Positions 1 through 64,000 of a DNA stretch of 64,000 nt are shown piece by piece; position 1 is the first letter of the stretch; every line of letters begins with the position of its first letter. Source of the DNA: Actinomucor elegans (lineage: Eukaryota > Mucoromycota > Mucoromycetes > Mucorales > Mucoraceae). The position numbers were made by a program, and so were the translations under genes. The DNA lies in assembly GCA_026027325.1 (NCBI GenBank), contig JAMSLZ010000007.1, positions 2,232,001 through 2,296,000 on the forward strand, written 5' to 3'. The notes under the pieces are model-generated. The model was not told where the DNA came from. It was given only the letters and a program-made list of their open reading frames with translations, and made no database searches.

Positions 1-15
1 ACAATAAGAGTGTTT

Positions 16-82
16 CAGTTAATTAAAGGTTTTTGTAGATTCAGAATGGGTTGCTGCATCTACAAAAACTTTTAATTAACTG
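16..82. repeat. Long near-perfect inverted repeat (hairpin)
   Basis: Arms 16-40 and 58-82 are 25 bp each and complementary at 24 positions, the other being a G-T pair. The loop is 17 bp. It lies about 230 bp beyond the 3' end of the first secreted-protein gene. It could be a transcribed hairpin or the remains of a small foldback element; nothing else in the window matches it by eye. Confidence 0.7.
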
Positions 83-313
83 TATTGAGCTATATAGTGA
101 TAAAGAGTAAATGAAAAACTATAGTCAAGTAATTTTACAATAGTACAGACTTTTTTTCTAGTCATTTTGATATATTCATTTTGATATTATTATCCAACTA
201 CATATTCGATTACGTTTATAAGATTAATATTTATTCTGTTACAAAAAGATGTTACATGATGATACAGCAAAAAAAAGGAACGACTAAAGAAATGTTATAT
301 CTAAATAAATTCT

Positions 314-1112
314 TTACAACTTGGCGAGAACAAGCTTAGCAAGAGCCTTTGCATTCAACTTGGCGCACATCTTGAGACCGACAGCAACACAAGCATCAAG
401 GGTAACCTTGGCATTAAAATCAGCATCAATCTTGATCTTGGTGACCAAGGGAATGTGGACTTCAACGTCCTTGACACAGGCTTGAACTTCTTCCTTGATC
501 TTGAGCTTCAAGTCGGCACCAATCTTGGGCAATTCAGCCTTGATCAAAACCTTGGCCTCAGCTTCCAATTCAGTCAAAATACGGATAAGAGTAGCCTTGT
601 CCAATACAGAGGTACCACACTTCTTGCGGAGCTTGGCTTCAAGGACAGCGTAGATCTTGGCTTGTACTTGGGCATCCAAACTAGCTTCGAATTTAGCCTT
701 GACCTTCTTGATAGCAGCAGATTGAATAGTCTTGATTTGGACCTTGCCGATCTTGATGAGGCCTCCAACAGCACTAGCTTGGATATTGAGAGAAGCAGAA
801 ACGCGTTCACAGAACTAAAAGAAAGAAATTGTATTTAGAAATTGTGTTGAGGGTTATTGTACTTCCAAGACTTACGGTAGCAGAAACGGAAGCCCAAACC
901 TTGGCGTGGAGGTTAGCCTTAACATTGGTCATGATCTTGGCAATAAGGACATCATTGGATTTGACAGGGAACTTGGGAGTGCGAGCAACGAGAGCATGAG
1001 TGTTAATAAGAGATTCTTCAATAATGTCCTTGTTGCTGAGAACAGGAGAAGCAGAAATACAGGTGAACAAGGTAAAGACCAAGACAAGAAGAGGTGCAAA
1101 GGATAACTTCAT
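314..1112 (-). CDS. Small secreted lysine/alanine-rich protein, paralog A
   Basis: Two exons (1112-876 and 814-314) with a 61-bp intron starting GTAAGT, phase 0; product 245 aa. The start MKLSFAPLLV is preferred over a Met five codons upstream because paralog B starts MKFSIAPL. Residues 1 to about 21 form a signal peptide ending ISA-SP. The mature protein is helical, K/A-rich and has no membrane segment. Exon 2 opens with Phe-Cys, and the C-terminal part has an alternating pattern (VEVHIPLVTKIKIDADF) followed by a second Cys in KMCAKL. Both cysteines are also in paralog B at 3437-4314. I do not recognise the family; a secreted or wall-associated role is inferred from the signal peptide alone. 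Confidence 0.8.
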
Positions 1113-1174
1113 TGAAAGGAAAGGCAATTGATGTTGAGTATGATGAAAAAAAAAAACATGTAAAATTTGCTCTG

Positions 1175-1182
1175 TATTTATA
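1175..1182 (-). promoter_or_regulatory. TATA box of secreted paralog A
   Basis: TATAAATA on the minus strand, 62 bp before the chosen ATG at 1112. Paralog B has TATAAAAG at the same distance from its ATG, which supports both the element and both start codons. Confidence 0.55.
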
Positions 1183-3436
1183 TTGAAATGGTTTATTGAT
1201 TATCCTGCCCCACCATAGAATAGTTTCGGACGTAATGGATTATGAGTGAAGAAACAGGTTGATCTAGATGACAGGCACTCACCATTTAATTTAATTCGAT
1301 AAACTCGCCTTGTGTAGTACATAATTCGATTTTCATGTGGGGTACAAGCATCTGCTGTAATACATTCAAGTTGATATTGACTAATATGGCCTTTATCTAG
1401 TGAGACAGACCGATTGTTGAAAACATGGCAATCCATCATGAGCAAAGTCAATTTGGAATAGGGTTCATTTTTTTATGTTTTTTTGATAAACCTTTAACCT
1501 ACTGCTGCATGCTCTATTGACAGCGCCCTGGTTATGTAGTTGATATAATAGCGCGTCAATAGCAGAGTAAATGCAAGATATAATCTTCTAGCGGTGAATA
1601 AAAACAAATCAGGTACGATCTAGAAAGTAAAATACGATTATAGTTACACGAGCTGCTTTGAATTTTTCAATGCTAACAATAGATTCAATATCCACGGCTA
1701 TAGCGTATTTTTTATTTTTATACTTTCAAAGCTATTATTACATCTATGTCGACTGTAGAATGCCTTATAGATCCACACGAACAAGATATACATCGATCAA
1801 GCTACTTCTTGTATTACCCATACTTGTGTACGGCAAAATCTAACTCCTTGATGGAGAGTCCTTCTCAACGTGTATCCTCCTATTTTTCATGTACATCATT
1901 TAAATCAAACAATGCACAGCATTCACTTGATAACGAGACGAATACTGCTGTATCACCACCATTTTTTCAAAAGGTATTGGTTGATACTATCAGCATTATG
2001 CATTTATACAGTACGTCGATATTAAGAAGCTCTGGTTATTATTATTTTTACTATATTTAAAGGACTGTGCATCCACGTACCCAGGCTTTATTTTGTAAAC
2101 ACTGCGAGATGGTGTGTTCCATATTTTTTTTGACGTTTGGTACTATGCTTAATTACCCTTCTACATTGGATGAAAAGGTCTTGTTTATCAAGTTATTCGA
2201 AGAATCAAAAGATCTTTTAAACAGGTATACCATTTAACAATAATTTACAGGTGCACGGAGCGCTCTATGCAAGTTTCATTCGCTAGCGGCGCTTGTAGAT
2301 GCTCCGCCATGTAAATCCCCAAAATCTGTATGTTTATCCACAACGGACAGAGATTTAGCGACACAATTTAGAAAATCAATAGCGCCAGCTATTGCATGTA
2401 TATATACCCATATGTATCAACCATGAAAATATTATATATACACAAATGCTAAACGTTGATCTATGCTAGTGTTAATAAGATTTTTTGGCGGTATTTTAAT
2501 TGTCGATCCTTTGAAATCAGGAAATTGCTTCTAGACCAACAGTACACCGAAATGTATTCATTATTTCCAGGGAAAAATACAACATGGATCATGTCCTTTC
2601 ATATGACTACATTTTGGTTGTGATATATTGCCATTGGAGGATGCTAAAAGTGGTATACTCTGAAACACGCATTAAAAAACGGAATTTGAAATAGTGATCT
2701 CAGTTACTGCGTTACGTTACCAAATTTTCTCTATTCTAAAAGAACCTGCAGGTCTATGTCTATATCTCTGGGGATAAACGATAGCATGGGCTGTGCCAGT
2801 TATTCAAACCTGAACTTCATAACTATACACAGGAAGTAACTGGATTCTAGAGCTGATATATACACCTTTGGCGGAATTTGGATCGGTGCTAGAACTTAAG
2901 TGTTTTTCCTGGTGCCCATTTCGCTTTCAATAAGAAGTGACAAGAGGCATAATAATGGGCCGAAATATATGAATAAACTCCGAAGCATAATAGACAAAGT
3001 CACGCTCTCCGCAAAAAATCCATTTGTGTGACTCTGAAAGCAAAATTAGAAGGCGAAGTATGCAGTACTTTAAGATGAAATGCATCGCTGGGGCATTCTA
3101 TGGCTAATAGGAACACGAGCGAGTTTTCTTTATAAGCTTAGTCCATAGGTACCTACACGTACACAAAAAACTGAAACAATTCATCTAAAACTATATATAT
3201 GAAAAGGTTTAAGCGGACCGACATTGAAAAGCTTGAAATAGAATATTGAAACAGATAATAAGAAGACTGTTTTATTCATTGCATATATTATATATATAGA
3301 GAGAGAGAGAGAGTAAAGTGACTGTGTATTAAAAAAATGGCCTGTACGTATGTAGTATAGATTAGACATTAATTAGTGTAAGAAGCCTCTTTATAAAGAG
3401 GGTAATGATTTTCTTTGGTTGCTAATTTTTCTTTTT
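1183..3436. other. Intergenic region, no supported gene
   Basis: Only short open frames without motifs, splice context or likeness to neighbouring genes. A (GA)n run lies at 3299-3313 next to an AT repeat, in the 3' flank of paralog B. Confidence 0.5.
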
Positions 3437-4314
3437 TTACAAAGCGGCAATGAGCTCTTTGGCGGCCTTCTTAGCATCAATTCTTGCGCAAACCTTTAAA
3501 GCAGTGTTAACAGAAGAATCAAGAGTAGACTTGATATTGAAGTCAGCATCAATACGGATCTTGACAATCAAAGGAATGTTGACCTTGACGCCCTTGACAG
3601 CAACATTGACTTGGTCCTTGGCTTGAGCATGCAAGTTGGCATTAATAAGAGGCAGTTGAGTGCGAACGTTGGACTTGATCTTCTTTTCCATATCCATCAA
3701 GACACGCTCCAACTTGGACTTGGTCAACTTTTTATTATGGACACTCTTGCGAAGTTGCTTCTCAGCGACATCATAAATGAGGTTTTGAGTTTCAGTTTGC
3801 AAAGATCCCTCGAAAGATGTCTTCAATTTGTCCATAGCAGAGGTCTTCATAGCACTAATGTTAATTTCACCAATTTGAATCATGCCACCAAGGATAGAGG
3901 CAGTGATCCTGATTGAACCAGCAGCTTCTCTACAGAACTAGTATTACCAGAGCTATTAGAACATTACAATGTCTTTTTTTTTTTTTTTTTGCTACTTACA
4001 GAACCAAGGATAGTGCTAAAGACCTTGGCATTCAAGTCAGCCTTGACGTTCTCCATGACATCCATAATAAAAGCATCATCAGCCTTGACAGGGTACTTGA
4101 GAGGAGTTGCGCTCATGTTCTTGGAGAAAGAAGAGACCATCATGGAGGAAGCGCTAAAGTCATAATCGTCCATAGGAGTAGGCAAGAAAGTGATGGTAGT
4201 CAAATTGCCCTTATTTTGAATGACAATGTTATTGGGATCATGCGAGTAAGCAGATACGGACGAGTAAAGGAAGGTAGAAACCAGCAAGCAGAGAGGAGCG
4301 ATAGAGAACTTCAT
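3437..4314 (-). CDS. Small secreted protein, paralog B
   Basis: Exons 4314-4000 and 3937-3437 with a 62-bp intron starting GTAAGT, phase 0; product 271 aa. The signal peptide is MKFSIAPLCLLVSTFLYSSV and neighbours. Exon 2 is 501 bp, exactly as in paralog A, and begins with the same Phe-Cys. The C-terminus repeats paralog A closely: VNIPLIVKIRIDADF against VHIPLVTKIKIDADF, then one Cys in KVCARI. Two Cys flanking the exon-2 domain are shared and could form a disulfide. It carries an extra N-terminal insert (about residues 23-70, D/S/N/T-rich) absent from A. The pair arose by tandem duplication on the same strand; function unknown. Confidence 0.82.
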
Positions 4315-5158
4315 TGGATAATTACTCTGTTGAGGATGTTGATGATATTGTCATTTACATTGTTCTTGATCTGGTACTTTTATATGTTTTCTTGCCTGTA
4401 TGATTCAGTTTTCTAAAATAGTACGAATCAATGTATATGAGTTTGAATGCAGTGTTCTATAGTACAGATATGCTGTCTTGGATGGTAAGCACAGAGACGA
4501 TGGCTTTATATGGTAATCTTGTTCCATGAAGAAACTGGTATATTGCGGATTAAAAGTAAAAGGTAATCCATCATGAGCTGAAGTAGTTTCATATGTTTAT
4601 TCTACAGAGTGCATTCTATGGAGTCGCAATGGTTATCAAATGCGATATATAGGCTGTAGAGTAATATATGGAATGGTATAAACATTGGAATAATTGAAAG
4701 TGATACATGCGAGGCAAAATGATTATAACTGTAGTCATCTGCTTAGACTATCACCGTTGGTACATGCAGTCTATGTACATAAGCACAGTGTAGTACAGGC
4801 CTATACTTAGTTTGCATAATCCGCTTACATTGTAGCGTATATGTACGTGTTTAATAGGTTTCAGTCAAATGTCGACACTATGCATTCGCTAAAAGTGAGT
4901 GCCATTACCCGCTAATACCGACAGAACACGTTCTTTTGCAATGTAGCGTTAAAGTGAAATTGTACCAGGTATAACCATCCATTTAGACTTTTTTGTTCTG
5001 TATTTATGGATCTGTGCGATATATGCGCAGATTAAACGTATCATAAAGTGTATAATCCGAATTTCATTGTACATACGTATTATCTGACTGGCTGCCTTTA
5101 AGTGGTTCCTGAGCTGTCATACCACTTTTTATGTTATAAACGCGGCGCTTGAAAGAGG

Positions 5159-5191
<33 letters not shown>

Positions 5192-5459
5192 CTCTGTTGC
5201 TGCTGTGCAGTACATACACGCACCACCCGCGCAAACGACTCAGCATGCAAGTTGTGATAATGAAACGAACCAGCCGGGCAATGTAACTTAAAAAGTAAAT
5301 AGCTTAGTTTGGATAAAGGCTATCGATTCTTAGTGGTAAGAAAAGTGTTGCATGACGTTCTTTGTATATGATTGGAAAACAGGCTATATTTAAGATTTAC
5401 TCACTTTAAAGTCTTTTTTTTTTCCCTTCTTCTTTCTTTTATAAGATATACCTTTTTTT
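4315..5459. other. Intergenic region between divergent genes
   Basis: Shared upstream region of secreted paralog B (-) and the FHA-RING gene (+). It holds a 31-nt T run at 5161-5191 and a pyrimidine-rich tract at about 5414-5440 just before the FHA-RING start. No gene seen. Confidence 0.5.
4377..4384 (-). promoter_or_regulatory. TATA box of secreted paralog B
   Basis: TATAAAAG on the minus strand, 62 bp upstream of the ATG at 4314, matching the spacing in paralog A. Confidence 0.55.
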
Positions 5460-7004
5460 ATGGCAGATTTTATTTGTTTAGCCATGGCATCTCAGTATAA
5501 CGAGAGTAATAATCAACAGCAAGAACCAAGTTCATTTAGAAGATCACTGGGTACTTCTACGTTATTTGGTAGAAGATCTTCTCGGTCAACCACTAATACA
5601 CCTGCCTCTGTTCGCCCTACAAGTGATTCATCCATTATAACTGATAATACCACGCATATTCGTATTGTACCCAGTATTGAAAACCCAAGTCGAAGTCTAG
5701 TGTTTAGCATTATTGAACGCGATTTAGAAGCTGGACGGATTATCAAGATTGGTAGATTCACTGATAGATCATCTATTCAAAATCATATATCATTCAAAAG
5801 CAAAGTCGTTTCCAGATCACACTGTGAAATTTGGTTGAATAACGAAGGCAAAGTAAGTGGGAAAAATAGAACAGTGTGGTGCAAAATAGTGCATGTGAGT
5901 TTACTCATCTGTTATTAGGTACAATTAAAAGATACAAGATCATCATCTGGTACATTTGTCAACCATGTTCGCTTAAGTCCAGCCAACACAGAAAGTAGGC
6001 CAGTGGAAATAAGAGATGGTGATTTAGTTCAACTAGGTGTAGACTATCAAGGTGGATACGAGGAAATATATCGATCTGTAAAGATGCGTTTCGAAGTGAA
6101 TCGATCTGACCAACCAAGGCCTGTTTCTTATAGCATGTCCGCATTCAACAATCTGCGTAATATGACTAGTCTAGAATCACCTTGTGTAGAAGTAGAGGAG
6201 TGTTGCATCTGTCTGTATGCTTTGGCTCCATTTCAAGCTTTATTTGTTGCACCATGTTCCCATTCTTACCATTTCAAATGTATCAGACCACTCTTTGACA
6301 GTTACCCTGGCTTCCAATGTCCTATTTGTCGCACTTATTCTGATCTCGATGCCAGTGTGGCAATGGAAGCAGATGAGGTTATTGAAAAGTTTGGTTTACG
6401 TAAGTCGCCTACCCATCAAGAAGAAGAAGTCGATGAGCAAAACGTTTCTAGCTCTTCTTCCGTACCACCCACCAATGTTATTCATTCAAATCCAGCTCCA
6501 GTGTGTCCAGAACCACCTTTGTCTACTACTCTGGTTGCTTGCACTACAAGTTTATCTGGCATCATTTCCTCTCCAACTGCTACTGGAGAAGGTAACCTTT
6601 AATAAAGTTGCTTATCGATAAAACTGCTGACTTTGTTCTCTATAGTATCATCTTCGTCACGCGATACTGCAGGGGATCATCGGGCACCCATTTCTTTCGA
6701 TAATGTGATACCTCAAGTCAGCCCTCCAGTCAGTAGTCGCAATAACACCACTAATCTTGTCGAAAAGATTAAAATGGCATTTTCCTCCAATCACGACCGT
6801 AGTCGACTTAAAAAGAGAACTACTACCAGTGGTAGTAGTTCAAGTAGTAGTGATGAAGAAAACTCATTGGCCTCTTCTCCACCTTCTAGTCCTCGTACCA
6901 CAACTGCCCTACAGCCGATCCTTTCGCGTCAATCCACTCACTATAACCCTTTGGACGGTATTCTCGAAGAAGTGGCAAGTGCATCCCAGACACCCTTGTT
7001 ATAA
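5460..7004 (+). CDS. dma1: FHA-RING E3 ubiquitin ligase (Dma1-like)
   Basis: Exons 5460-5852, 5919-6591 and 6646-7004; 474 aa. A second in-frame ATG at 5484 could be the start. An N-terminal Ser/Thr-rich tail is followed by an FHA domain (about residues 75-200) with the phosphothreonine-binding signatures [15 protein letters not shown] and SSSGTFVN. Next is a RING-H2 finger (about 250-290): CCIC, then [10 protein letters not shown], then CPIC, giving all eight zinc ligands in C3H2C3 order. The C-terminal half is Ser-rich and disordered. FHA before RING is the order of fungal Dma1/Dma2 and animal CHFR/RNF8, which ubiquitinate phosphoproteins in mitotic and septation checkpoints. The protein is longer than yeast Dma1 because of the tail. 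Confident on domains, less on exact orthology. Confidence 0.9.
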
Positions 7005-7036
7005 ATGTACAATATACCTATATCCCCACACTTTCC

Positions 7037-7058
7037 TTTTTTTTTTAAAAAAAAAAAA
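7037..7058. repeat. T10A12 palindrome
   Basis: A T run directly followed by an A run, just 3' of the FHA-RING stop codon. It belongs to a set of six such tracts in the window, four of them inside introns. Confidence 0.7.
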
Positions 7059-8110
7059 TAACGCGTTTCTATATATTATAATACACTATGACTTGTATAC
7101 ATATCCACTACTTTTATACACACGCACATATACGTATATACACAAGCTTCCTATTAAAAAAAAAGAGAAAGCTTTTTTTTCTATTATTTATAAACATGTA
7201 TGAATGGTTCTCGATCCAGTGATATTTGATTTAAATATTCTATCGATAAACCATCTTCATTTGGCTAATGAAAAACTATAGATTATGACTAGAAACAACA
7301 TCATTGAGGTAGATCTTGAGATTTACTAGGCGCTGGAATTCATGCTGATCATGAAACACTAAACAGATGTGACATTACACTAAGATCCGTTGAGATGGTT
7401 TGGGATGAAATTATGCACGCTGTCAATTCCAAGACTGTGAATGTACAAAATATATAATAAAATAGCAGCATCAGTATAGATCTCTTCAATTTTTGTTGTA
7501 GATACAGCAACTCATTCTGAACATGACTAAATAGATGTAATATTAAACCGAAATCTGAAATCACTTGTGTTGAATCATACACACACACTTGCGCCTTATT
7601 TTTTTTTAACAAACAAAATATTTAGAAGCAAATCCACTTACTCAAGATTGAAACGATGATGAAGGAGGCTCCCCCCAACAGCATGACCAAGCGTTATATC
7701 CTTAATAAACTTTATAAGACATCAGGTGTTTGTTTGGATGATGCAATTTATGTAACAGGTCAAAAGAGACGCGATCTTTACTCTCGAAAATATCAATAAT
7801 CTATGCCTGCCCAAGTTATTCAGAGTTTCTTTTACCAGAAACTAGTTATATAGCTCATTGTCTAGCTATCTGTTTGCTTTACGTATGTTCTTATTTTCAA
7901 AGCTTGAACTCTGTTGGTTATTATTGAGCTTTTTTATCCATAGATTGACTCACTATATCTTGATGACCAATGAAATTGATTTATTTTACATACAGTAGAT
8001 TTTAAATCCTTGGTGTCCAAAACTATAGGACCAAAAAAAGAGAGAGATACTACTTTATAAAAGATACCGGTATAGATTGAGACTTTAAGTAGATAATAAA
8101 AGGCATGAGG

Positions 8111-8163
8111 AATTATATTATTTCTCGAATGGTGCAATGGTAGAGACAAGCTGAACCTTTAGA

Positions 8164-8225
<62 letters not shown>

Positions 8226-8232
8226 TATAATT
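8111..8232. repeat. Small inverted-repeat unit with 54-nt A run
   Basis: AATTATATTA at 8111-8120 and its exact inverse at 8223-8232 bracket a stretch with TGGTGCAATGG (like a tRNA A box) followed by A54 (8168-8221). It may be a tRNA-derived retroposed sequence or a MITE; no clear B box is seen. Confidence 0.35.
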
Positions 8233-9321
8233 GGAATAGCACTGCGTCTTTCTATTTCGCTCTAAAAATACGCGAGTACACTTGGTAAAGAAACAAACAC
8301 TGTTCAGCCAACTAATTCCTTAAATCTATAGTTTTGGGAGGGCATTTGTTTATGGCTGTAGATCCAGCTGTTTAATTTGAACGAATTTTGTCAAGGGTTC
8401 AATGATGGTTATTGTTTCAGACATCGATGACTCAGTGAAACTTATTTAATTAATTTTTCTGAGGCACTAGACAAAAAAAAAAAAAAAAAATTGTATCATA
8501 TCATAAATAATGATAAGCTTAATAAACTAAGGCTTTATAATTTTGTTGACACTTGTAGAATACGCTCTGCTTTTTCAAATGATATATTGTTCGTAAACAA
8601 GTTAAAAGAAACATACTGTTCCCCAGGGCATAAAAACGATTTATCTATCTTTGGTCTATGCATTACATTCACATTTGCATATATACTTGATAAATAGTTA
8701 TATACAGGATATTATTTAAAATTCCAGATAAACTCAAAGTTACAAAAGTAGTTTTACTTGTTGTTGATCCAGATACAATTACACGCTTATGATGATGGTG
8801 TGGTGGGCGGCGGTCTTATATTTTAATTAGCGCTGTCCAATGAAATAAGAAGAATGAATACAAGGTAAGAAATGAAATACTACTGAAACTAGAGAGATGT
8901 TGGCACTCCACAGTGGGGATACATGAACAATAGCAACATACTGGGATATATCATTGTTAAATCGTCATGCAAATACGTTTTGGTCTTTTACCCCATTTAT
9001 ATTTCATGTCAATTGTACCACTAGATAGAGAGACCCTGCTTTTGGTATATTTGGTTTTGGCGGGCAAAAAGTGCGTGAACCTCCTATGAGTCAAAACTTG
9101 AGCTTATTTTTGACAGGACTGATGGGATGCTTTTTTCTTTTCTTTTTTTGAGTCATCGTTTGTTTGCCATTTGATCCCAAGTTTTAGGATATATCAAAAG
9201 GTGGAAAAATCGGATCATTTTTTGTTCTTTGTATTCCAGCAGTTTTTCTCGGCATGAACAACATTATTTCTTTTTTGCAAGTCATTTAAAGAGGGGGAGG
9301 GGACCTGAAAGAGCAAAAAAG

Positions 9322-9352
<31 letters not shown>

Positions 9353-9679
9353 AAAAACGTCGGGATTTACTAGCTAGTATCACCTATATACTTTCTGTTC
9401 AACGTATAAACTTACAAGTCATATATAGCATGTACCCTTGCTACAATAAATCAAAACTATAGCTGCTTTATGTGAGATAGTATGCTAGATCACTTTATCT
9501 AAAAGAGAGGACTGTCCTCATATCAGCCATGAAGCTATTCATTTGAGTCAAGTACAAAGCGGAGCTACCCGAAGTAGCTACCTTCTTTGACCCCCCGCCC
9601 TAGTCCTTTTTTTTTTACGTGTAGAAAAAAAAACAGGCAGTGCCTTATTCTCTCTCTCTTTTTTTTCAAGTGTTATTCA

Positions 9680-11579
9680 ATGAATGATTTAATCGAGTTA
9701 ACCAACAAACTTCAAACAGTCGTTTCATCTGTGGGAGCAGATAGTACGCTCGATTTACCTCTTATTACCGTTGTTGGTTCGCAGTCTTCGGGTAAATCGT
9801 CTGTTCTCGAGACATTGGTCCAGCGCGACTTTTTACCTCGCGGCAGTGGTATTGTTACCCGTCGACCTTTGATTCTCCAACTTGTGACTTTGACACAACC
9901 TACTGCACTCGAGTATGGCGAGTTTTTGCACATCAAGGACAAAAAATTTTATGAATTTAGCGAGATTCGCGAGGAAATCGAGCGAGAAACCAGTCGCTTA
10001 GCTGGTGCGAATAAGGGGATCTCGAGAATGCCTATTCATCTTAGAGTGTATTCCCCCAAGGTGCTTAATTTGACATTGGTCGATTTGCCTGGTTTGACAA
10101 AGGTATGCATATAGAGTTGGATAGGATGGGAGAGAGCTGGACTGACTGTGTTTCTTTTGATTTATGGGATGTTAGATTCCAATAGGTAAAATGACCTGAT
10201 GATATATATGAATGGATGTATTGAATGTTGCAAAACTAACATGGATTTCATAGGTGATCAACCAAACGATATCGAGAAACAGATCCGAAACCTAGTGATG
10301 GACTTTATATCCAATCCAAACAGGTACAACAAAAAGGAGTTATGTTTATATATACGTGTGTATATTGACTGATTGTGTGTTAGTATTATTCTAGCTGTAA
10401 CACCTGCTAATTCAGACTTGGTGAATTCAGATAGTTTAAAGATTGCTAGACAAGTGGATCCAGAGGGAAAACGTACTATTGGTGTATTGACAAAACTTGA
10501 TTTGATGGATGCAGGCACTAATGCCTTGGATATTCTTTCCGGCAGATCATATCCTCTAAAGCTGGGATTCATTGGTGTGGTAAATAGAAGCCAGCAAGAT
10601 ATATTGACCAACAAGCCCATGTCTACCGCACTTGAGGCCGAAAATCAATTCTTCCAGCAACACGCTGCTTACCGCAGTGTCGCTGCACGTTGTGGTACTC
10701 AATATCTCAGTAAACAGCTCAATACTGTATGTTACTTTATGTTTTTAATCTCTTTGCGTGTCGAATTGTAGAACTCAACCTTTTTGTTTATAGATCTTAC
10801 TTGCTCATATCAAAGAAAAACTACCCGAGTTACGGACCAAGCTGAGTTCATTGATCAGTCAAACACAACAAGAACTCAATCAATACGGCGAGCCTACACA
10901 ACTCACCGAACCTTTACATCGAGGACCTTTGATCTTGCGTATGTTGACCAAGTTTAGTAACGATTTTGTAGCAGCGATTGATGGTACTTCTGCTGAAATG
11001 TCAACCAAGGAGCTTTGTGGTGGTGCACGCATCTATTATATTTTTAACAATGTCTTTGGACAAGCACTTGATGCTATACCCGCTTGTTCAAATTTGACCA
11101 ACCATGACATTCGTACAGCCATCCGCAATTCAACTGGTCCACGCCCATCCTTGTTTGTGCCTGAACTAGCGTTTGATCTTTTAGTACGTCCTCAAATCAA
11201 GCTATTGGAAGCACCGAGTTTACGATGTGTAGAGTTGGTCTATGAAGAGCTCATGAAAGTGTGTCATAGCTCAGATACAAAGGTAAAGAGAGAGAGAAAA
11301 GTAAGGATGATAAGCAACTGTAATTCATATTTTTCAAATGATAGGAATTGTTGAGATACCCAAGACTTCATCAAAGACTAGTTGAAGTTGTTTCAGAATT
11401 ATTAAGAGAGAGATTAAGCCCTACTTCTTCTTACGTAGAGAGTTTAATAGCTATTGAAAGAGCTTACATTAATACCAATCATCCTGATTTCTTGGGTGCT
11501 GCTGGTGCTATGGCTAATCTGGAGACGGAATCTAAAAAGAAAAAGAAGAATGACATGAAGCGCAAGGTATATACTTGAT

Positions 11580-11613
<34 letters not shown>

Positions 11614-12304
11614 AATTACAAGAACTGATAAGGTAGGCTAACAGATTATACTAGAATCGCATGTCTCCACCTAGTTCATTTGATATGAAGTCTACAAACA
11701 CCATGAACGGTGTTTTAACCAGCAATAGATCAGAAATGGGGGATTCAATTACTGATGAGACTGGAGAATCAGCACCCAAGGATTCATTTTTGAATTACTT
11801 TTTGGTGGTGCTGGTAAAAATGAAAGACCTGCATTAGGATCGCAAGAAATGATGACCAAAGCTCAATACGCACCACCCATGTCAGTAAATAGTATGATGG
11901 AAAGTGAAATGGTCAAGAAGCTAGAGCAAGCTTCTTTAAACAATGAAGCTATTGTAGCTACGGATAGAGAAGAATTAGAAACGCAGTTGATTCGTAAGTA
12001 GGATTTTTTTGGGGGTAATGTATCAAAGTTTGCTAATAAGATTCCTACAGGTACCTTGATCACAAGTTATTTTAATATCGTTAGAAAGAACATCCAAGAT
12101 CTAGTGCCTAAATCGGTCATGCATTTATTAGTTAATTATTCAAGAGAGTCAGTGCAAAACAGACTTGTGGCGGCACTTTATAAAGAAGAACACTTTGATG
12201 AACTGTTGCAAGAAGATGATACGATTTCAACCGAAAGAGAAAAATGCAAACAAATGCTAAACGTCTATAAGCAGGCTTTTGAAATCATTAAAAATTCCAT
12301 GTAA
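9680..12304 (+). CDS. DNM1: Dynamin-related fission GTPase Dnm1 (frame broken once)
   Basis: Exons 9680-10102, 10176-10185, 10254-10323, 10384-10726, 10794-11282, 11345-11566, 11655-11993 and 12051-12304. The GTPase domain has the P-loop GSQSSGKSS (residue 33 on), DLPG, and TKLDLMD. The middle domain follows ([19 protein letters not shown]-like [16 protein letters not shown]), then a K/S-rich insert B and a GED near the end ([14 protein letters not shown]). NRSQQDI and the middle-domain motifs point to Dnm1/Drp1 (mitochondrial and peroxisomal division) rather than Vps1. Exon 2 is only 10 nt. In exon 7 the frame slips by one base at a T5 run (11799-11803): the motif FLNYFF is expected there and reading continues well one base over. 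About 716 aa if that base is restored. It lies 152 bp upstream of HEM3. Confidence 0.88.
11799..11803 (+). other. DNM1: Apparent 1-nt deletion in DNM1 exon 7
   Basis: After FLNY the reading frame runs into VVLVK and a stop. Shifting by one base gives [17 protein letters not shown] and an open frame to the next splice donor. One missing T in the T5 run would explain it. It could be a homopolymer sequencing error, a true mutation or, less likely, a programmed shift. Confidence 0.7.
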
Positions 12305-12456
12305 CACCACAATAAAAAAAAACACTATACAAAAAGACCAGGACCAGGGTTCGCGGAAGTTGAACCCCCATTCCATGAAACCGAGAAAAAAAGTTTTAGT
12401 GCTTTTTTCCCTTTTTTTCTTTTGGAAACACTTACATTATATCAAACAAGCAAACT

Positions 12457-13587
12457 ATGGTAGACTCTCCAGCACAAGAAGATAAAAAGACGTTTGTTAT
12501 TGGCTCTCGTAAATCACAGTTGGCACTTGTGCAAACTTACATTGTACGTGATACTCTGCAGTCTTTGTTTCCTCAATACAACTTCAAAATCGAAACCATG
12601 TCTACAACCGGTGATAAGATCCTCAACCAGGCTTTGAGCAAAATCGGTGAAAAGGCCTTATTTACCAAAGAACTGGAAATCGCTTTAGAGAACCGTACAG
12701 TTGATTTTGTCGTGCACAGTCTTAAGGATTTACCCACCGTATTGCCTGAAGGTATGTATTTGGGTGCTATTATGGAGCGTGAAAACCCCAACGATGCCTT
12801 GGTGTTGAATGAAAGATGCAAGGGCTTGTCTTTAAAGACGTTGCCTGCCGGCTCAGTGATCGGCACAAGTTCATTAAGAAGAGTAGCTCAACTAAAGAGA
12901 AGATATCCTCATTTGACCTTTACTGACGTGGTAATGTATTTTCGAATCTGTTTCGCAGTATATCAATCATTAACCATCTGGTTTTATCTTTTTATATATA
13001 TATGTACAGAGAGGCAATTTGTAAGTATAACCTTCTTTAGAGAATGAGCCCGAGTTAACCGCTTGTATAGAAATACTCGTTTAGCCAAGTTGGATGATGT
13101 TGAAGGACCTTTCAGTGGTATCATTCTTGCTGTCGCTGGTCTTGTTCGTTTGGGTAAAGGTGATCGTATTTCTGAAATCCTTAGTTCAACCGATTCCCTT
13201 CACGCAGTTTCTCAAGGCGCGTTAGGCATCGAATGTCGTCAAGCAGATGCTGATGTTTTGGAAATCCTTGAAGCCTTAAACCACAACGATACGCGTCTCA
13301 CCTGTTTGAGTGAGCGTGCTTTAATGCGTACACTAGAAGGTGGTTGCAGTGTACCTATTGGTGTAAATACAAAGCTTGATGGTAATACACTCTGGATGCA
13401 CGGTCTCGTTGCTAGTTTGGATGGTCAGAATGTCATTGAATACACACACGAAATCAGCTTGCAAAATGCCGATACAAGAGATAAAAGAGAAGCATTGGCA
13501 GAAGAACTCGGTCGTTATGTGGCCACCATATTGTATAAGAATGGCGCAGATAAAATTTTGAAAGAATTGGCCCATCATCATGCTTAA
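12457..13587 (+). CDS. HEM3: Porphobilinogen deaminase (hydroxymethylbilane synthase)
   Basis: Exons 12457-12930, 13010-13020 (11 nt) and 13071-13587; 333 aa, the usual length. It polymerises four porphobilinogens to hydroxymethylbilane in cytosolic haem synthesis. Visible signatures: [13 protein letters not shown] at the N-terminus, the catalytic Asp in VHSLKDLPT (D91), GTSSLRR for substrate carboxylates, [13 protein letters not shown] spelled across the micro-exon, and the dipyrromethane cofactor cysteine in [10 protein letters not shown] (about C254). The 11-nt exon encodes Arg-Gly-Asn and two thirds of Leu, and without it the conserved RGN motif would be lost. It follows DNM1 on the same strand. 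Confidence 0.95.
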
Positions 13588-15046
13588 ACTATATACATTT
13601 CTTATTAATATTCCACTATATTGTATTATATACATCATTGCTTTTTCCTCCCCTTTATCATAATACGTCTTTCCCCTCACTCTTTCAATATAATTCCATT
13701 TGTAATACACTATTATATGGTACGAGATTTGGATTGTAGTACAGATATAACGGAATTTACTTCACTGTTACAGCCGCAATTAGAATTATAGGGTCGAGCT
13801 TTTTTGTGAGACACCATGTACGCAGAAGCTTTACATTTAAACAGAATATATAGTAAACCCTTATAGTGCAATAGCTTGCCAACACTCGTATGGAAATTGA
13901 ACCAGCTGAATGTTTAAATAATATTTTTATAATCGTCTTACAATCTCAGGAGATAAAGTAATCCCAAAGTCTTTGATTATAATCAGAAGAGTAAACTACC
14001 GAAATTCCTTAAAATCGCTAAGGATAATGGAATTCATAGTATACTATTAATAAGCGAGGTATATTTTATTGTGGTTGGATATCGGTGCTTTAATGCATTT
14101 GCTCCTCAAGACTTTCCGTTTGTTTTAGATTTATAGTAAAAGTGTGTGGTAACATCGTTTATGGAAAAATAAATTGTGTATGTAATGCCACAACTATTGT
14201 TTAATTTTCCTTTCGATTTATAAAGCTTCCTTTGGTGAGAAGCTTCTTTTTTTTTTTTTTTTAGAAAACAATTATAATTTGCATACAATTAAAAAAAAAG
14301 CTAATATAATAGTGCGCTCTCCTTCATTCACTTTATCGATAAACAAATCTCTAAGATACTATTGTCTTTATTAAGGTGTTCTTTCAAAAAGTTGAGTATA
14401 AAGGATATACCCCTGCGATTTTTTCTCGCGATATTGTCGAACGATTTCGTTTAGTGTCATATTTGATACACCAGTACAAGCTTAGAATAGATTATTGCTG
14501 CTGGTAGAGTTATTATTTGACTAAATTTCTGCGAGTACATGTATTACAATCTAATGATCGGATGTATCCATTTCATGATTCATAAATCAATAGATCTCTG
14601 GGCCAATCCCTGCAAATGCCACATCTGCGAATTGATACTTGTTAAGAATGAATGATGGATCTTCACTATAAGATTTATCATGTTTGAATTTTCGTCAACT
14701 CCTCTGCTTCTATTAACAGTAGGGGACGATTACGCCCAAACAGTTCGAGTAAACTAATAGGATTGTAATGCTTTATAGCTCAGAGTATTCAATAGATTGC
14801 ATAGAATCTAAACCATAGTACATGTATCAATTGCAGGCTTATTATCTAGTGATATCAATAAAATAATGCTTTATTATTGTTGTTGTTCTTGTAGCTACTG
14901 TTTTACAGCGAACGTTTTTTAATAGAAAAAAGGCCTAGGATTACTAGGACTTTATTACGTATTTAGATTCTATTATTGCTTTAAAAACTAAAGGATTAAT
15001 TCATTACATTATAGATAGCATTAACAATAGTTTTTTTTTTTTTTGT
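13588..15046. other. Intergenic region between convergent genes
   Basis: Shared 3' region of HEM3 (+) and the chitin synthase gene (-). T- and A-rich runs at about 14247-14262 and 15030-15045; no gene seen. Confidence 0.5.
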
Positions 15047-18000
15047 CTAATGACCATAATATACTTTTGGATAGTTTCTTATAACTGTATTCGACACATT
15101 CATCCGTTCTTCAGCCATCAGTTTTCTTTCCTGCTTGGCCCATTCTTCGAACCTTCTCATCACGATGCCTGTACTATCGAATTCTCCTTCTCGTCTACCA
15201 TGATCTTCACTTTTCTCTGCGGCGCCTTCAATCATACGTGTCTGACCCCACGAGAAATCATCAAAATGCCAGTAGGCATAGGCAGGCAAGATAAAGTTCC
15301 AAATAGGCAAGGACAACAAATACACGCCCATCCATCCAATATACACCATCTTGCGCGTCGTAAACGCAATTAAAATGGCTGGTAATCCCAAGATGGCAGC
15401 CAACAATAATAATGGGATGATTGGCACAGGTGTTACAAAGAATGAGATGATGATAAGGTACACAGTAAAGGAAATAGCTGCAGGTAAAACAACTGTACCA
15501 ACAAGCTCCATAAAAACGACGAATTGCATAGAGAAACAGAATGTACCACAGAGATCACGAATCAGCACCAGTTCTAAGAGGTTGTGCACAGTCGAGTTGA
15601 TCCATCGACGACGTTGAGATAGCAGTACTGGGAATGTATCAGGTACAACGGTTTTGCAAACCTATCATTTTTTTTTAAAAAAAAAATAGATGAGTTTCAT
15701 TGAAAGTAAGAAGCATAATAATATATTCTTACGGCTTGAGGAACAAACATCATCTTTCGTTTAGGAAAGGTTCGAAGCATGAGTGTAGTTAGATACCGAT
15801 CTTCACCCAAAAGCAGTAGGTTCTTTTTGTGCAAAGTGTCCACTACATTTTCACAGTACATTTCAACAATATCAGATGAACAAAAGATAGGAACGTATCT
15901 ATCACCCTTTGGTGCAATGATACGGTACATACAGAAACAACCTGGTAAGCATGTAACACCACCAAAAATGGATTCAAAGGCTTTACTCATATGATGCGAG
16001 ATGTAGTATTCAAAGACTGTGAAATAAAAAATAAAAAGTAATGAAATGAGCACGCTATTCTTTGTTTTTTTTTAAAAAAAAAAGGCTATCATAAATTCTT
16101 TTTTACCTTGAATTGCAGTGACCCAACTATCTGCCTTATTGGCAATCTTGGTTTCACCACATAAGCCCATAATGTAAGGGTCTCTTGACATACAAGCAAT
16201 CATACGTGCCAATGAATCAGGATATACTTTAGTATCGGCATCAACCTATTTTTTTTAAAAAAAAAAATTGCTGTTGGTAAAATTATATTTAATTCATTTT
16301 TGATACTTACCATCAAACATGTCTCGAACCTTGAAGGATGGTTTCCTGTCAACTTGACAATGGCCTTACAGAACTGATACTCTAAATCACACATTCTCTC
16401 GCCATAGTACACTTTTTGCATAGTATTCATCAAGATGACTTGACTGTCTCGTTTACCGCGGTTTCCTGGTTTTTTATCTGTAGATTCTGCTTCTGTACCG
16501 CACTTTACAATGACAACCATGGGCACGCGTTGCTGATCAGTTACCTCTGTGTCTGCGCTATAGCTGTAATAGCCAGCATAGACTTTAGCCATGTTATGGC
16601 GCTTCATACCATCGGCAATGGCCACATAAGATGACGGCTGTACTTGTTCACGGGGTATTAAATCATCCTTCATCATCGACAAAACAATATCAGGTGTTGA
16701 GCTGCCATTACCCGAACCTGTAATGATACCATCGCAAATCACCAACAGCATCTTGTGTGAGCTGGGATAATCCGTATTGGCAAGTGAATCTAATGTAGTA
16801 CGTAACCCTTCTTCACCTTCAGAATAACAAGTGACTACCATAAAGGTATGGATGAGATCAAAGTTAAAGTTATACTCGGTAATAGCAGGCACATTATATT
16901 CATGATCTCCCTGCAGAGCCTGTGAATTGTTGGTGACACTAGGAGAATCGGTGTTGCTAGCAACTTCCAAAATGCTAGCAGGCGCACTTGCATGGAACTG
17001 TCTAGAGCTATTCAATGATCTGGGCGAATTGGGCTGTGTGAATCGAGACGTAGTTGGGAAAAATCGTCGTTTGTTATGGTTGTTGGTTTTGTTACTGACT
17101 TCAGATGACTGTAATGACGTGTTATCAAACGCATTTTGCACATCTGCTGCAGTCAAGGGTAAAGGCATGGCTGGTACTGTTTGCTGTACCACGGAAGTGA
17201 CAGGGATAGAAGCAATACTTTGCGTACGTGGGTAATGCATATCTTCGGCATTGTTCATCTCCCAAGCAAGTACTTTTTCTTGCCTTTTGCGGCGGTCTTC
17301 GTCTGTCTCTTCTCGAATACTACCTAGTTTCCAAGACACGAACCAACCAAAGATTAGCGCCAAAAAGAAACGTATAAGGACTACACCCAAAATAACAGCC
17401 AAAGAGACCCATAACACGATATCAGAAATGATACAGCCCGTAGATCGTGTATCTACCACACCTACTTTCAAGAGATCAGTGAGGCATTTGCCAATTTGCA
17501 AACGGTCGGCTGTGGTGCTGAGCCAGTAGGTGGCATCTCTGCCGATAAAAGCACTACCAGGGCCCACAATCTGTGCAACTTGAATAGGAAGTGGGATATT
17601 GGGTGTCAAGTAACGAAGACGTGATAAATCCAATACATTACTGTTTTTATGAACTGGTGTGTTAATAAACCTTTTTTTTAAATATCGAGTTGTATGTAAT
17701 GTTTTTTTTTTTTACCCATTAAATGCGACCAAACTGGTACCTGGTTTTTGAATATCTGTCCAATTATAATATACATCGCCTACGACCTCCAATTTTCGCA
17801 AAGCTAGTCGTGATTTGGTAGTGATATGACACCCATTGCGCTGCGGATTATCTGTAGCATTAATATCAGGATGATAACGATCCAAGCTGACGCATGGAAA
17901 GTAATTTGCGACATTGCCTTTATCATCATCTGCTTGGATCGGCTTCAAGATGCCTTTGCAGTTGTAGTTGACTGTTTGAAACATAAATGAAAGATCACGG

Positions 18001-18298
18001 CCGCCAACACCTAATTCCTGTAGGTCACCGCTACCAGGCATGTCAACTACCGGTGTAGGATGACGAAAGCTTTTCAAATTGAACGCACGGCCAGAGATAA
18101 CAATATGGTTATATTCAACACCTGTAGGCAAGATACGATTTGGCTGATGGCCACATACTGTGGCATTGAAACCAAAAGTCAAGAAGCCAACAATAGCACA
18201 GAGAAAAATGATCAGTTGTACAAGAGAGACCTTTTCACGCCATGCTTGTTGCATCTGCTTATCCTTAATGCCTATCATAGCAAGATTATTAAGTTTAT

Positions 18299-18334
<36 letters not shown>

Positions 18335-18776
18335 ATTTCTATCCTTAAATCTTACCAAATGTCTTCAGCATAAAAGGGGGAGCCCACCATGTCAATATCC
18401 AACTGGTGGTAGTCCAGCAAGTGAGCGGATTTTCAAACCTCTTTGATTTTTTAGGTTTTTTCGTATCATCGTTTTCATTGCCTTCTTCGTGATTGTTATT
18501 ATTGCTATAATTAGATGTTAAGTATTGGGCACGCCGAAGATCTTCAGGCCTCTGTGTGTCGTGTTCAGACCAATTATCTGTTGCAGACTTGGTAGGTAAC
18601 ATTCTTTGAGATCCTGTATTTTGTGAAGGCTGAGGCTCTATCATCGCGTTGGCTTCCTGGGATGTATCAATGTGTAAAGTGAGCTTTTCGTATGTATCAT
18701 CATCATCATCTATCTCTGTTTTGCTATGTATGCTAGCAGACTGTTTATCTGTCTGTTTATTTTCCGAGTTTGTCAT
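15047..18776 (-). CDS. Chitin synthase, Chs3/class IV type
   Basis: Exons 18776-18356, 18271-17716, 17640-16311, 16245-16107, 16016-15733 and 15661-15047; 1114 aa. A polar N-terminus is followed by [22 protein letters not shown] and a first membrane helix, a lumenal cytochrome-b5-like region, and a second helix pair ([24 protein letters not shown]). The GT2 catalytic domain carries [23 protein letters not shown] (catalytic EDR) and QRRRWINST (the QRRRW signature), then five or so C-terminal membrane helices. There is no myosin motor, and size and layout fit the division 2, class IV enzymes that make cell-wall chitin at the plasma membrane. Three of its five introns carry T8-9A10-11 palindromes, and intron 1 has a 31-nt A run on the sense strand. 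Confidence 0.93.
15668..15686. repeat. T9A10 palindrome in chitin synthase intron 5
   Basis: Perfect T/A run palindrome, a few bases from the splice acceptor on the minus strand. Confidence 0.75.
16065..16083. repeat. T9A10 palindrome in chitin synthase intron 4
   Basis: Same structure as in introns 3 and 5, here in the middle of the intron. Confidence 0.75.
16249..16267. repeat. T8A11 palindrome in chitin synthase intron 3
   Basis: Same structure, abutting the acceptor TAG on the minus strand. Confidence 0.75.
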
Positions 18777-19667
18777 CTATGGTCTTGCTCGAAAAAAGTA
18801 AAAAAAGACATGAGACAAAAAGAAAGCAAAATGACCATAATAAAAGTAAAAGATGGCATTCTTTGAACGTGAGTTCTGTTTAAAATTTTTCGGAAGAAAT
18901 GTCATGTTGCTGGATACACATCCTTTTATCTCAATCGTAATTGAGAAGGTATGTATTAAATACATACTCTAAGCATATACCTAAAGCAGCATTATCTAAC
19001 GATAACAATCAAAATATGATCAAAATATGATCACATTAGCAAAGCAATTGTCAATGCACCATAAAGCATGTAGGAAATTATAAAGAACCGATCAATTTCA
19101 CTTACGTACTGAATCCATAGCCTTCTTTGCAATAAATCCTACCATCAGTAACATATAATTGGTAGTGATTTCTTTATTGATTGCTATTATTTGCTTTGTT
19201 GATATCCTTGACCCCAGTAATTTGTCTCAAAAAACGTAATAAAAATTTTGGCTTGAACTTTGATCAAATATCTTCTTTTTTTCGGAGAGCTGAATAGAGT
19301 GTCGAACGACATGAAGACCACTTGGCCCTTTGATATTGTTTAATATAAACAACTTGCATTATTAATTGATTATGGCTTGAAATATAATCTTTGCGTTCCA
19401 TATAAAAAAGTAAATAAAATTGATATAAGGGAATACCTTTTTCTGTAGTCGAACCGCTCTGACGTTTCTACATTACTTGGCTAAAGACTAATACTTATTC
19501 AGCATAAAATACTGCCTTTGCTAAAAATTGAAGCATAATATATCATTCACTTGATTGTGCAAGTAGTGGAGCATTTTGACTTGCTGCTTTGGACATTCAG
19601 TCCAAATGTATTTTTTTATATAGAAAAAAGAAGCTATATTGATATCAAACTCTATACAATACATTTA
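18777..19667. other. Intergenic region
   Basis: Upstream region of chitin synthase and 3' region of the trehalose gene, both on the minus strand. AT-rich, no gene seen. Confidence 0.5.
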
Positions 19668-22257
19668 CTATTCAAAAGACGATGATGCGGCCATAGCGGT
19701 AAACGTACTCAAGACATCTTGCACCGTTGGCAATCTCCAAGAGGCCGTGGTTTTTTTATTTTTATCCTCCATCCCTACCACCACCGAAAATGCTGCAAAA
19801 TCTTGCAACTTGTTTAGTACTTTAAACATGTCTTCGTCCGTCTTATCATCACCACAGCACATGACAAAATCCACATCTGTATGTGTCGACAATAATCTCT
19901 TCATAATCTCACCCTTATTGGTAGCCGTTGGCCTCACCTCTAAATATTTTTTGCCTACCAACACTTCTACAGGCATACGACTCAATATGATCTCCAAATG
20001 ATTCTGGCATTCTTTGGATTGAAACGCGCCATAATCCGCGTTGGCTAAGTGATAATGCCAAGTGACCGAGTTGCGCTTATGTTCAATAAAACTACCCTGT
20101 GTGCGTTCAGCATAGTAAGTAAAGATCTCTACGACATCATGCTTCCAGCTCATATCAACATGTTCTAAAAGGTGGATCCACTTTTGGCTGCCAATATTCT
20201 TGATAAAGCTACCATGTTCTGCGCTTAGACCAAGATTCTGGACAGTACCTAGCCAATTATCCAAGGTGGCTTCGTCACGTCCGCTGATGATCCAGACTTG
20301 GTTGTGCGGATCATTGCAGAGACGCTGAAGAGCGGCGAGCATAGCAGGTGTAGGAGCCCGATTCTTGGCAGGTAATTTGCGTCCAATGCCATTGTCAGTC
20401 AATGTTCCCTAATCTTACAAGTTATAAAAGTGTTCCATATCTTTTTTTTTAAAAAAAAAGGACTTACGTCGTAATCAAAACAAAGTAGACGCTTTTTAGA
20501 CTGTGTATAATGTTTTAGCAGTGTTTCGGTCTCTAGTATAGGCGTAAAACTGGATTGCTCGGAAGCTGCAATGGATGCCATTAAGACTTTGATAAAGGAT
20601 TGAGCCCAAAAAGATGCAGTATGTTTCTTTACATGAGCCAGCATTTGCTTTTTTAAAACATGTAAGTATTATTCATTATTCTGTAGTGCTTTCTTTACCT
20701 CGTGCCTTGATTGTTTTTCCTCATCAGACATGACCAAAGCTTCATGGATCGCTTTTGTAACACCTTTATAATCCCAAGGATTCACCATCAGTGCTGAACT
20801 CAAAGATCCTGCTGTACCTGTTAATTCTGACAAGATCAATGGGCTCATTTTGTCTTGCTGACATACGACATACTCCAAACTTGTAGTATTCATACCGTCT
20901 CGATTAGCTGTCACTAATGCTCCATCTGCTGTGGATAATAATGCATAATATTCATCTGTCTGCACCTGTTGATGAAAATGAAGTACAGGTGCGTATGCCA
21001 ACGACCCATACGTACTATTTATATGCGCTACAAGATCTGTAATTTGTTGAATTGGTGTGGAAGCAGAATTACTGCCCTCAGTAAGTTGGATCAAGACTAC
21101 CTTATTACGCCATTGAGGATATGTTTGCAAGAGTAATTCAAATGCTGCTAGTTTTTGTAACACGCCTTTCACGAGATCAATCTTGTCGCGTCCAACAAGG
21201 AGTTTTGTGCCTGTGTACATGTCCATGATGGCTTGACGTTTGGATTGTACGTCTGGGTGCTGACAGCGCTGCTCAATATCGATAGGGTCGATGCCGATAG
21301 GAAATGTACCTACGTGACAAAAATGGCCGTCATCGTGGCAATAGACACCGTTAAAGGTGGATTCATAACCAAGCACACGAGTGCAGGTGGATATAAAGTG
21401 ACGCGCATAAGCGTAGGTCTAAACAAGGAGTTATTTGGGTATCTAGTTTTGAAACATATTTGTGAATTGGTACCTGAAATCCCACTAGATTTGCTCCAAT
21501 CATACCTTTCAGTATTTCTTGCCTCTCTTTTTAATTACTGTTAGTTACATGCTTCAAGTGTTCTCTAAGAGAACTTACTGGGAAGACATCGAAATATCTC
21601 TGAGGTAGGAAAAGGCGAATGTATAAACAAACCAATTCTAGCTTTGGGATATTTTGCTCGTATCATTGCAGGCACCAATAGCAAATGATAATCATGAACC
21701 CAAACTATAAAGCAAGTGGTCACTACCTCTCAATAAATTCAACTACAATCGTGCTTACTGATGTCGTCTTCTTGTTGCTGATATATTTCACATACAAAAT
21801 CTGCATATTGTTGATTTACTTTAATATAAGCTTCCCATTGTTGGCTTTCTAAACGGCCATCAGTAGCATCATTCCATATCATATAATGGAACAAAGGCCA
21901 AAGCACTAGCGTATAGTTAGATAAATAGTAGTGAAGAGAAAAAACACCTGTACCTGACTTGCAATAACCATCATAATGACCGTCTACACTCTGAGTATCG
22001 ACAAAAAGAGGTAAACAGCCTAGCGGCCTTAAAGTCTCGACCAGTGTCTGCTTATCTGCTTCTGCCACTCCTTCAAGCTGACCAGTCCAGCCTATATATA
22101 ATAACTGCCACTGTTGCTCTAAAGATCGGATTCCGCCGTACATGGCGTGGTGATTCTGTCTGGAAGTGAATTGCCATTGAGCGTCTTTGTCAAAAGAGAG
22201 TTCATAAGGTATTTGATGAGTGACGTTGATAATACGGCCTGGTTTTTCTACTGTCAT
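19668..22257 (-). CDS. Trehalose-6-phosphate synthase/phosphatase fusion (Tps2-like)
   Basis: Exons 22257-21759, 21704-21579, 21526-21474, 21418-20699, 20647-20468 and 20408-19668; 772 aa. The N-terminal two thirds form a GT20 synthase fold with WVHDYH, GLFIHSPFPTSEIF, VGRDKIDLVKGV and LILSELTGTAGSL. The C-terminal third is a HAD phosphatase with the nucleophile motif FDYDGTLTD (split by intron 5), SGRDEATLDNWL and GDDKTDEDMF. Fungal proteins of this layout usually act as the trehalose-6-phosphate phosphatase in a complex with a separate synthase. The synthase motifs here look well kept, so residual synthase activity cannot be excluded. Trehalose serves stress tolerance and spore reserves. 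It is divergent from the D-2-hydroxyglutarate dehydrogenase gene across an 853-bp region. Confidence 0.92.
20442..20459. repeat. T9A9 palindrome in trehalose gene intron 5
   Basis: Perfect T9A9 palindrome near the 5' end of the intron, part of the window-wide set. Confidence 0.75.
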
Positions 22258-23110
22258 ATTTGTTCGAGTAAGAAAAAAGAGAGAAAGAAAAGATAATACG
22301 AGTTTTTTTTATATATTTTCTCAGGTCATACTCATTATTTGGAAGCAGTAGAATGAATATAAAAGGCAATTATTTGTGCAAACGTATCAAATCTCGCGTC
22401 ATATCATTTTATTTTGATACTCTTTTCGTTGCTTATTTCTCGATTATATATATATGTGTGTATATATGTATGCTAGTTTTTATTTCTCGAGAAAACAAAA
22501 TAGTTCTCAGCAGTATTTCTTGATCAATTGTGTAACACAGGTAAAGATAAGATAACGCTATCAGCTTTAGATCTGTGTATAGTTATATGATCGGTGTTTC
22601 CCGAGATTGAATAATGCAACATCAAAGGATCAAATGCAAAGCATGCGCCAAGGCCACTCTATATGCTAGTAGATAATTCAGTTGGTTAATCAATCAGTAA
22701 CATGATCTGGGACAGCCGTCATAGTAACCGGCAGATGCATTTCGAACCCAGTCATCTCATCCCACCATAATACCGCCATAGCAACCGTTCTAAATTCTAT
22801 AATCTTTTCTACTGACCACCATAGCAATCACCAGATAATTTCAGGTACAATTCTCAATGCATCAGCACAGTCAATTAATGGCTGTATAAATAAATATCCT
22901 GCTGATCAAAATCAATTGACTCTTTTTTTTCAAATAGGAGATGTTCGAGTGAAACCAGCTTGATCTTTTGCGGAGTCCTCGCGCGTCAAAAAGAGAAAAA
23001 AAAAGAGATCGTGAGTCAAAGGGAAGGGTAAACCTCCGCCATTTTTTACCCTGACTAGACGGCGGTCGCGTTGATCTTTTTTATCTTTTCTTTCACTTTT
23101 TATAAACAAA
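22258..23110. other. Bidirectional upstream region
   Basis: Shared 5' region of the trehalose gene (-) and the D-2-hydroxyglutarate dehydrogenase gene (+). It contains repeats of the form CACCATARY / CGCCATAGCAA at about 22760-22830. No gene seen. Confidence 0.45.
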
Positions 23111-25331
<2,221 letters not shown>

Positions 25332-25410
25332 ATTTTACATTATAAATAATAAAGACACCCATACTATTGTGAGTAAAAAGAAAAGTTTATTCTCCTGTGT
25401 ATCATTATTA

Positions 25411-27755
25411 CTATACTGTGCTTTGCTGCTTGTTTTTCTTGGATTTTTTTTTGTTTTTAGTAAGGTTGCGTTTCTCTTTCTTGCTACCATTTATATGCTC
25501 CTCATCTTCATCTTCAGTAGATGAAGCAGTTACAACAATACCACCTTCAGGCACTTCAAGAGTGACATACTCCAATGTCTTAGTCACTTGCTCCGCTTCG
25601 TTCTTGTCCTCGTTTAAAGATACTTGATCTTGCTTCGTGTTTGACAGCTCAGTAACTCCCTTGTTTGATTTCAGCTTCTTTTCTCTAGCTAATATACTCT
25701 TGGCTCGCTTGACTGTATCATCGTCTTTTTCAGTTCCTTCCAAGATCTCGTTGATATAGATATAAGCGTCGTTAAATAAATCCTGAGAAATATTTCCTTC
25801 CAAAGATAATGATAATATATCATAAGTAAGCTATTATTTAAATAACTAGCCAGACATATCTTACCATGGCTGCTCAAATTATCAATGGCACGTACAATAT
25901 GACGTTGAACATCGGATGTGGATTCTTGACCCATTAGTAATAAAGTAGGTATTACATTGAACGCGTTTTTTTCTTGCTGTTTTGCGATACCGAGCATCAT
26001 TTGATTATTTTCCTCTACCCATAAAAGATAAGTACAACTTGCTTACTTTCTCTTATGTGGCTTACCGTAGAGTGCAAGATTGGCTAAACAGCGTGATACA
26101 TGTCTATGAATTTCTGTATGCGTTGGAAAAGCAGCAGGTACATTACAAATGTATTGAAGGATATGAGGTTGAGACATAAGGTTGATTTGTGATTCATCTA
26201 TCATAAAAACCATTTACTATCAGTGCCCTTCAATTATTTCGTTTATTTACTTACTATTTGTTGCAAAATTGGCCTGAAGAAAAAGAGTCGTTCATTAGAC
26301 ATAAGAGAATATATCAATATATTTAAACTTACTAAAGCACAGCATGCATGAGAAACAGTAGCAGAATGCAAAAGTACATTCTTTTTATCTGTATCTTCAA
26401 TATCACTAATTTCCTTTGACAGATAATAAGCCAAATCGTTCAGTCTTGACTGCTTATCTACTGCAGTATCTATCTTTTGAGGTAAGATAGCTAGAATAGA
26501 TATTAGAGCGCGCGACCCATTGCCATTTAGCAATGCAGGCTTGTATTTGTCTATGGATATAATCATTTTTAGAACTTTGCTTATAACCGTTGAACACTTG
26601 TATATTTACCATTACGAAGAGAAAGATACGCAACTGTCTTGGCTGTATACTTGCGTACATCCTCATTCATAGACCTCAACAGTGTAGGTAATCTATCTGA
26701 GCCCTGAACCAATTCAATAATGCTCGCTTGAAAGGATATCAGGGAACTAATGGCAGATATGGCTTTGGCAGCGAAGCTTTGTATGATCTGAACACGATCT
26801 AGTACTTCATCTGATTGATCCGTAATAGAAAACGAGGCCAACATCAACAGGGTATCAAAGACGCCTTCCTGGATCACCTCTTTTTGACTTAGTATGCCTG
26901 CTCTCGATAACTGATATAATATATGAGTGCAATTGATCACGATTTCAAGAAGAAGGTTTTGTCGAGATTCCGTCAAAGTAGAAGAGTCTGAGCTGTTGAG
27001 GCTAGGTGATGTAGCTGAATGGATTGAGCTGTTCGGAGATCTTTTATTATAATCCAAATGTGTGTAGAAGCGTATTAGAGAGAGTAATGGAGGTAAAGCC
27101 CATTTTGTAATGATGACTGGGCGAATGGATTCTATTGAAAAAAAAAATGAATAGCTGTACCATTGACTGACTCAATATCACTCACCTTTCTCGGCCAATG
27201 TAGATAATATATGCGTAGTCAAGTGATGCAATTTGATGCTTTTTGAGGTACGACAGAGCCAAATAAGCGCATCTACACCGCCATAAGCAACCATGTTGTG
27301 TAAATCCCTATCTATAGAGATATATATTAATATTAACTAATTTGTATGATTCCTTATCGAAAACCTATACCATCATCTTTCTCGGTCAGTTCTAATAACC
27401 CTCGAACTCCATGCATCTAATAGTATGGTTAGAAAAGCAAGGTTTCTTTTATCGCCCTGAGAAACAAAAATCGTACCTGAGTTGATATTCCATGATCTTC
27501 ATCAATAGCATAAGTAACAAGATAGGCAACATCAAAGCAGCCGTTGCAAACTCGCACAGGCTTAGTACCGTAACCCAACTGAGGGAGTGGAACGTTTCGA
27601 GTTGAACACTCGTGACAAAAGATATTACCGCTAAACAAAAAAAAAAGTATGAACTTACAAAGCATTCATCTACACATTAACAAGATGTTTACCAGTTTCG
27701 ACAATGATGCTAATTGAAAAGAAATGGAATTACTGATAAGCTCGAGTTTTTAAGT

Positions 27756-27786
<31 letters not shown>

Positions 27787-27914
27787 ATTTATGTTACCCT
27801 TCGTTTTAAAGGACCAAATGCACTATTGCACAAAGAACAATAAGATACATCAATGTCATTGACCCAAATAGGTCGAGGTAAAAGAAATGTTAAACGATCA
27901 TCATAGGTTTGCAT
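25411..27914 (-). CDS. FYVE zinc finger protein with ARM-like repeats
   Basis: Eleven exons: 27914-27798, 27709-27693, 27630-27477, 27416-27371, 27311-27186, 27131-26610, 26550-26333, 26273-26255, 26197-26066, 26014-25865 and 25796-25411; 628 aa. Residues 15-75 are a complete FYVE domain: WVNDIDV, CSLC, RRHHCRNCG, CHEC and VRVCNGC, giving eight ligands and the basic patch that binds phosphatidylinositol 3-phosphate on endosomes. The 17-nt exon 2 carries the HHCRNC core. The rest is leucine-rich helical sequence resembling armadillo repeats (for instance TAKTVAYLSLRNG, VSRCLANLALYG, IVRAIDNLSSHG), ending in an acidic then Lys-rich tail. I do not recognise a named ortholog; an endosomal adaptor role is inferred. 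The last acceptor (before 25796) is the least certain junction. Confidence 0.8.
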
Positions 27915-29235
27915 GTTACGAAAGGACAATAAAAGGGAGAAATCATGCGTACTCTCGTCTTTTTATATGCAAAAAGGCAAAGCTTGACCCGGGTAAGCAG
28001 TCACGAAATTAGATTATGCGTAACTGGACCATTGGGTATCTAAAGTCTGTTTCTGATTTAATGTATCGGATTTTTATAGTTAAAGTAAAGAACAGCTATG
28101 CTCTGGTTGATTTAAATACTTGTTTAGTAGTAAAGTCCTGCAAATATAATAATACAAAAATATCGGAAGCTTGAGACAGAGCTTTTGAAATTTAAACTCG
28201 CATCTTTTTGGCAGAAGTATACATTTCGCTGCAAATAATCGCCAGACAGTACTCTTAGTGATACTGATATAATTTTTACTTTATTTTTAGCATTTTGTTT
28301 GAGGATATAAACGGCATTTTCGAAGCAATTCTTTTCGATTAATGTAATTCCACTATATAGGTCCATAAGGGAATATACTTATTTTATATTTTTCTATATA
28401 AAATACTTGTGGCATCATTGCATTTCTATAAACAAAAGCATATTTTTCGGGAATAACACGATTAGTTGAGGTACTATATGCATAATCTATATTCTACGCG
28501 AGATTTACTGATGCACACTTTGCGTACTAATATTATTTCGGCATTTAAGAATGAACTCTTGTTATTCATCAGGTTCCGAGTGTGCGTCGGACTATATTCT
28601 GTGAGGAAATCCTAGGATGATGTGTGATGATGGTAATAAAACGTCTTTGTGTCAGGATTGCAAACATCTCACAGACATAATTTCTAACTTGTCCTTGTAT
28701 TCTACAACTCTAAGGTAATAGGGCAAGCGAGCTTGTTCAGATAGATATATGCTAATAAATCTTTCCTTTCAGTATGAGTGTTTTTTTTATCTCAGTAATG
28801 GTCTGTGATTTCATTGTATTAGATTTTTCATATTTTCAAAATAATAACATGTAGTGAGTAGTTATAATAGGTATACACTCAACTCGATAAGACTATCCTT
28901 TTCATGAACATGGTGCTAAATATCATTGTAGATTTCCTTCCCACTCTAATTATAGCTCATTTAAAGGATTATAGGCGAGAAAAAAAAAGTATTTAGTCAA
29001 AACTGAACAATTTCTGTGCGTCTAACGACTTTGTGCCATATACAACAGATTCAAAAACAAAATTAATATCAGGTACACACAGATTTGTATGTAAACTTTT
29101 AATTAGTATAAATACCAAATAGAATGTCAAATGAATAAAGATCATCTTTTATCCTTTAATTACACTTTTTTATAACTTCACTACTCATGACAACAATATG
29201 AAAGATTACGTAAACATTCATCAACCAAAAATAAA
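27915..29235. other. Intergenic region, no supported gene
   Basis: AT-rich, with no frame or RNA gene I can support before the tRNA locus. Confidence 0.5.
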
Positions 29236-29237
29236 AG

Positions 29238-29320
29238 TGAAAAGAGTGGGATTTGAACCCACGCCTCCGAAGAGATCACGACCTTAACGTGACGCCTTAG
29301 ACCAACTCGGCCATCTTTCC
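29238..29320 (-). tRNA. tRNA-Leu (AAG), copy 1
   Basis: 83 nt, no intron, no encoded CCA. Acceptor GGAAAGA pairs with TCTTTTC (one G-T), discriminator A, T-arm GTGGGTTCAAATCCCAC. The anticodon stem TCACG/CGTGA holds loop TTAAGGT, hence anticodon AAG. A long variable arm (TCTCTTCGGAGG) is typical of tRNA-Leu. The sequence is identical by eye to copies at 42983 and 58894. Confidence 0.95.
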
Positions 29321-29329
29321 ATATATTTT

Positions 29330-29653
29330 TGTCTTTTGATACTTTAAATAGATCGGACGATTAGTAAACTAGATCACGTGACGAGCTGAGATTAGTATTA
29401 TCCAATAAGAGAAGAGTATAACGATGTAGTTTAGAATAATGATATTTTTTATTAGTTGTTTTCTTTTTAAATTAATACACAATATATAAATATATATTAT
29501 TTTTAATTCTATCTGGAAGGTGCTAGAAGTTATGATTGCCAAGTATGGTATAGTTTATGTCGTTTGGTTCTAGAAGGTGCCAAAGGGCTAAAGCGACGCT
29601 TAGTTCGAGGCATTGTTCGGGCCAAGGGAATTGCTCTCGAACTTTCGCTGACA
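29330..29653 (-). mobile_element. Solo LTR, 9 bp upstream of tRNA-Leu copy 1
   Basis: 324 bp with termini TGTC...GACA. It is absent at this position from copy B of the duplication. The insertion point is at the junction GACA/AAAATATATGG next to the tRNA, exactly as for the full Ty3-type element at 58884. Flanks are A/T runs, so a target duplication of 4-5 bp cannot be delimited. Confidence 0.75.
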
Positions 29654-30533
29654 TTTTTTGCATGTTGCATTTGATTATTATCGCTTTTTCATTCACAATT
29701 TCTTCGAAATGCCAAGTAACAAGTATAGTCAAGATTTTGATACATATTGAAGAAAATTACAAGGAAGTGCTCCATTTTTGTTTGAAGTCTCTAGCATATC
29801 TCTAGCCCGAGATTTTTGCATTTTAGTTTTCAGCCAATGAAGGACGTTCGCTATCTCCGCTCTCAGCCAATGAAATTGCGTTCGCTCCTTTGGCTGTAAA
29901 CTCAAGATCTCTCTGGAATAAGCAAGGTTTCAAGTTACTATCTCTCTTGGCCTGGTCTCAAACCTTTGTATTTTTCTGACACATTTTCCTTCTTATATAT
30001 ATTTTCTTATTATATTTGTTATTCCCTTTACTTTTTAGTATTATATTCCCTTCATTCAGTTTTCTTTTGTACATTTCACTCATTTCACTCATTTCATTCA
30101 CATTGTGAATCTTTATTTCCTTTTTTTCTTTTATTCGATGTCCCTTTTCCATTTTTCCCGTCTTTTCCTTTTTCCCCTTTTGTATATATTATCGTAGATC
30201 CATTCAATGTCTCGGTCCCTCGAATTTGACATTTGATCTAGCGTTACATTTATATTCTTATTGTTCTCGAGTGATCGCAGATCAAATGCATTGGCTCTGG
30301 ATAGTTACTCGGTGCTCTGTTGCAGAAGATGAATGTTTTACGCTGGTTATGTTTCTGATGCTTCAGTATTCACATAATCTAATGGTCTTTAGATTGGTGA
30401 TTGTATATGTTGTGATTAGAAGCCAGTTATTGAAGTTGCTGATGGTTTATCCGGTTGTACTTGTAGAATGTTAAGTTATGTAGTAGAAGTAGAAAGTGGA
30501 TTGATGTCTATATAAGATAGATCTGTGGTGAAA

Positions 30534-30812
30534 TACACATATAACATTCTGCATATATATATTAAAAAGACGGGATTCATTTAATAACTATCCATCAAAA
30601 GAGGGAGTTTTGAATCACCGCTGAAAATACAATTAATGAAGAATGAACATAGTTTAAAAAGACCTTTGATTGTTACTAAGAGACCATTTCCTTTGGAGTA
30701 TAAATACAAGAGATACAAGCTAGATAGAAAAAACTTAACTCACTTGGAATCAATAAAACCCCATAAAACGGTTCTAACTGATTCACTCGCTTTTTATTTA
30801 ATTTTTACCGCA
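30534..30812 (+). mobile_element. Solo LTR, family 1 (TGTGG...ACCGCA)
   Basis: 279 bp starting TGTGGTGAAATAC and ending TTTTTACCGCA. It has an exact 5-bp target duplication AGATC (30529-30533 and 30813-30817). Copy B of the duplication has the empty site with a single AGATC at about 43932. A TATA-like TATAAATA and AATAAAA give the LTR a plus orientation. Confidence 0.93.
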
Positions 30813-31718
30813 AGATCAATCGTGCTTGTCAATAAACGATAATTCAATTTTTGGGTCTTTTCTTCCCTTACTTTATCACTTTTTCTTTTACTTGATAGAA
30901 TTATAAAATATATGATAATAATAATGCTTAATAATATATATGTCATTATGAAATATGGTGATAAATCTTACATGTCTTTTCGTCTCCTGACATTTTGTAA
31001 AGTCGGTTTGAAATGCCTTTTCCTCTTTTGTGCCTTTTGGAGTCGTACTTCTAAATGCAACGGAACATCTTGCATTAATTCGTCTGGCGCGATATTTTTG
31101 GAAAATGTATATTTAGTCAACTCTCAGTGATTACTAATTTTTTCCAAGTACAGAATTATAACCCTTTTTAGTATACGAAGTTATAATAAAGCCAATCAAA
31201 ATAGAATAAGAAATGATAATGTAGAAAAGTGAAATAATGAATGATCTTTATTGATTCATGCCTTTGTGGATATTTATATGTTTTAGAAGTGCTGAGTAAT
31301 TATATAAGAATGATACATGCTTATTGTGCTGAACCAGACTTCGCACATAATAACATTAGTTCTGTCCTAAAACATAATCATCATCATAATGTACTCCATT
31401 AACAAATATATCTCAACAACCCACCTTACAAACAATATAATTCTGCATCCGAGGTCTTTGTATATACTACTAATTATATACCCGACAACAATATATATAG
31501 AGCCTGATTTCATATCCAAAGAAGTGGTTCAGTTAACTAAGAATTATCTTTTACCTTTCTATATAATAAACCATTTTAGAAGGATTTTAATTGTATTCTT
31601 ATAACGTTTTTACATATTTTTTATAGCACGATACATTCAATTAATATATTTTTCAGTCTGGTATCTGATTGTTTATGTGTGATGAAGTAACCATATAAAT
31701 AATGAAAGACTAAAGGCC

Positions 31719-31971
31719 TGTGCATCTTAGCTGTAGCACATACATACTAAAGTATCATTGATTACCTTATACAGAGATACAGTCCTTAAACAGATATACA
31801 TTCTTCTTATACTTTTAACATGAACAAGTAAATAACCTTCAGTCATACAGTGCAATGCGTATAAATACAAGCTAGAAAAACTAGTTATAAGCAATCAATT
31901 TAAATTGAGTAAACTGTAACCAAGTTATAATCTACTTTATTACCTGCTTTTATTCTAATTTTGCCATAGCA
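31719..31971 (+). mobile_element. LTR relic, family 3
   Basis: About 253 bp, starting TGTGCATCTTAGC, with GTATAAATACAAGCTAGA inside. It corresponds, inverted, to 42193-42425. Both copies are preceded by AGGCC, so the true 5' edge may be slightly further out. No target duplication found. Confidence 0.55.
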
Positions 31972-32235
31972 ATAACAACACTAAACAAAAAGCTGAGAAT
32001 GATTGAATAGAATAAAAAGCATATAAAAAAAAGATGCCGAATTAGAGGCACCTGATGAATTTTATTTTTGAATGGACATCATCCGTAGAGAATTTTGAAA
32101 ATACTTACTATTTTTTATATAATAATTATCTACGCTACCAACAGCACTATATTCGAAGACATAAAAAAGGTGTTTATTTTTGTTTGTTGAGGTATTGAAG
32201 TCTGTAATTTTATAGAACTATTGAATAAATTCCCT

Positions 32236-32500
32236 TGTGGTTAAATCTACATATGGTACATTGCATATATATTAAATAAGACAAGATTTATTTAATCATC
32301 TACTACTTCTTAAGCAGGTTTGGATCACCTCTTAAAAAAAACAATGAATGCAAAGCCGAAATATATTAAAAAGACCTTTCCTTTGAAGTATATATACAAG
32401 CGATGCAAGTTGGCTAGAGTAACTTCACTCATTTTAAATCAATAAAATCCCATAAAACGATTCTAACTATTGTAATCGCTTTTATTCAATTTTTACCGCA
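32236..32500 (+). mobile_element. Degenerate solo LTR, family 1
   Basis: About 265 bp, clearly related to the 285-bp family-1 LTRs (start TGTGGTTAAATC, end TTTTTACCGCA, AATAAAATCCCATAAAACG near the end) but with many changes and no target duplication: an old copy. Confidence 0.75.
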
Positions 32501-33840
32501 ATATCCGTTTATGATCGAAATAAAGAAAACAACTTATTACCAATCAGTAACCAGATTATATATTAAAGTCTTATTATTACGTGAACCTTTGTTTTTTAGC
32601 TACTATAGATTCAACATTTTTAAAGCTTGCCTAGTTTTTTTTATTTATCTAGAATTTAATAATGCTTTACCCATTTCACATCTAGCTGGGGGGGGGGAAG
32701 GAAAGAGATCTCGTTCAGGTTTCCTAGTTTGCTTAGTTAGTTCAGGAAAATGGATGTGTACATAATATATTATTTTATTGATATAATCATGAGCGTTTAC
32801 AGCATACGGCTTACATCACGGATGAATTGGGAATATGATTTTGAGTGAACTATACACGTATACAAATGATCTATCTCTTGGCTAACAATATACATTATGT
32901 TTAATTAATCACAATTTCTATAACTAAGGAGTGTTTGTATAGCAGCCGGTCATTGTGTACTTCAATGAATTATTTTCTACAATAACCTGTAATTTTATGC
33001 AATCAGTCTTTCCTCTCCAATAATTATTGTGACAATCTAAGGATTTAAATTAAAACCAGCAACTGCACCCTTATAAAAATCGTGTAGCGATCAAGTATCT
33101 TACATAGCAATTCTACCGTTCCTGTAGCAATCAGTCATTTTTATAGCACCTTCAATTTCACAGGCTAATATTCTAATTTTCCTCAAGAGCAGTCTCAAAA
33201 ATAAAAGAGTTATGATAAACTTTCACATATAAAAAGAACTAATTATGCACAAGTACATGAATGGATTTTTTTTTATAATGAATACTTGTTCAAGTAGATG
33301 ACAAGGATAAATAGAATTTTGAAGCCCCCACCATTCGAACGAAGCTTGAAAGACAGAAGGTAAAGCACGTATCTGAACACTAGTAAAGGATTTAGAATGA
33401 AAAAAACAGCCATTTATCTTTATTATCTACAAATTATTCAAATATTTCAGCCAGTAAGCAAATACTAGGCATGGTGGTTAAATACTGTCTGAATAAATCG
33501 AGTGTGCCACATAGATATATGGCATCTACATAGTAAATGATGAAACTGCGCAATACTAGTTTGGTATCATTACTTATAATTAAGATAATGACAACACAAT
33601 AATTTTAATTTATACTAACTAAAGGCCTTTTGCTTTAGGTTACCATCGTTGATGCGGGCTTAAGAATAGCGTTTGATTATAGTTTTACGTGGGAATCATC
33701 TCAATAAAAGGCAAGTGGTTCAAAGGCTAATAGATCCGTGCCTGTGTTACCAACTCATTAGATCTCCGTTACAAAGAACAGTATAAAGCCCAGCATTCTC
33801 TATATCTTTTTTATTTTTATTGCTTTTTTTTTTAATCAAC

Positions 33841-35526
33841 ATGTCTACTATCATTGATATTATCAAAAACTCGCAACATGCATTTTCCTCGATGGAATTT
33901 GCCCAAACTTTGGATGCACAAGATCAATTAAAGCAATACCGCCAGGAATTCGCTATTCCCGCGCGTAAAAATGTGTCAGGAGAAAACCCTATTCTTGGTA
34001 TTAAAAAAAAAATTAGTTCAAGATAACAAAAACGCAATACTTAGAATATCATAGAAACCGAAACTGACCTCGAAAAGCCCTGTACATACTTGTGTGGTAA
34101 TTCCTTGGGTTTAATGCCTAAACGCTCTCGTGAATTGATTCTAGAGGAATTAGACGCTTGGAGCAAAAAGTAAGCATTTCAATTCCAATAGAGAATACAT
34201 GTATTGACTCGTCTATAAAGAGGCGTTGAAGGTCATTGGAATCATCCCTATAATAGACCATGGGCTACTGTTGATGAATATGTCAAGGAGCCACTTGCTC
34301 GATTAGTTGGTAAATGAACATGACAACAACTATTTATGTCATTAACCTCCATGTTTCAGGTGCCAAACCTTTGGAAGTAACGGCCATGAACACCCTGACT
34401 TCCAATATTCATTCCATGTTGATTACCTTTTACCGCCCAACAGAAACACGCTATAAAATTTTGATTGAAAAGAAAGCTTTTCCTTCAGATCATGTAAGTG
34501 AAGGGTATTTGCATCAAGCCATTCTTTTCTCACGTTGTTTATGATTAGTATGCGGTTACATCTCACCTTGAATCACGCGGTATTGAGCCTTCTGTAGGCC
34601 TTTTGACGGTAGGACCTCGAGAAGGCGAGCATACGATCCGTACAGAAGATATTATCAAATTGATTCAAGAAGATAAAGAAATTGCTGTAGTAATGCTTTC
34701 TGGTGTACAGTATTATACCGGTCAATTCTTTGAGATTGAAAAGATTACCAAAGCCGGTCAAGAAGCTGTAGGTAGATTACTTGTATGATTACAATATACT
34801 GATTGGATGGATAGGGTTGCATTGTTGGTTGGGATCTTGCACACGCTGTTGGTAATCTTCCTTTAAAGTTGCATGACTGGAACGTTGATTTTGCTTGCTG
34901 GTGTTCATACAAGTACCTTAATTCAGGTGCAGGTGGCATTGCTGGATTATTCATTCATGAAAGATATAAAGATAATACAGATAGACCAAGGTATTATTGA
35001 AGTATAATATATAGTACATCGTATACTAATTTCTCTGTGCAGACTTGCTGGTTGGTGGGGTAACCAAAAAGAAAATCGCTTTGATATGCTTCCTCAGTTC
35101 CAACCTAGTGAAGGCGCTTCAGGCTATCAATTGAGTAATCCCTCTATCCTTACTACTACTTCTTTATTGGGTTCTTTGCAAATCTTTGAAGCTGCTGGTG
35201 GCATTGATCGTCTTCGCGAAAAGTCTCTTTTATTGACTGGTTACCTCGAGCAACTACTCCTCAAAGAACTTGCTCAGTACTTTGATAAAGACATGATTCG
35301 TATCTTGACGCCTAATGATCCGGCCCAACGTGGATGTCAGCTGTCGTTGGAATTCCCAACAAAGATGATGCAAGTATTTGATGCACTTCATCGCCGAGGC
35401 GTTATTGTAGATGAACGTAAGCCTACTGTGATTCGTGTTGCACCTACACCTCTTTATAATAACTTTGAAGATGTATATTCGTTTGTTAAGCACTTAAAGG
35501 AGAGTATGAAACAAGTGTATGAATAA
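33841..35526 (+). CDS. BNA5: Kynureninase
   Basis: Exons 33841-33997, 34055-34169, 34221-34309, 34360-34493, 34549-34767, 34815-34990 and 35043-35526; 457 aa, the usual length. A PLP enzyme that splits kynurenine or 3-hydroxykynurenine to alanine and (3-hydroxy)anthranilate in tryptophan degradation and NAD synthesis. Signatures: [43 protein letters not shown], the PLP lysine in [20 protein letters not shown], and the C-terminal [16 protein letters not shown]. The acceptor before exon 2 was set to CATAG/AAACC because only that keeps frame. The neighbour on the other strand is a short Zn2Cys6 protein, convergent. Confidence 0.95.
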
Positions 35527-35610
35527 AATAGTTTTATTAGTTTATAAGTATTATGGATAAGAATAGTAGAGCAAAGTAATTATATGTTATATAATATATA
35601 GTAGATTAGT

Positions 35611-36117
35611 TCATCTTTTGCGTTTCTTTAGATAATCTTCTTCCTCCTCCACTTTGACATCTGGATAATAACCATACTTTGTAGTTGTATTCTCACTTAT
35701 AGAAGAAGATAAGCTTTGAATAGAAGGTAATCTATTCTGCTGCAGCGGTGGTGCTGCAGGTGGTGGTGATGTTGTTGCTGTTGTAGTAGTAAGTGGTGGG
35801 GAAGACTTTGTATTATGCAGAAACTGATGAATGGCTGGATCCATATCTTGGTGAAGGTGTTGTGTTTTAATAATAGTGCGCAACATATCTTCGATTGTCT
35901 TGAGTCTTTCTTCAATAGCTTCCAAAGCCTGTTTACTCGGTCTTTTATCATCGTTTTGTGCCATGGGATAAATGCAAGCGACACCTGATTTCTCACAGTT
36001 GCGACATGGGTGCTCTCCGTTGCATTTCGTCTTTTTACGTCGACATTCACCGCATGCACTGACAATCTTGACTCGTTTTCTGCGTGGTTCTATTATTGAG
36101 GGTTCTTCAAAGGGCAT
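35611..36117 (-). CDS. Short Zn(II)2Cys6 transcription factor
   Basis: 168 aa, no intron, first ATG MPFEEPSII. Residues about 20-50 hold a full fungal binuclear zinc cluster: ACGECRRKKTKC then CRNCEKSGVACIY (six cysteines, CX2CX6CX6CX2CX6C). A helical segment (about 62-85, EERLKTIEDMLRTI) could dimerise. The rest is Thr/Pro/Ser-rich and ends in an acidic then basic tail. It lacks the large fungal-specific middle homology region, so it is far shorter than most members. Convergent with the kynureninase gene, 84 bp apart; target genes unknown. Confidence 0.88.
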   Translation of the reverse strand: MPFEEPSIIEPRRKRVKIVSACGECRRKKTKCNGEHPCRNCEKSGVACIYPMAQNDDKRPSKQALEAIEERLKTIEDMLRTIIKTQHLHQDMDPAIHQFLHNTKSSPPLTTTTATTSPPPAAPPLQQNRLPSIQSLSSSISENTTTKYGYYPDVKVEEEEDYLKKRKR

Positions 36118-39100
36118 ATCAAATATTGAATAGAGAGAAAACAAGGTGAGACGATCTTTTTTTAATATCAATCCCCTTGGTTTTATTGTTTAAGCCACTT
36201 ATTTCTATAATTGTTGACTCGGCCTCATTTCTTGCCTTATTCTGACATGTTATTCGGCTGTAACACCTCATAATTCTCGGATTATATGCGGTCTATTTCA
36301 TTCGGAGCAAGCTTCGTTACTAGCACCATTGTCCACTTGAAATCAGCATGACTTTCTATTAAGCATCTCAAAATAGAACAGATTTACGCCATAGTGCAAG
36401 AAGGTTTAATGACAAGCTTCAACCTTGTAGCCCTCTATAAATAGTACGTAGACTGATGATGTGCTCCTACAAGACGTTTCAAATAATGCTTAATAACGTA
36501 CTACAAAATGCCACTCTTTCAGATCGCATCGGTGAAACCAAAGGAATGGGGCTGAAGAGATTTTTTTTTTCTTGCGCAACCCACTGTTTGGTATTCAGTT
36601 TCAATACAAAACTTTAGATAAACTATACCAAAACCTTGTTTTCGGCTATTTGAACCGGGTTTCGGGCGAGTTGCTGGACACTAATTACCGCAAAAAGTTT
36701 TCAAAATGAGGGCAAGTATTACTTTAATAGATGCAATCGATAATTCATTCTGACCCGTGAAATGTCAGTTATTTACATATATAAATGAGCATAATACAGT
36801 TAACTACGCAGCTATTCTATGACTGCTTTAAAAGTTACAATAGCTCATCATGAGTATATATTACTTGTCAAATGCAATTTAAAATCATCGGTCAAGGGAT
36901 ATATAGATTGTTAATCTAATTTCATGACATATATGTTATTTAATGCCATTCAACAGTATATAATATAATAATTATACTATAGTTGAATTATAATTTCAAT
37001 ATATTCTGCTGCTCATTCTCAATATACAATGCTATAGATGCGACATTTGACTGAGATCGGCCGAGGATCTTAAAATGCCAGAAATGAACAATTGTCAAAA
37101 AAAAAAACTAAGAAGGATATTTTTCTTGGGCTCAAATCTTTTCAAAAGCATTCTCTTTTTTCTTGTGAAGTAATAATATACCATTTTCAATGCCCAATCT
37201 ACTAATACTATATACTCTGAATATTTGAGAAAATACAATGATATTTGCTTTGGATGTTATTGTAAATCAGATACTTGAATTGAAGTTGTTTTACCAAAAA
37301 TATCTCGGTTAGTTGAAGGATACTTTAAGACGCACATTTAAATCATGCATAAATTTAATTAATACTTGATTTAACTTTTTTCTATTAAAAGCGATATCGA
37401 TGTTCATACTAAAAATCCTTACTGATCCTGGATGGCATTGCCAACGACATCACCATTAACTCCGCCATTCATTAGAAATTGAGACAACTTCACCGTGGCG
37501 TGATCCTTCAATTACTTTTAATCATACTAAAAACGCTTTCGAAATTTATTCTTCACTGTTTATAACACTTTTTTATGTTCTGTTTGCTGCTTTAAAACTA
37601 AAAGAACCAGAATTCCCAAGTTTAAACGACACCCCCAGCCATCAGGTGACGCATGATCCAGTTACTGGAAGCTGAACGAGCGGATGACAGCACTTTTAAG
37701 CATCTTTTTTTTTTTTTTGTTTCTACGACGCTTCATGTCTTTGATGGAGGCCAGTCAACTTGTTGTTTGCCCTTAAAATGCCTCCTAGAACGCTTAACAG
37801 CACATGACAGAAGAAATACATTATGATAACTAAGGCGGTGTATAGTTTAAAGCTAATTATCGACGAATACAGTATAATATAAATTAGACTATAGTTAAAC
37901 TTAGCCTATCAAGCTTTTCAGCGATGGCCTTTAACCAGAATCAGTCAAGAATTGCAAAGATCATTTGATCTATTATTAATTTATAAAACAAGCATGCCAT
38001 TTACTATCAGCCATTTACGTTTAGTATAGCCATTGTGATTCAGTCAAATCATAATATCAGTGGATCAGGTTATTCTTTATAAGTATACTTATGTCAACAT
38101 ATACGGTATTGAACGGAATTAGTTGAGAAATGCGGCTATGTCGAAAATGAGCTAATTTCAGTACTTTACAGGCTTAATTCATTAATAGCATAGAAAACCA
38201 TTAAAGTATATCTTGATATTTTTTCTGAAATAAAAAAAATGCTCAAGTTATGATTGCAATTATAAAAACTACCCTTTATTTAGGATGGATCCTTTGTTTA
38301 TTAGAGCAAAACCTTGAATATATTATGTGCATTATCTAAAAAAAAAAAAAAAAACGACCACCAATCAGGAGCCAGTAGAAAATCATATTCTCGGGTTTTG
38401 ATTGGTATATAAGGATTAAATTAGTCGGAATTATTATTATTTAGGAATTGAAAATCCTGCATGGAAACAACGCCTTGCACTTCAACACGACTTTCTTTTC
38501 GTTATTGGATTGTTAAGCTACATACAATACTATTAGTAAAACTATTCTGTATTTATTGTACTCCGAATAGTTCGATAATCATACTAGATTTCTGTTCAAA
38601 GCTATCATCTAATGGAGATACAAGATCTTTTCAAATTCCCAATCTTGCGTTAATAAAAATGAAAAATGATTCCTTGAAGGGGATGTACCTGAAAAAAAAA
38701 ATTACAAAAATTCTTATGGTGCCAAGATGTGAAATGTTTTTATCCAAATATCTATAAAAGACAAAGGTGCAAAGCGTACTCAATTTTTCCTGGGGATGCT
38801 CATCGTATTTACTTACTAGCCAAGTCTTACAAGTACATATGCCAAATCATACAGCAGCAAGAGCTAAATTGGTCTCCAAAAACAAGTTGTTCAAAGGCTA
38901 TTCGATGACAACTAACCCTTTAATACCCTAATAAACGCAATAATGTCGGTCTTCGCATCGAAATCTATAAGGAAAAAAAGGACATATACACACCAACAGC
39001 ATCAGTCTCGAAGCAATGGTAGTAAGGTTTCATGATCGGAATTTTGAGCTCCACCTGAATACCATCACATGATATTTCAATAGCATGAAACTCTGAGCCC

Positions 39101-39132
39101 GTACCGGCTTCTTTCTTTTCAATAACTTAGCA
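36118..39132. other. Intergenic region, no supported gene
   Basis: 3 kb of AT-rich sequence. A 98-codon frame at 38461-38757 has no motif or splice context. T and A runs at about 37707-37719 and 38339-38354. Confidence 0.45.
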
Positions 39133-41990
39133 ATGATACTTCAGCATAGAGTGGCTAATGCACCACACGAAGCGCTACCTTATACAGTTTATAGCCATTC
39201 TTCTTATTCTGGCCCTTACCATCCCCGAAATGTTTGCATCAACGATCCCACTGAACAATCTTCGCGTTGGTCTTCGGGATCTCACGATCAATCGCAATAC
39301 ATTACACTTAAATTAGAAAAACCTGCTGTTGTGTGTAAGGCATGTTTTACTGGGTAGAGAACAGTTGGATTGATCTTGTTTTCTATTGCAGGCGAAATTC
39401 TGTTTGGCAAGTTTCATCGAAGTCGGTTCATGGTTGTATTTTTATGTATTACTGTATCTAAAATGGAATCATAATAGGCCATGTATGTAATTTAAAGGAG
39501 TTCAAGGTATTTGGTGGATTAGATCTTCACGATATGAAAGAACTGTTACATACAGGTAAGAAAAGATAGAAAAAATGCAATTGGGCAACTCATCACTGGT
39601 GAACTAGGCTTGACAGATGATAATAAAGCAGAAACTTTTGATATCCGATACACTTACAATGATCTCGTAAAGTCATATAAATCGTACAGATAGCATAGAT
39701 AGATAACCATATTATAGATATTCCCTATTCAATATGTTAAAATATGCCCAATTGCTACATTCGGTGCCAATTTCAACTATAGTATCTGGTATATTGAGCT
39801 GAAAGGTATTAAAGATGAAGCATTGATGTCTCAAGTGTATGATGCCTTCAACAGCGTAAAGTATCTATTAAGCAGTACATTTGTCATTTAACCGACTAAA
39901 TGTATACCTTAGTACAAGGAAATGGAAACAATTCGCCTCTGTTTAAAGCATTTTCGACAAAAAAACATGATGGATGTCTATGCAACACTGAAGAAAAAGA
40001 CAAGCGTTCAACTTGAGCATCCTATACTTACTCGATTACATCAAACATTGGTATTGGATGGTGATTTTGATGCTGCTGAATCCATTATTGAAGAAGCAGA
40101 CAACCAACATGGCGTGTTTCAACCTTATGTGCAGGATGCAAGATATTTATCAACCTGGCAGAGAATAGACGCAACAAATGATGGTAAATAGAAAGGGACT
40201 ACTGTAAGACAGGATACTAATCCATTTTTTTTCTACTAGACGGAGATTCACCTTGCGCGCGCGGTGGTCATCAATTATGTTTGGATGCTCATAGCGAAAA
40301 GATATATTTATTTGGCGGTTGGGATGGCAAAAGAGAGCTATCGGATTTCTGGTGTTATCAGATCAAAGAAAAAAGATGGAAGCTACTAAGTCAAGATACA
40401 AGCAAGTAAGTCGGTCACATTTTAAAGAAATTATCAATCATACTTATAATTATAAGGCAAGGTGGACCTTGCCCAATATCTTGCCACACAATGTGTTTTG
40501 ATCCCATTAGAAAATCTATCTATGTATTAGGTAGATACATTGAATCAAAGCCAACAGCTACCGTCAGTACAGAACCAAAACCGATTCATGAATCAGAATT
40601 TTATCAATACTTTACTGAACTGGATCGTTGGATTAAGATCAGCGAAAATACAGAGGTACTAATATCAACAAGACCATTGATTTCACTTCAAATGATTGAT
40701 AGTTATATAGATTGACGGCGGTCCTCCCCTTTTGTTTGACCATCAAATGTGCGTTGATCCAGTTAGTCGCACTCTTTTCGTCTTGGGTGGCCGTATCGTA
40801 TCCAACGAAACAGCAAATTCGCCCCATACATATAGCGGATTCTATGCCTATAACATGGACGAATGTTCTTGGCGTATACTGCGTCACGATATTGCTGCAC
40901 CCACTGCTTCTACCGCCACCTCCAATACTACGCCAGCTACTCAGCTTTTAGCTGTAAATGATATTCCCATTGGTCGCCGTCGATCCAGCAATGGTTCCTA
41001 TGTTTTCCCGCAACACCAAGACTCTACCACAACCATCAAATCACGCGCAGGCCACGCTCTTCTTCTCGACTCCACTCATCGTCATCTTTATATTTTTGGT
41101 GGCCAACGCTTTAGAGAATCCCTCACTGATTTATTGTGCTATCACTTGGATACGGGTACGTTGCAAGAGATTGCTCAAGATTTTGTGGGTAATCAGGCGG
41201 CTGACGAAGTAGCTTATACACAACGTGCTGCTATTGATACTACACGTCAAGAATTAATCATAACGCTGGGCTATCTATGTAACAACAATAATGCTACTAT
41301 GACAAGAACATGTGGTTGGGTATACCGCATACAGCAAAATACATGGGAAAAGGTGTTTGAGTTGGGTCATAATGGGCCTTGTGCAAGGTATACACATCAA
41401 TGGGTATTCAACCCAAGGTCAAACTCGCATTACATGTTTGGTGGAAATCCTGGAGATACCATAACAACGACAAAGCGATTAGATGATTTATGGGAGCTCA
41501 AGCTACAAAGGTAAGCTTTTGTTGATCATTCTGACTCTAGATTAACCGCATGTTTATATAGGCCTGATACTACACAGATAGTGAGAAAATGCAAATACTT
41601 GTTGAGATCAAGAAGATTATTGGAATTATGTAAACTTGCTGATGATAATGATAGTACGAGTAAAGGCGTGAGCCAAGCTACTCAACGAGCATTATATTAT
41701 TTAAGAAACTATATGGATCCAATCATAGATCAAGAAAATGAACAAGAGATAAAAGAGTTTAGACGCTTAAGTACTCATGTATGTCTTTGCTTGGATGCAG
41801 TAGATAAGCATCAACAATCAAAAGAACTAGGTAGATGGAATGGCATATATAGAAAAGGCTTTTGTTTCTAACTGTCTCTGTAGATTCTTTCTCGGAGCGT
41901 ACTAACGTATTTCAAGCTTTACTGGCATTCTTTCCGGACCATATGAAAGAGCCTGAAGGTACATTGATTGATGCTGTTAAAATTACATGA
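39133..41990 (+). CDS. MKLN1: Muskelin (discoidin, LisH/CTLH, kelch repeats)
   Basis: Exons 39133-39334, 39392-39421 (30 nt), 39478-39555, 39608-39666, 39718-39855, 39913-40183, 40240-40405, 40457-40655, 40711-41510, 41562-41830 and 41884-41990; 772 aa. The N-terminal discoidin-like domain (SGPYHPRNVCINDPTEQSSRWSS, KLEKPAVV, HVCNLKEFKVFGG, FNYSIWYIELKG) is followed by a LisH/CTLH region (EMETIRLCLKHFRQKN, LEHPILTRLHQTLVLDGDFDAAE). Six or so kelch blades follow (RGGHQLCLD, YLFGGWDGKRELSDFW, FDHQMCVD, YIFGGQRF, YMFGGNPGD). The C-terminus (SERTNVFQALLAFFPDHMKEPEGTLID) matches the animal protein end. Muskelin is a substrate-recruiting part of the CTLH/GID ubiquitin ligase. The donor of exon 2 (GTCGGT) is weak but is the only one that keeps frame. 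Confidence 0.92.
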
Positions 41991-42087
41991 AATATCCTTA
42001 CGAAATAATAAAAGACGAACACTAGCTATCCTCGGATTGCATGTAATCATCGTTTTTCTCTGTGAATAGACCAACAAGTACTGATAA

Positions 42088-42192
42088 TGTTGTGTTGGCA
42101 CAGTGAAATAATAAAGAAGACTAAAAAGAGTACTTTTTGAGACTGTGCTTTATTATCAAAGATAAATATGAAGATGAAGATTCTATAACTAT
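42088..42192 (+). mobile_element. Truncated LTR, family 4
   Basis: 105 bp matching the start of the LTR at 59646-59954 (TGTTGTGTTGGCACAG...), cut off where the family-3 LTR begins. It lies 97 bp downstream of the muskelin stop codon and may contribute its 3' end. Confidence 0.7.
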
Positions 42193-42425
42193 TGCGGTAA
42201 AATTAAGATAAAAGCAGGTAATAAAGTCGATTGTAACTTGGTTATAGTTTATTCAACTTAAATTGATTCATTCTTTCTAACTAGTTTTTCTAGCTTGTAT
42301 TTATACTCGTTGGATTGTGACTGAAGGAGTATTTACTTGTGTTCATATAAAAAGTATAAGAAGGATATATCGCTGTTTAAGGACTGTATCGCTTTAGTAT
42401 GTATGTGCTACAGCTAGGGAGCACA
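42193..42425 (-). mobile_element. LTR relic, family 3
   Basis: Inverted relative of 31719-31971. On the minus strand it runs TGTGCTCCCTAGC to TTTTACCGCA. It interrupts the family-4 LTR. No target duplication seen. Confidence 0.6.
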
Positions 42426-42508
42426 GGCCTCTAGTCTGTCTGTACTTTAATTACGTGGCTATTTCAACACAGCTGTAACTCTTCTACATTAAAATATACA
42501 TATACGCT

Positions 42509-42940
42509 TGTCATGTGCAGAGATATATGTTTTATAGTCGATTCCAATAAACGTGTACAAAAGATTATATATGAGATAAAAGATGCTCTTTATTATTCTT
42601 GTGGTGAAATCCACATATAACATTCTGCATTATATTAAAAAGACAGGATTCATTTAATAACTATCCATCAAAAGAGGGAGTTTTGAATCACCGCTGAAAA
42701 TACAATTAATGAAGAATGAACATAGATTAAAAAGACCTTTGATTGTTACTAAGAGACCATTTTTTTGGAAGTATAAATACAAGAGATACAAGCTAGATAG
42801 AAAAAACTTAACTCACTTTGAATCAATAAAACCCCATAAAACGGTTCTAACTGATTCACTCGCTTTTTATTCAATTTTTACCGCAATTGATATTTATACT
42901 AATTAAAAAGGTTACACATCAAGACCGTGTGTACCTGACA
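42509..42940 (-). mobile_element. Short LTR (about 154 bp type, family 2) split by a family-1 LTR
   Basis: On the minus strand TGTCAGGTACACACGG ... GCACATGACA with a TATAAATA box. It equals 59052-59205 except that a family-1 LTR (42601-42885) sits inside and 8 bp of the original are missing at the junction. It lies 42 bp from the 3' end of tRNA-Leu copy 2. Confidence 0.65.
42601..42885 (+). mobile_element. Solo LTR, family 1
   Basis: 285 bp, TGTGGTGAAATCC ... TTTTTACCGCA, nearly identical to the copies at 47169 and 51251. The flanks ATTCT and ATTGA do not match, so there is no intact target duplication; a small deletion occurred with or after insertion. Confidence 0.88.
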
Positions 42941-42980
42941 CTTGTGATTACATAAGCAATGTTTTTAAGACAACGAAAAA

Positions 42981-44015
42981 AGTGAAAAGAGTGGGATTTG
43001 AACCCACGCCTCCGAAGAGATCACGACCTTAACGTGACGCCTTAGACCAACTCGGCCATCTTTCCATATATTTTTGTTGCATGTTGCATTTGGTTATTAC
43101 CGCTTTTTCATTCACAATTTCGAAATGCCAAGTAACAAGTATAGTCAAGAATTTGATACATATTGAAGAAAATTACAAGGAATTGCTCCATTTTTGTTTG
43201 AAGTCTCTAGCATATCTCTAGCTCGAGATTTTTGCATTTTAGTTTTCAGCCAATGAAGGACGTTCGTTATCTCCGCTCTCAGCCAATGAAATTGCGTTCG
43301 CTCCTTTGGCTGTATACTCAAGATCTCTCTGGAATAAGCAAGGTTTCAAGTTACTATCTCTCTTGGCCTGGTCTCAAACCTTTGTATTTTTCTGACACAT
43401 TTTCCCTTTTATATATATTTTCTTATTATATTTGTTATTCCCTTTACTTTTAGTATTATATTCCCTTCATTCAGTTTTTCTTTTGTACATTTCACTCATT
43501 TCACTCATTTCATTCACATTGTGAATCTTTATTTTCCCTTTTCTTTTATTCGATGTCCTTTTTGCCATTTTTCCCGTCTTTTCCTTTTTCCCCTTTTGTA
43601 TATATTATCGTAGATCCATTCAATGTCTCGGTCCCTCGAATTTGACATTTGATCTAGTGTTACACCTAGATTCTTATTGTTCTCGAGTGATCGCAGATCA
43701 AATGCATTGACTCTGGATAGTTACTCGGTGCTCTGCTGCAGAAGATGAATGTTTTACGCTGGTTATGTTTCTGATGCTTCAGTATTCACAATCTAATGGT
43801 CTTTAGATTGGTGATTGTATATGTTGTGATTAGAAGCCAGTTATTGAAGTTGCTGATGGTTTATCCGGTTGTACTTGTAGAATGTTAAGTTATGTAGTAG
43901 AAGTAGAAGGCAGATTGATGTCTATATAAGATAGATCAATCGTGCCTGTCAATAAACGATAATTCAATTTTTGGGTCTTTCTTCCCTTACTTTATCACTT
44001 TTTCTTTTACTTGCT
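42981..44015. repeat. Segmental duplication, copy B
   Basis: 1035 bp matching 29236-30894 without its two LTR inserts, so it preserves both empty sites. A third fragment of the same repeat (about 47 bp, GTTGCATGTTGCATTTGG...) recurs at 44174-44220, right against the CACTA element's left end. Confidence 0.85.
42983..43065 (-). tRNA. tRNA-Leu (AAG), copy 2
   Basis: Same 83-nt sequence as copy 1, anticodon AAG, long variable arm. Its upstream flank CAAAAATATATGG is uninterrupted: the empty target site for the Ty3-type LTRs found at copies 1 and 3. Confidence 0.95.
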
Positions 44016-44220
44016 TTATTGTCTTTTAAAGCGAACACACCTAAAGCCCTTTCTGGATCTGTTCGATATATATAATAATAGTCTTTACAGTCTTCTATTA
44101 CGCAATTATATATATATTGTTTACTCTCTCTATTCAAGGTAAACATAAAAGAACATAGCCACAATATCATTTTTGTTGCATGTTGCATTTGGTTATTACC
44201 GCTTTTTCATTCACAATTTC
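44016..44220. other. Spacer before the CACTA element
   Basis: AT-rich, no gene. The last 47 bp repeat the start of the duplicated segment (43075-43121). Confidence 0.5.
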
Positions 44221-44234
44221 CACTGCAAATAATT
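44221..44234. repeat. Left terminal inverted repeat of CACTA element
   Basis: CACTGCAAATAATT, the exact inverse of 52978-52991; starts with CACTG as expected for the superfamily. Confidence 0.85.
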
Positions 44235-44260
44235 GATCACGAACATCATCACGAATTTGG

Positions 44261-44460
44261 CCCGAGTTTTATGGTGTTCGGGGTAATGGTCGTGATCACG
44301 AATATAGGGTAAATAGCTGGACGGAGTTCGGGGTGGCCCGATGTTTGCATAGAACATCGGGGACAATCTCTCTACGCTTTTTTAGCAGGCAATTATGCCC
44401 TAAGCTTGCACGAACTCGGTAGGTTCTTATTACACTGTTAGCAGGCAATTGCTCCCCGAG
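44261..44460. repeat. Left subterminal repeats of CACTA element
   Basis: Repeated CCCGAG / TTCGGGG-type motifs at about 44261, 44277, 44326, 44355, 44412 and 44452 in both orientations, plus two copies of AGCAGGCAATT (about 44384 and 44439). Such clusters bind the transposase or its partner in known CACTA elements; binding here is inferred. Confidence 0.6.
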
Positions 44461-44820
44461 TTTCAGCATATAAATTGGCATTCTATCCAATAGTTTCTTA
44501 GAATTTAGACGCTTTACACGCTTAATTATTGGTCTAAACTGATGGTATGTACTGCTTTCAATTGGTTTATATTATATCTTTTTTATTGTTATGTTTATAC
44601 TTCATTGGCCCATATATCATTATAAATAAGTTTTGTAATTTTTCAATTGGTTTTTATTTTAATCAAATTGAATGTTCATTTGCTCGATTCAAATCAAATA
44701 GAACTATAATTATCGCTATTATAAGCGCAGAACTATAGCAATATAGACTCGTATATATAGCAAAATTTGATACTACACTATTTGCTAGCGTTTCCAGATA
44801 TCAAGCTTCAGTATACTCAC

Positions 44821-45440
44821 CTTGAGATCGAGGGAAAAGAGAGAGCAGCAGCCAGCCAAGTCATTTTTACATATTCTAGTTAATAAACAAACGTTAGTAA
44901 TAAGCATTGAACACAAATATTCAATCTAATTACCTTAATAAATGCGATTTGAGACTAATCGTCAGCCATGATCGAATAAGTACGCGAATTAAAACTAATG
45001 AAAGAATGGAATTAATAAAGAGTTGGGAAGATTGTTCAGTTTTAGTTTATAACTTACATTGATTAGAGGGAAAAGCTAATAGTATTCAGCCTAAAAGTTG
45101 TATGTTAGATAATGTCAAAAAAAAAAAAAAGGATCTGTTAAGCATACCTTGAAATTACGACACCAAATAGACATGACTAGTCCAATACAAGGTCGAAACT
45201 AAGAACACATTGAATGGAAGAATGCTAGAAGATAGTCAGGAATACATAATTTCAACTTCAAAGTAGTAAGTTAATTTACCTTGCGCAGTAGTAAATGTGT
45301 TCGTTATTCTGCTTCTAATGGAAAAATGTTAGTGTTAATTCATTTAAATCGTAGAGTACAATACCATGTTTAGCTTTGCTATCTATAAATGTATTGTTAC
45401 AGTAGTAGCCTTTGACATTCATCATTAAGATATCTAAGTT
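44821..45440 (-). ncRNA. Candidate spliced noncoding transcript inside the CACTA element
   Basis: A regular series of exon-like blocks on the minus strand: about 45434-45365, 45314-45280, 45224-45148, 45090-45058, 44994-44934 and 44875-44821. Each ends at AAG/GTAAAT, AAG/GTATGC, GTAAGT, AAG/GTAATT or AAG/GTGAGT, and each next block begins after CTAG, TTAG or ATTAG. Introns are 50-63 bp, the normal size in this genome, one with a CACTAAC branch site. No frame stays open: the 77-nt block has stops in all three. Either a spliced RNA or a decayed second transposon gene. Edges of the first block are approximate. Confidence 0.45.
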
Positions 45441-45821
45441 AAAAAAAACCAGTTAGAAAAAAAGGGTTGTTTTTATGCAGCAAGAATAGTTTAGAATCAC
45501 CAGATATATGAGTCTTGAAAAGGTCAACAGGGTTTTTGAACAAATGCATTGGCATATACTAGGATAGAACAATTATCGTCCAGAAGATTAAAGGTTGAAG
45601 TGAAAGAATACGCAGCAGAAGAAGATAGAAAAGAAGCTAAAAAAATTTTTTTTTTATTACTACGCATACTTATTACCTTCGCGTTTACTACGCACATTTA
45701 TTATGTCCGCAATACCATTAAACCAATGAAAGGAAGCTGCCAAATAACTATTTAATGCTGTAAGCCGTAGCAACTTCCTTAACCCATCTTTATTACAAAC
45801 CTTTTATTTGAAAAACAAAAA

Positions 45822-46999
45822 ATGTCCAACAATAAACGGTATCCCCAATGTCCTGAGCGTTGCTTCTTCTACTCGTAGAACTATATCTCCTAGATATAGA
45901 AACAGAAATTCATCTATTGAGGATGAATTGATAGTTCTTCAGGAACGACTTGCTCAAGTCGAAAAAAATGGTCAACGCACTGAAGAACTATTGAAGAAAC
46001 AAATCGAGCTTAATCAAGCATACGAAGAGAAGCTTACTATTCTTCAAGCCAATTACTGCAGCACCAACAAGAGTAATAAGAAAAGTAGTCGAAGACCATC
46101 CTTCCATGGCTGCCAGAAAGATCTAAATGCTCTGACGGTAAATCACTATAATATGTTAATAAATGCATCACCATACAAATGTATTAACGTTTGTTTCACA
46201 ATACTGTATACATAGTCGCGCCTTCGAACAATTGAAACCTCTATAATCAATGACAGAAAGTTGAATTGGAATGTAAACGGCTCGTTAAAGGGTGATGAAA
46301 CGAATCATCGTCTTTTGATTGCCATGGAGAACAAAGCAATGGATGATCTGTTGATCAACAAAGCAGTTGTGGGCTGCAATTGGGATCTTCATCAAAAGAA
46401 GCAATTTATCGAGGATTATTATAGAAAGAGACTGGAGTTTGCCAAGAAGAAGGCAAATAATGAAAAAGCTGGCCCAGAAGTAAAAGATGCAAAGAAAAAG
46501 GCAAATGCGTACAAGTCTAGAAAAGATAGAGTAAGCTTAATTGATTGATATCATTTGAAATCAGACTTAACCATTTAATACTAATAGCTAAAAAGAAATC
46601 GTACTACTGCCTTTAACATGCATCAAAATCATTTTGGGCTGAATGGCTTTAATATTAACGACTGCCAGATCTTGCTTCAAGCTGCCTGTATGTCTGATGA
46701 AGAAGATAATGATGGTGATCGAAAGACCATCAGACGCATTCGTCCTTGTTGGAGATCACAAAAGGTAAATATGCGTAAATTATAAACTATCTGATAGATA
46801 CTTATCTTGTATAATATATGTCTAGGCTGACGAGTTCTATGATCTTTGCGACCGTCTGTTTGCCTCAAATCGTCAATCAGAGACGGAGAGTAAGCCTCGT
46901 CTCCCTATTCGCAGCACGGAAGATTCATTAAACCAAAAAATCTTCAAAAAGCTTCCAACATGGGCTGTTGATCCAAGCTATAAAAATAATACCAATTAG
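45822..46999 (+). CDS. Unknown protein carried by the CACTA element
   Basis: Exons 45822-45838 (17 nt), 45879-46137, 46216-46530, 46588-46764 and 46826-46999; 313 aa. The start is uncertain: the first ATG needs a 40-bp first intron (GTATCC...GTAG), otherwise the frame has no ATG. Residues about 20-60 predict a coiled coil (ELIVLQERLAQVEKNGQRTEELLKKQIEL), followed by Lys-rich stretches. The C-terminal third contains MSDEEDNDGDRKTIRRIRPCWRSQKADEFYDLCDRLF and ends with a WAVDPSY motif. The MSDEE...RP-W-RS...P-W-V pattern recalls unnamed proteins repeated in mushroom genomes, from memory only. Convergent with the transposase and inside the inverted repeats, so it may be the element's accessory gene. 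Confidence 0.65.
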
Positions 47000-47168
47000 A
47001 TATAAATAAAAAATGCCCATAATACTTATCATCTCACCTTGTGTTTCACTAAAAATGTATCCATAAATCCATCATCAAATAATCATTGCATTATCTAATT
47101 TATTAAAAAACCTTTCGAGGCAGAAAAAGAACGATGTTGATATTAGTCAAATATTCCATCTTCATGTG

Positions 47169-47453
47169 TGTGGTGAAATCCACATATAACATTCTACATT
47201 ATATTAAAAAGACGGGATTCATTTAATAACTATCCATCAAAAGAGGGAGTTTTGAATCACCGCTGAAAATACAATTAATGAAGAATGAACATAGATTAAA
47301 AAGACCTTTGATTGTTACTAAGAGACCATTTCTTTGGAAGTATAAATACAAGAGATACAAGCTAGATAGAAAAACTTAACTCACTTTGAATCAATAAAAC
47401 CCCATAAAACGGTTCCAACTGATTCACTCGCTTTTTATTCAATTTTTACCGCA
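47169..47453 (+). mobile_element. Solo LTR, family 1, in the transposase 3' end
   Basis: 285 bp with exact 5-bp target duplication ATGTG (47164-47168 and 47454-47458). It interrupts the C-terminal transposase frame. Confidence 0.93.
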
Positions 47454-48187
47454 ATGTGAATACCCGAGTAAAGTTTGTGTACTGGCAATATACAGTCTTG
47501 AGACATGTCTTCAAACTTATTTTGCCAACAGGATACGTTATTACCATTGTATGATGACAAGTCTTCTGTACCTGGATTTGGATACTTGAACCACCGTACA
47601 AAAGCAAACATATGGTCTAACAATCCATTTTCTTCGCCTTCCTCAACACTTTCGACTTCTTGAGTATGTTGAAAAAAGAATTGAATCTGACCAGGTCGAA
47701 GCTCCAACACGCCATTGTCATTGTAATGGTAGGCACAGAAATATGTATTTTTGTTTCTATTTGCTTCTGCAGAGTAATATTTGTATCCAAGAATTTGTAT
47801 ACGATCAAACCGTTTGATGGTATTTTTGACCGTTATTTCGTTATATTCTATCATGTCGTCGTCTCGTTTCAAAAGAAAGCCATAAACATCACAGTAGTAT
47901 TCAACAAGACAACTATATTCATCCAGTGTCTGTCCTTGCTCGATTATCTTGTTTAAATTAGTGGAATTGCTGCATGACCAACGAATGGAGTTCAAGCTGA
48001 ACTGCGGTAAAGGCTCCAAGCCACTGCAGTACTCGTTATCATTAGTTGGTGCTTCAGAATACTTCATACACTGAAATAATTCTTCTGATGGTTCAATCGA
48101 AACAGATTCAAGAGAATCAACTGCATTGCTGAGATTTAAGAAAAGCCTTTTGATTTCTTGGTAAGAGTTGTTGTTAACGTTATTCAT
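47435..48187 (-). pseudogene. C-terminal part of the Tnp2-type transposase, cut by an LTR
   Basis: A 250-aa frame from an ATG at 48187. It is rich in N and E and resembles the C-terminal region of fungal Tnp2 proteins: QIQFFFQHT, FAFVRWFKYPNPGTED, and LPVHKLYSGIHI near the end. The native frame runs to the family-1 LTR edge at 47454; the last six codons and the stop are LTR sequence. Beyond the LTR the original frame resumes for about 15 codons and contains LPRK before a stop, so only the tail was lost. It may once have been joined to the upstream transposase exon by an intron ending after the T9A10 palindrome at 48201-48219, but no donor in the right phase was found. Confidence 0.6.
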
Positions 48188-48200
48188 AATGTTATATAGC

Positions 48201-48219
48201 TTTTTTTTTAAAAAAAAAA
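48201..48219. repeat. T9A10 palindrome between transposase segments
   Basis: Same structure as the intronic palindromes of the chitin synthase gene. On the minus strand it ends in AAG just before the C-terminal transposase frame, like an intron end. Confidence 0.65.
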
Positions 48220-48309
48220 GAGAGAAGGAGAGAGAAAGAAAGAAAATGCTTTTGGCAGAATATATATCAAATTAGTACAAGAATACACTTGTGACTTAAA
48301 TTATTTATT

Positions 48310-51015
48310 CTATATATACTTTTCAAAAAGGCCCGCATAATCTTCAGCATGAATTATTCGAAGCATTTGAACCATAAAGGTTTTTTCAAATCCCTTTTTA
48401 TGATTTGTTCGAACCATTTTAACAAACATATTATAACGTTCGAAATTAAACGCCCAAAAACAGGAAATAGGACCGTACATTCGTATACACTCTGCAAGAT
48501 GGAGATGAAAGTGCATATTAGAGGTGACATTGCGCTTTCCATACAAATGCTCAAAGCCAATGCAGAACTCTCGCAACTTTGCATGGCAAGTGTCAATGTC
48601 AGTCAAACGAATAATGTTCCTTTCCAAGATTTGCAAAGCATCAACAAAAAGCATAAAATTGTTGAATCGTTCAGTATCAAGTACTTGTCTTAAGATCAGT
48701 GGAGACATTGTTGAGCACCAGATTTTCCATTCGGCTGCTTTCAAATACGAAAAACCTGGTCCAATGTTAATTTTTCTGACAATAGATCGACCATCGCTTT
48801 CATCCTTGAACGAAAAATTGGAGAAGAAATCTTCAAATCTTGCAAGACTTTGCCTATCAATCAATGGCTCTGCTGTTGATCGTTTTACCCAGCTGTTTCT
48901 TGTATCTCTGGATAACCACAAGTTCATCATATGTTTAGCGGTACCGAGATAGAGGTTGTGCATTGGTTCAATAACAGTGAATGCGGGCGCGTCAAAGTAA
49001 GGCAATTTATGTAAAGAACTATAGCGTGTACCATTTGCGTCTTCTAACGGCTTTACATTTTGTCCAGAATCTTTCTTGATTTTCCACGCTTCTGCTTCTG
49101 ATTTATTCTCTTCTTTAGTGCGAAGGATCCAATCATCACTATTCCAACCAGACCAGTCTCTTCTACCTTCATTAGCAAGGATGTTAAACCTGGATTTGCA
49201 ACGATGGCAGCCACAGATAGCATGGAATGAGACAAATCCAGAAGTTTTTTTTGCAGCAGGTAAATCACAACATACCATGGAAAGTGCAGCCTTGACCTTT
49301 TGCGCTTGGATCTGTCCATCTGGCATCATTGCATTCATTGTAACACCGTTCATCAGCAGCAAGAGCTCATCAACTAGAGGATCTAAATAATGGTTCATGT
49401 CTGAGGTAGAAGGCTCTTTAGGGCCTGGAATAATGCCTACGAGTACAAGATTCCTTTTGAGATCGCGACCATCGGCTTTGGGAAGATTTTGAATGGTCAT
49501 ATAGATGCTACCACAAGAACCACCAGAAGATCCATCAACATTGTACCAATCGACGTTTAAAGTAAGCATCAGGTTAAATATAGATTGAGAAGTGAATGCA
49601 GGAAGATTAGGCCCTAACGAAAAATTCTTGAATACAGATCCATCATAAATATCATATAGATAGCCATCCAAGGAAGGACGTGAACACCATTTCGAGATTT
49701 CTCTGACAAAATTTGGACGCATAAACATTTTTTTGAGAGTGGAAATAATAGAATTGTATGGATACACCTTTCTTGGGACAAGATGGTTGGCTAGGGACGA
49801 CTTTTCATGCAGACTTTCATTGCAAGCAATAACTGTTCTATCTGACAAAACTTTTGTGATGTGATTGCAGTATTTTTTGGAGGATGTAGGTAAATACATT
49901 TGATGGCATGTAGGACATACAGTATAATAGGTAATGCCATTGCAGAATACTTTTTGAGCTTGATCTCTTCTTGTTAGTGTTATGATTTTTTTAGGAAAAC
50001 GAAATGGATCATTGGCAAGGTTAAGAGCAGCATTCAAAAAAGCCATAACAATTTCAGCACATTCATCAGTTAGATGGTTATTGATTCGCAACATCACAAC
50101 CATAAGGTATAGGACAAAGGAGAGAGGAGAAGCCGGAAATATGTTATTAGCTATCATTGACAAAAATAAATGTGAGTATATGATATCAGTATTTAGTATG
50201 ATAGCTACTAGACTTACAAGCATTATAAAGCTCTTTTTCACGCAACTCTTGCTGTTCATTATCATAATCAAAGGAACTGGTATTGATTTCAGAATTATAT
50301 CCATCATCATACATATCAGTACCATCAGTATCATTATCAGCTACAACTATATATAAAGCAGAATTAGCACATATGTCACTAATTGATTTTAAATAGTTAC
50401 CTTGTTATATCCGGTGCTAAAGACGAAGGATATAATTTAAAATACAATAATAAAAGAATAGACAGTCAATGGAATCAGCTATCCTGATAGTAAAAGTTAT
50501 TCTAATCTTTTATTCACAATTCAAAATCAAGTCTTCTTTATATACATTTCATCAGAGCTTAATAATGTAGCATTCAATATCTATCAGCACGCATGGCCGT
50601 ACAACGGAGTCCAATCCCAGCAGCCACTAATAAGCCTTTCAACCACGCATTGTTGTAATTGTATAACCCACGCGTTATTCGATGTTCAGGTCTTATCTTG
50701 AGATACACTCGATACTACTCGATAGTATGATGCCGCGTGTTTCTTGTAAGGATTATTGGCTAATAGTTCTAAGGATGACACATCGCTTGTATTTATGCAG
50801 GCCTCGTTAATCTGATTGGGTTATCAGATAGAGTCCGTGTATGACATAAATGAACAGTTGATTCCTTACTATTATGTCGATGCAAAATAGTAGGTGGAAT
50901 ACAACATACCTTCTTCTTGTTGGATAGATGAACTACTCTGTATATCATCAAAATGATCATCAGGCATGGTGGCTTGTTTACCTTCTAATGTATTTGATAA
51001 AGAATTAGATGTCAT
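48310..51015 (-). CDS. Tnp2-type (CACTA) transposase
   Basis: Exons 51015-50910, 50346-50218 and 50150-48310; 691 aa. The acidic N-terminus (DDHFDDIQSSSS, DNDTDGTDMYDDGY) fits this family. Zinc-binding motifs CPTCHQMY...CNH and CGCHRCKSRF are seen. The core matches Tnp2 transposases: DWYNVDGSSGGSCGSIYMTIQNLP, then NLVLVGIIPGPKEPS and MNHYLDPLVDELLLL, later PMHNLYLGTAKH and FWAFNFERYN. It mobilises the CACTA element. Intron 1 (50909-50347) is swollen by a solo LTR placed exactly at the splice donor. Start is uncertain: a Zn-finger-like peptide is encoded just upstream (51200-51012) in another frame. Confidence 0.75.
50403..50906 (-). mobile_element. Solo LTR, family 5, in transposase intron 1
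   Basis: 504 bp. On the minus strand TGTTGTATTCC ... GGATATAACA, with exact target duplication TACCT (50398-50402 and 50907-50911). The sister copy at 59520-60338 has its own target duplication. Confidence 0.93.
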
Positions 51016-51200
51016 ATTATGGAAAGTATTTTAATATCAACAAACTTGCCATTAGTTTTTTTCCAAACTTTATAATTCAAGCCATTATATGTATGTAATC
51101 TCTTGTGGAGGGTAATAGATGACATGGAGATGAAGCGAGCTTGATAGCCTAAATACCTACATTTATCACAGTGGCAATAATAGGAAGTGGTTGATTTCAT
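51012..51200 (-). pseudogene. Zn-finger-like N-terminal segment of the transposase
   Basis: 62-codon frame from an ATG at 51200 containing CHCDKCRYLGYQARFISMSS and HKRLHTYN, like the start of Tnp2 and CxC-type transposon proteins. It ends in a stop overlapping the next ATG (ATGA). No in-phase splice to the main frame was found, so it may be an upstream exon broken by a small indel. Confidence 0.45.
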
Positions 51201-51250
51201 CTTTTTTTAACTTGAGGCAGAGTTTAATAATAAAAGTAATCAATTAATAT

Positions 51251-51535
51251 TGCGGTAAAAATTGAATAAAAAGCGAGTGAATCAGTTAGAACCGTTTTAT
51301 GGGGTTTTATTGATTCAAAGTGAGTTAAGTTTTTCTATCTAGCTTGTATCTCTTGTATTTATACTTCCAAAGAAATGGTCTCTTAGTAACAATCAAAGGT
51401 CTTTTTAATCTATGTTCATTCTTCATTAATTGTATTTTCAGCGGTGATTCAAAACTCCCTCTTTTGATGGATAGTTATTAAATGAATCCCGTCTTTTTAA
51501 TATAATGCAGAATGTTATATGTGGATTTCACCACA
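51251..51535 (-). mobile_element. Solo LTR, family 1, upstream of the transposase
   Basis: 285 bp, exact target duplication AATAT (51246-51250 and 51536-51540). Same orientation as the transposase and 50 bp before its first ATG, with a TATAAATA inside. Confidence 0.93.
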
Positions 51536-51540
51536 AATAT

Positions 51541-52458
51541 TGAAGAATATCGCATTTAAATATTTTTCTACACTGATCTGCTGCGTATTTATAGACTTCG
51601 CTTCAATAATCCGCAGCTCTTTTAAAAGCAATTGGAAACGATATGATTCGTTCAAACCGCTGGCCTTTTTTTTATTTATTTTTAATTCGGAATTTGGTGT
51701 AGTTTTTTATCTTTGTCATCTATTCTTTTAGTTACAATAAACTGCTTTAAAACTCGACATGAATGCAACATTTAAATAGAATTTGGCAACTAAGACTCAA
51801 AATTAGTCCAACAACGCTTGAAAAATCCGCAGCCATGTTTTATATAAAGACGATTTCGGTAAAATCTCGCACTTAATTACTACATCAGCCTCAGAATGAA
51901 CTCTTAATGAAAAAGAATTTCAAAATTGTAGCCCCAATGCTTTTGTCTGGTCAAATGCCTTGTACATAAAAGTTGAATTGTAACTAACATGGCAAAAGTA
52001 CATGCTTTTTAAAAAAAACTCAGTGATGACTATCAACCATTTGACATTCATTGAGATGGCATTTATTTTGCACGTTAATTAACCAATTCAAACGCATTTT
52101 AAGCAAGACATGTATTCTTCAGTGCTAATAATACTTGAAGAATTCTCGATACTTGCTTGACAATGTAATATTTTACAGTAAAACAGTATTATAATAAGGG
52201 AATGCAATTGCAACAGCTGTATCATAGTGTCTCTTTTTTAAAAGCTATATATGAATAGGCTCTTTTGCATATATCCATGTTCTTAAAGTCCTTGAGGTAA
52301 TTTATGTTAATTTTTATACCTTGTTTTTTTTCTCAAATATTGTATAGCTTGTAGTAATTGTGGCATCTCTATTAAAACTCATTACATTTAATCAGTCATT
52401 AGGCTTTTTTCTTTTTGTTTCTCTTTGTTTCTCTTTTTTTTTTTCCTCTTTTTTTTCA

Positions 52459-52501
<43 letters not shown>

Positions 52502-52926
52502 AAAGCTACATTTTTATACTTATACTACACCAACTATAATTCACCAACAAGAATAACTAGTTTATTCACTGTTACAATTATCTATATATACATATATATA
52601 CTATTATAACTTATTATATTTTAATAATTAGTAGTTTGAATAAGCATTAATTATTTAAAAAACGCGCTTTTTTTTTATGTTTTAAAAAACTTGCAATTCT
52701 TTATGAAAATCAGTCTGATCGGAAAGCGAAAGGTTCACGTAAAAAATTATGCCTGAAATTGATACTTATATAAAAAATGTCAAATATGGCATAAAAATAT
52801 TGTTTTTTTTATATAAAAACAATTGAATACAACCAAAGACAATATTTATTTAAAAAAACAGAATGTTTATAATCAAAGTAACGAATTATATGAAAAAAAC
52901 AGTTTTCTCAGTTTTGGCAGAAGCAT
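51541..52926. other. Right noncoding arm of the CACTA element
   Basis: No supported gene. T-rich stretches with T-runs at about 52433-52444 and 52462-52498; otherwise AT-rich. Confidence 0.5.
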
Positions 52927-52960
52927 GTTCGGGGATACTCTCTACTGGCTCAACCCCGAA
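52927..52960. repeat. Right subterminal repeats of CACTA element
   Basis: GTTCGGGG at 52927-52934 and CCCCGAAT at about 52954 in opposite orientation, matching the motif cluster near the left end. Confidence 0.6.
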
Positions 52961-52977
52961 TTTCATGCTGGAATTCA

Positions 52978-52991
52978 AATTATTTGCAGTG
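52978..52991. repeat. Right terminal inverted repeat of CACTA element
   Basis: AATTATTTGCAGTG, the exact inverse of 44221-44234. Next comes a 50-bp spacer and then the Ty3-type LTR. Confidence 0.85.
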
Positions 52992-53041
52992 CCACATCGC
53001 TTTTACTCTCGCCAGAAAACGCAAATACAATTTTCCAAAAA

Positions 53042-53471
53042 TGTCGAGCCCATAGACTCCACAATGGAAGAAGTACCAATAGAAGTCGAGCTGAGATTAA
53101 AGAAGGAAGCAAAACGAAAAAGGAAGTTCAAGCCCAATACCAATACAACTCGCAAGAAGACTAAGGTACACTTGACTTACCTTATATGAACTCAAGCCCG
53201 CTGCCAAGATGGTTGTTAGAAAATCATACTACTATAGAAATATTCCTTTATAAATATCCAAAGCGCATATCCATATATAATTATCCATCCGTCTTAGAAT
53301 AATATAAATACCATTATAATTTCATTGAATAAAGCTTATCTTCAGTTTGTATCTTAAAAATACTTATATTGTATCTTTTATAATACTTCTTTAATATACT
53401 TCTTGATCACGTGTAGAATAGTCACAGAGAACTGATTCTACAGACATCCATTGCAAGATACAGAACTGACA
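53042..53471 (+). repeat. 5' LTR
   Basis: 430 bp, TGTC ... GACA. Reads the same as 58455-58884. AATAAAG and TATAAATA-like motifs in its second half. Confidence 0.93.
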
Positions 53472-53473
53472 TT

Positions 53474-53489
53474 TGGTAGCACCAGATTC
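53474..53489 (+). promoter_or_regulatory. Primer binding site
   Basis: TGGTAGCACCAGATTC starts two bases after the 5' LTR. Its complement ends GGTGCTACCA, which would give an acceptor starting AGC with an A1-U72 pair, as in initiator tRNA-Met. The tRNA identity is inferred. Confidence 0.65.
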
Positions 53490-53506
53490 TAACAAGAAGA
53501 ATTATT

Positions 53507-54397
53507 ATGGCTGGTCAAGGAGAACCGAGCATGACTGAAAAAACAAGCGAACAACCAAATGATATGGCCGTATTGATCAAACATTTGGCTAATTTAGTAA
53601 CGGATAAGCAGCAAGTAAGAATCAAGGAACCTAACACTTATGATGGTACAAGAGATGCTCTACTTATCGATGGATGGATACGTTCGGTGGAAAGGTACGC
53701 CACTTTTCATAATTGGGATCAAACAAGAACTTGTCTTTTGGGATCGACTCTATTAAGAGATAGAGCTGATGCCTGGTATCGCACTTTGGAAAATTCAGAT
53801 GATCAACCTACTACATGGCTTGAACTGAAGCGATTGCTTATTGATTTCTTTCGTCCTGACAATTCAGTAAGAATTGCGAGAGAGAAATTGGCAGTATTAA
53901 AACAAACAGGAAATTTGGTTGATTACATTAACCAATTTATGGATATCAAGCTAGGTATCCCAACAATGACTGACGAAGAAGCATGTGACAAGTTTACTCG
54001 AGGTTTAGCCACGAAACAGATGCGTGCTCATGTACGACAATATGAAGCAGAAACCTTGAAAGCAGCAGTACGTGCAGCATTATCATTTGATAGTGCTCAA
54101 CAAGAAGAAAACTATTCTCCAGTTCAAAATCACGGACAACAAGTTGATGATCCAATGGAGATAGATGCTATTGATCAACGTCGCGGAAATGGGTATTCTG
54201 GGGGAAATCGAAGATTTGGTGGTATGAGCAACACACGATCAAATAATGGTGGATCAAGATCTGGATATAATTCAGCTACATGTTATTACTGTCATAAATC
54301 GGGCCACTTGAAAAGAAACTGCAAAACTCGATTGGCGGATATAAGAAGATTAGATGAACAGCACTCACAAAGGAGAAAACGCCAGGATTTTCAATAA
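53507..54397 (+). CDS. Gag of the Ty3-type element
   Basis: 296 aa, ATG 35 bp after the 5' LTR. The capsid-like region contains WIRSVERYATFH, RDRADAWYRTLE and VDYINQFMDIKLGI, typical of gypsy Gag (retrotrans_gag). The C-terminal nucleocapsid has one zinc knuckle, CYYCHKSGHLKRNC (CX2CX4HX4C), near residue 264, followed by a basic tail. Its last 40 nt overlap the pol frame, which lies in the -1 frame. Confidence 0.92.
   Translation: MAGQGEPSMTEKTSEQPNDMAVLIKHLANLVTDKQQVRIKEPNTYDGTRDALLIDGWIRSVERYATFHNWDQTRTCLLGSTLLRDRADAWYRTLENSDDQPTTWLELKRLLIDFFRPDNSVRIAREKLAVLKQTGNLVDYINQFMDIKLGIPTMTDEEACDKFTRGLATKQMRAHVRQYEAETLKAAVRAALSFDSAQQEENYSPVQNHGQQVDDPMEIDAIDQRRGNGYSGGNRRFGGMSNTRSNNGGSRSGYNSATCYYCHKSGHLKRNCKTRLADIRRLDEQHSQRRKRQDFQ
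54358..54397 (+). promoter_or_regulatory. Gag-pol overlap with required -1 frameshift
   Basis: The pol frame is closed by TGA at 54355-54357 and open from 54358; gag stops at 54397. A -1 shift (or +2) must happen in these 40 nt to make Gag-Pol. It contains AGGAGAAAACG and GATTTTC runs, but no perfect heptamer in the gag frame. Confidence 0.6.
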
Positions 54398-57300
54398 ACG
54401 TAGTTGATGACCAGGAAGCTCAACTACGTGAAGATAACACTATCATTTCAAACATTCCTGATAATAAAAATCTAATTGATTTCGATCCTTATTCTACTGT
54501 TCATCTAGACAAAACCATACATCCTGTGTTAGCTCCTATCAACTGTGTGCAAGAAGTTGATCAAGATGCAAGAAAAACTACTTTCCGACCCCAAGATGTA
54601 GTAACAGAAATACTACCTATCGTGTATCCAAAATCATTGCCCGAAGACTTACTATACCTGCAAGAACTAAACGCTATCTCAACCAATCTACCTCTATATT
54701 CAGTAACTTATAAGGATAAAGCATTACAAACCTTAATCGACTCGGGAGCCAGCGAAAACTATGTATCATCACACATAGTAAAATACTTGGATCAGGAACG
54801 ATTTATACCAGTACAAAACCGACAAGTAGAAACAGCTGGAGGTCAGATCTCTGAAATCAAATACAAAGTGGAAATGGATATCAATCTGAATGGCTTCAAG
54901 GATAAAGTTACTGCGTATGTATTTGACACAAAATTTGACCTTATATTAGGACGCGCGTGGTTAAAGCAAACACAACCCTTACCTGACTGGACTACTGATA
55001 CTTGGTACTTGAAGAACGGCAGTATCAAATTGAAACCGTGCAGAAACAAAAGGCAATCGGTAACACCTAACTTAAACTATCTCATTTCACATAAGCAAGC
55101 CGATAGATACATGAAAAAAGGTGCCGACAGCTTTCTCTTCTACATCAAGTCAAAAGACAATGAACTAGATTTTCACAAGAATCCAAAATTGCAGACTACG
55201 GCTTACTGGGATGGATTGGTTAAAGAATTTGGTGATGTATTCATGGATAAACTACCTGGCCTCCCTCCTGACCGAGGAATCCATCATGCCATTGACGTTG
55301 GTGATGCACAACCCATTTCTAGACCGCCTTATAAGATGAGCCCCATTGAATTGGATGAACTGCAAAAACAATTGAAAGAACTGTTACAGTTGGGATTAAT
55401 TAGACCTAGTACATCTCCATGGGGTGCTCCTGTTCTATTCGTAAGAAAGAAACCCGATCCAGGTTCAAACAAACCAGGTGCTCTGCGAATGTGTATTGAC
55501 TATAGAATACTAAATAAGCATACAATCAAAAACAGCTCCAGTTTACCAAGGATCGATGAATGTTTAGAACGTTTAAGTGGTGCTAGGTATTTTACAAGTT
55601 TAGATTTGCGAAGTGGTTATCATCAAATCCGTATTGCTCCAGAAGACGTTGAAAAAACTGCATTTAACACAAGATATGGACAATATAGCTGGTTAGTCCT
55701 ACCGATGGGTCTGTGCAACAGCCCTCCAGTATTCCAATCTTTAATGAACAAGGTGCTTGCTGACTGTATCGATAAAACTGCTTTAGTATACCTGGACGAC
55801 ATCCTAATCTATAGTAAAACAATGGAAGAACATAAACAACATGTACGACATGTGTTGAAATTACTACAGAAAGAGAAACTAGTCGCGAACCTAAAGAAAT
55901 GTGAATTTGGCAAGAAAGAACTAACCTTTGTTGGTTTTCATATATCTAGTGCAGGTATTGCACCCAGTCCTGAAAAGGTGAAAGTACTCAAGGAATGGCC
56001 TCGTATGAAAAATGTTCAAGAAGTACGTCAGTTCGTGGGTTTTGCTCAATTCTATAAACGATTCATCAAGAACTTTGCATCAATTGCTGCTCCACTTACC
56101 GATTTGACAAGAGGAACGGGTATCAAGAAACGCCCTATAGTATGGACAGATGAATGTCAACGTAGCTTTGATACCTTGAAACAGTTGCTCTCATCGAGTC
56201 CAGTACTGCAAGTCGTAGATATGGATAAACCATTCAGGATAGAGGTGGATGCTTCTGATAGAGGGTGTGGTGCTGTATTATTACAACCTGGTGAAGACTA
56301 TAATGCCCAATGGCATCCTATTTGTTTCGAATCCAAGAAGTTTTCTGAGGCTGAAAGGAAATACCCTGCACAAGAAAGGGAATTACTTGGTATATTGCAT
56401 TCTTTAAGAACTTGGCGATGCTTTATAGATGGATGCCCAAAAGGTTATAAGGTATATTCAGATCATCTTCCATTACAGTATTTTAGGACCAAGGACAAAC
56501 CCCCTAGTCGTTTGGTACGCTGGATATCTGAATTAGAACTATATTCACCTGAAATAATATACAAGCCGGGCAAGGAAAACGAAATACCTGATATATTATC
56601 AAGAATGAACTTTGATTCTCCATCGGAACAACCTGCTAGTGAATCCATGGAACCTGAATATTTGTATGCTGCATGGAACAAACTACCACCTACACTTCGA
56701 AGTGATTGGCCCTTATTATTAATTCCAAACAACCGAACAAAGGTAAAATCGACTGAAGTAAAAAGCATACTGGACAGAGAAGAGAAAAATTTCAATGTTA
56801 CTGCTAATCGAGTATGGCGAAAAGTAATAGTGGATGAAGCCAATAAACAACAAATCAAGAACGTACCATTTGTTCCTTTTGCCGAAAGAGCCGACACGGT
56901 AGCAAAATATCACGAAGCATATGGACATGCTGGATACAAGACTATGTTGAAATTACTGATACCAAGAGCATGGTGGCCTTCGCTTAGGTTAGACATAAAA
57001 CAATGGCTTAGTACATGCCCTTCGTGCCAAGTCAATAGTCGTCGTACTAGAGCCCATCAAGATGAAATGCATCCACTTAAAGTCCCTACTGCGTTTGATC
57101 GTTGGCATCTTGATTTTCTGGATCTTCCTACAACGATAAAAAACAATCGATGGTTACTGGTGGGAGTGGATTATGCTACTAACTGGCCAGTAGCGCGTGC
57201 TGTTCCTGTTGCATCTAAGGAAGCAGTTGCTGATTTTATATATGAAGAGATTGTGATGAATTTTGGTGTTCCTTCGGAAATTGTAACGGATCGTGGTGCC

Positions 57301-58602
57301 AACTTTACGAGTGAACTGGTGAAGGAGTATTTAAAACGTGTAGGCACTAACCATAAGCTAACCTCTGCATACCATCCACGTACTAATGCCAAAGCTGAGC
57401 GTTTTAACGGTGTGATCAAGCAAATGCTACGAAAATACACGAATGGTGCTCTACATCGTTGGGATGACTTTGTCAAGGCTGCTCTTTTTGCTTGTCGAGT
57501 ACGAATCCATTCTACTACGGGATTCAGCCCGTTCTACTTAACATATGGTCGAGAACCGCGCATTCCAGGTGATACTTTACAACCGTATATCGATGCTAAT
57601 ACGTTTAAAGACCCTCGAACAGTAGCCGATTTCACTGCAAGAGAACTTTCTCAACTTGGACAACATAGAGCAGCAGCTGAATTCAAGTTAAAAGCTATGG
57701 CGGAAAAAGACAAACAGAAATGGGATGCGACTGTCAAGAAGCTCAGTTTTGAAACAGGTGACATGGTAATGCTAACGCATGAAGGTCGTTTTGGACTTGA
57801 GCCAAGGTTCAAAGGACCTTTTATTGTAGTAGAAGCTTTTCACAACTATGGTACATACAAGTTGCAAACATTAGCTGGTGAACCGCTAAAATCGCTGGTT
57901 CATGTTGATCGTCTCAAGCCTGCACTCGGTGACAAACCTACTGAACCTTGGTATGATCCTGTTAAGGCACGTCGCGATTACAACAACATCATGAAAGACC
58001 TACCTACGGCTACGCTTGGAGTTGCACATAGTAATAGCAATGCAGTCAAAACTAATGAGATGGAATTAGAACAAATTCAAGTACCCGAAGACTTTGTAGA
58101 TCCCATTGCAAAGAATGTTACGAGTAATGAGGTGGAAATGGAACAAGACGCGTTAAAAAATAAAATGCAAGAACACAGTACTAACTCAGTTAGCCCTAGT
58201 ATCGCAAGCCATCCATCTAACTCAGCATCTGGAGTTTCAAATATGTCAAGAAATGATCCAGTGAAATCCGTTTTATCCCAGCCAATTACATCTGACACTT
58301 ATCTACCTGAAAAAGCTCAACAATCACCAAGTCAACTAACAAGCAGCGATAACAGAGTTTTCGCCGATAGGCTTTCCGGACCGGATTCACCTAGTATTTC
58401 AAAAGTCAGCTCCATTAGTGTTCCGGGTCGAACACAAAGCTTGGAAGGGGGTAATGTCGAGCCCATAGACTCCACAATGGAAGAAGTACCAATAGAAGTC
58501 GAGCTGAGATTAAAGAAGGAAGCAAAACGAAAAAGGAAGTTCAAGCCCAATACCAATACAACTCGCAAGAAGACTAAGGTACACTTGACTTACCTTATAT
58601 GA
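54358..58602 (+). CDS. Pol of the Ty3-type element (PR-RT-RH-IN)
   Basis: Open from 54358; the first ATG lies well inside, so it is probably made as Gag-Pol. Order: aspartic protease (LIDSGAS, about 54733); reverse transcriptase with MCIDYRILNK, FTSLDLRSGYHQIRI, and YLDD at 55789-55800; RNase H (EVDASDRGCGAVL; the HLPLQYF region); integrase with an HHCC finger (HEAYGHAGY ... CPSCQ), catalytic D at LDFLDL, D at TDRGANFTS, E at NAKAERFNG; then a GPY/F module (GPFIVVE ... YKL). No chromodomain is seen. The last 49 codons and the stop lie inside the 3' LTR and encode a Lys/Arg-rich tail. Confidence 0.93.
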   Translation, partial: TALTKEKTPGFSINVVDDQEAQLREDNTIISNIPDNKNLIDFDPYSTVHLDKTIHPVLAPINCVQEVDQDARKTTFRPQDVVTEILPIVYPKSLPEDLLYLQELNAISTNLPLYSVTYKDKALQTLIDSGASENYVSSHIVKYLDQERFIPVQNRQVETAGGQISEIKYKVEMDINLNGFKDKVTAYVFDTKFDLILGRAWLKQTQPLPDWTTDTWYLKNGSIKLKPCRNKRQSVTPNLNYLISHKQADRYMKKGADSFLFYIKSKDNELDFHKNPKLQTTAYWDGLVKEFGDVFMDKLPGLPPDRGIHHAIDVGDAQPISRPPYKMSPIELDELQKQLKELLQLGLIRPSTSPWGAPVLFVRKKPDPGSNKPGALRMCIDYRILNKHTIKNSSSLPRIDECLERLSGARYFTSLDLRSGYHQIRIAPEDVEKTAFNTRYGQYSWLVLPMGLCNSPPVFQSLMNKVLADCIDKTALVYLDDILIYSKTMEEHKQHVRHVLKLLQKEKLVANLKKCEFGKKELTFVGFHISSAGIAPSPEKVKVLKEWPRMKNVQEVRQFVGFAQFYKRFIKNFASIAAPLTDLTRGTGIKKRPIVWTDECQRSFDTLKQLLSSSPVLQVVDMDKPFRIEVDASDRGCGAVLLQPGEDYNAQWHPICFESKKFSEAERKYPAQERELLGILHSLRTWRCFIDGCPKGYKVYSDHLPLQYFRTKDKPPSRLVRWISELELYSPEIIYKPGKENEIPDILSRMNFDSPSEQPASESMEPEYLYAAWNKLPPTLRSDWPLLLIPNNRTKVKSTEVKSILDREEKNFNVTANRVWRKVIVDEANKQQIKNVPFVPFAERADTVAKYHEAYGHAGYKTMLKLLIPRAWWPSLRLDIKQWLSTCPSCQVNSRRTRAHQDEMHPLKVPTAFDRWHLDFLDLPTTIKNNRWLLVGVDYATNWPVARAVPVASKEAVADFIYEEIVMNFGVPSEIVTDRGANFTSELVKEYLKRVGTNHKLTSAYHPRTNAKAERFNGVIKQMLRKYTNGALHRWDDFVKAALFACRVRIHSTTGFSPFYLTYGREPRIPGDTLQPYIDANTFKDPRTVADFTARELSQLGQHRAAAEFKLKAMAEKDKQKWDATVKKLSFETGDMVMLTHEGRFGLEPRFKGPFIVVEAFHNYGTYKLQTLAGEPLKSLVHVDRLKPALGDKPTEPWYDPVKARRDYNNIMKDLPTATLGVAHSNSNAVKTNEMELEQIQVPEDFVDPIAKNVTSNEVEMEQDALKNKMQEHSTNSVSPSIASHPSNSASGVSNMSRNDPVKSVLSQPITSDTYLPEKAQQSPSQLTSSDNRVFADRLSGPDSPSISKVSSISVPGRTQSLEGGNVEPIDSTMEEVPIEVELRLKKEAKRKRKFKPNTNTTRKKTKVHLTYLI
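58443..58451 (+). promoter_or_regulatory. Polypurine tract
   Basis: GGAAGGGGG, three bases before the 3' LTR; plus-strand priming site. It lies within the pol frame. Confidence 0.75.
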
Positions 58603-58884
58603 ACTCAAGCCCGCTGCCAAGATGGTTGTTAGAAAATCATACTACTATAGAAATATTCCTTTATAAATATCCAAAGCGCATATCCATATATAATTATCCA
58701 TCCGTCTTAGAATAATATAAATACCATTATAATTTCATTGAATAAAGCTTATCTTCAGTTTGTATCTTAAAAATACTTATATTGTATCTTTTATAATACT
58801 TCTTTAATATACTTCTTGATCACGTGTAGAATAGTCACAGAGAACTGATTCTACAGACATCCATTGCAAGATACAGAACTGACA
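58455..58884 (+). repeat. 3' LTR
   Basis: 430 bp, reads the same as the 5' LTR. Its first 148 bp encode the end of Pol. Confidence 0.93.
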
Positions 58885-58893
58885 AAAATATAT

Positions 58894-58976
58894 GGAAAGA
58901 TGGCCGAGTTGGTCTAAGGCGTCACGTTAAGGTCGTGATCTCTTCGGAGGCGTGGGTTCAAATCCCACTCTTTTCA
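58894..58976 (+). tRNA. tRNA-Leu (AAG), copy 3
   Basis: 83 nt, same sequence as copies 1 and 2, in the opposite orientation. The Ty3-type element ends 9 bp upstream of it. Confidence 0.95.
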
Positions 58977-58993
58977 GTTTTATTTTTTGAAAA

Positions 58994-59045
58994 ATTGCTT
59001 GTGTCAGGTACATGTACGGTCTTGGTGTGTAATTTTTTTAATTAG
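58994..59045 (+). mobile_element. Fragment of the family-2 LTR
   Basis: About 50 bp (TGTCAGGTACATGTACGG...) matching the start of the minus-strand LTR at 59052-59205, 17 bp after the tRNA. Changes relative to the other copies suggest it is older. Confidence 0.5.
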
Positions 59046-59051
59046 TGTCAG

Positions 59052-59205
59052 TGTCGTGTGCCGAGATATATGTTTTATAGTCGATTCCAATAAACGTGTA
59101 CAATAGATTATATATGAGATAAAAGATACTCTTTATTATTCTAAGATGCAATTGATATTTATACTAATTAAAAAGGTTACACATCAAGACCGTGTGTACC
59201 TGACA
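59052..59205 (-). mobile_element. Short LTR, family 2 (154 bp)
   Basis: On the minus strand TGTCAGGTACACACGG ... CACACGACA, with TATAAATA and AATAAAG. It is the unsplit counterpart of 42509-42940. Flanks do not give a target duplication. Confidence 0.65.
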
Positions 59206-59519
59206 CTACCTTCCTCCCAAAAAAAAGGTATATTAAAGGCAAAAAAAAATTGTTATTTTGCTCTAGCAACACGAGGAATATACCAAGATTTTTTAGGTTT
59301 AGCACCATCATACTGAACAGGATGAAGACGATCAGTGTGAACCCAAGAATTGTACAGTTTGAGTCACGTTTATTAGTATATTGTAGTTGTAAGTTACAAA
59401 AATAACTTACTACGTGCTTTTTTAATTAATTTTTTAAAGAAAAAAAATTATGAAATTTGTTTTGAAAAATAAAAATTTCACTCATACATATAAAATTATT
59501 AAAATATAATTAATGCTAT
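59206..59519. other. Spacer, no gene seen
   Basis: AT-rich sequence between LTRs, with no supported frame. Confidence 0.45.
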
Positions 59520-60338
59520 TGTTGTATTCCACCTACTATTTTGCATCGACATAATAGTAAGGAATCAACTGTTCATTTATGTCATACACGGACTCTATCT
59601 GATAACCCAATCAGATTAACGAGGCCTGCATAAATACAAGCGATGTGTTGTGTTTGCACAGTGAAATAATAAAGAAGACTAAAAAGAGTACTTTTTGAGA
59701 CTGTGCTTTATTAACAAAGATGAATATAAAGATGAAGATCCTATAACTATGTCTAAACTAAACCTATTTATACTAATCGTCTATCTAAGTGTGGTGAAGA
59801 GGATTTAAGAAGATGTTATGTTATAGGTCTATGTTCTAGATATATATCCATCTGAGACATGAATCTTAAACATATCAACTCATAAGTGCTTCCGTAAAGA
59901 TGAGATTGATAATGAATAAGTTATTATTCATACAATAGTCTCTATTCTATAACACGATGTGTCATCCTTAGAACTATTAGCCAATAATCCTTACAAGAAA
60001 CACGCGGCATCATACTATCGAGTAGTATCGAGTGTATCTCAAGATAAGACCTGAATATCGAATAACGCGTGGGTTATACAATTACAACAATGCGTGGTTG
60101 AAAGGCTTATTAGTGGCTGCTGGGATTGGACTCCGTTGTACGGCCATGCGTGCTGATAGATATTGAATGTTGTACACTATTAAGCTCTGATGAAATGTAT
60201 ATAAAGAAGACTTGATTTTGAACTGTGAATAAACATTAGAATAACTTTTACTATCAGGATAGCTGATTCCATTTACTGTCTATTCTTTTATTATTGTATT
60301 TTAAATTACATCCTTCGTCTTTAGCACCGGATATAACA
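59520..60338 (+). mobile_element. Solo LTR, family 5, with nested family-4 LTR
   Basis: TGTTGTATTCC ... GGATATAACA with exact target duplication GCTAT (59515-59519 and 60339-60343). Without its 314-bp insert it is 505 bp, like the copy at 50403-50906. Confidence 0.92.
59646..59954 (+). mobile_element. Solo LTR, family 4, nested in family 5
   Basis: 309 bp, TGTTGTGTTTGC ... CTATAACA with exact target duplication CGATG (59641-59645 and 59955-59959). The uninterrupted family-5 copy at 50403 shows the empty site. Confidence 0.93.
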
Positions 60339-60343
60339 GCTAT

Positions 60344-60518
60344 TTATAAATTTATAATTATTTACAAAAATAATATTAATTAAAATAAAACGATATATAA
60401 AATGTTTTATACAGTATATAATTTATTAAGGTATTTAAAACAATAAGTTATTTTTATAGTTATATTAAAAATTAAAAGTATATAAATTAGGTTATAATAT
60501 TATTATAATTTAATTCTG
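60344..60518. other. AT-rich spacer
   Basis: Almost pure A/T sequence between LTRs; nothing recognisable. Confidence 0.5.
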
Positions 60519-60882
60519 TGTTGTAAACATGACTTGTTCAGTGTCCGTCACCAATCAGGTCAATGTTCGACAATGCTTATACTCAGCTTGTGCTTTGACA
60601 GCTTTGTAACGTCGGTTAAGAGATATATATGGAAATCAATGCTTAGTGCAACTAACCTTCATAAACTATCTATCACCGAATATAAAGTCGTACTAGAATG
60701 GATTACTATAAATCCTTGTTAACTCCATGAGCGCAGTCTTTGACTAACTCAATCGTCTATAATATCAAGTTAAATCCGAACTTCAATTTTGTATAAATAG
60801 CTCATCATTTTAATGCTTTAATAAATCAATTCGTTTTATCAGTCTGGTTATTTTTACAGTCTTTATTATATTCGATATAACA
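60519..60882 (+). repeat. Probable 5' LTR of the second gypsy-like element
   Basis: About 364 bp, TGTTGTAAAC ... GATATAACA, the same type of termini as LTR families 4 and 5. It contains GTATAAATAGC and AATAAA in the right order and ends 54 bp before the gag ATG. The partner 3' LTR lies outside the window, so the edges rest on terminal motifs alone. Confidence 0.5.
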
Positions 60883-60936
60883 TTTTTTTTAACCTTATCT
60901 GCTACTTTTTGGTTTATTACACACTTACTACTCAAT

Positions 60937-62874
60937 ATGTCTGCTCCTATCTCCACTGTTTCTGGTTCTAATGACGCTGTCATTAATCCTCCTGCTGCTA
61001 TTGAATCCTCTGCTGATCAAGACGTAGAGATGAACAACTGTGATGACGGTTTATCCGTATCTGACTCCGTTGAGGTGATCAAGGACGCTATCCGTCAAGC
61101 CTCTGCTCAAATCGCCAAGATGACTATCCAGTTGGTGACTCCTGGTGTTCTCTCTGAAGAAGCTGCCAAGAAACTTCGTGGTGATCTTGCTCTTCGACAA
61201 AAGGATTTGACGTTATTCAAGGAATCTCTTCTGGCTATGGAAGAATCCCTTGGTAGCTCTGCTGCTAGTCCTGCTTCTGCTTCTCTGGGTCCTACTAAGA
61301 GTACTATGTTACGTACTGAGTTTGTGCCCAATGACTTACCTATTATCCAATGGGTTGGTATGGTTTCTGACAACAAGTCTACCATCTTCACTGACTTGCG
61401 TACTTGTCTTTCTCGCTTTGAAGTCGTTGTAGAGTGTCATGGTCTTGACTTGGACGTCAATGGTGCTCGCCTACTCAAGTACTGTTGCTTAAACGAGGAT
61501 CATCAAACATTCTTGAAAGAAACCTTCTTTGTGCCTGGTGTTGCTGCTACTTGGTCCATTGTAAAAGATGCCTTTTTGAAGAAGTTTGGTGTGAATGCAA
61601 GTGTAGATCGCTCTACTGCTGCTAACGAGCTCATGGCCATCACTAAACGGTCAACCGAGACAATTGAACAGTATATTGACCGCTTCAACGCGTTACGTCG
61701 TCGTGCTGACTTGAATGATTCGTTCTTGTTAATATCTACCTTCTTGCGTGGATTGCCTGACTCATTTCAAGAACGTATGGCATATACTATGAATATGGGA
61801 ACTGAAACTCAGACGCAGAATCTCGAGTATGTTTGCGCTGTGGCTCGTAACTTGGACAGTCGTTTGGCTTCTATGCGTGCTAACAAGCGTACTGGTGACG
61901 ATCAAAGGGAATCTCTTGGCACGAAAAAGTCAAAGGTTTCTGATGAACCATCGTCGTCATCGTTTCCTAATGGTGCTGCTGCCTCGAAGTACGCATCAAA
62001 ACCTTCTTCTTCGTCTAGTACAAGAGAAAAGAAAGGGTTGTTCTGTTCTTTCCACCGATCGACTACGCATAGCACGGACTCTTGTCGCGCTGCTAAACTG
62101 GGAGGTGTACCCAAGCCTGGTCCTGGTGACTGCCGTCGTTGTGGCGCTAAGAATTGGAACCCGTCACATCGCTGTGATTCATCTGCTGCAGTGAATGGTG
62201 TTGGTAAATCTGCCAGTAATCTGGTAATGAGAGCTATGTCCACGTCGCCCGAACGTTTTTCCTCTTCTGCCTCTCGCACCACTACTACTACTTCTTCTGC
62301 TGCTCCTCGTGCTCCGGTTTCCACTACCGTCGAGACTAATACTTCTGTTGCTTCTTCTGCTGGATCAACCAATGCTTCTTCTTCTTCTGCTGTGGCTGTT
62401 GCCACACAACGCATCAACGATATGGATATTTCAGATGAAGAATCGCTTCTGGTCGCCGCGCAGGCACAAGCTTGTAAGTATCACAAAAGATTTTCATTGC
62501 CACCAAGACAGATTTCTAATTCTCTCTTTGTACCGGCTATTATAGAGAATATTACTACCTACAGTTTGATCGATTCGGGTTCGAGCTTTTCTATGGTTAC
62601 GCCAGAGTTTTTTAACTCACTTGTTCCACCTATTCCTTTGGTGAAGCAAGAAGGCACAATCCAGCTTGGCCACGTCAATAATGCGATCAGTAGAATAGGG
62701 TCTTGCACTCTAAAAGTATTCTATAATAAAAAATCTTTTTACCATACTTTTGAAGTTTTTCCTTTCTTTACTCATGAAGATGTTCCTATTTGCTTTGGTC
62801 TTGACATCTTACCTCAATTGAACATTGGTATCACTGGTCTTGTTAGTTCACACTTTGAACAAATTGGCCATTGA
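60937..62874 (+). CDS. Gag-protease of a second gypsy-like element
   Basis: 645 aa. The capsid-like region (about 150-330) includes TAANELMAITKRSTETIEQYIDRFNALRRR and FLRGLPDSF, as in retrotransposon Gag. A Ser/Thr-rich linker holds a Cys/His cluster (FCSFHRSTTHSTDSC and CRRCGAKNWNPSHRC). The C-terminal 150 residues are an aspartic protease with LIDSGSSFSMV and a second loop FGLDILPQL. It ends in UGA followed by CUC, and the same frame continues into reverse transcriptase. Codon use is richer in G/C than that of the first element. Confidence 0.88.
   Translation: MSAPISTVSGSNDAVINPPAAIESSADQDVEMNNCDDGLSVSDSVEVIKDAIRQASAQIAKMTIQLVTPGVLSEEAAKKLRGDLALRQKDLTLFKESLLAMEESLGSSAASPASASLGPTKSTMLRTEFVPNDLPIIQWVGMVSDNKSTIFTDLRTCLSRFEVVVECHGLDLDVNGARLLKYCCLNEDHQTFLKETFFVPGVAATWSIVKDAFLKKFGVNASVDRSTAANELMAITKRSTETIEQYIDRFNALRRRADLNDSFLLISTFLRGLPDSFQERMAYTMNMGTETQTQNLEYVCAVARNLDSRLASMRANKRTGDDQRESLGTKKSKVSDEPSSSSFPNGAAASKYASKPSSSSSTREKKGLFCSFHRSTTHSTDSCRAAKLGGVPKPGPGDCRRCGAKNWNPSHRCDSSAAVNGVGKSASNLVMRAMSTSPERFSSSASRTTTTTSSAAPRAPVSTTVETNTSVASSAGSTNASSSSAVAVATQRINDMDISDEESLLVAAQAQACKYHKRFSLPPRQISNSLFVPAIIENITTYSLIDSGSSFSMVTPEFFNSLVPPIPLVKQEGTIQLGHVNNAISRIGSCTLKVFYNKKSFYHTFEVFPFFTHEDVPICFGLDILPQLNIGITGLVSSHFEQIGH
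62872..62874 (+). other. In-frame UGA between gag-protease and pol
   Basis: GGC CAT TGA CTC CCA: upstream and downstream frames are identical and both long. UGA followed by CU is a known leaky stop context, so readthrough is plausible; a nonsense mutation is the alternative. Confidence 0.65.
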
Positions 62875-64000
62875 CTCCCAGACCCAATTGATCCTGATCA
62901 GGTCAAACCAAATGATAATCCATACGGAACGATTACTGAGCGAAAGCCTTTGCTTGATAAAATAAACAAGTTATTACAGGCCAATTCTTCTATTGATATG
63001 AAAAATACATACTGCAATTTACCAGGTGCTATTATTCATCTCAAAACGAAGCCTGGAAGTGTTGCTTATAGAAAACAATACGCATTGCCTGAAGCCTATC
63101 GTTCTGCGGTCCTTGACCAAATAGAAACATGGTTACAGGAAGGTGTCATTGAAAGAGCTCCTTCTCATACATCGTGGAATAGTCCCATCCTTTGCGTCAA
63201 AAAGAAGGACTCATTCGGTAATTACACGTATGCTAAACCTAGAGTGGTTTGTGATGTTCGTCTAGTTAACCAATTGCTGATTGTAAATGATAGACAACAA
63301 CTACCTCTCATCTCAGAAATACATCAACGTATTGGCTCTGCTCCAATCCACACTATATTGGACATTCATGCTTGCTTTACAAGTTTTAAAGTTGCTGATG
63401 AAGATCGCGAGAAACTGTCCTTTACTTGTCCCTATACCAATCGGCAGATGCGCTTTATCAAAGCGTGCTATGGCATAAGTTTCGTTGGATCGGTCGTCCA
63501 ACGCAATCTGACAACACTCTTTGAAGATCTTCCTTACGTCAACGTGTATGTAGATGACATCGTTGTTTCTACATTTCCTCCGCTATCATATCATGCAGAT
63601 TGCGTTGCTGAAGTGATCAAACGTCTTACTAGTGCTAATCTCGTACTGAATCCTGATAAGATCGTATTCGCTCAACAGAGCATACACATATTGGGATGGT
63701 CGTTGATAAAAGGTAAACTGATCCCTGATCCTCGCAAAGTAGCAAGCTTAGAAAGCTGGCCTAAAATGACTACTGGACGTCATATCCAACAGTTTCTCGG
63801 GTTTATGAACTTCTTCCGTTCATCCATTCCTTTCTTTGCTAAACTCGCTGCTGATTTAGATGACCTACGTAACGTAAAAGATATTACTAAAGTCTGGTCA
63901 AACAAACACGAACAAGCTTTTGCAGCTCTTAAATACGCTCTGGCCAATGCTCCTGTTATCTCGCCTCCAGTTATCGGTCAACGATTTCATGTTGCAACAG
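62875..64000 (+). CDS. Reverse transcriptase of the second gypsy-like element (partial)
   Basis: Open frame of 375 codons running off the window with no stop, in the same frame as gag-protease. It shows the RT domain: EGVIERAPSHTSWNSPILCVKKK, RVVCDVRLVNQ, ILDIHACFTSFKV, the catalytic YVDD at 63547-63558, ILGWSLIKGKL, and QQFLGFMNFFR at the start of the connection to RNase H. The palm motif (FTCPYTNRQMRFIKACYGI) departs from the common gypsy form, so this is a different lineage from the 53-58 kb element. RNase H and integrase should follow outside the window. Confidence 0.9.

Follow-up and report, generated by a model that had tools for sequence, protein, structure and literature searches.

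The targeting of Ty3-like retrotransposons to tRNA genes is established in yeasts and in Dictyostelium, as set out in the available text of two accounts (PMC5911963, PMC5006619). For yeast Ty3, the available sections of a structural study describe contacts with TBP and Brf1 made by the C-terminal barrel and the vestigial chromodomain of the integrase, which also has a long helical linker (PMC8632968). In Dictyostelium, according to the portions available, TRE5-A lands about 50 bp upstream of tRNA genes (PMC5006619, PMC5633606), and an interaction of the TRE5 ORF1 protein with TFIIIB is on record (PMC5911963, PMC5633606). Closer to the fungus studied here, the accessible part of a report on the Mucorales species Rhizopus oryzae/delemar describes Ty3/gypsy LTR elements that have a strong insertion-site preference and often co-localize with tRNA genes (PMC2699053), and a survey of fungal LTR elements makes no mention of tRNA in the part that was accessible (PMC3248453). 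In the portions of the literature compared here, Pol III-guided integration has so far been retrotransposon-based (yeast Ty1/Ty3 and Dictyostelium TREs).

Here we examined 64,000 nucleotides of Actinomucor elegans DNA (positions 2232001-2296000 of contig 25 in our numbering; hereafter the window) and searched the 36.5-Mb genome of 27 contigs to which they belong. Our data make it very likely that nuclear tRNA genes serve as landing pads common to Ty3/gypsy LTR elements and CACTA elements, each at a fixed offset and probably via the Pol III initiation complex.

LTR elements at the three tRNA-Leu(AAG) genes of the window

The features of the window that bear on this question are as follows.

29238..29320, minus strand: tRNA-Leu(AAG) copy 1 (Rfam)
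29330..29653, minus strand: LTR-B, 324 bp, 4-bp target-site duplication TTTT, one end 9 nt from tRNA copy 1
29658..30523, plus strand: LTR-C, truncated, behind LTR-B
42983..43065, minus strand: tRNA-Leu(AAG) copy 2 (Rfam)
43075..44169, plus strand: LTR-C, younger copy, 9 nt from tRNA copy 2
44174..44220, plus strand: older LTR-C, first 47 bp, cut by the CACTA transposon
44221..52991, no strand assigned: CACTA-type DNA transposon (group T34), 8.77 kb, termini CACTGCAAATAATT, both ends facing tRNA genes
47435..48271, minus strand: 278-aa ORF beside the transposase ORF, no Pfam match
48313..50340, minus strand: transposase ORF, 676 aa, Transposase_21, RAG1-like predicted fold
52992..53037, plus strand: LTR-G, 46-bp end, between the transposon end and element A
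53042..58884, plus strand: element A, complete Ty3/gypsy element, 5,843 bp, target-site duplication AAAA
53042..53471, plus strand: 5' LTR-A
53472..53485, plus strand: candidate primer-binding site TTTGGTAGCACCAG, read from sequence
53480..54397, plus strand: gag ORF (Retrotrans_gag, Ty3_capsid)
54358..58602, plus strand: pol ORF, 1414 aa, PR-RT-RH-IN, extending into the 3' LTR
58455..58884, plus strand: 3' LTR-A, end 9 nt from tRNA copy 3
58894..58976, plus strand: tRNA-Leu(AAG) copy 3 (Rfam)
59052..59205, plus strand: S repeat, short TGTC..GACA, LTR-like, 3' of tRNA copy 3

Rfam placed all three tRNA-Leu(AAG) genes where the original prediction had them, and its complete Ty3/gypsy element at copy 3 and its different TGTC..GACA LTR ending at 29330 beside copy 1 were both recovered. 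The site at copy 2, which had been read as empty, is occupied by an LTR-like repeat of about 1.1 kb (LTR-C), and none of the three tRNA-Leu(AAG) loci in the window lacks an insertion (0/3). Thus LTR-A, LTR-B and LTR-C have a common end nucleotide, 9 nt before the tRNA. The prediction had counted two independent events at one base; repeated use of that base stands, but by our reading it received six LTR copies (A and G at copy 3, B and C at copy 1, and two C copies at copy 2). The LTR-G remnant behind element A, the C copy behind LTR-B and the 8.77-kb CACTA transposon between tRNA copies 2 and 3 were additional to what had been described. At copy 2, the order is LTR-C, TTTT and then the first 47 bp of the older C copy. 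Judging from the target duplications, each new LTR would enter between the tRNA and the older elements, giving stacks ordered by age that could serve as a relative clock of insertions.

Element A has an identical LTR pair (430/430 bases) with the ends TGTC..GACA and the flanks AAAA/AAAA, and both gag and pol are open, the latter with protease, reverse transcriptase, RNase H and integrase domains. The PR-RT-RH-IN order, the gag with a Ty3-type capsid, the TG..CA LTRs and the target duplication place it in Ty3/gypsy (Metaviridae), and the ORF coordinates put its pol in the -1 (or +2) frame with respect to gag. The comparison with Ty3-like integrases that had been proposed as a check gave Ty3 itself as the best match of A's Pol among solved structures (7q5b, E 2.6e-110), and the nearest named relatives of the pol are from Choanephora (80%) and Mucor saturninus (78%). 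In a predicted model, the C-terminus of the integrase forms a barrel and a helix of 40 residues, again with 7q5b as the best PDB match; the Ty3-type chromodomain, which makes the Brf1 contact, is not visible in this model, itself of low confidence (mean pLDDT only 58). Remote pol groups with about 27% identity were also seen in the genome.

Three further features of the window were recorded. Inverted repeat arms at 50403-50906 (inside the CACTA element) and 59520-60338 (3' of tRNA copy 3) are 97-100% complementary, a separate 686-aa ORF with a Retrotrans_gag domain lies at 60814-62874, and a chitin synthase reading frame (Chitin_synth_2), a host gene, lies at 16203-17711.

LTR ends near tRNA genes across the genome

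For the genome-wide count we used 51 of the 56 nuclear tRNA loci in an incomplete Rfam set (63 of 2052 candidates scored), leaving out 5 loci lacking upstream DNA and 7 on contig C19, which looks mitochondrial. An alternative pattern search for GACA before a tRNA box returned only 7 tRNAs, since the A-box pattern was too strict. A repeat boundary was present 4-14 nt upstream of 24 of the 51 genes, leaving 27/51 without one against the comparison DNA used, and downstream of 0 of the 27 genes tested on that side, 14 of which have an upstream boundary. We do not attribute this difference to chance. The 5'/3' control is weaker than it appears, since LTR and tRNA-upstream sequences are plentiful in the comparison DNA and bias it towards the 5' side.

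Starting from the LTRs instead, we found 40 genome matches for LTR-A and 17 for LTR-B and inspected 30 A and 17 B loci. A tRNA gene (Leu, Arg, Lys, Gly, Tyr, Asn or Gln) lay 8-12 nt from the LTR end in only 9 of these 47, with both LTR orientations represented; the other loci include inner LTRs, fragments and stack members. Three partial B matches lay 37-73 nt from a tRNA, the alignment stopping before the LTR end. Two copies of A, one full-length and one solo, end 10 and 9 nt, respectively, from sequences that we take from their likeness to be 5' halves of tRNA-Ala and tRNA-Val. Putative tRNA genes broken after about 15 nt were noted at four loci beside LTR-A or T2 insertions (L136 and L015, tRNA-Ala; L019 and L123, tRNA-Val). 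Rfam returned nothing at 20 LTR loci without an adjoining tRNA, several of which are stacked or lie beside tRNA 5' halves, and only tRNA genes at 14 further LTR loci; on these 34 results, neither 5S nor U6 was seen beside these LTRs.

Other LTR families end at the same place. LTR-C has 49 genome matches, fragments counted in. On contig 14, a match to the integrase of A (35% identity) is bracketed by pairs of C copies, and we therefore assign C, as an LTR, to a distant Ty3/gypsy family; on contig 3, an integrase with 62% identity is likewise bracketed by LTR-B matches. Both B and C are thus linked to integrases related to A's. An LTR-G-like end also lies beside a tRNA-Arg gene, and families D, E, F, H and I end at the same position before Trp, Lys, Gly, Gln, Phe, Thr and other tRNA genes.

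The target duplication was 4 bp in 16/16 A and B copies, chosen for having both outer flanks, and 5 bp in 0/16. On contig 7, LTRs C, A and B stand in a row with GCTT after each, which indicates repeated use of a single 4-bp site. A history in which elements inserted at random and selection then kept just the copies close to tRNA genes would accord with the general argument that safe sites often persist in compact genomes; it leaves the 1-3 bp precision and the reuse of one 4-bp target unexplained, and we consider it scarcely credible. Targeting to the Pol III start region, as originally proposed, extends outside the window to many isotypes and LTR families, with position scored from the mature tRNA. 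LTR copies scattered without a tRNA bias had been named as the contrary outcome, and the LTR positions do not refute targeting.

CACTA transposons with ends facing tRNA genes

LTRs beside tRNA genes are often cut about 44-54 bp from their tRNA-proximal end by sequences ending in ..GCAGTG, which we identify as the ends of DNA transposons with CACTG/CACTA termini. The window element carries such terminal inverted repeats, and its 676-aa protein matches Transposase_21 (tnp2) with E 9.3e-10 (38.5 bits versus a cut-off of 28.6); both features assign it to CACTA/EnSpm. The nearest named relative of this transposase is from Rhizopus delemar (40%). Its AlphaFold2 model (mean pLDDT 83.5) gave RAG1 structures as the best matches (E 3.7e-12, TM about 0.5). 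The neighbouring 278-aa ORF is possibly a continuation of the transposase gene.

A search for transposon ends yielded 69 in total, comprising 27 of T1, 33 of T2 (one of them doubtful, with two mismatches) and 9 of T34, the group of the window element. Left and right T34 ends also occur as pairs, in the order seen in the window element, at two further places, where they are 12.3 and 22.6 kb apart, and transposase matches inside paired T2 ends are 39-41% identical in the aligned parts, with open frames up to 886 aa. T1 end pairs are 2.35-2.9 kb apart in 6/9 cases; T1 is probably a non-autonomous family, which the transposases of the T34 and T2 lineages may mobilise. Among 20 paired transposons, 7 have an exact 3-bp duplication (about 0.4 expected by chance, P about 8e-8), and the flanks of the other 13 mismatch. 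A third transposase group, 26-29% identical and with about 30 genome matches, was also observed.

Distance between CACTA ends and tRNA genes

At 23 loci a transposon end directly faces a tRNA gene, and the gap to the tRNA start (from Rfam) is 56 nt in 7 loci, 57 in 8, 58 in 1, 59 in 3, and 60, 63, 64 and 74 in 1 each. Hence 20/23 ends lie 56-60 nt upstream of the tRNA, and 12 amino-acid isotypes are represented among the 23. On the assumption of 150-500 tRNA genes, the placement of 19 of the 69 ends within a 5-bp window has P below 1e-68.

By script, the 69 ends fell into 22 that face a tRNA, 19 that face an LTR-end fragment followed by another LTR, 22 that face neither, 4 that abut another transposon and 2 without flanking sequence for comparison. 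Inspection by eye made one of the 19 doubtful (C3:252751) and revised three of those classed as neither: C25:1124629 is an LTR-end fragment before LTR-B, and C15:228357 and C21:335431 face putative tRNA 5' halves, the latter across an LTR-A stub. Since an element with two ends is expected to have one of them far away, ends facing neither are not counter-examples as such. By our reading, five ends with no partner end identified (C1:1213654, C3:252751, C12:1290222, C13:239113 and C1:2573439) face neither a tRNA nor a sure LTR stub, and these may lie away from tRNA genes.

The interrupted LTR ends differ in sequence, and it is mostly into such ends that the transposons inserted. CACTA transposons might recognise the LTR ends themselves, 46-49 nt inside the terminus, in which case the tRNA distance would merely follow from LTR placement. 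An LTR-like end does lie between transposon and tRNA in 22/23 loci, by a list of end motifs drawn up from the data, and the fragment measured from the LTR end is 46 nt long in 11/22, chiefly in A, D and E, and mostly of constant length within families; with so constant a cut position and an LTR end in 22/23 loci, the two readings are inseparable within any one LTR family. Across families, recognition of LTR ends is at odds with the cutting of about ten of them that, by our reading, have no evident common motif, and with the cutting of both ends of LTR-A, each 46 nt in. By eye, moreover, 8 LTR-A stubs were counted among the 69 ends and none with the primer-binding side following, though such recognition would allow it.

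Two loci without an intervening LTR were seen. At L136 (C15:228379), the gap between a T2 end and a putative tRNA-Ala 5' half (a broken tRNA) is 56 nt and the duplication is ATT, and a paralogue on contig 22 has the same upstream DNA without the transposon, which also argues against recognition of LTR ends; at L133 (tRNA-Gln CTG), the transposon lies at 63 nt. A stub that is not beside a tRNA gene is followed, about 4 bp further on, by another LTR, which is the arrangement to be expected had a younger LTR slipped between stub and tRNA. Given the diverse LTR ends, this stub-LTR spacing and the LTR-free L136, a distance set by the initiation complex is the most economical reading, and we regard recognition of LTR ends as unlikely.

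Possible recombination between copies

The window transposon cannot be described as one simple insertion, since its left flank is the LTR-C of tRNA copy 2 and its right flank the LTR-G of copy 3; a deletion between two direct copies would suit it better. Both ends also lie beside tRNA genes or LTR stubs in C5:323491-332108 (His and Trp), in C21:322416-335453 (Tyr, and a putative tRNA-Val 5' half across an LTR-A stub) and in C8:112220-136674 (Asp, and a stub before another LTR). Two ends that face tRNA genes or stubs are impossible from a single insertion and possible by deletion or exchange, which suggests exchange between copies; judging from these elements, tRNA genes may be places where this genome rearranges.

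Frequent recombination, to which the mismatched flanks of the 13 paired transposons and these elements point, would also be the basis for obtaining the observed positions by copying, a few composites of LTR plus transposon having spread by recombination or retrotransposition without repeated targeting. Such an origin is hard to reconcile with LTR-A, where T1, T2 and T34 occupy one and the same position and T1 and T2 do so with either end, or with the variety of junctions, among which we read at least 25 different pairings of a transposon end with the sequence it interrupts, and it seems to us quite improbable beside integration targeted repeatedly to tRNA genes.

Discussion

The placement of LTRs is precise and repeatedly used. 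As in yeast Ty3, its most likely cause would be an integrase tethered to TFIIIB. A, B, C and other Ty3/gypsy elements would insert at cuts staggered by 4 bp, some 10 nt ahead of the mature tRNA and presumably where Pol III starts. For A, B and C, we infer this tethering from position, the integrase model being of low confidence with no chromodomain visible. CACTA transposons (the T34 and T2 lineages and T1) would insert in both orientations, mostly 56-57 nt ahead of the tRNA, with a duplication of about 3 bp. If transcription starts near -10, a position of -57 from the mature tRNA would correspond to roughly -47, immediately beyond the TFIIIB footprint of yeast. The transposase may therefore dock on the same initiation complex, or on TFIIIB or its edge, and strike at the upstream edge, the exact base then being chosen by local sequence. 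Taken together, it is probable that the CACTA lineages and T1 measure distance when they integrate, reading the Pol III initiation complex and striking 56-57 bp upstream of tRNA genes of any kind; Ty3-type elements would use another face of this complex, and a third class may act 3' of the gene. If true, a DNA transposon with a RAG1-like predicted fold at a fixed tRNA distance would mean that a transposase can gain the same kind of tether.

The S repeat was found within 300 nt 3' of 16/30 tRNA genes (nearest match 25-101 nt) and on the 5' side of 0/30, and it occurs again in the window at about 42883-42942. It is possibly a third, 3'-targeted class.

Compared with known systems, element A and the Ty3 group share a Ty3/gypsy pol, and Ty3 is the closest solved relative of A. 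They differ in the target duplication, which is 5 bp in Ty3 and 4 bp here, in the pol frame (+1 versus -1 or +2), in the use of one site by several families here, and perhaps in the chromodomain, present in Ty3 and not detected in the low-confidence model of A. Like the LTR elements described here, which lie a few bp before the tRNA as scored from its mature end, Ty3 of S. cerevisiae, Tj1, Tyl3/Tyl6/Ylt1 and Beta/Tca8 insert a few bp before the Pol III start or the tRNA coding sequence, as far as the available text describes them (PMC5911963). The Rhizopus account, in its available part, gives neither a base-level offset nor targeting by a DNA transposon (PMC2699053). In Dictyostelium, as here, several unrelated classes (DGLT-A, Skipper-2, TRE5-A and TRE3) occupy distinct offsets 5' or 3' of tRNA genes according to the sections available (PMC5006619, PMC5633606); those elements are all retrotransposons, whereas the -57 class here is a cut-and-paste DNA transposon. 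Dada elements are likewise DNA transposons tied to tRNA genes but, in the available description, insert inside the RNA gene by its sequence (PMC8869645), whereas the 23 loci here lie 56-74 nt upstream, mostly at 56-57 nt, at many isotypes. With CACTA/EnSpm the elements share the CACTG/CACTA termini and Transposase_21; the 3-bp duplication of that superfamily is exact in only part of the copies (7/20 pairs). No report of fixed-distance tRNA-gene targeting by the CACTA superfamily was found in the portions of the open-access literature available, which does not prove its absence. On present sequence evidence, the LTR part would thus be a further case of an already known kind of targeting, and the CACTA part appears to be what is new.
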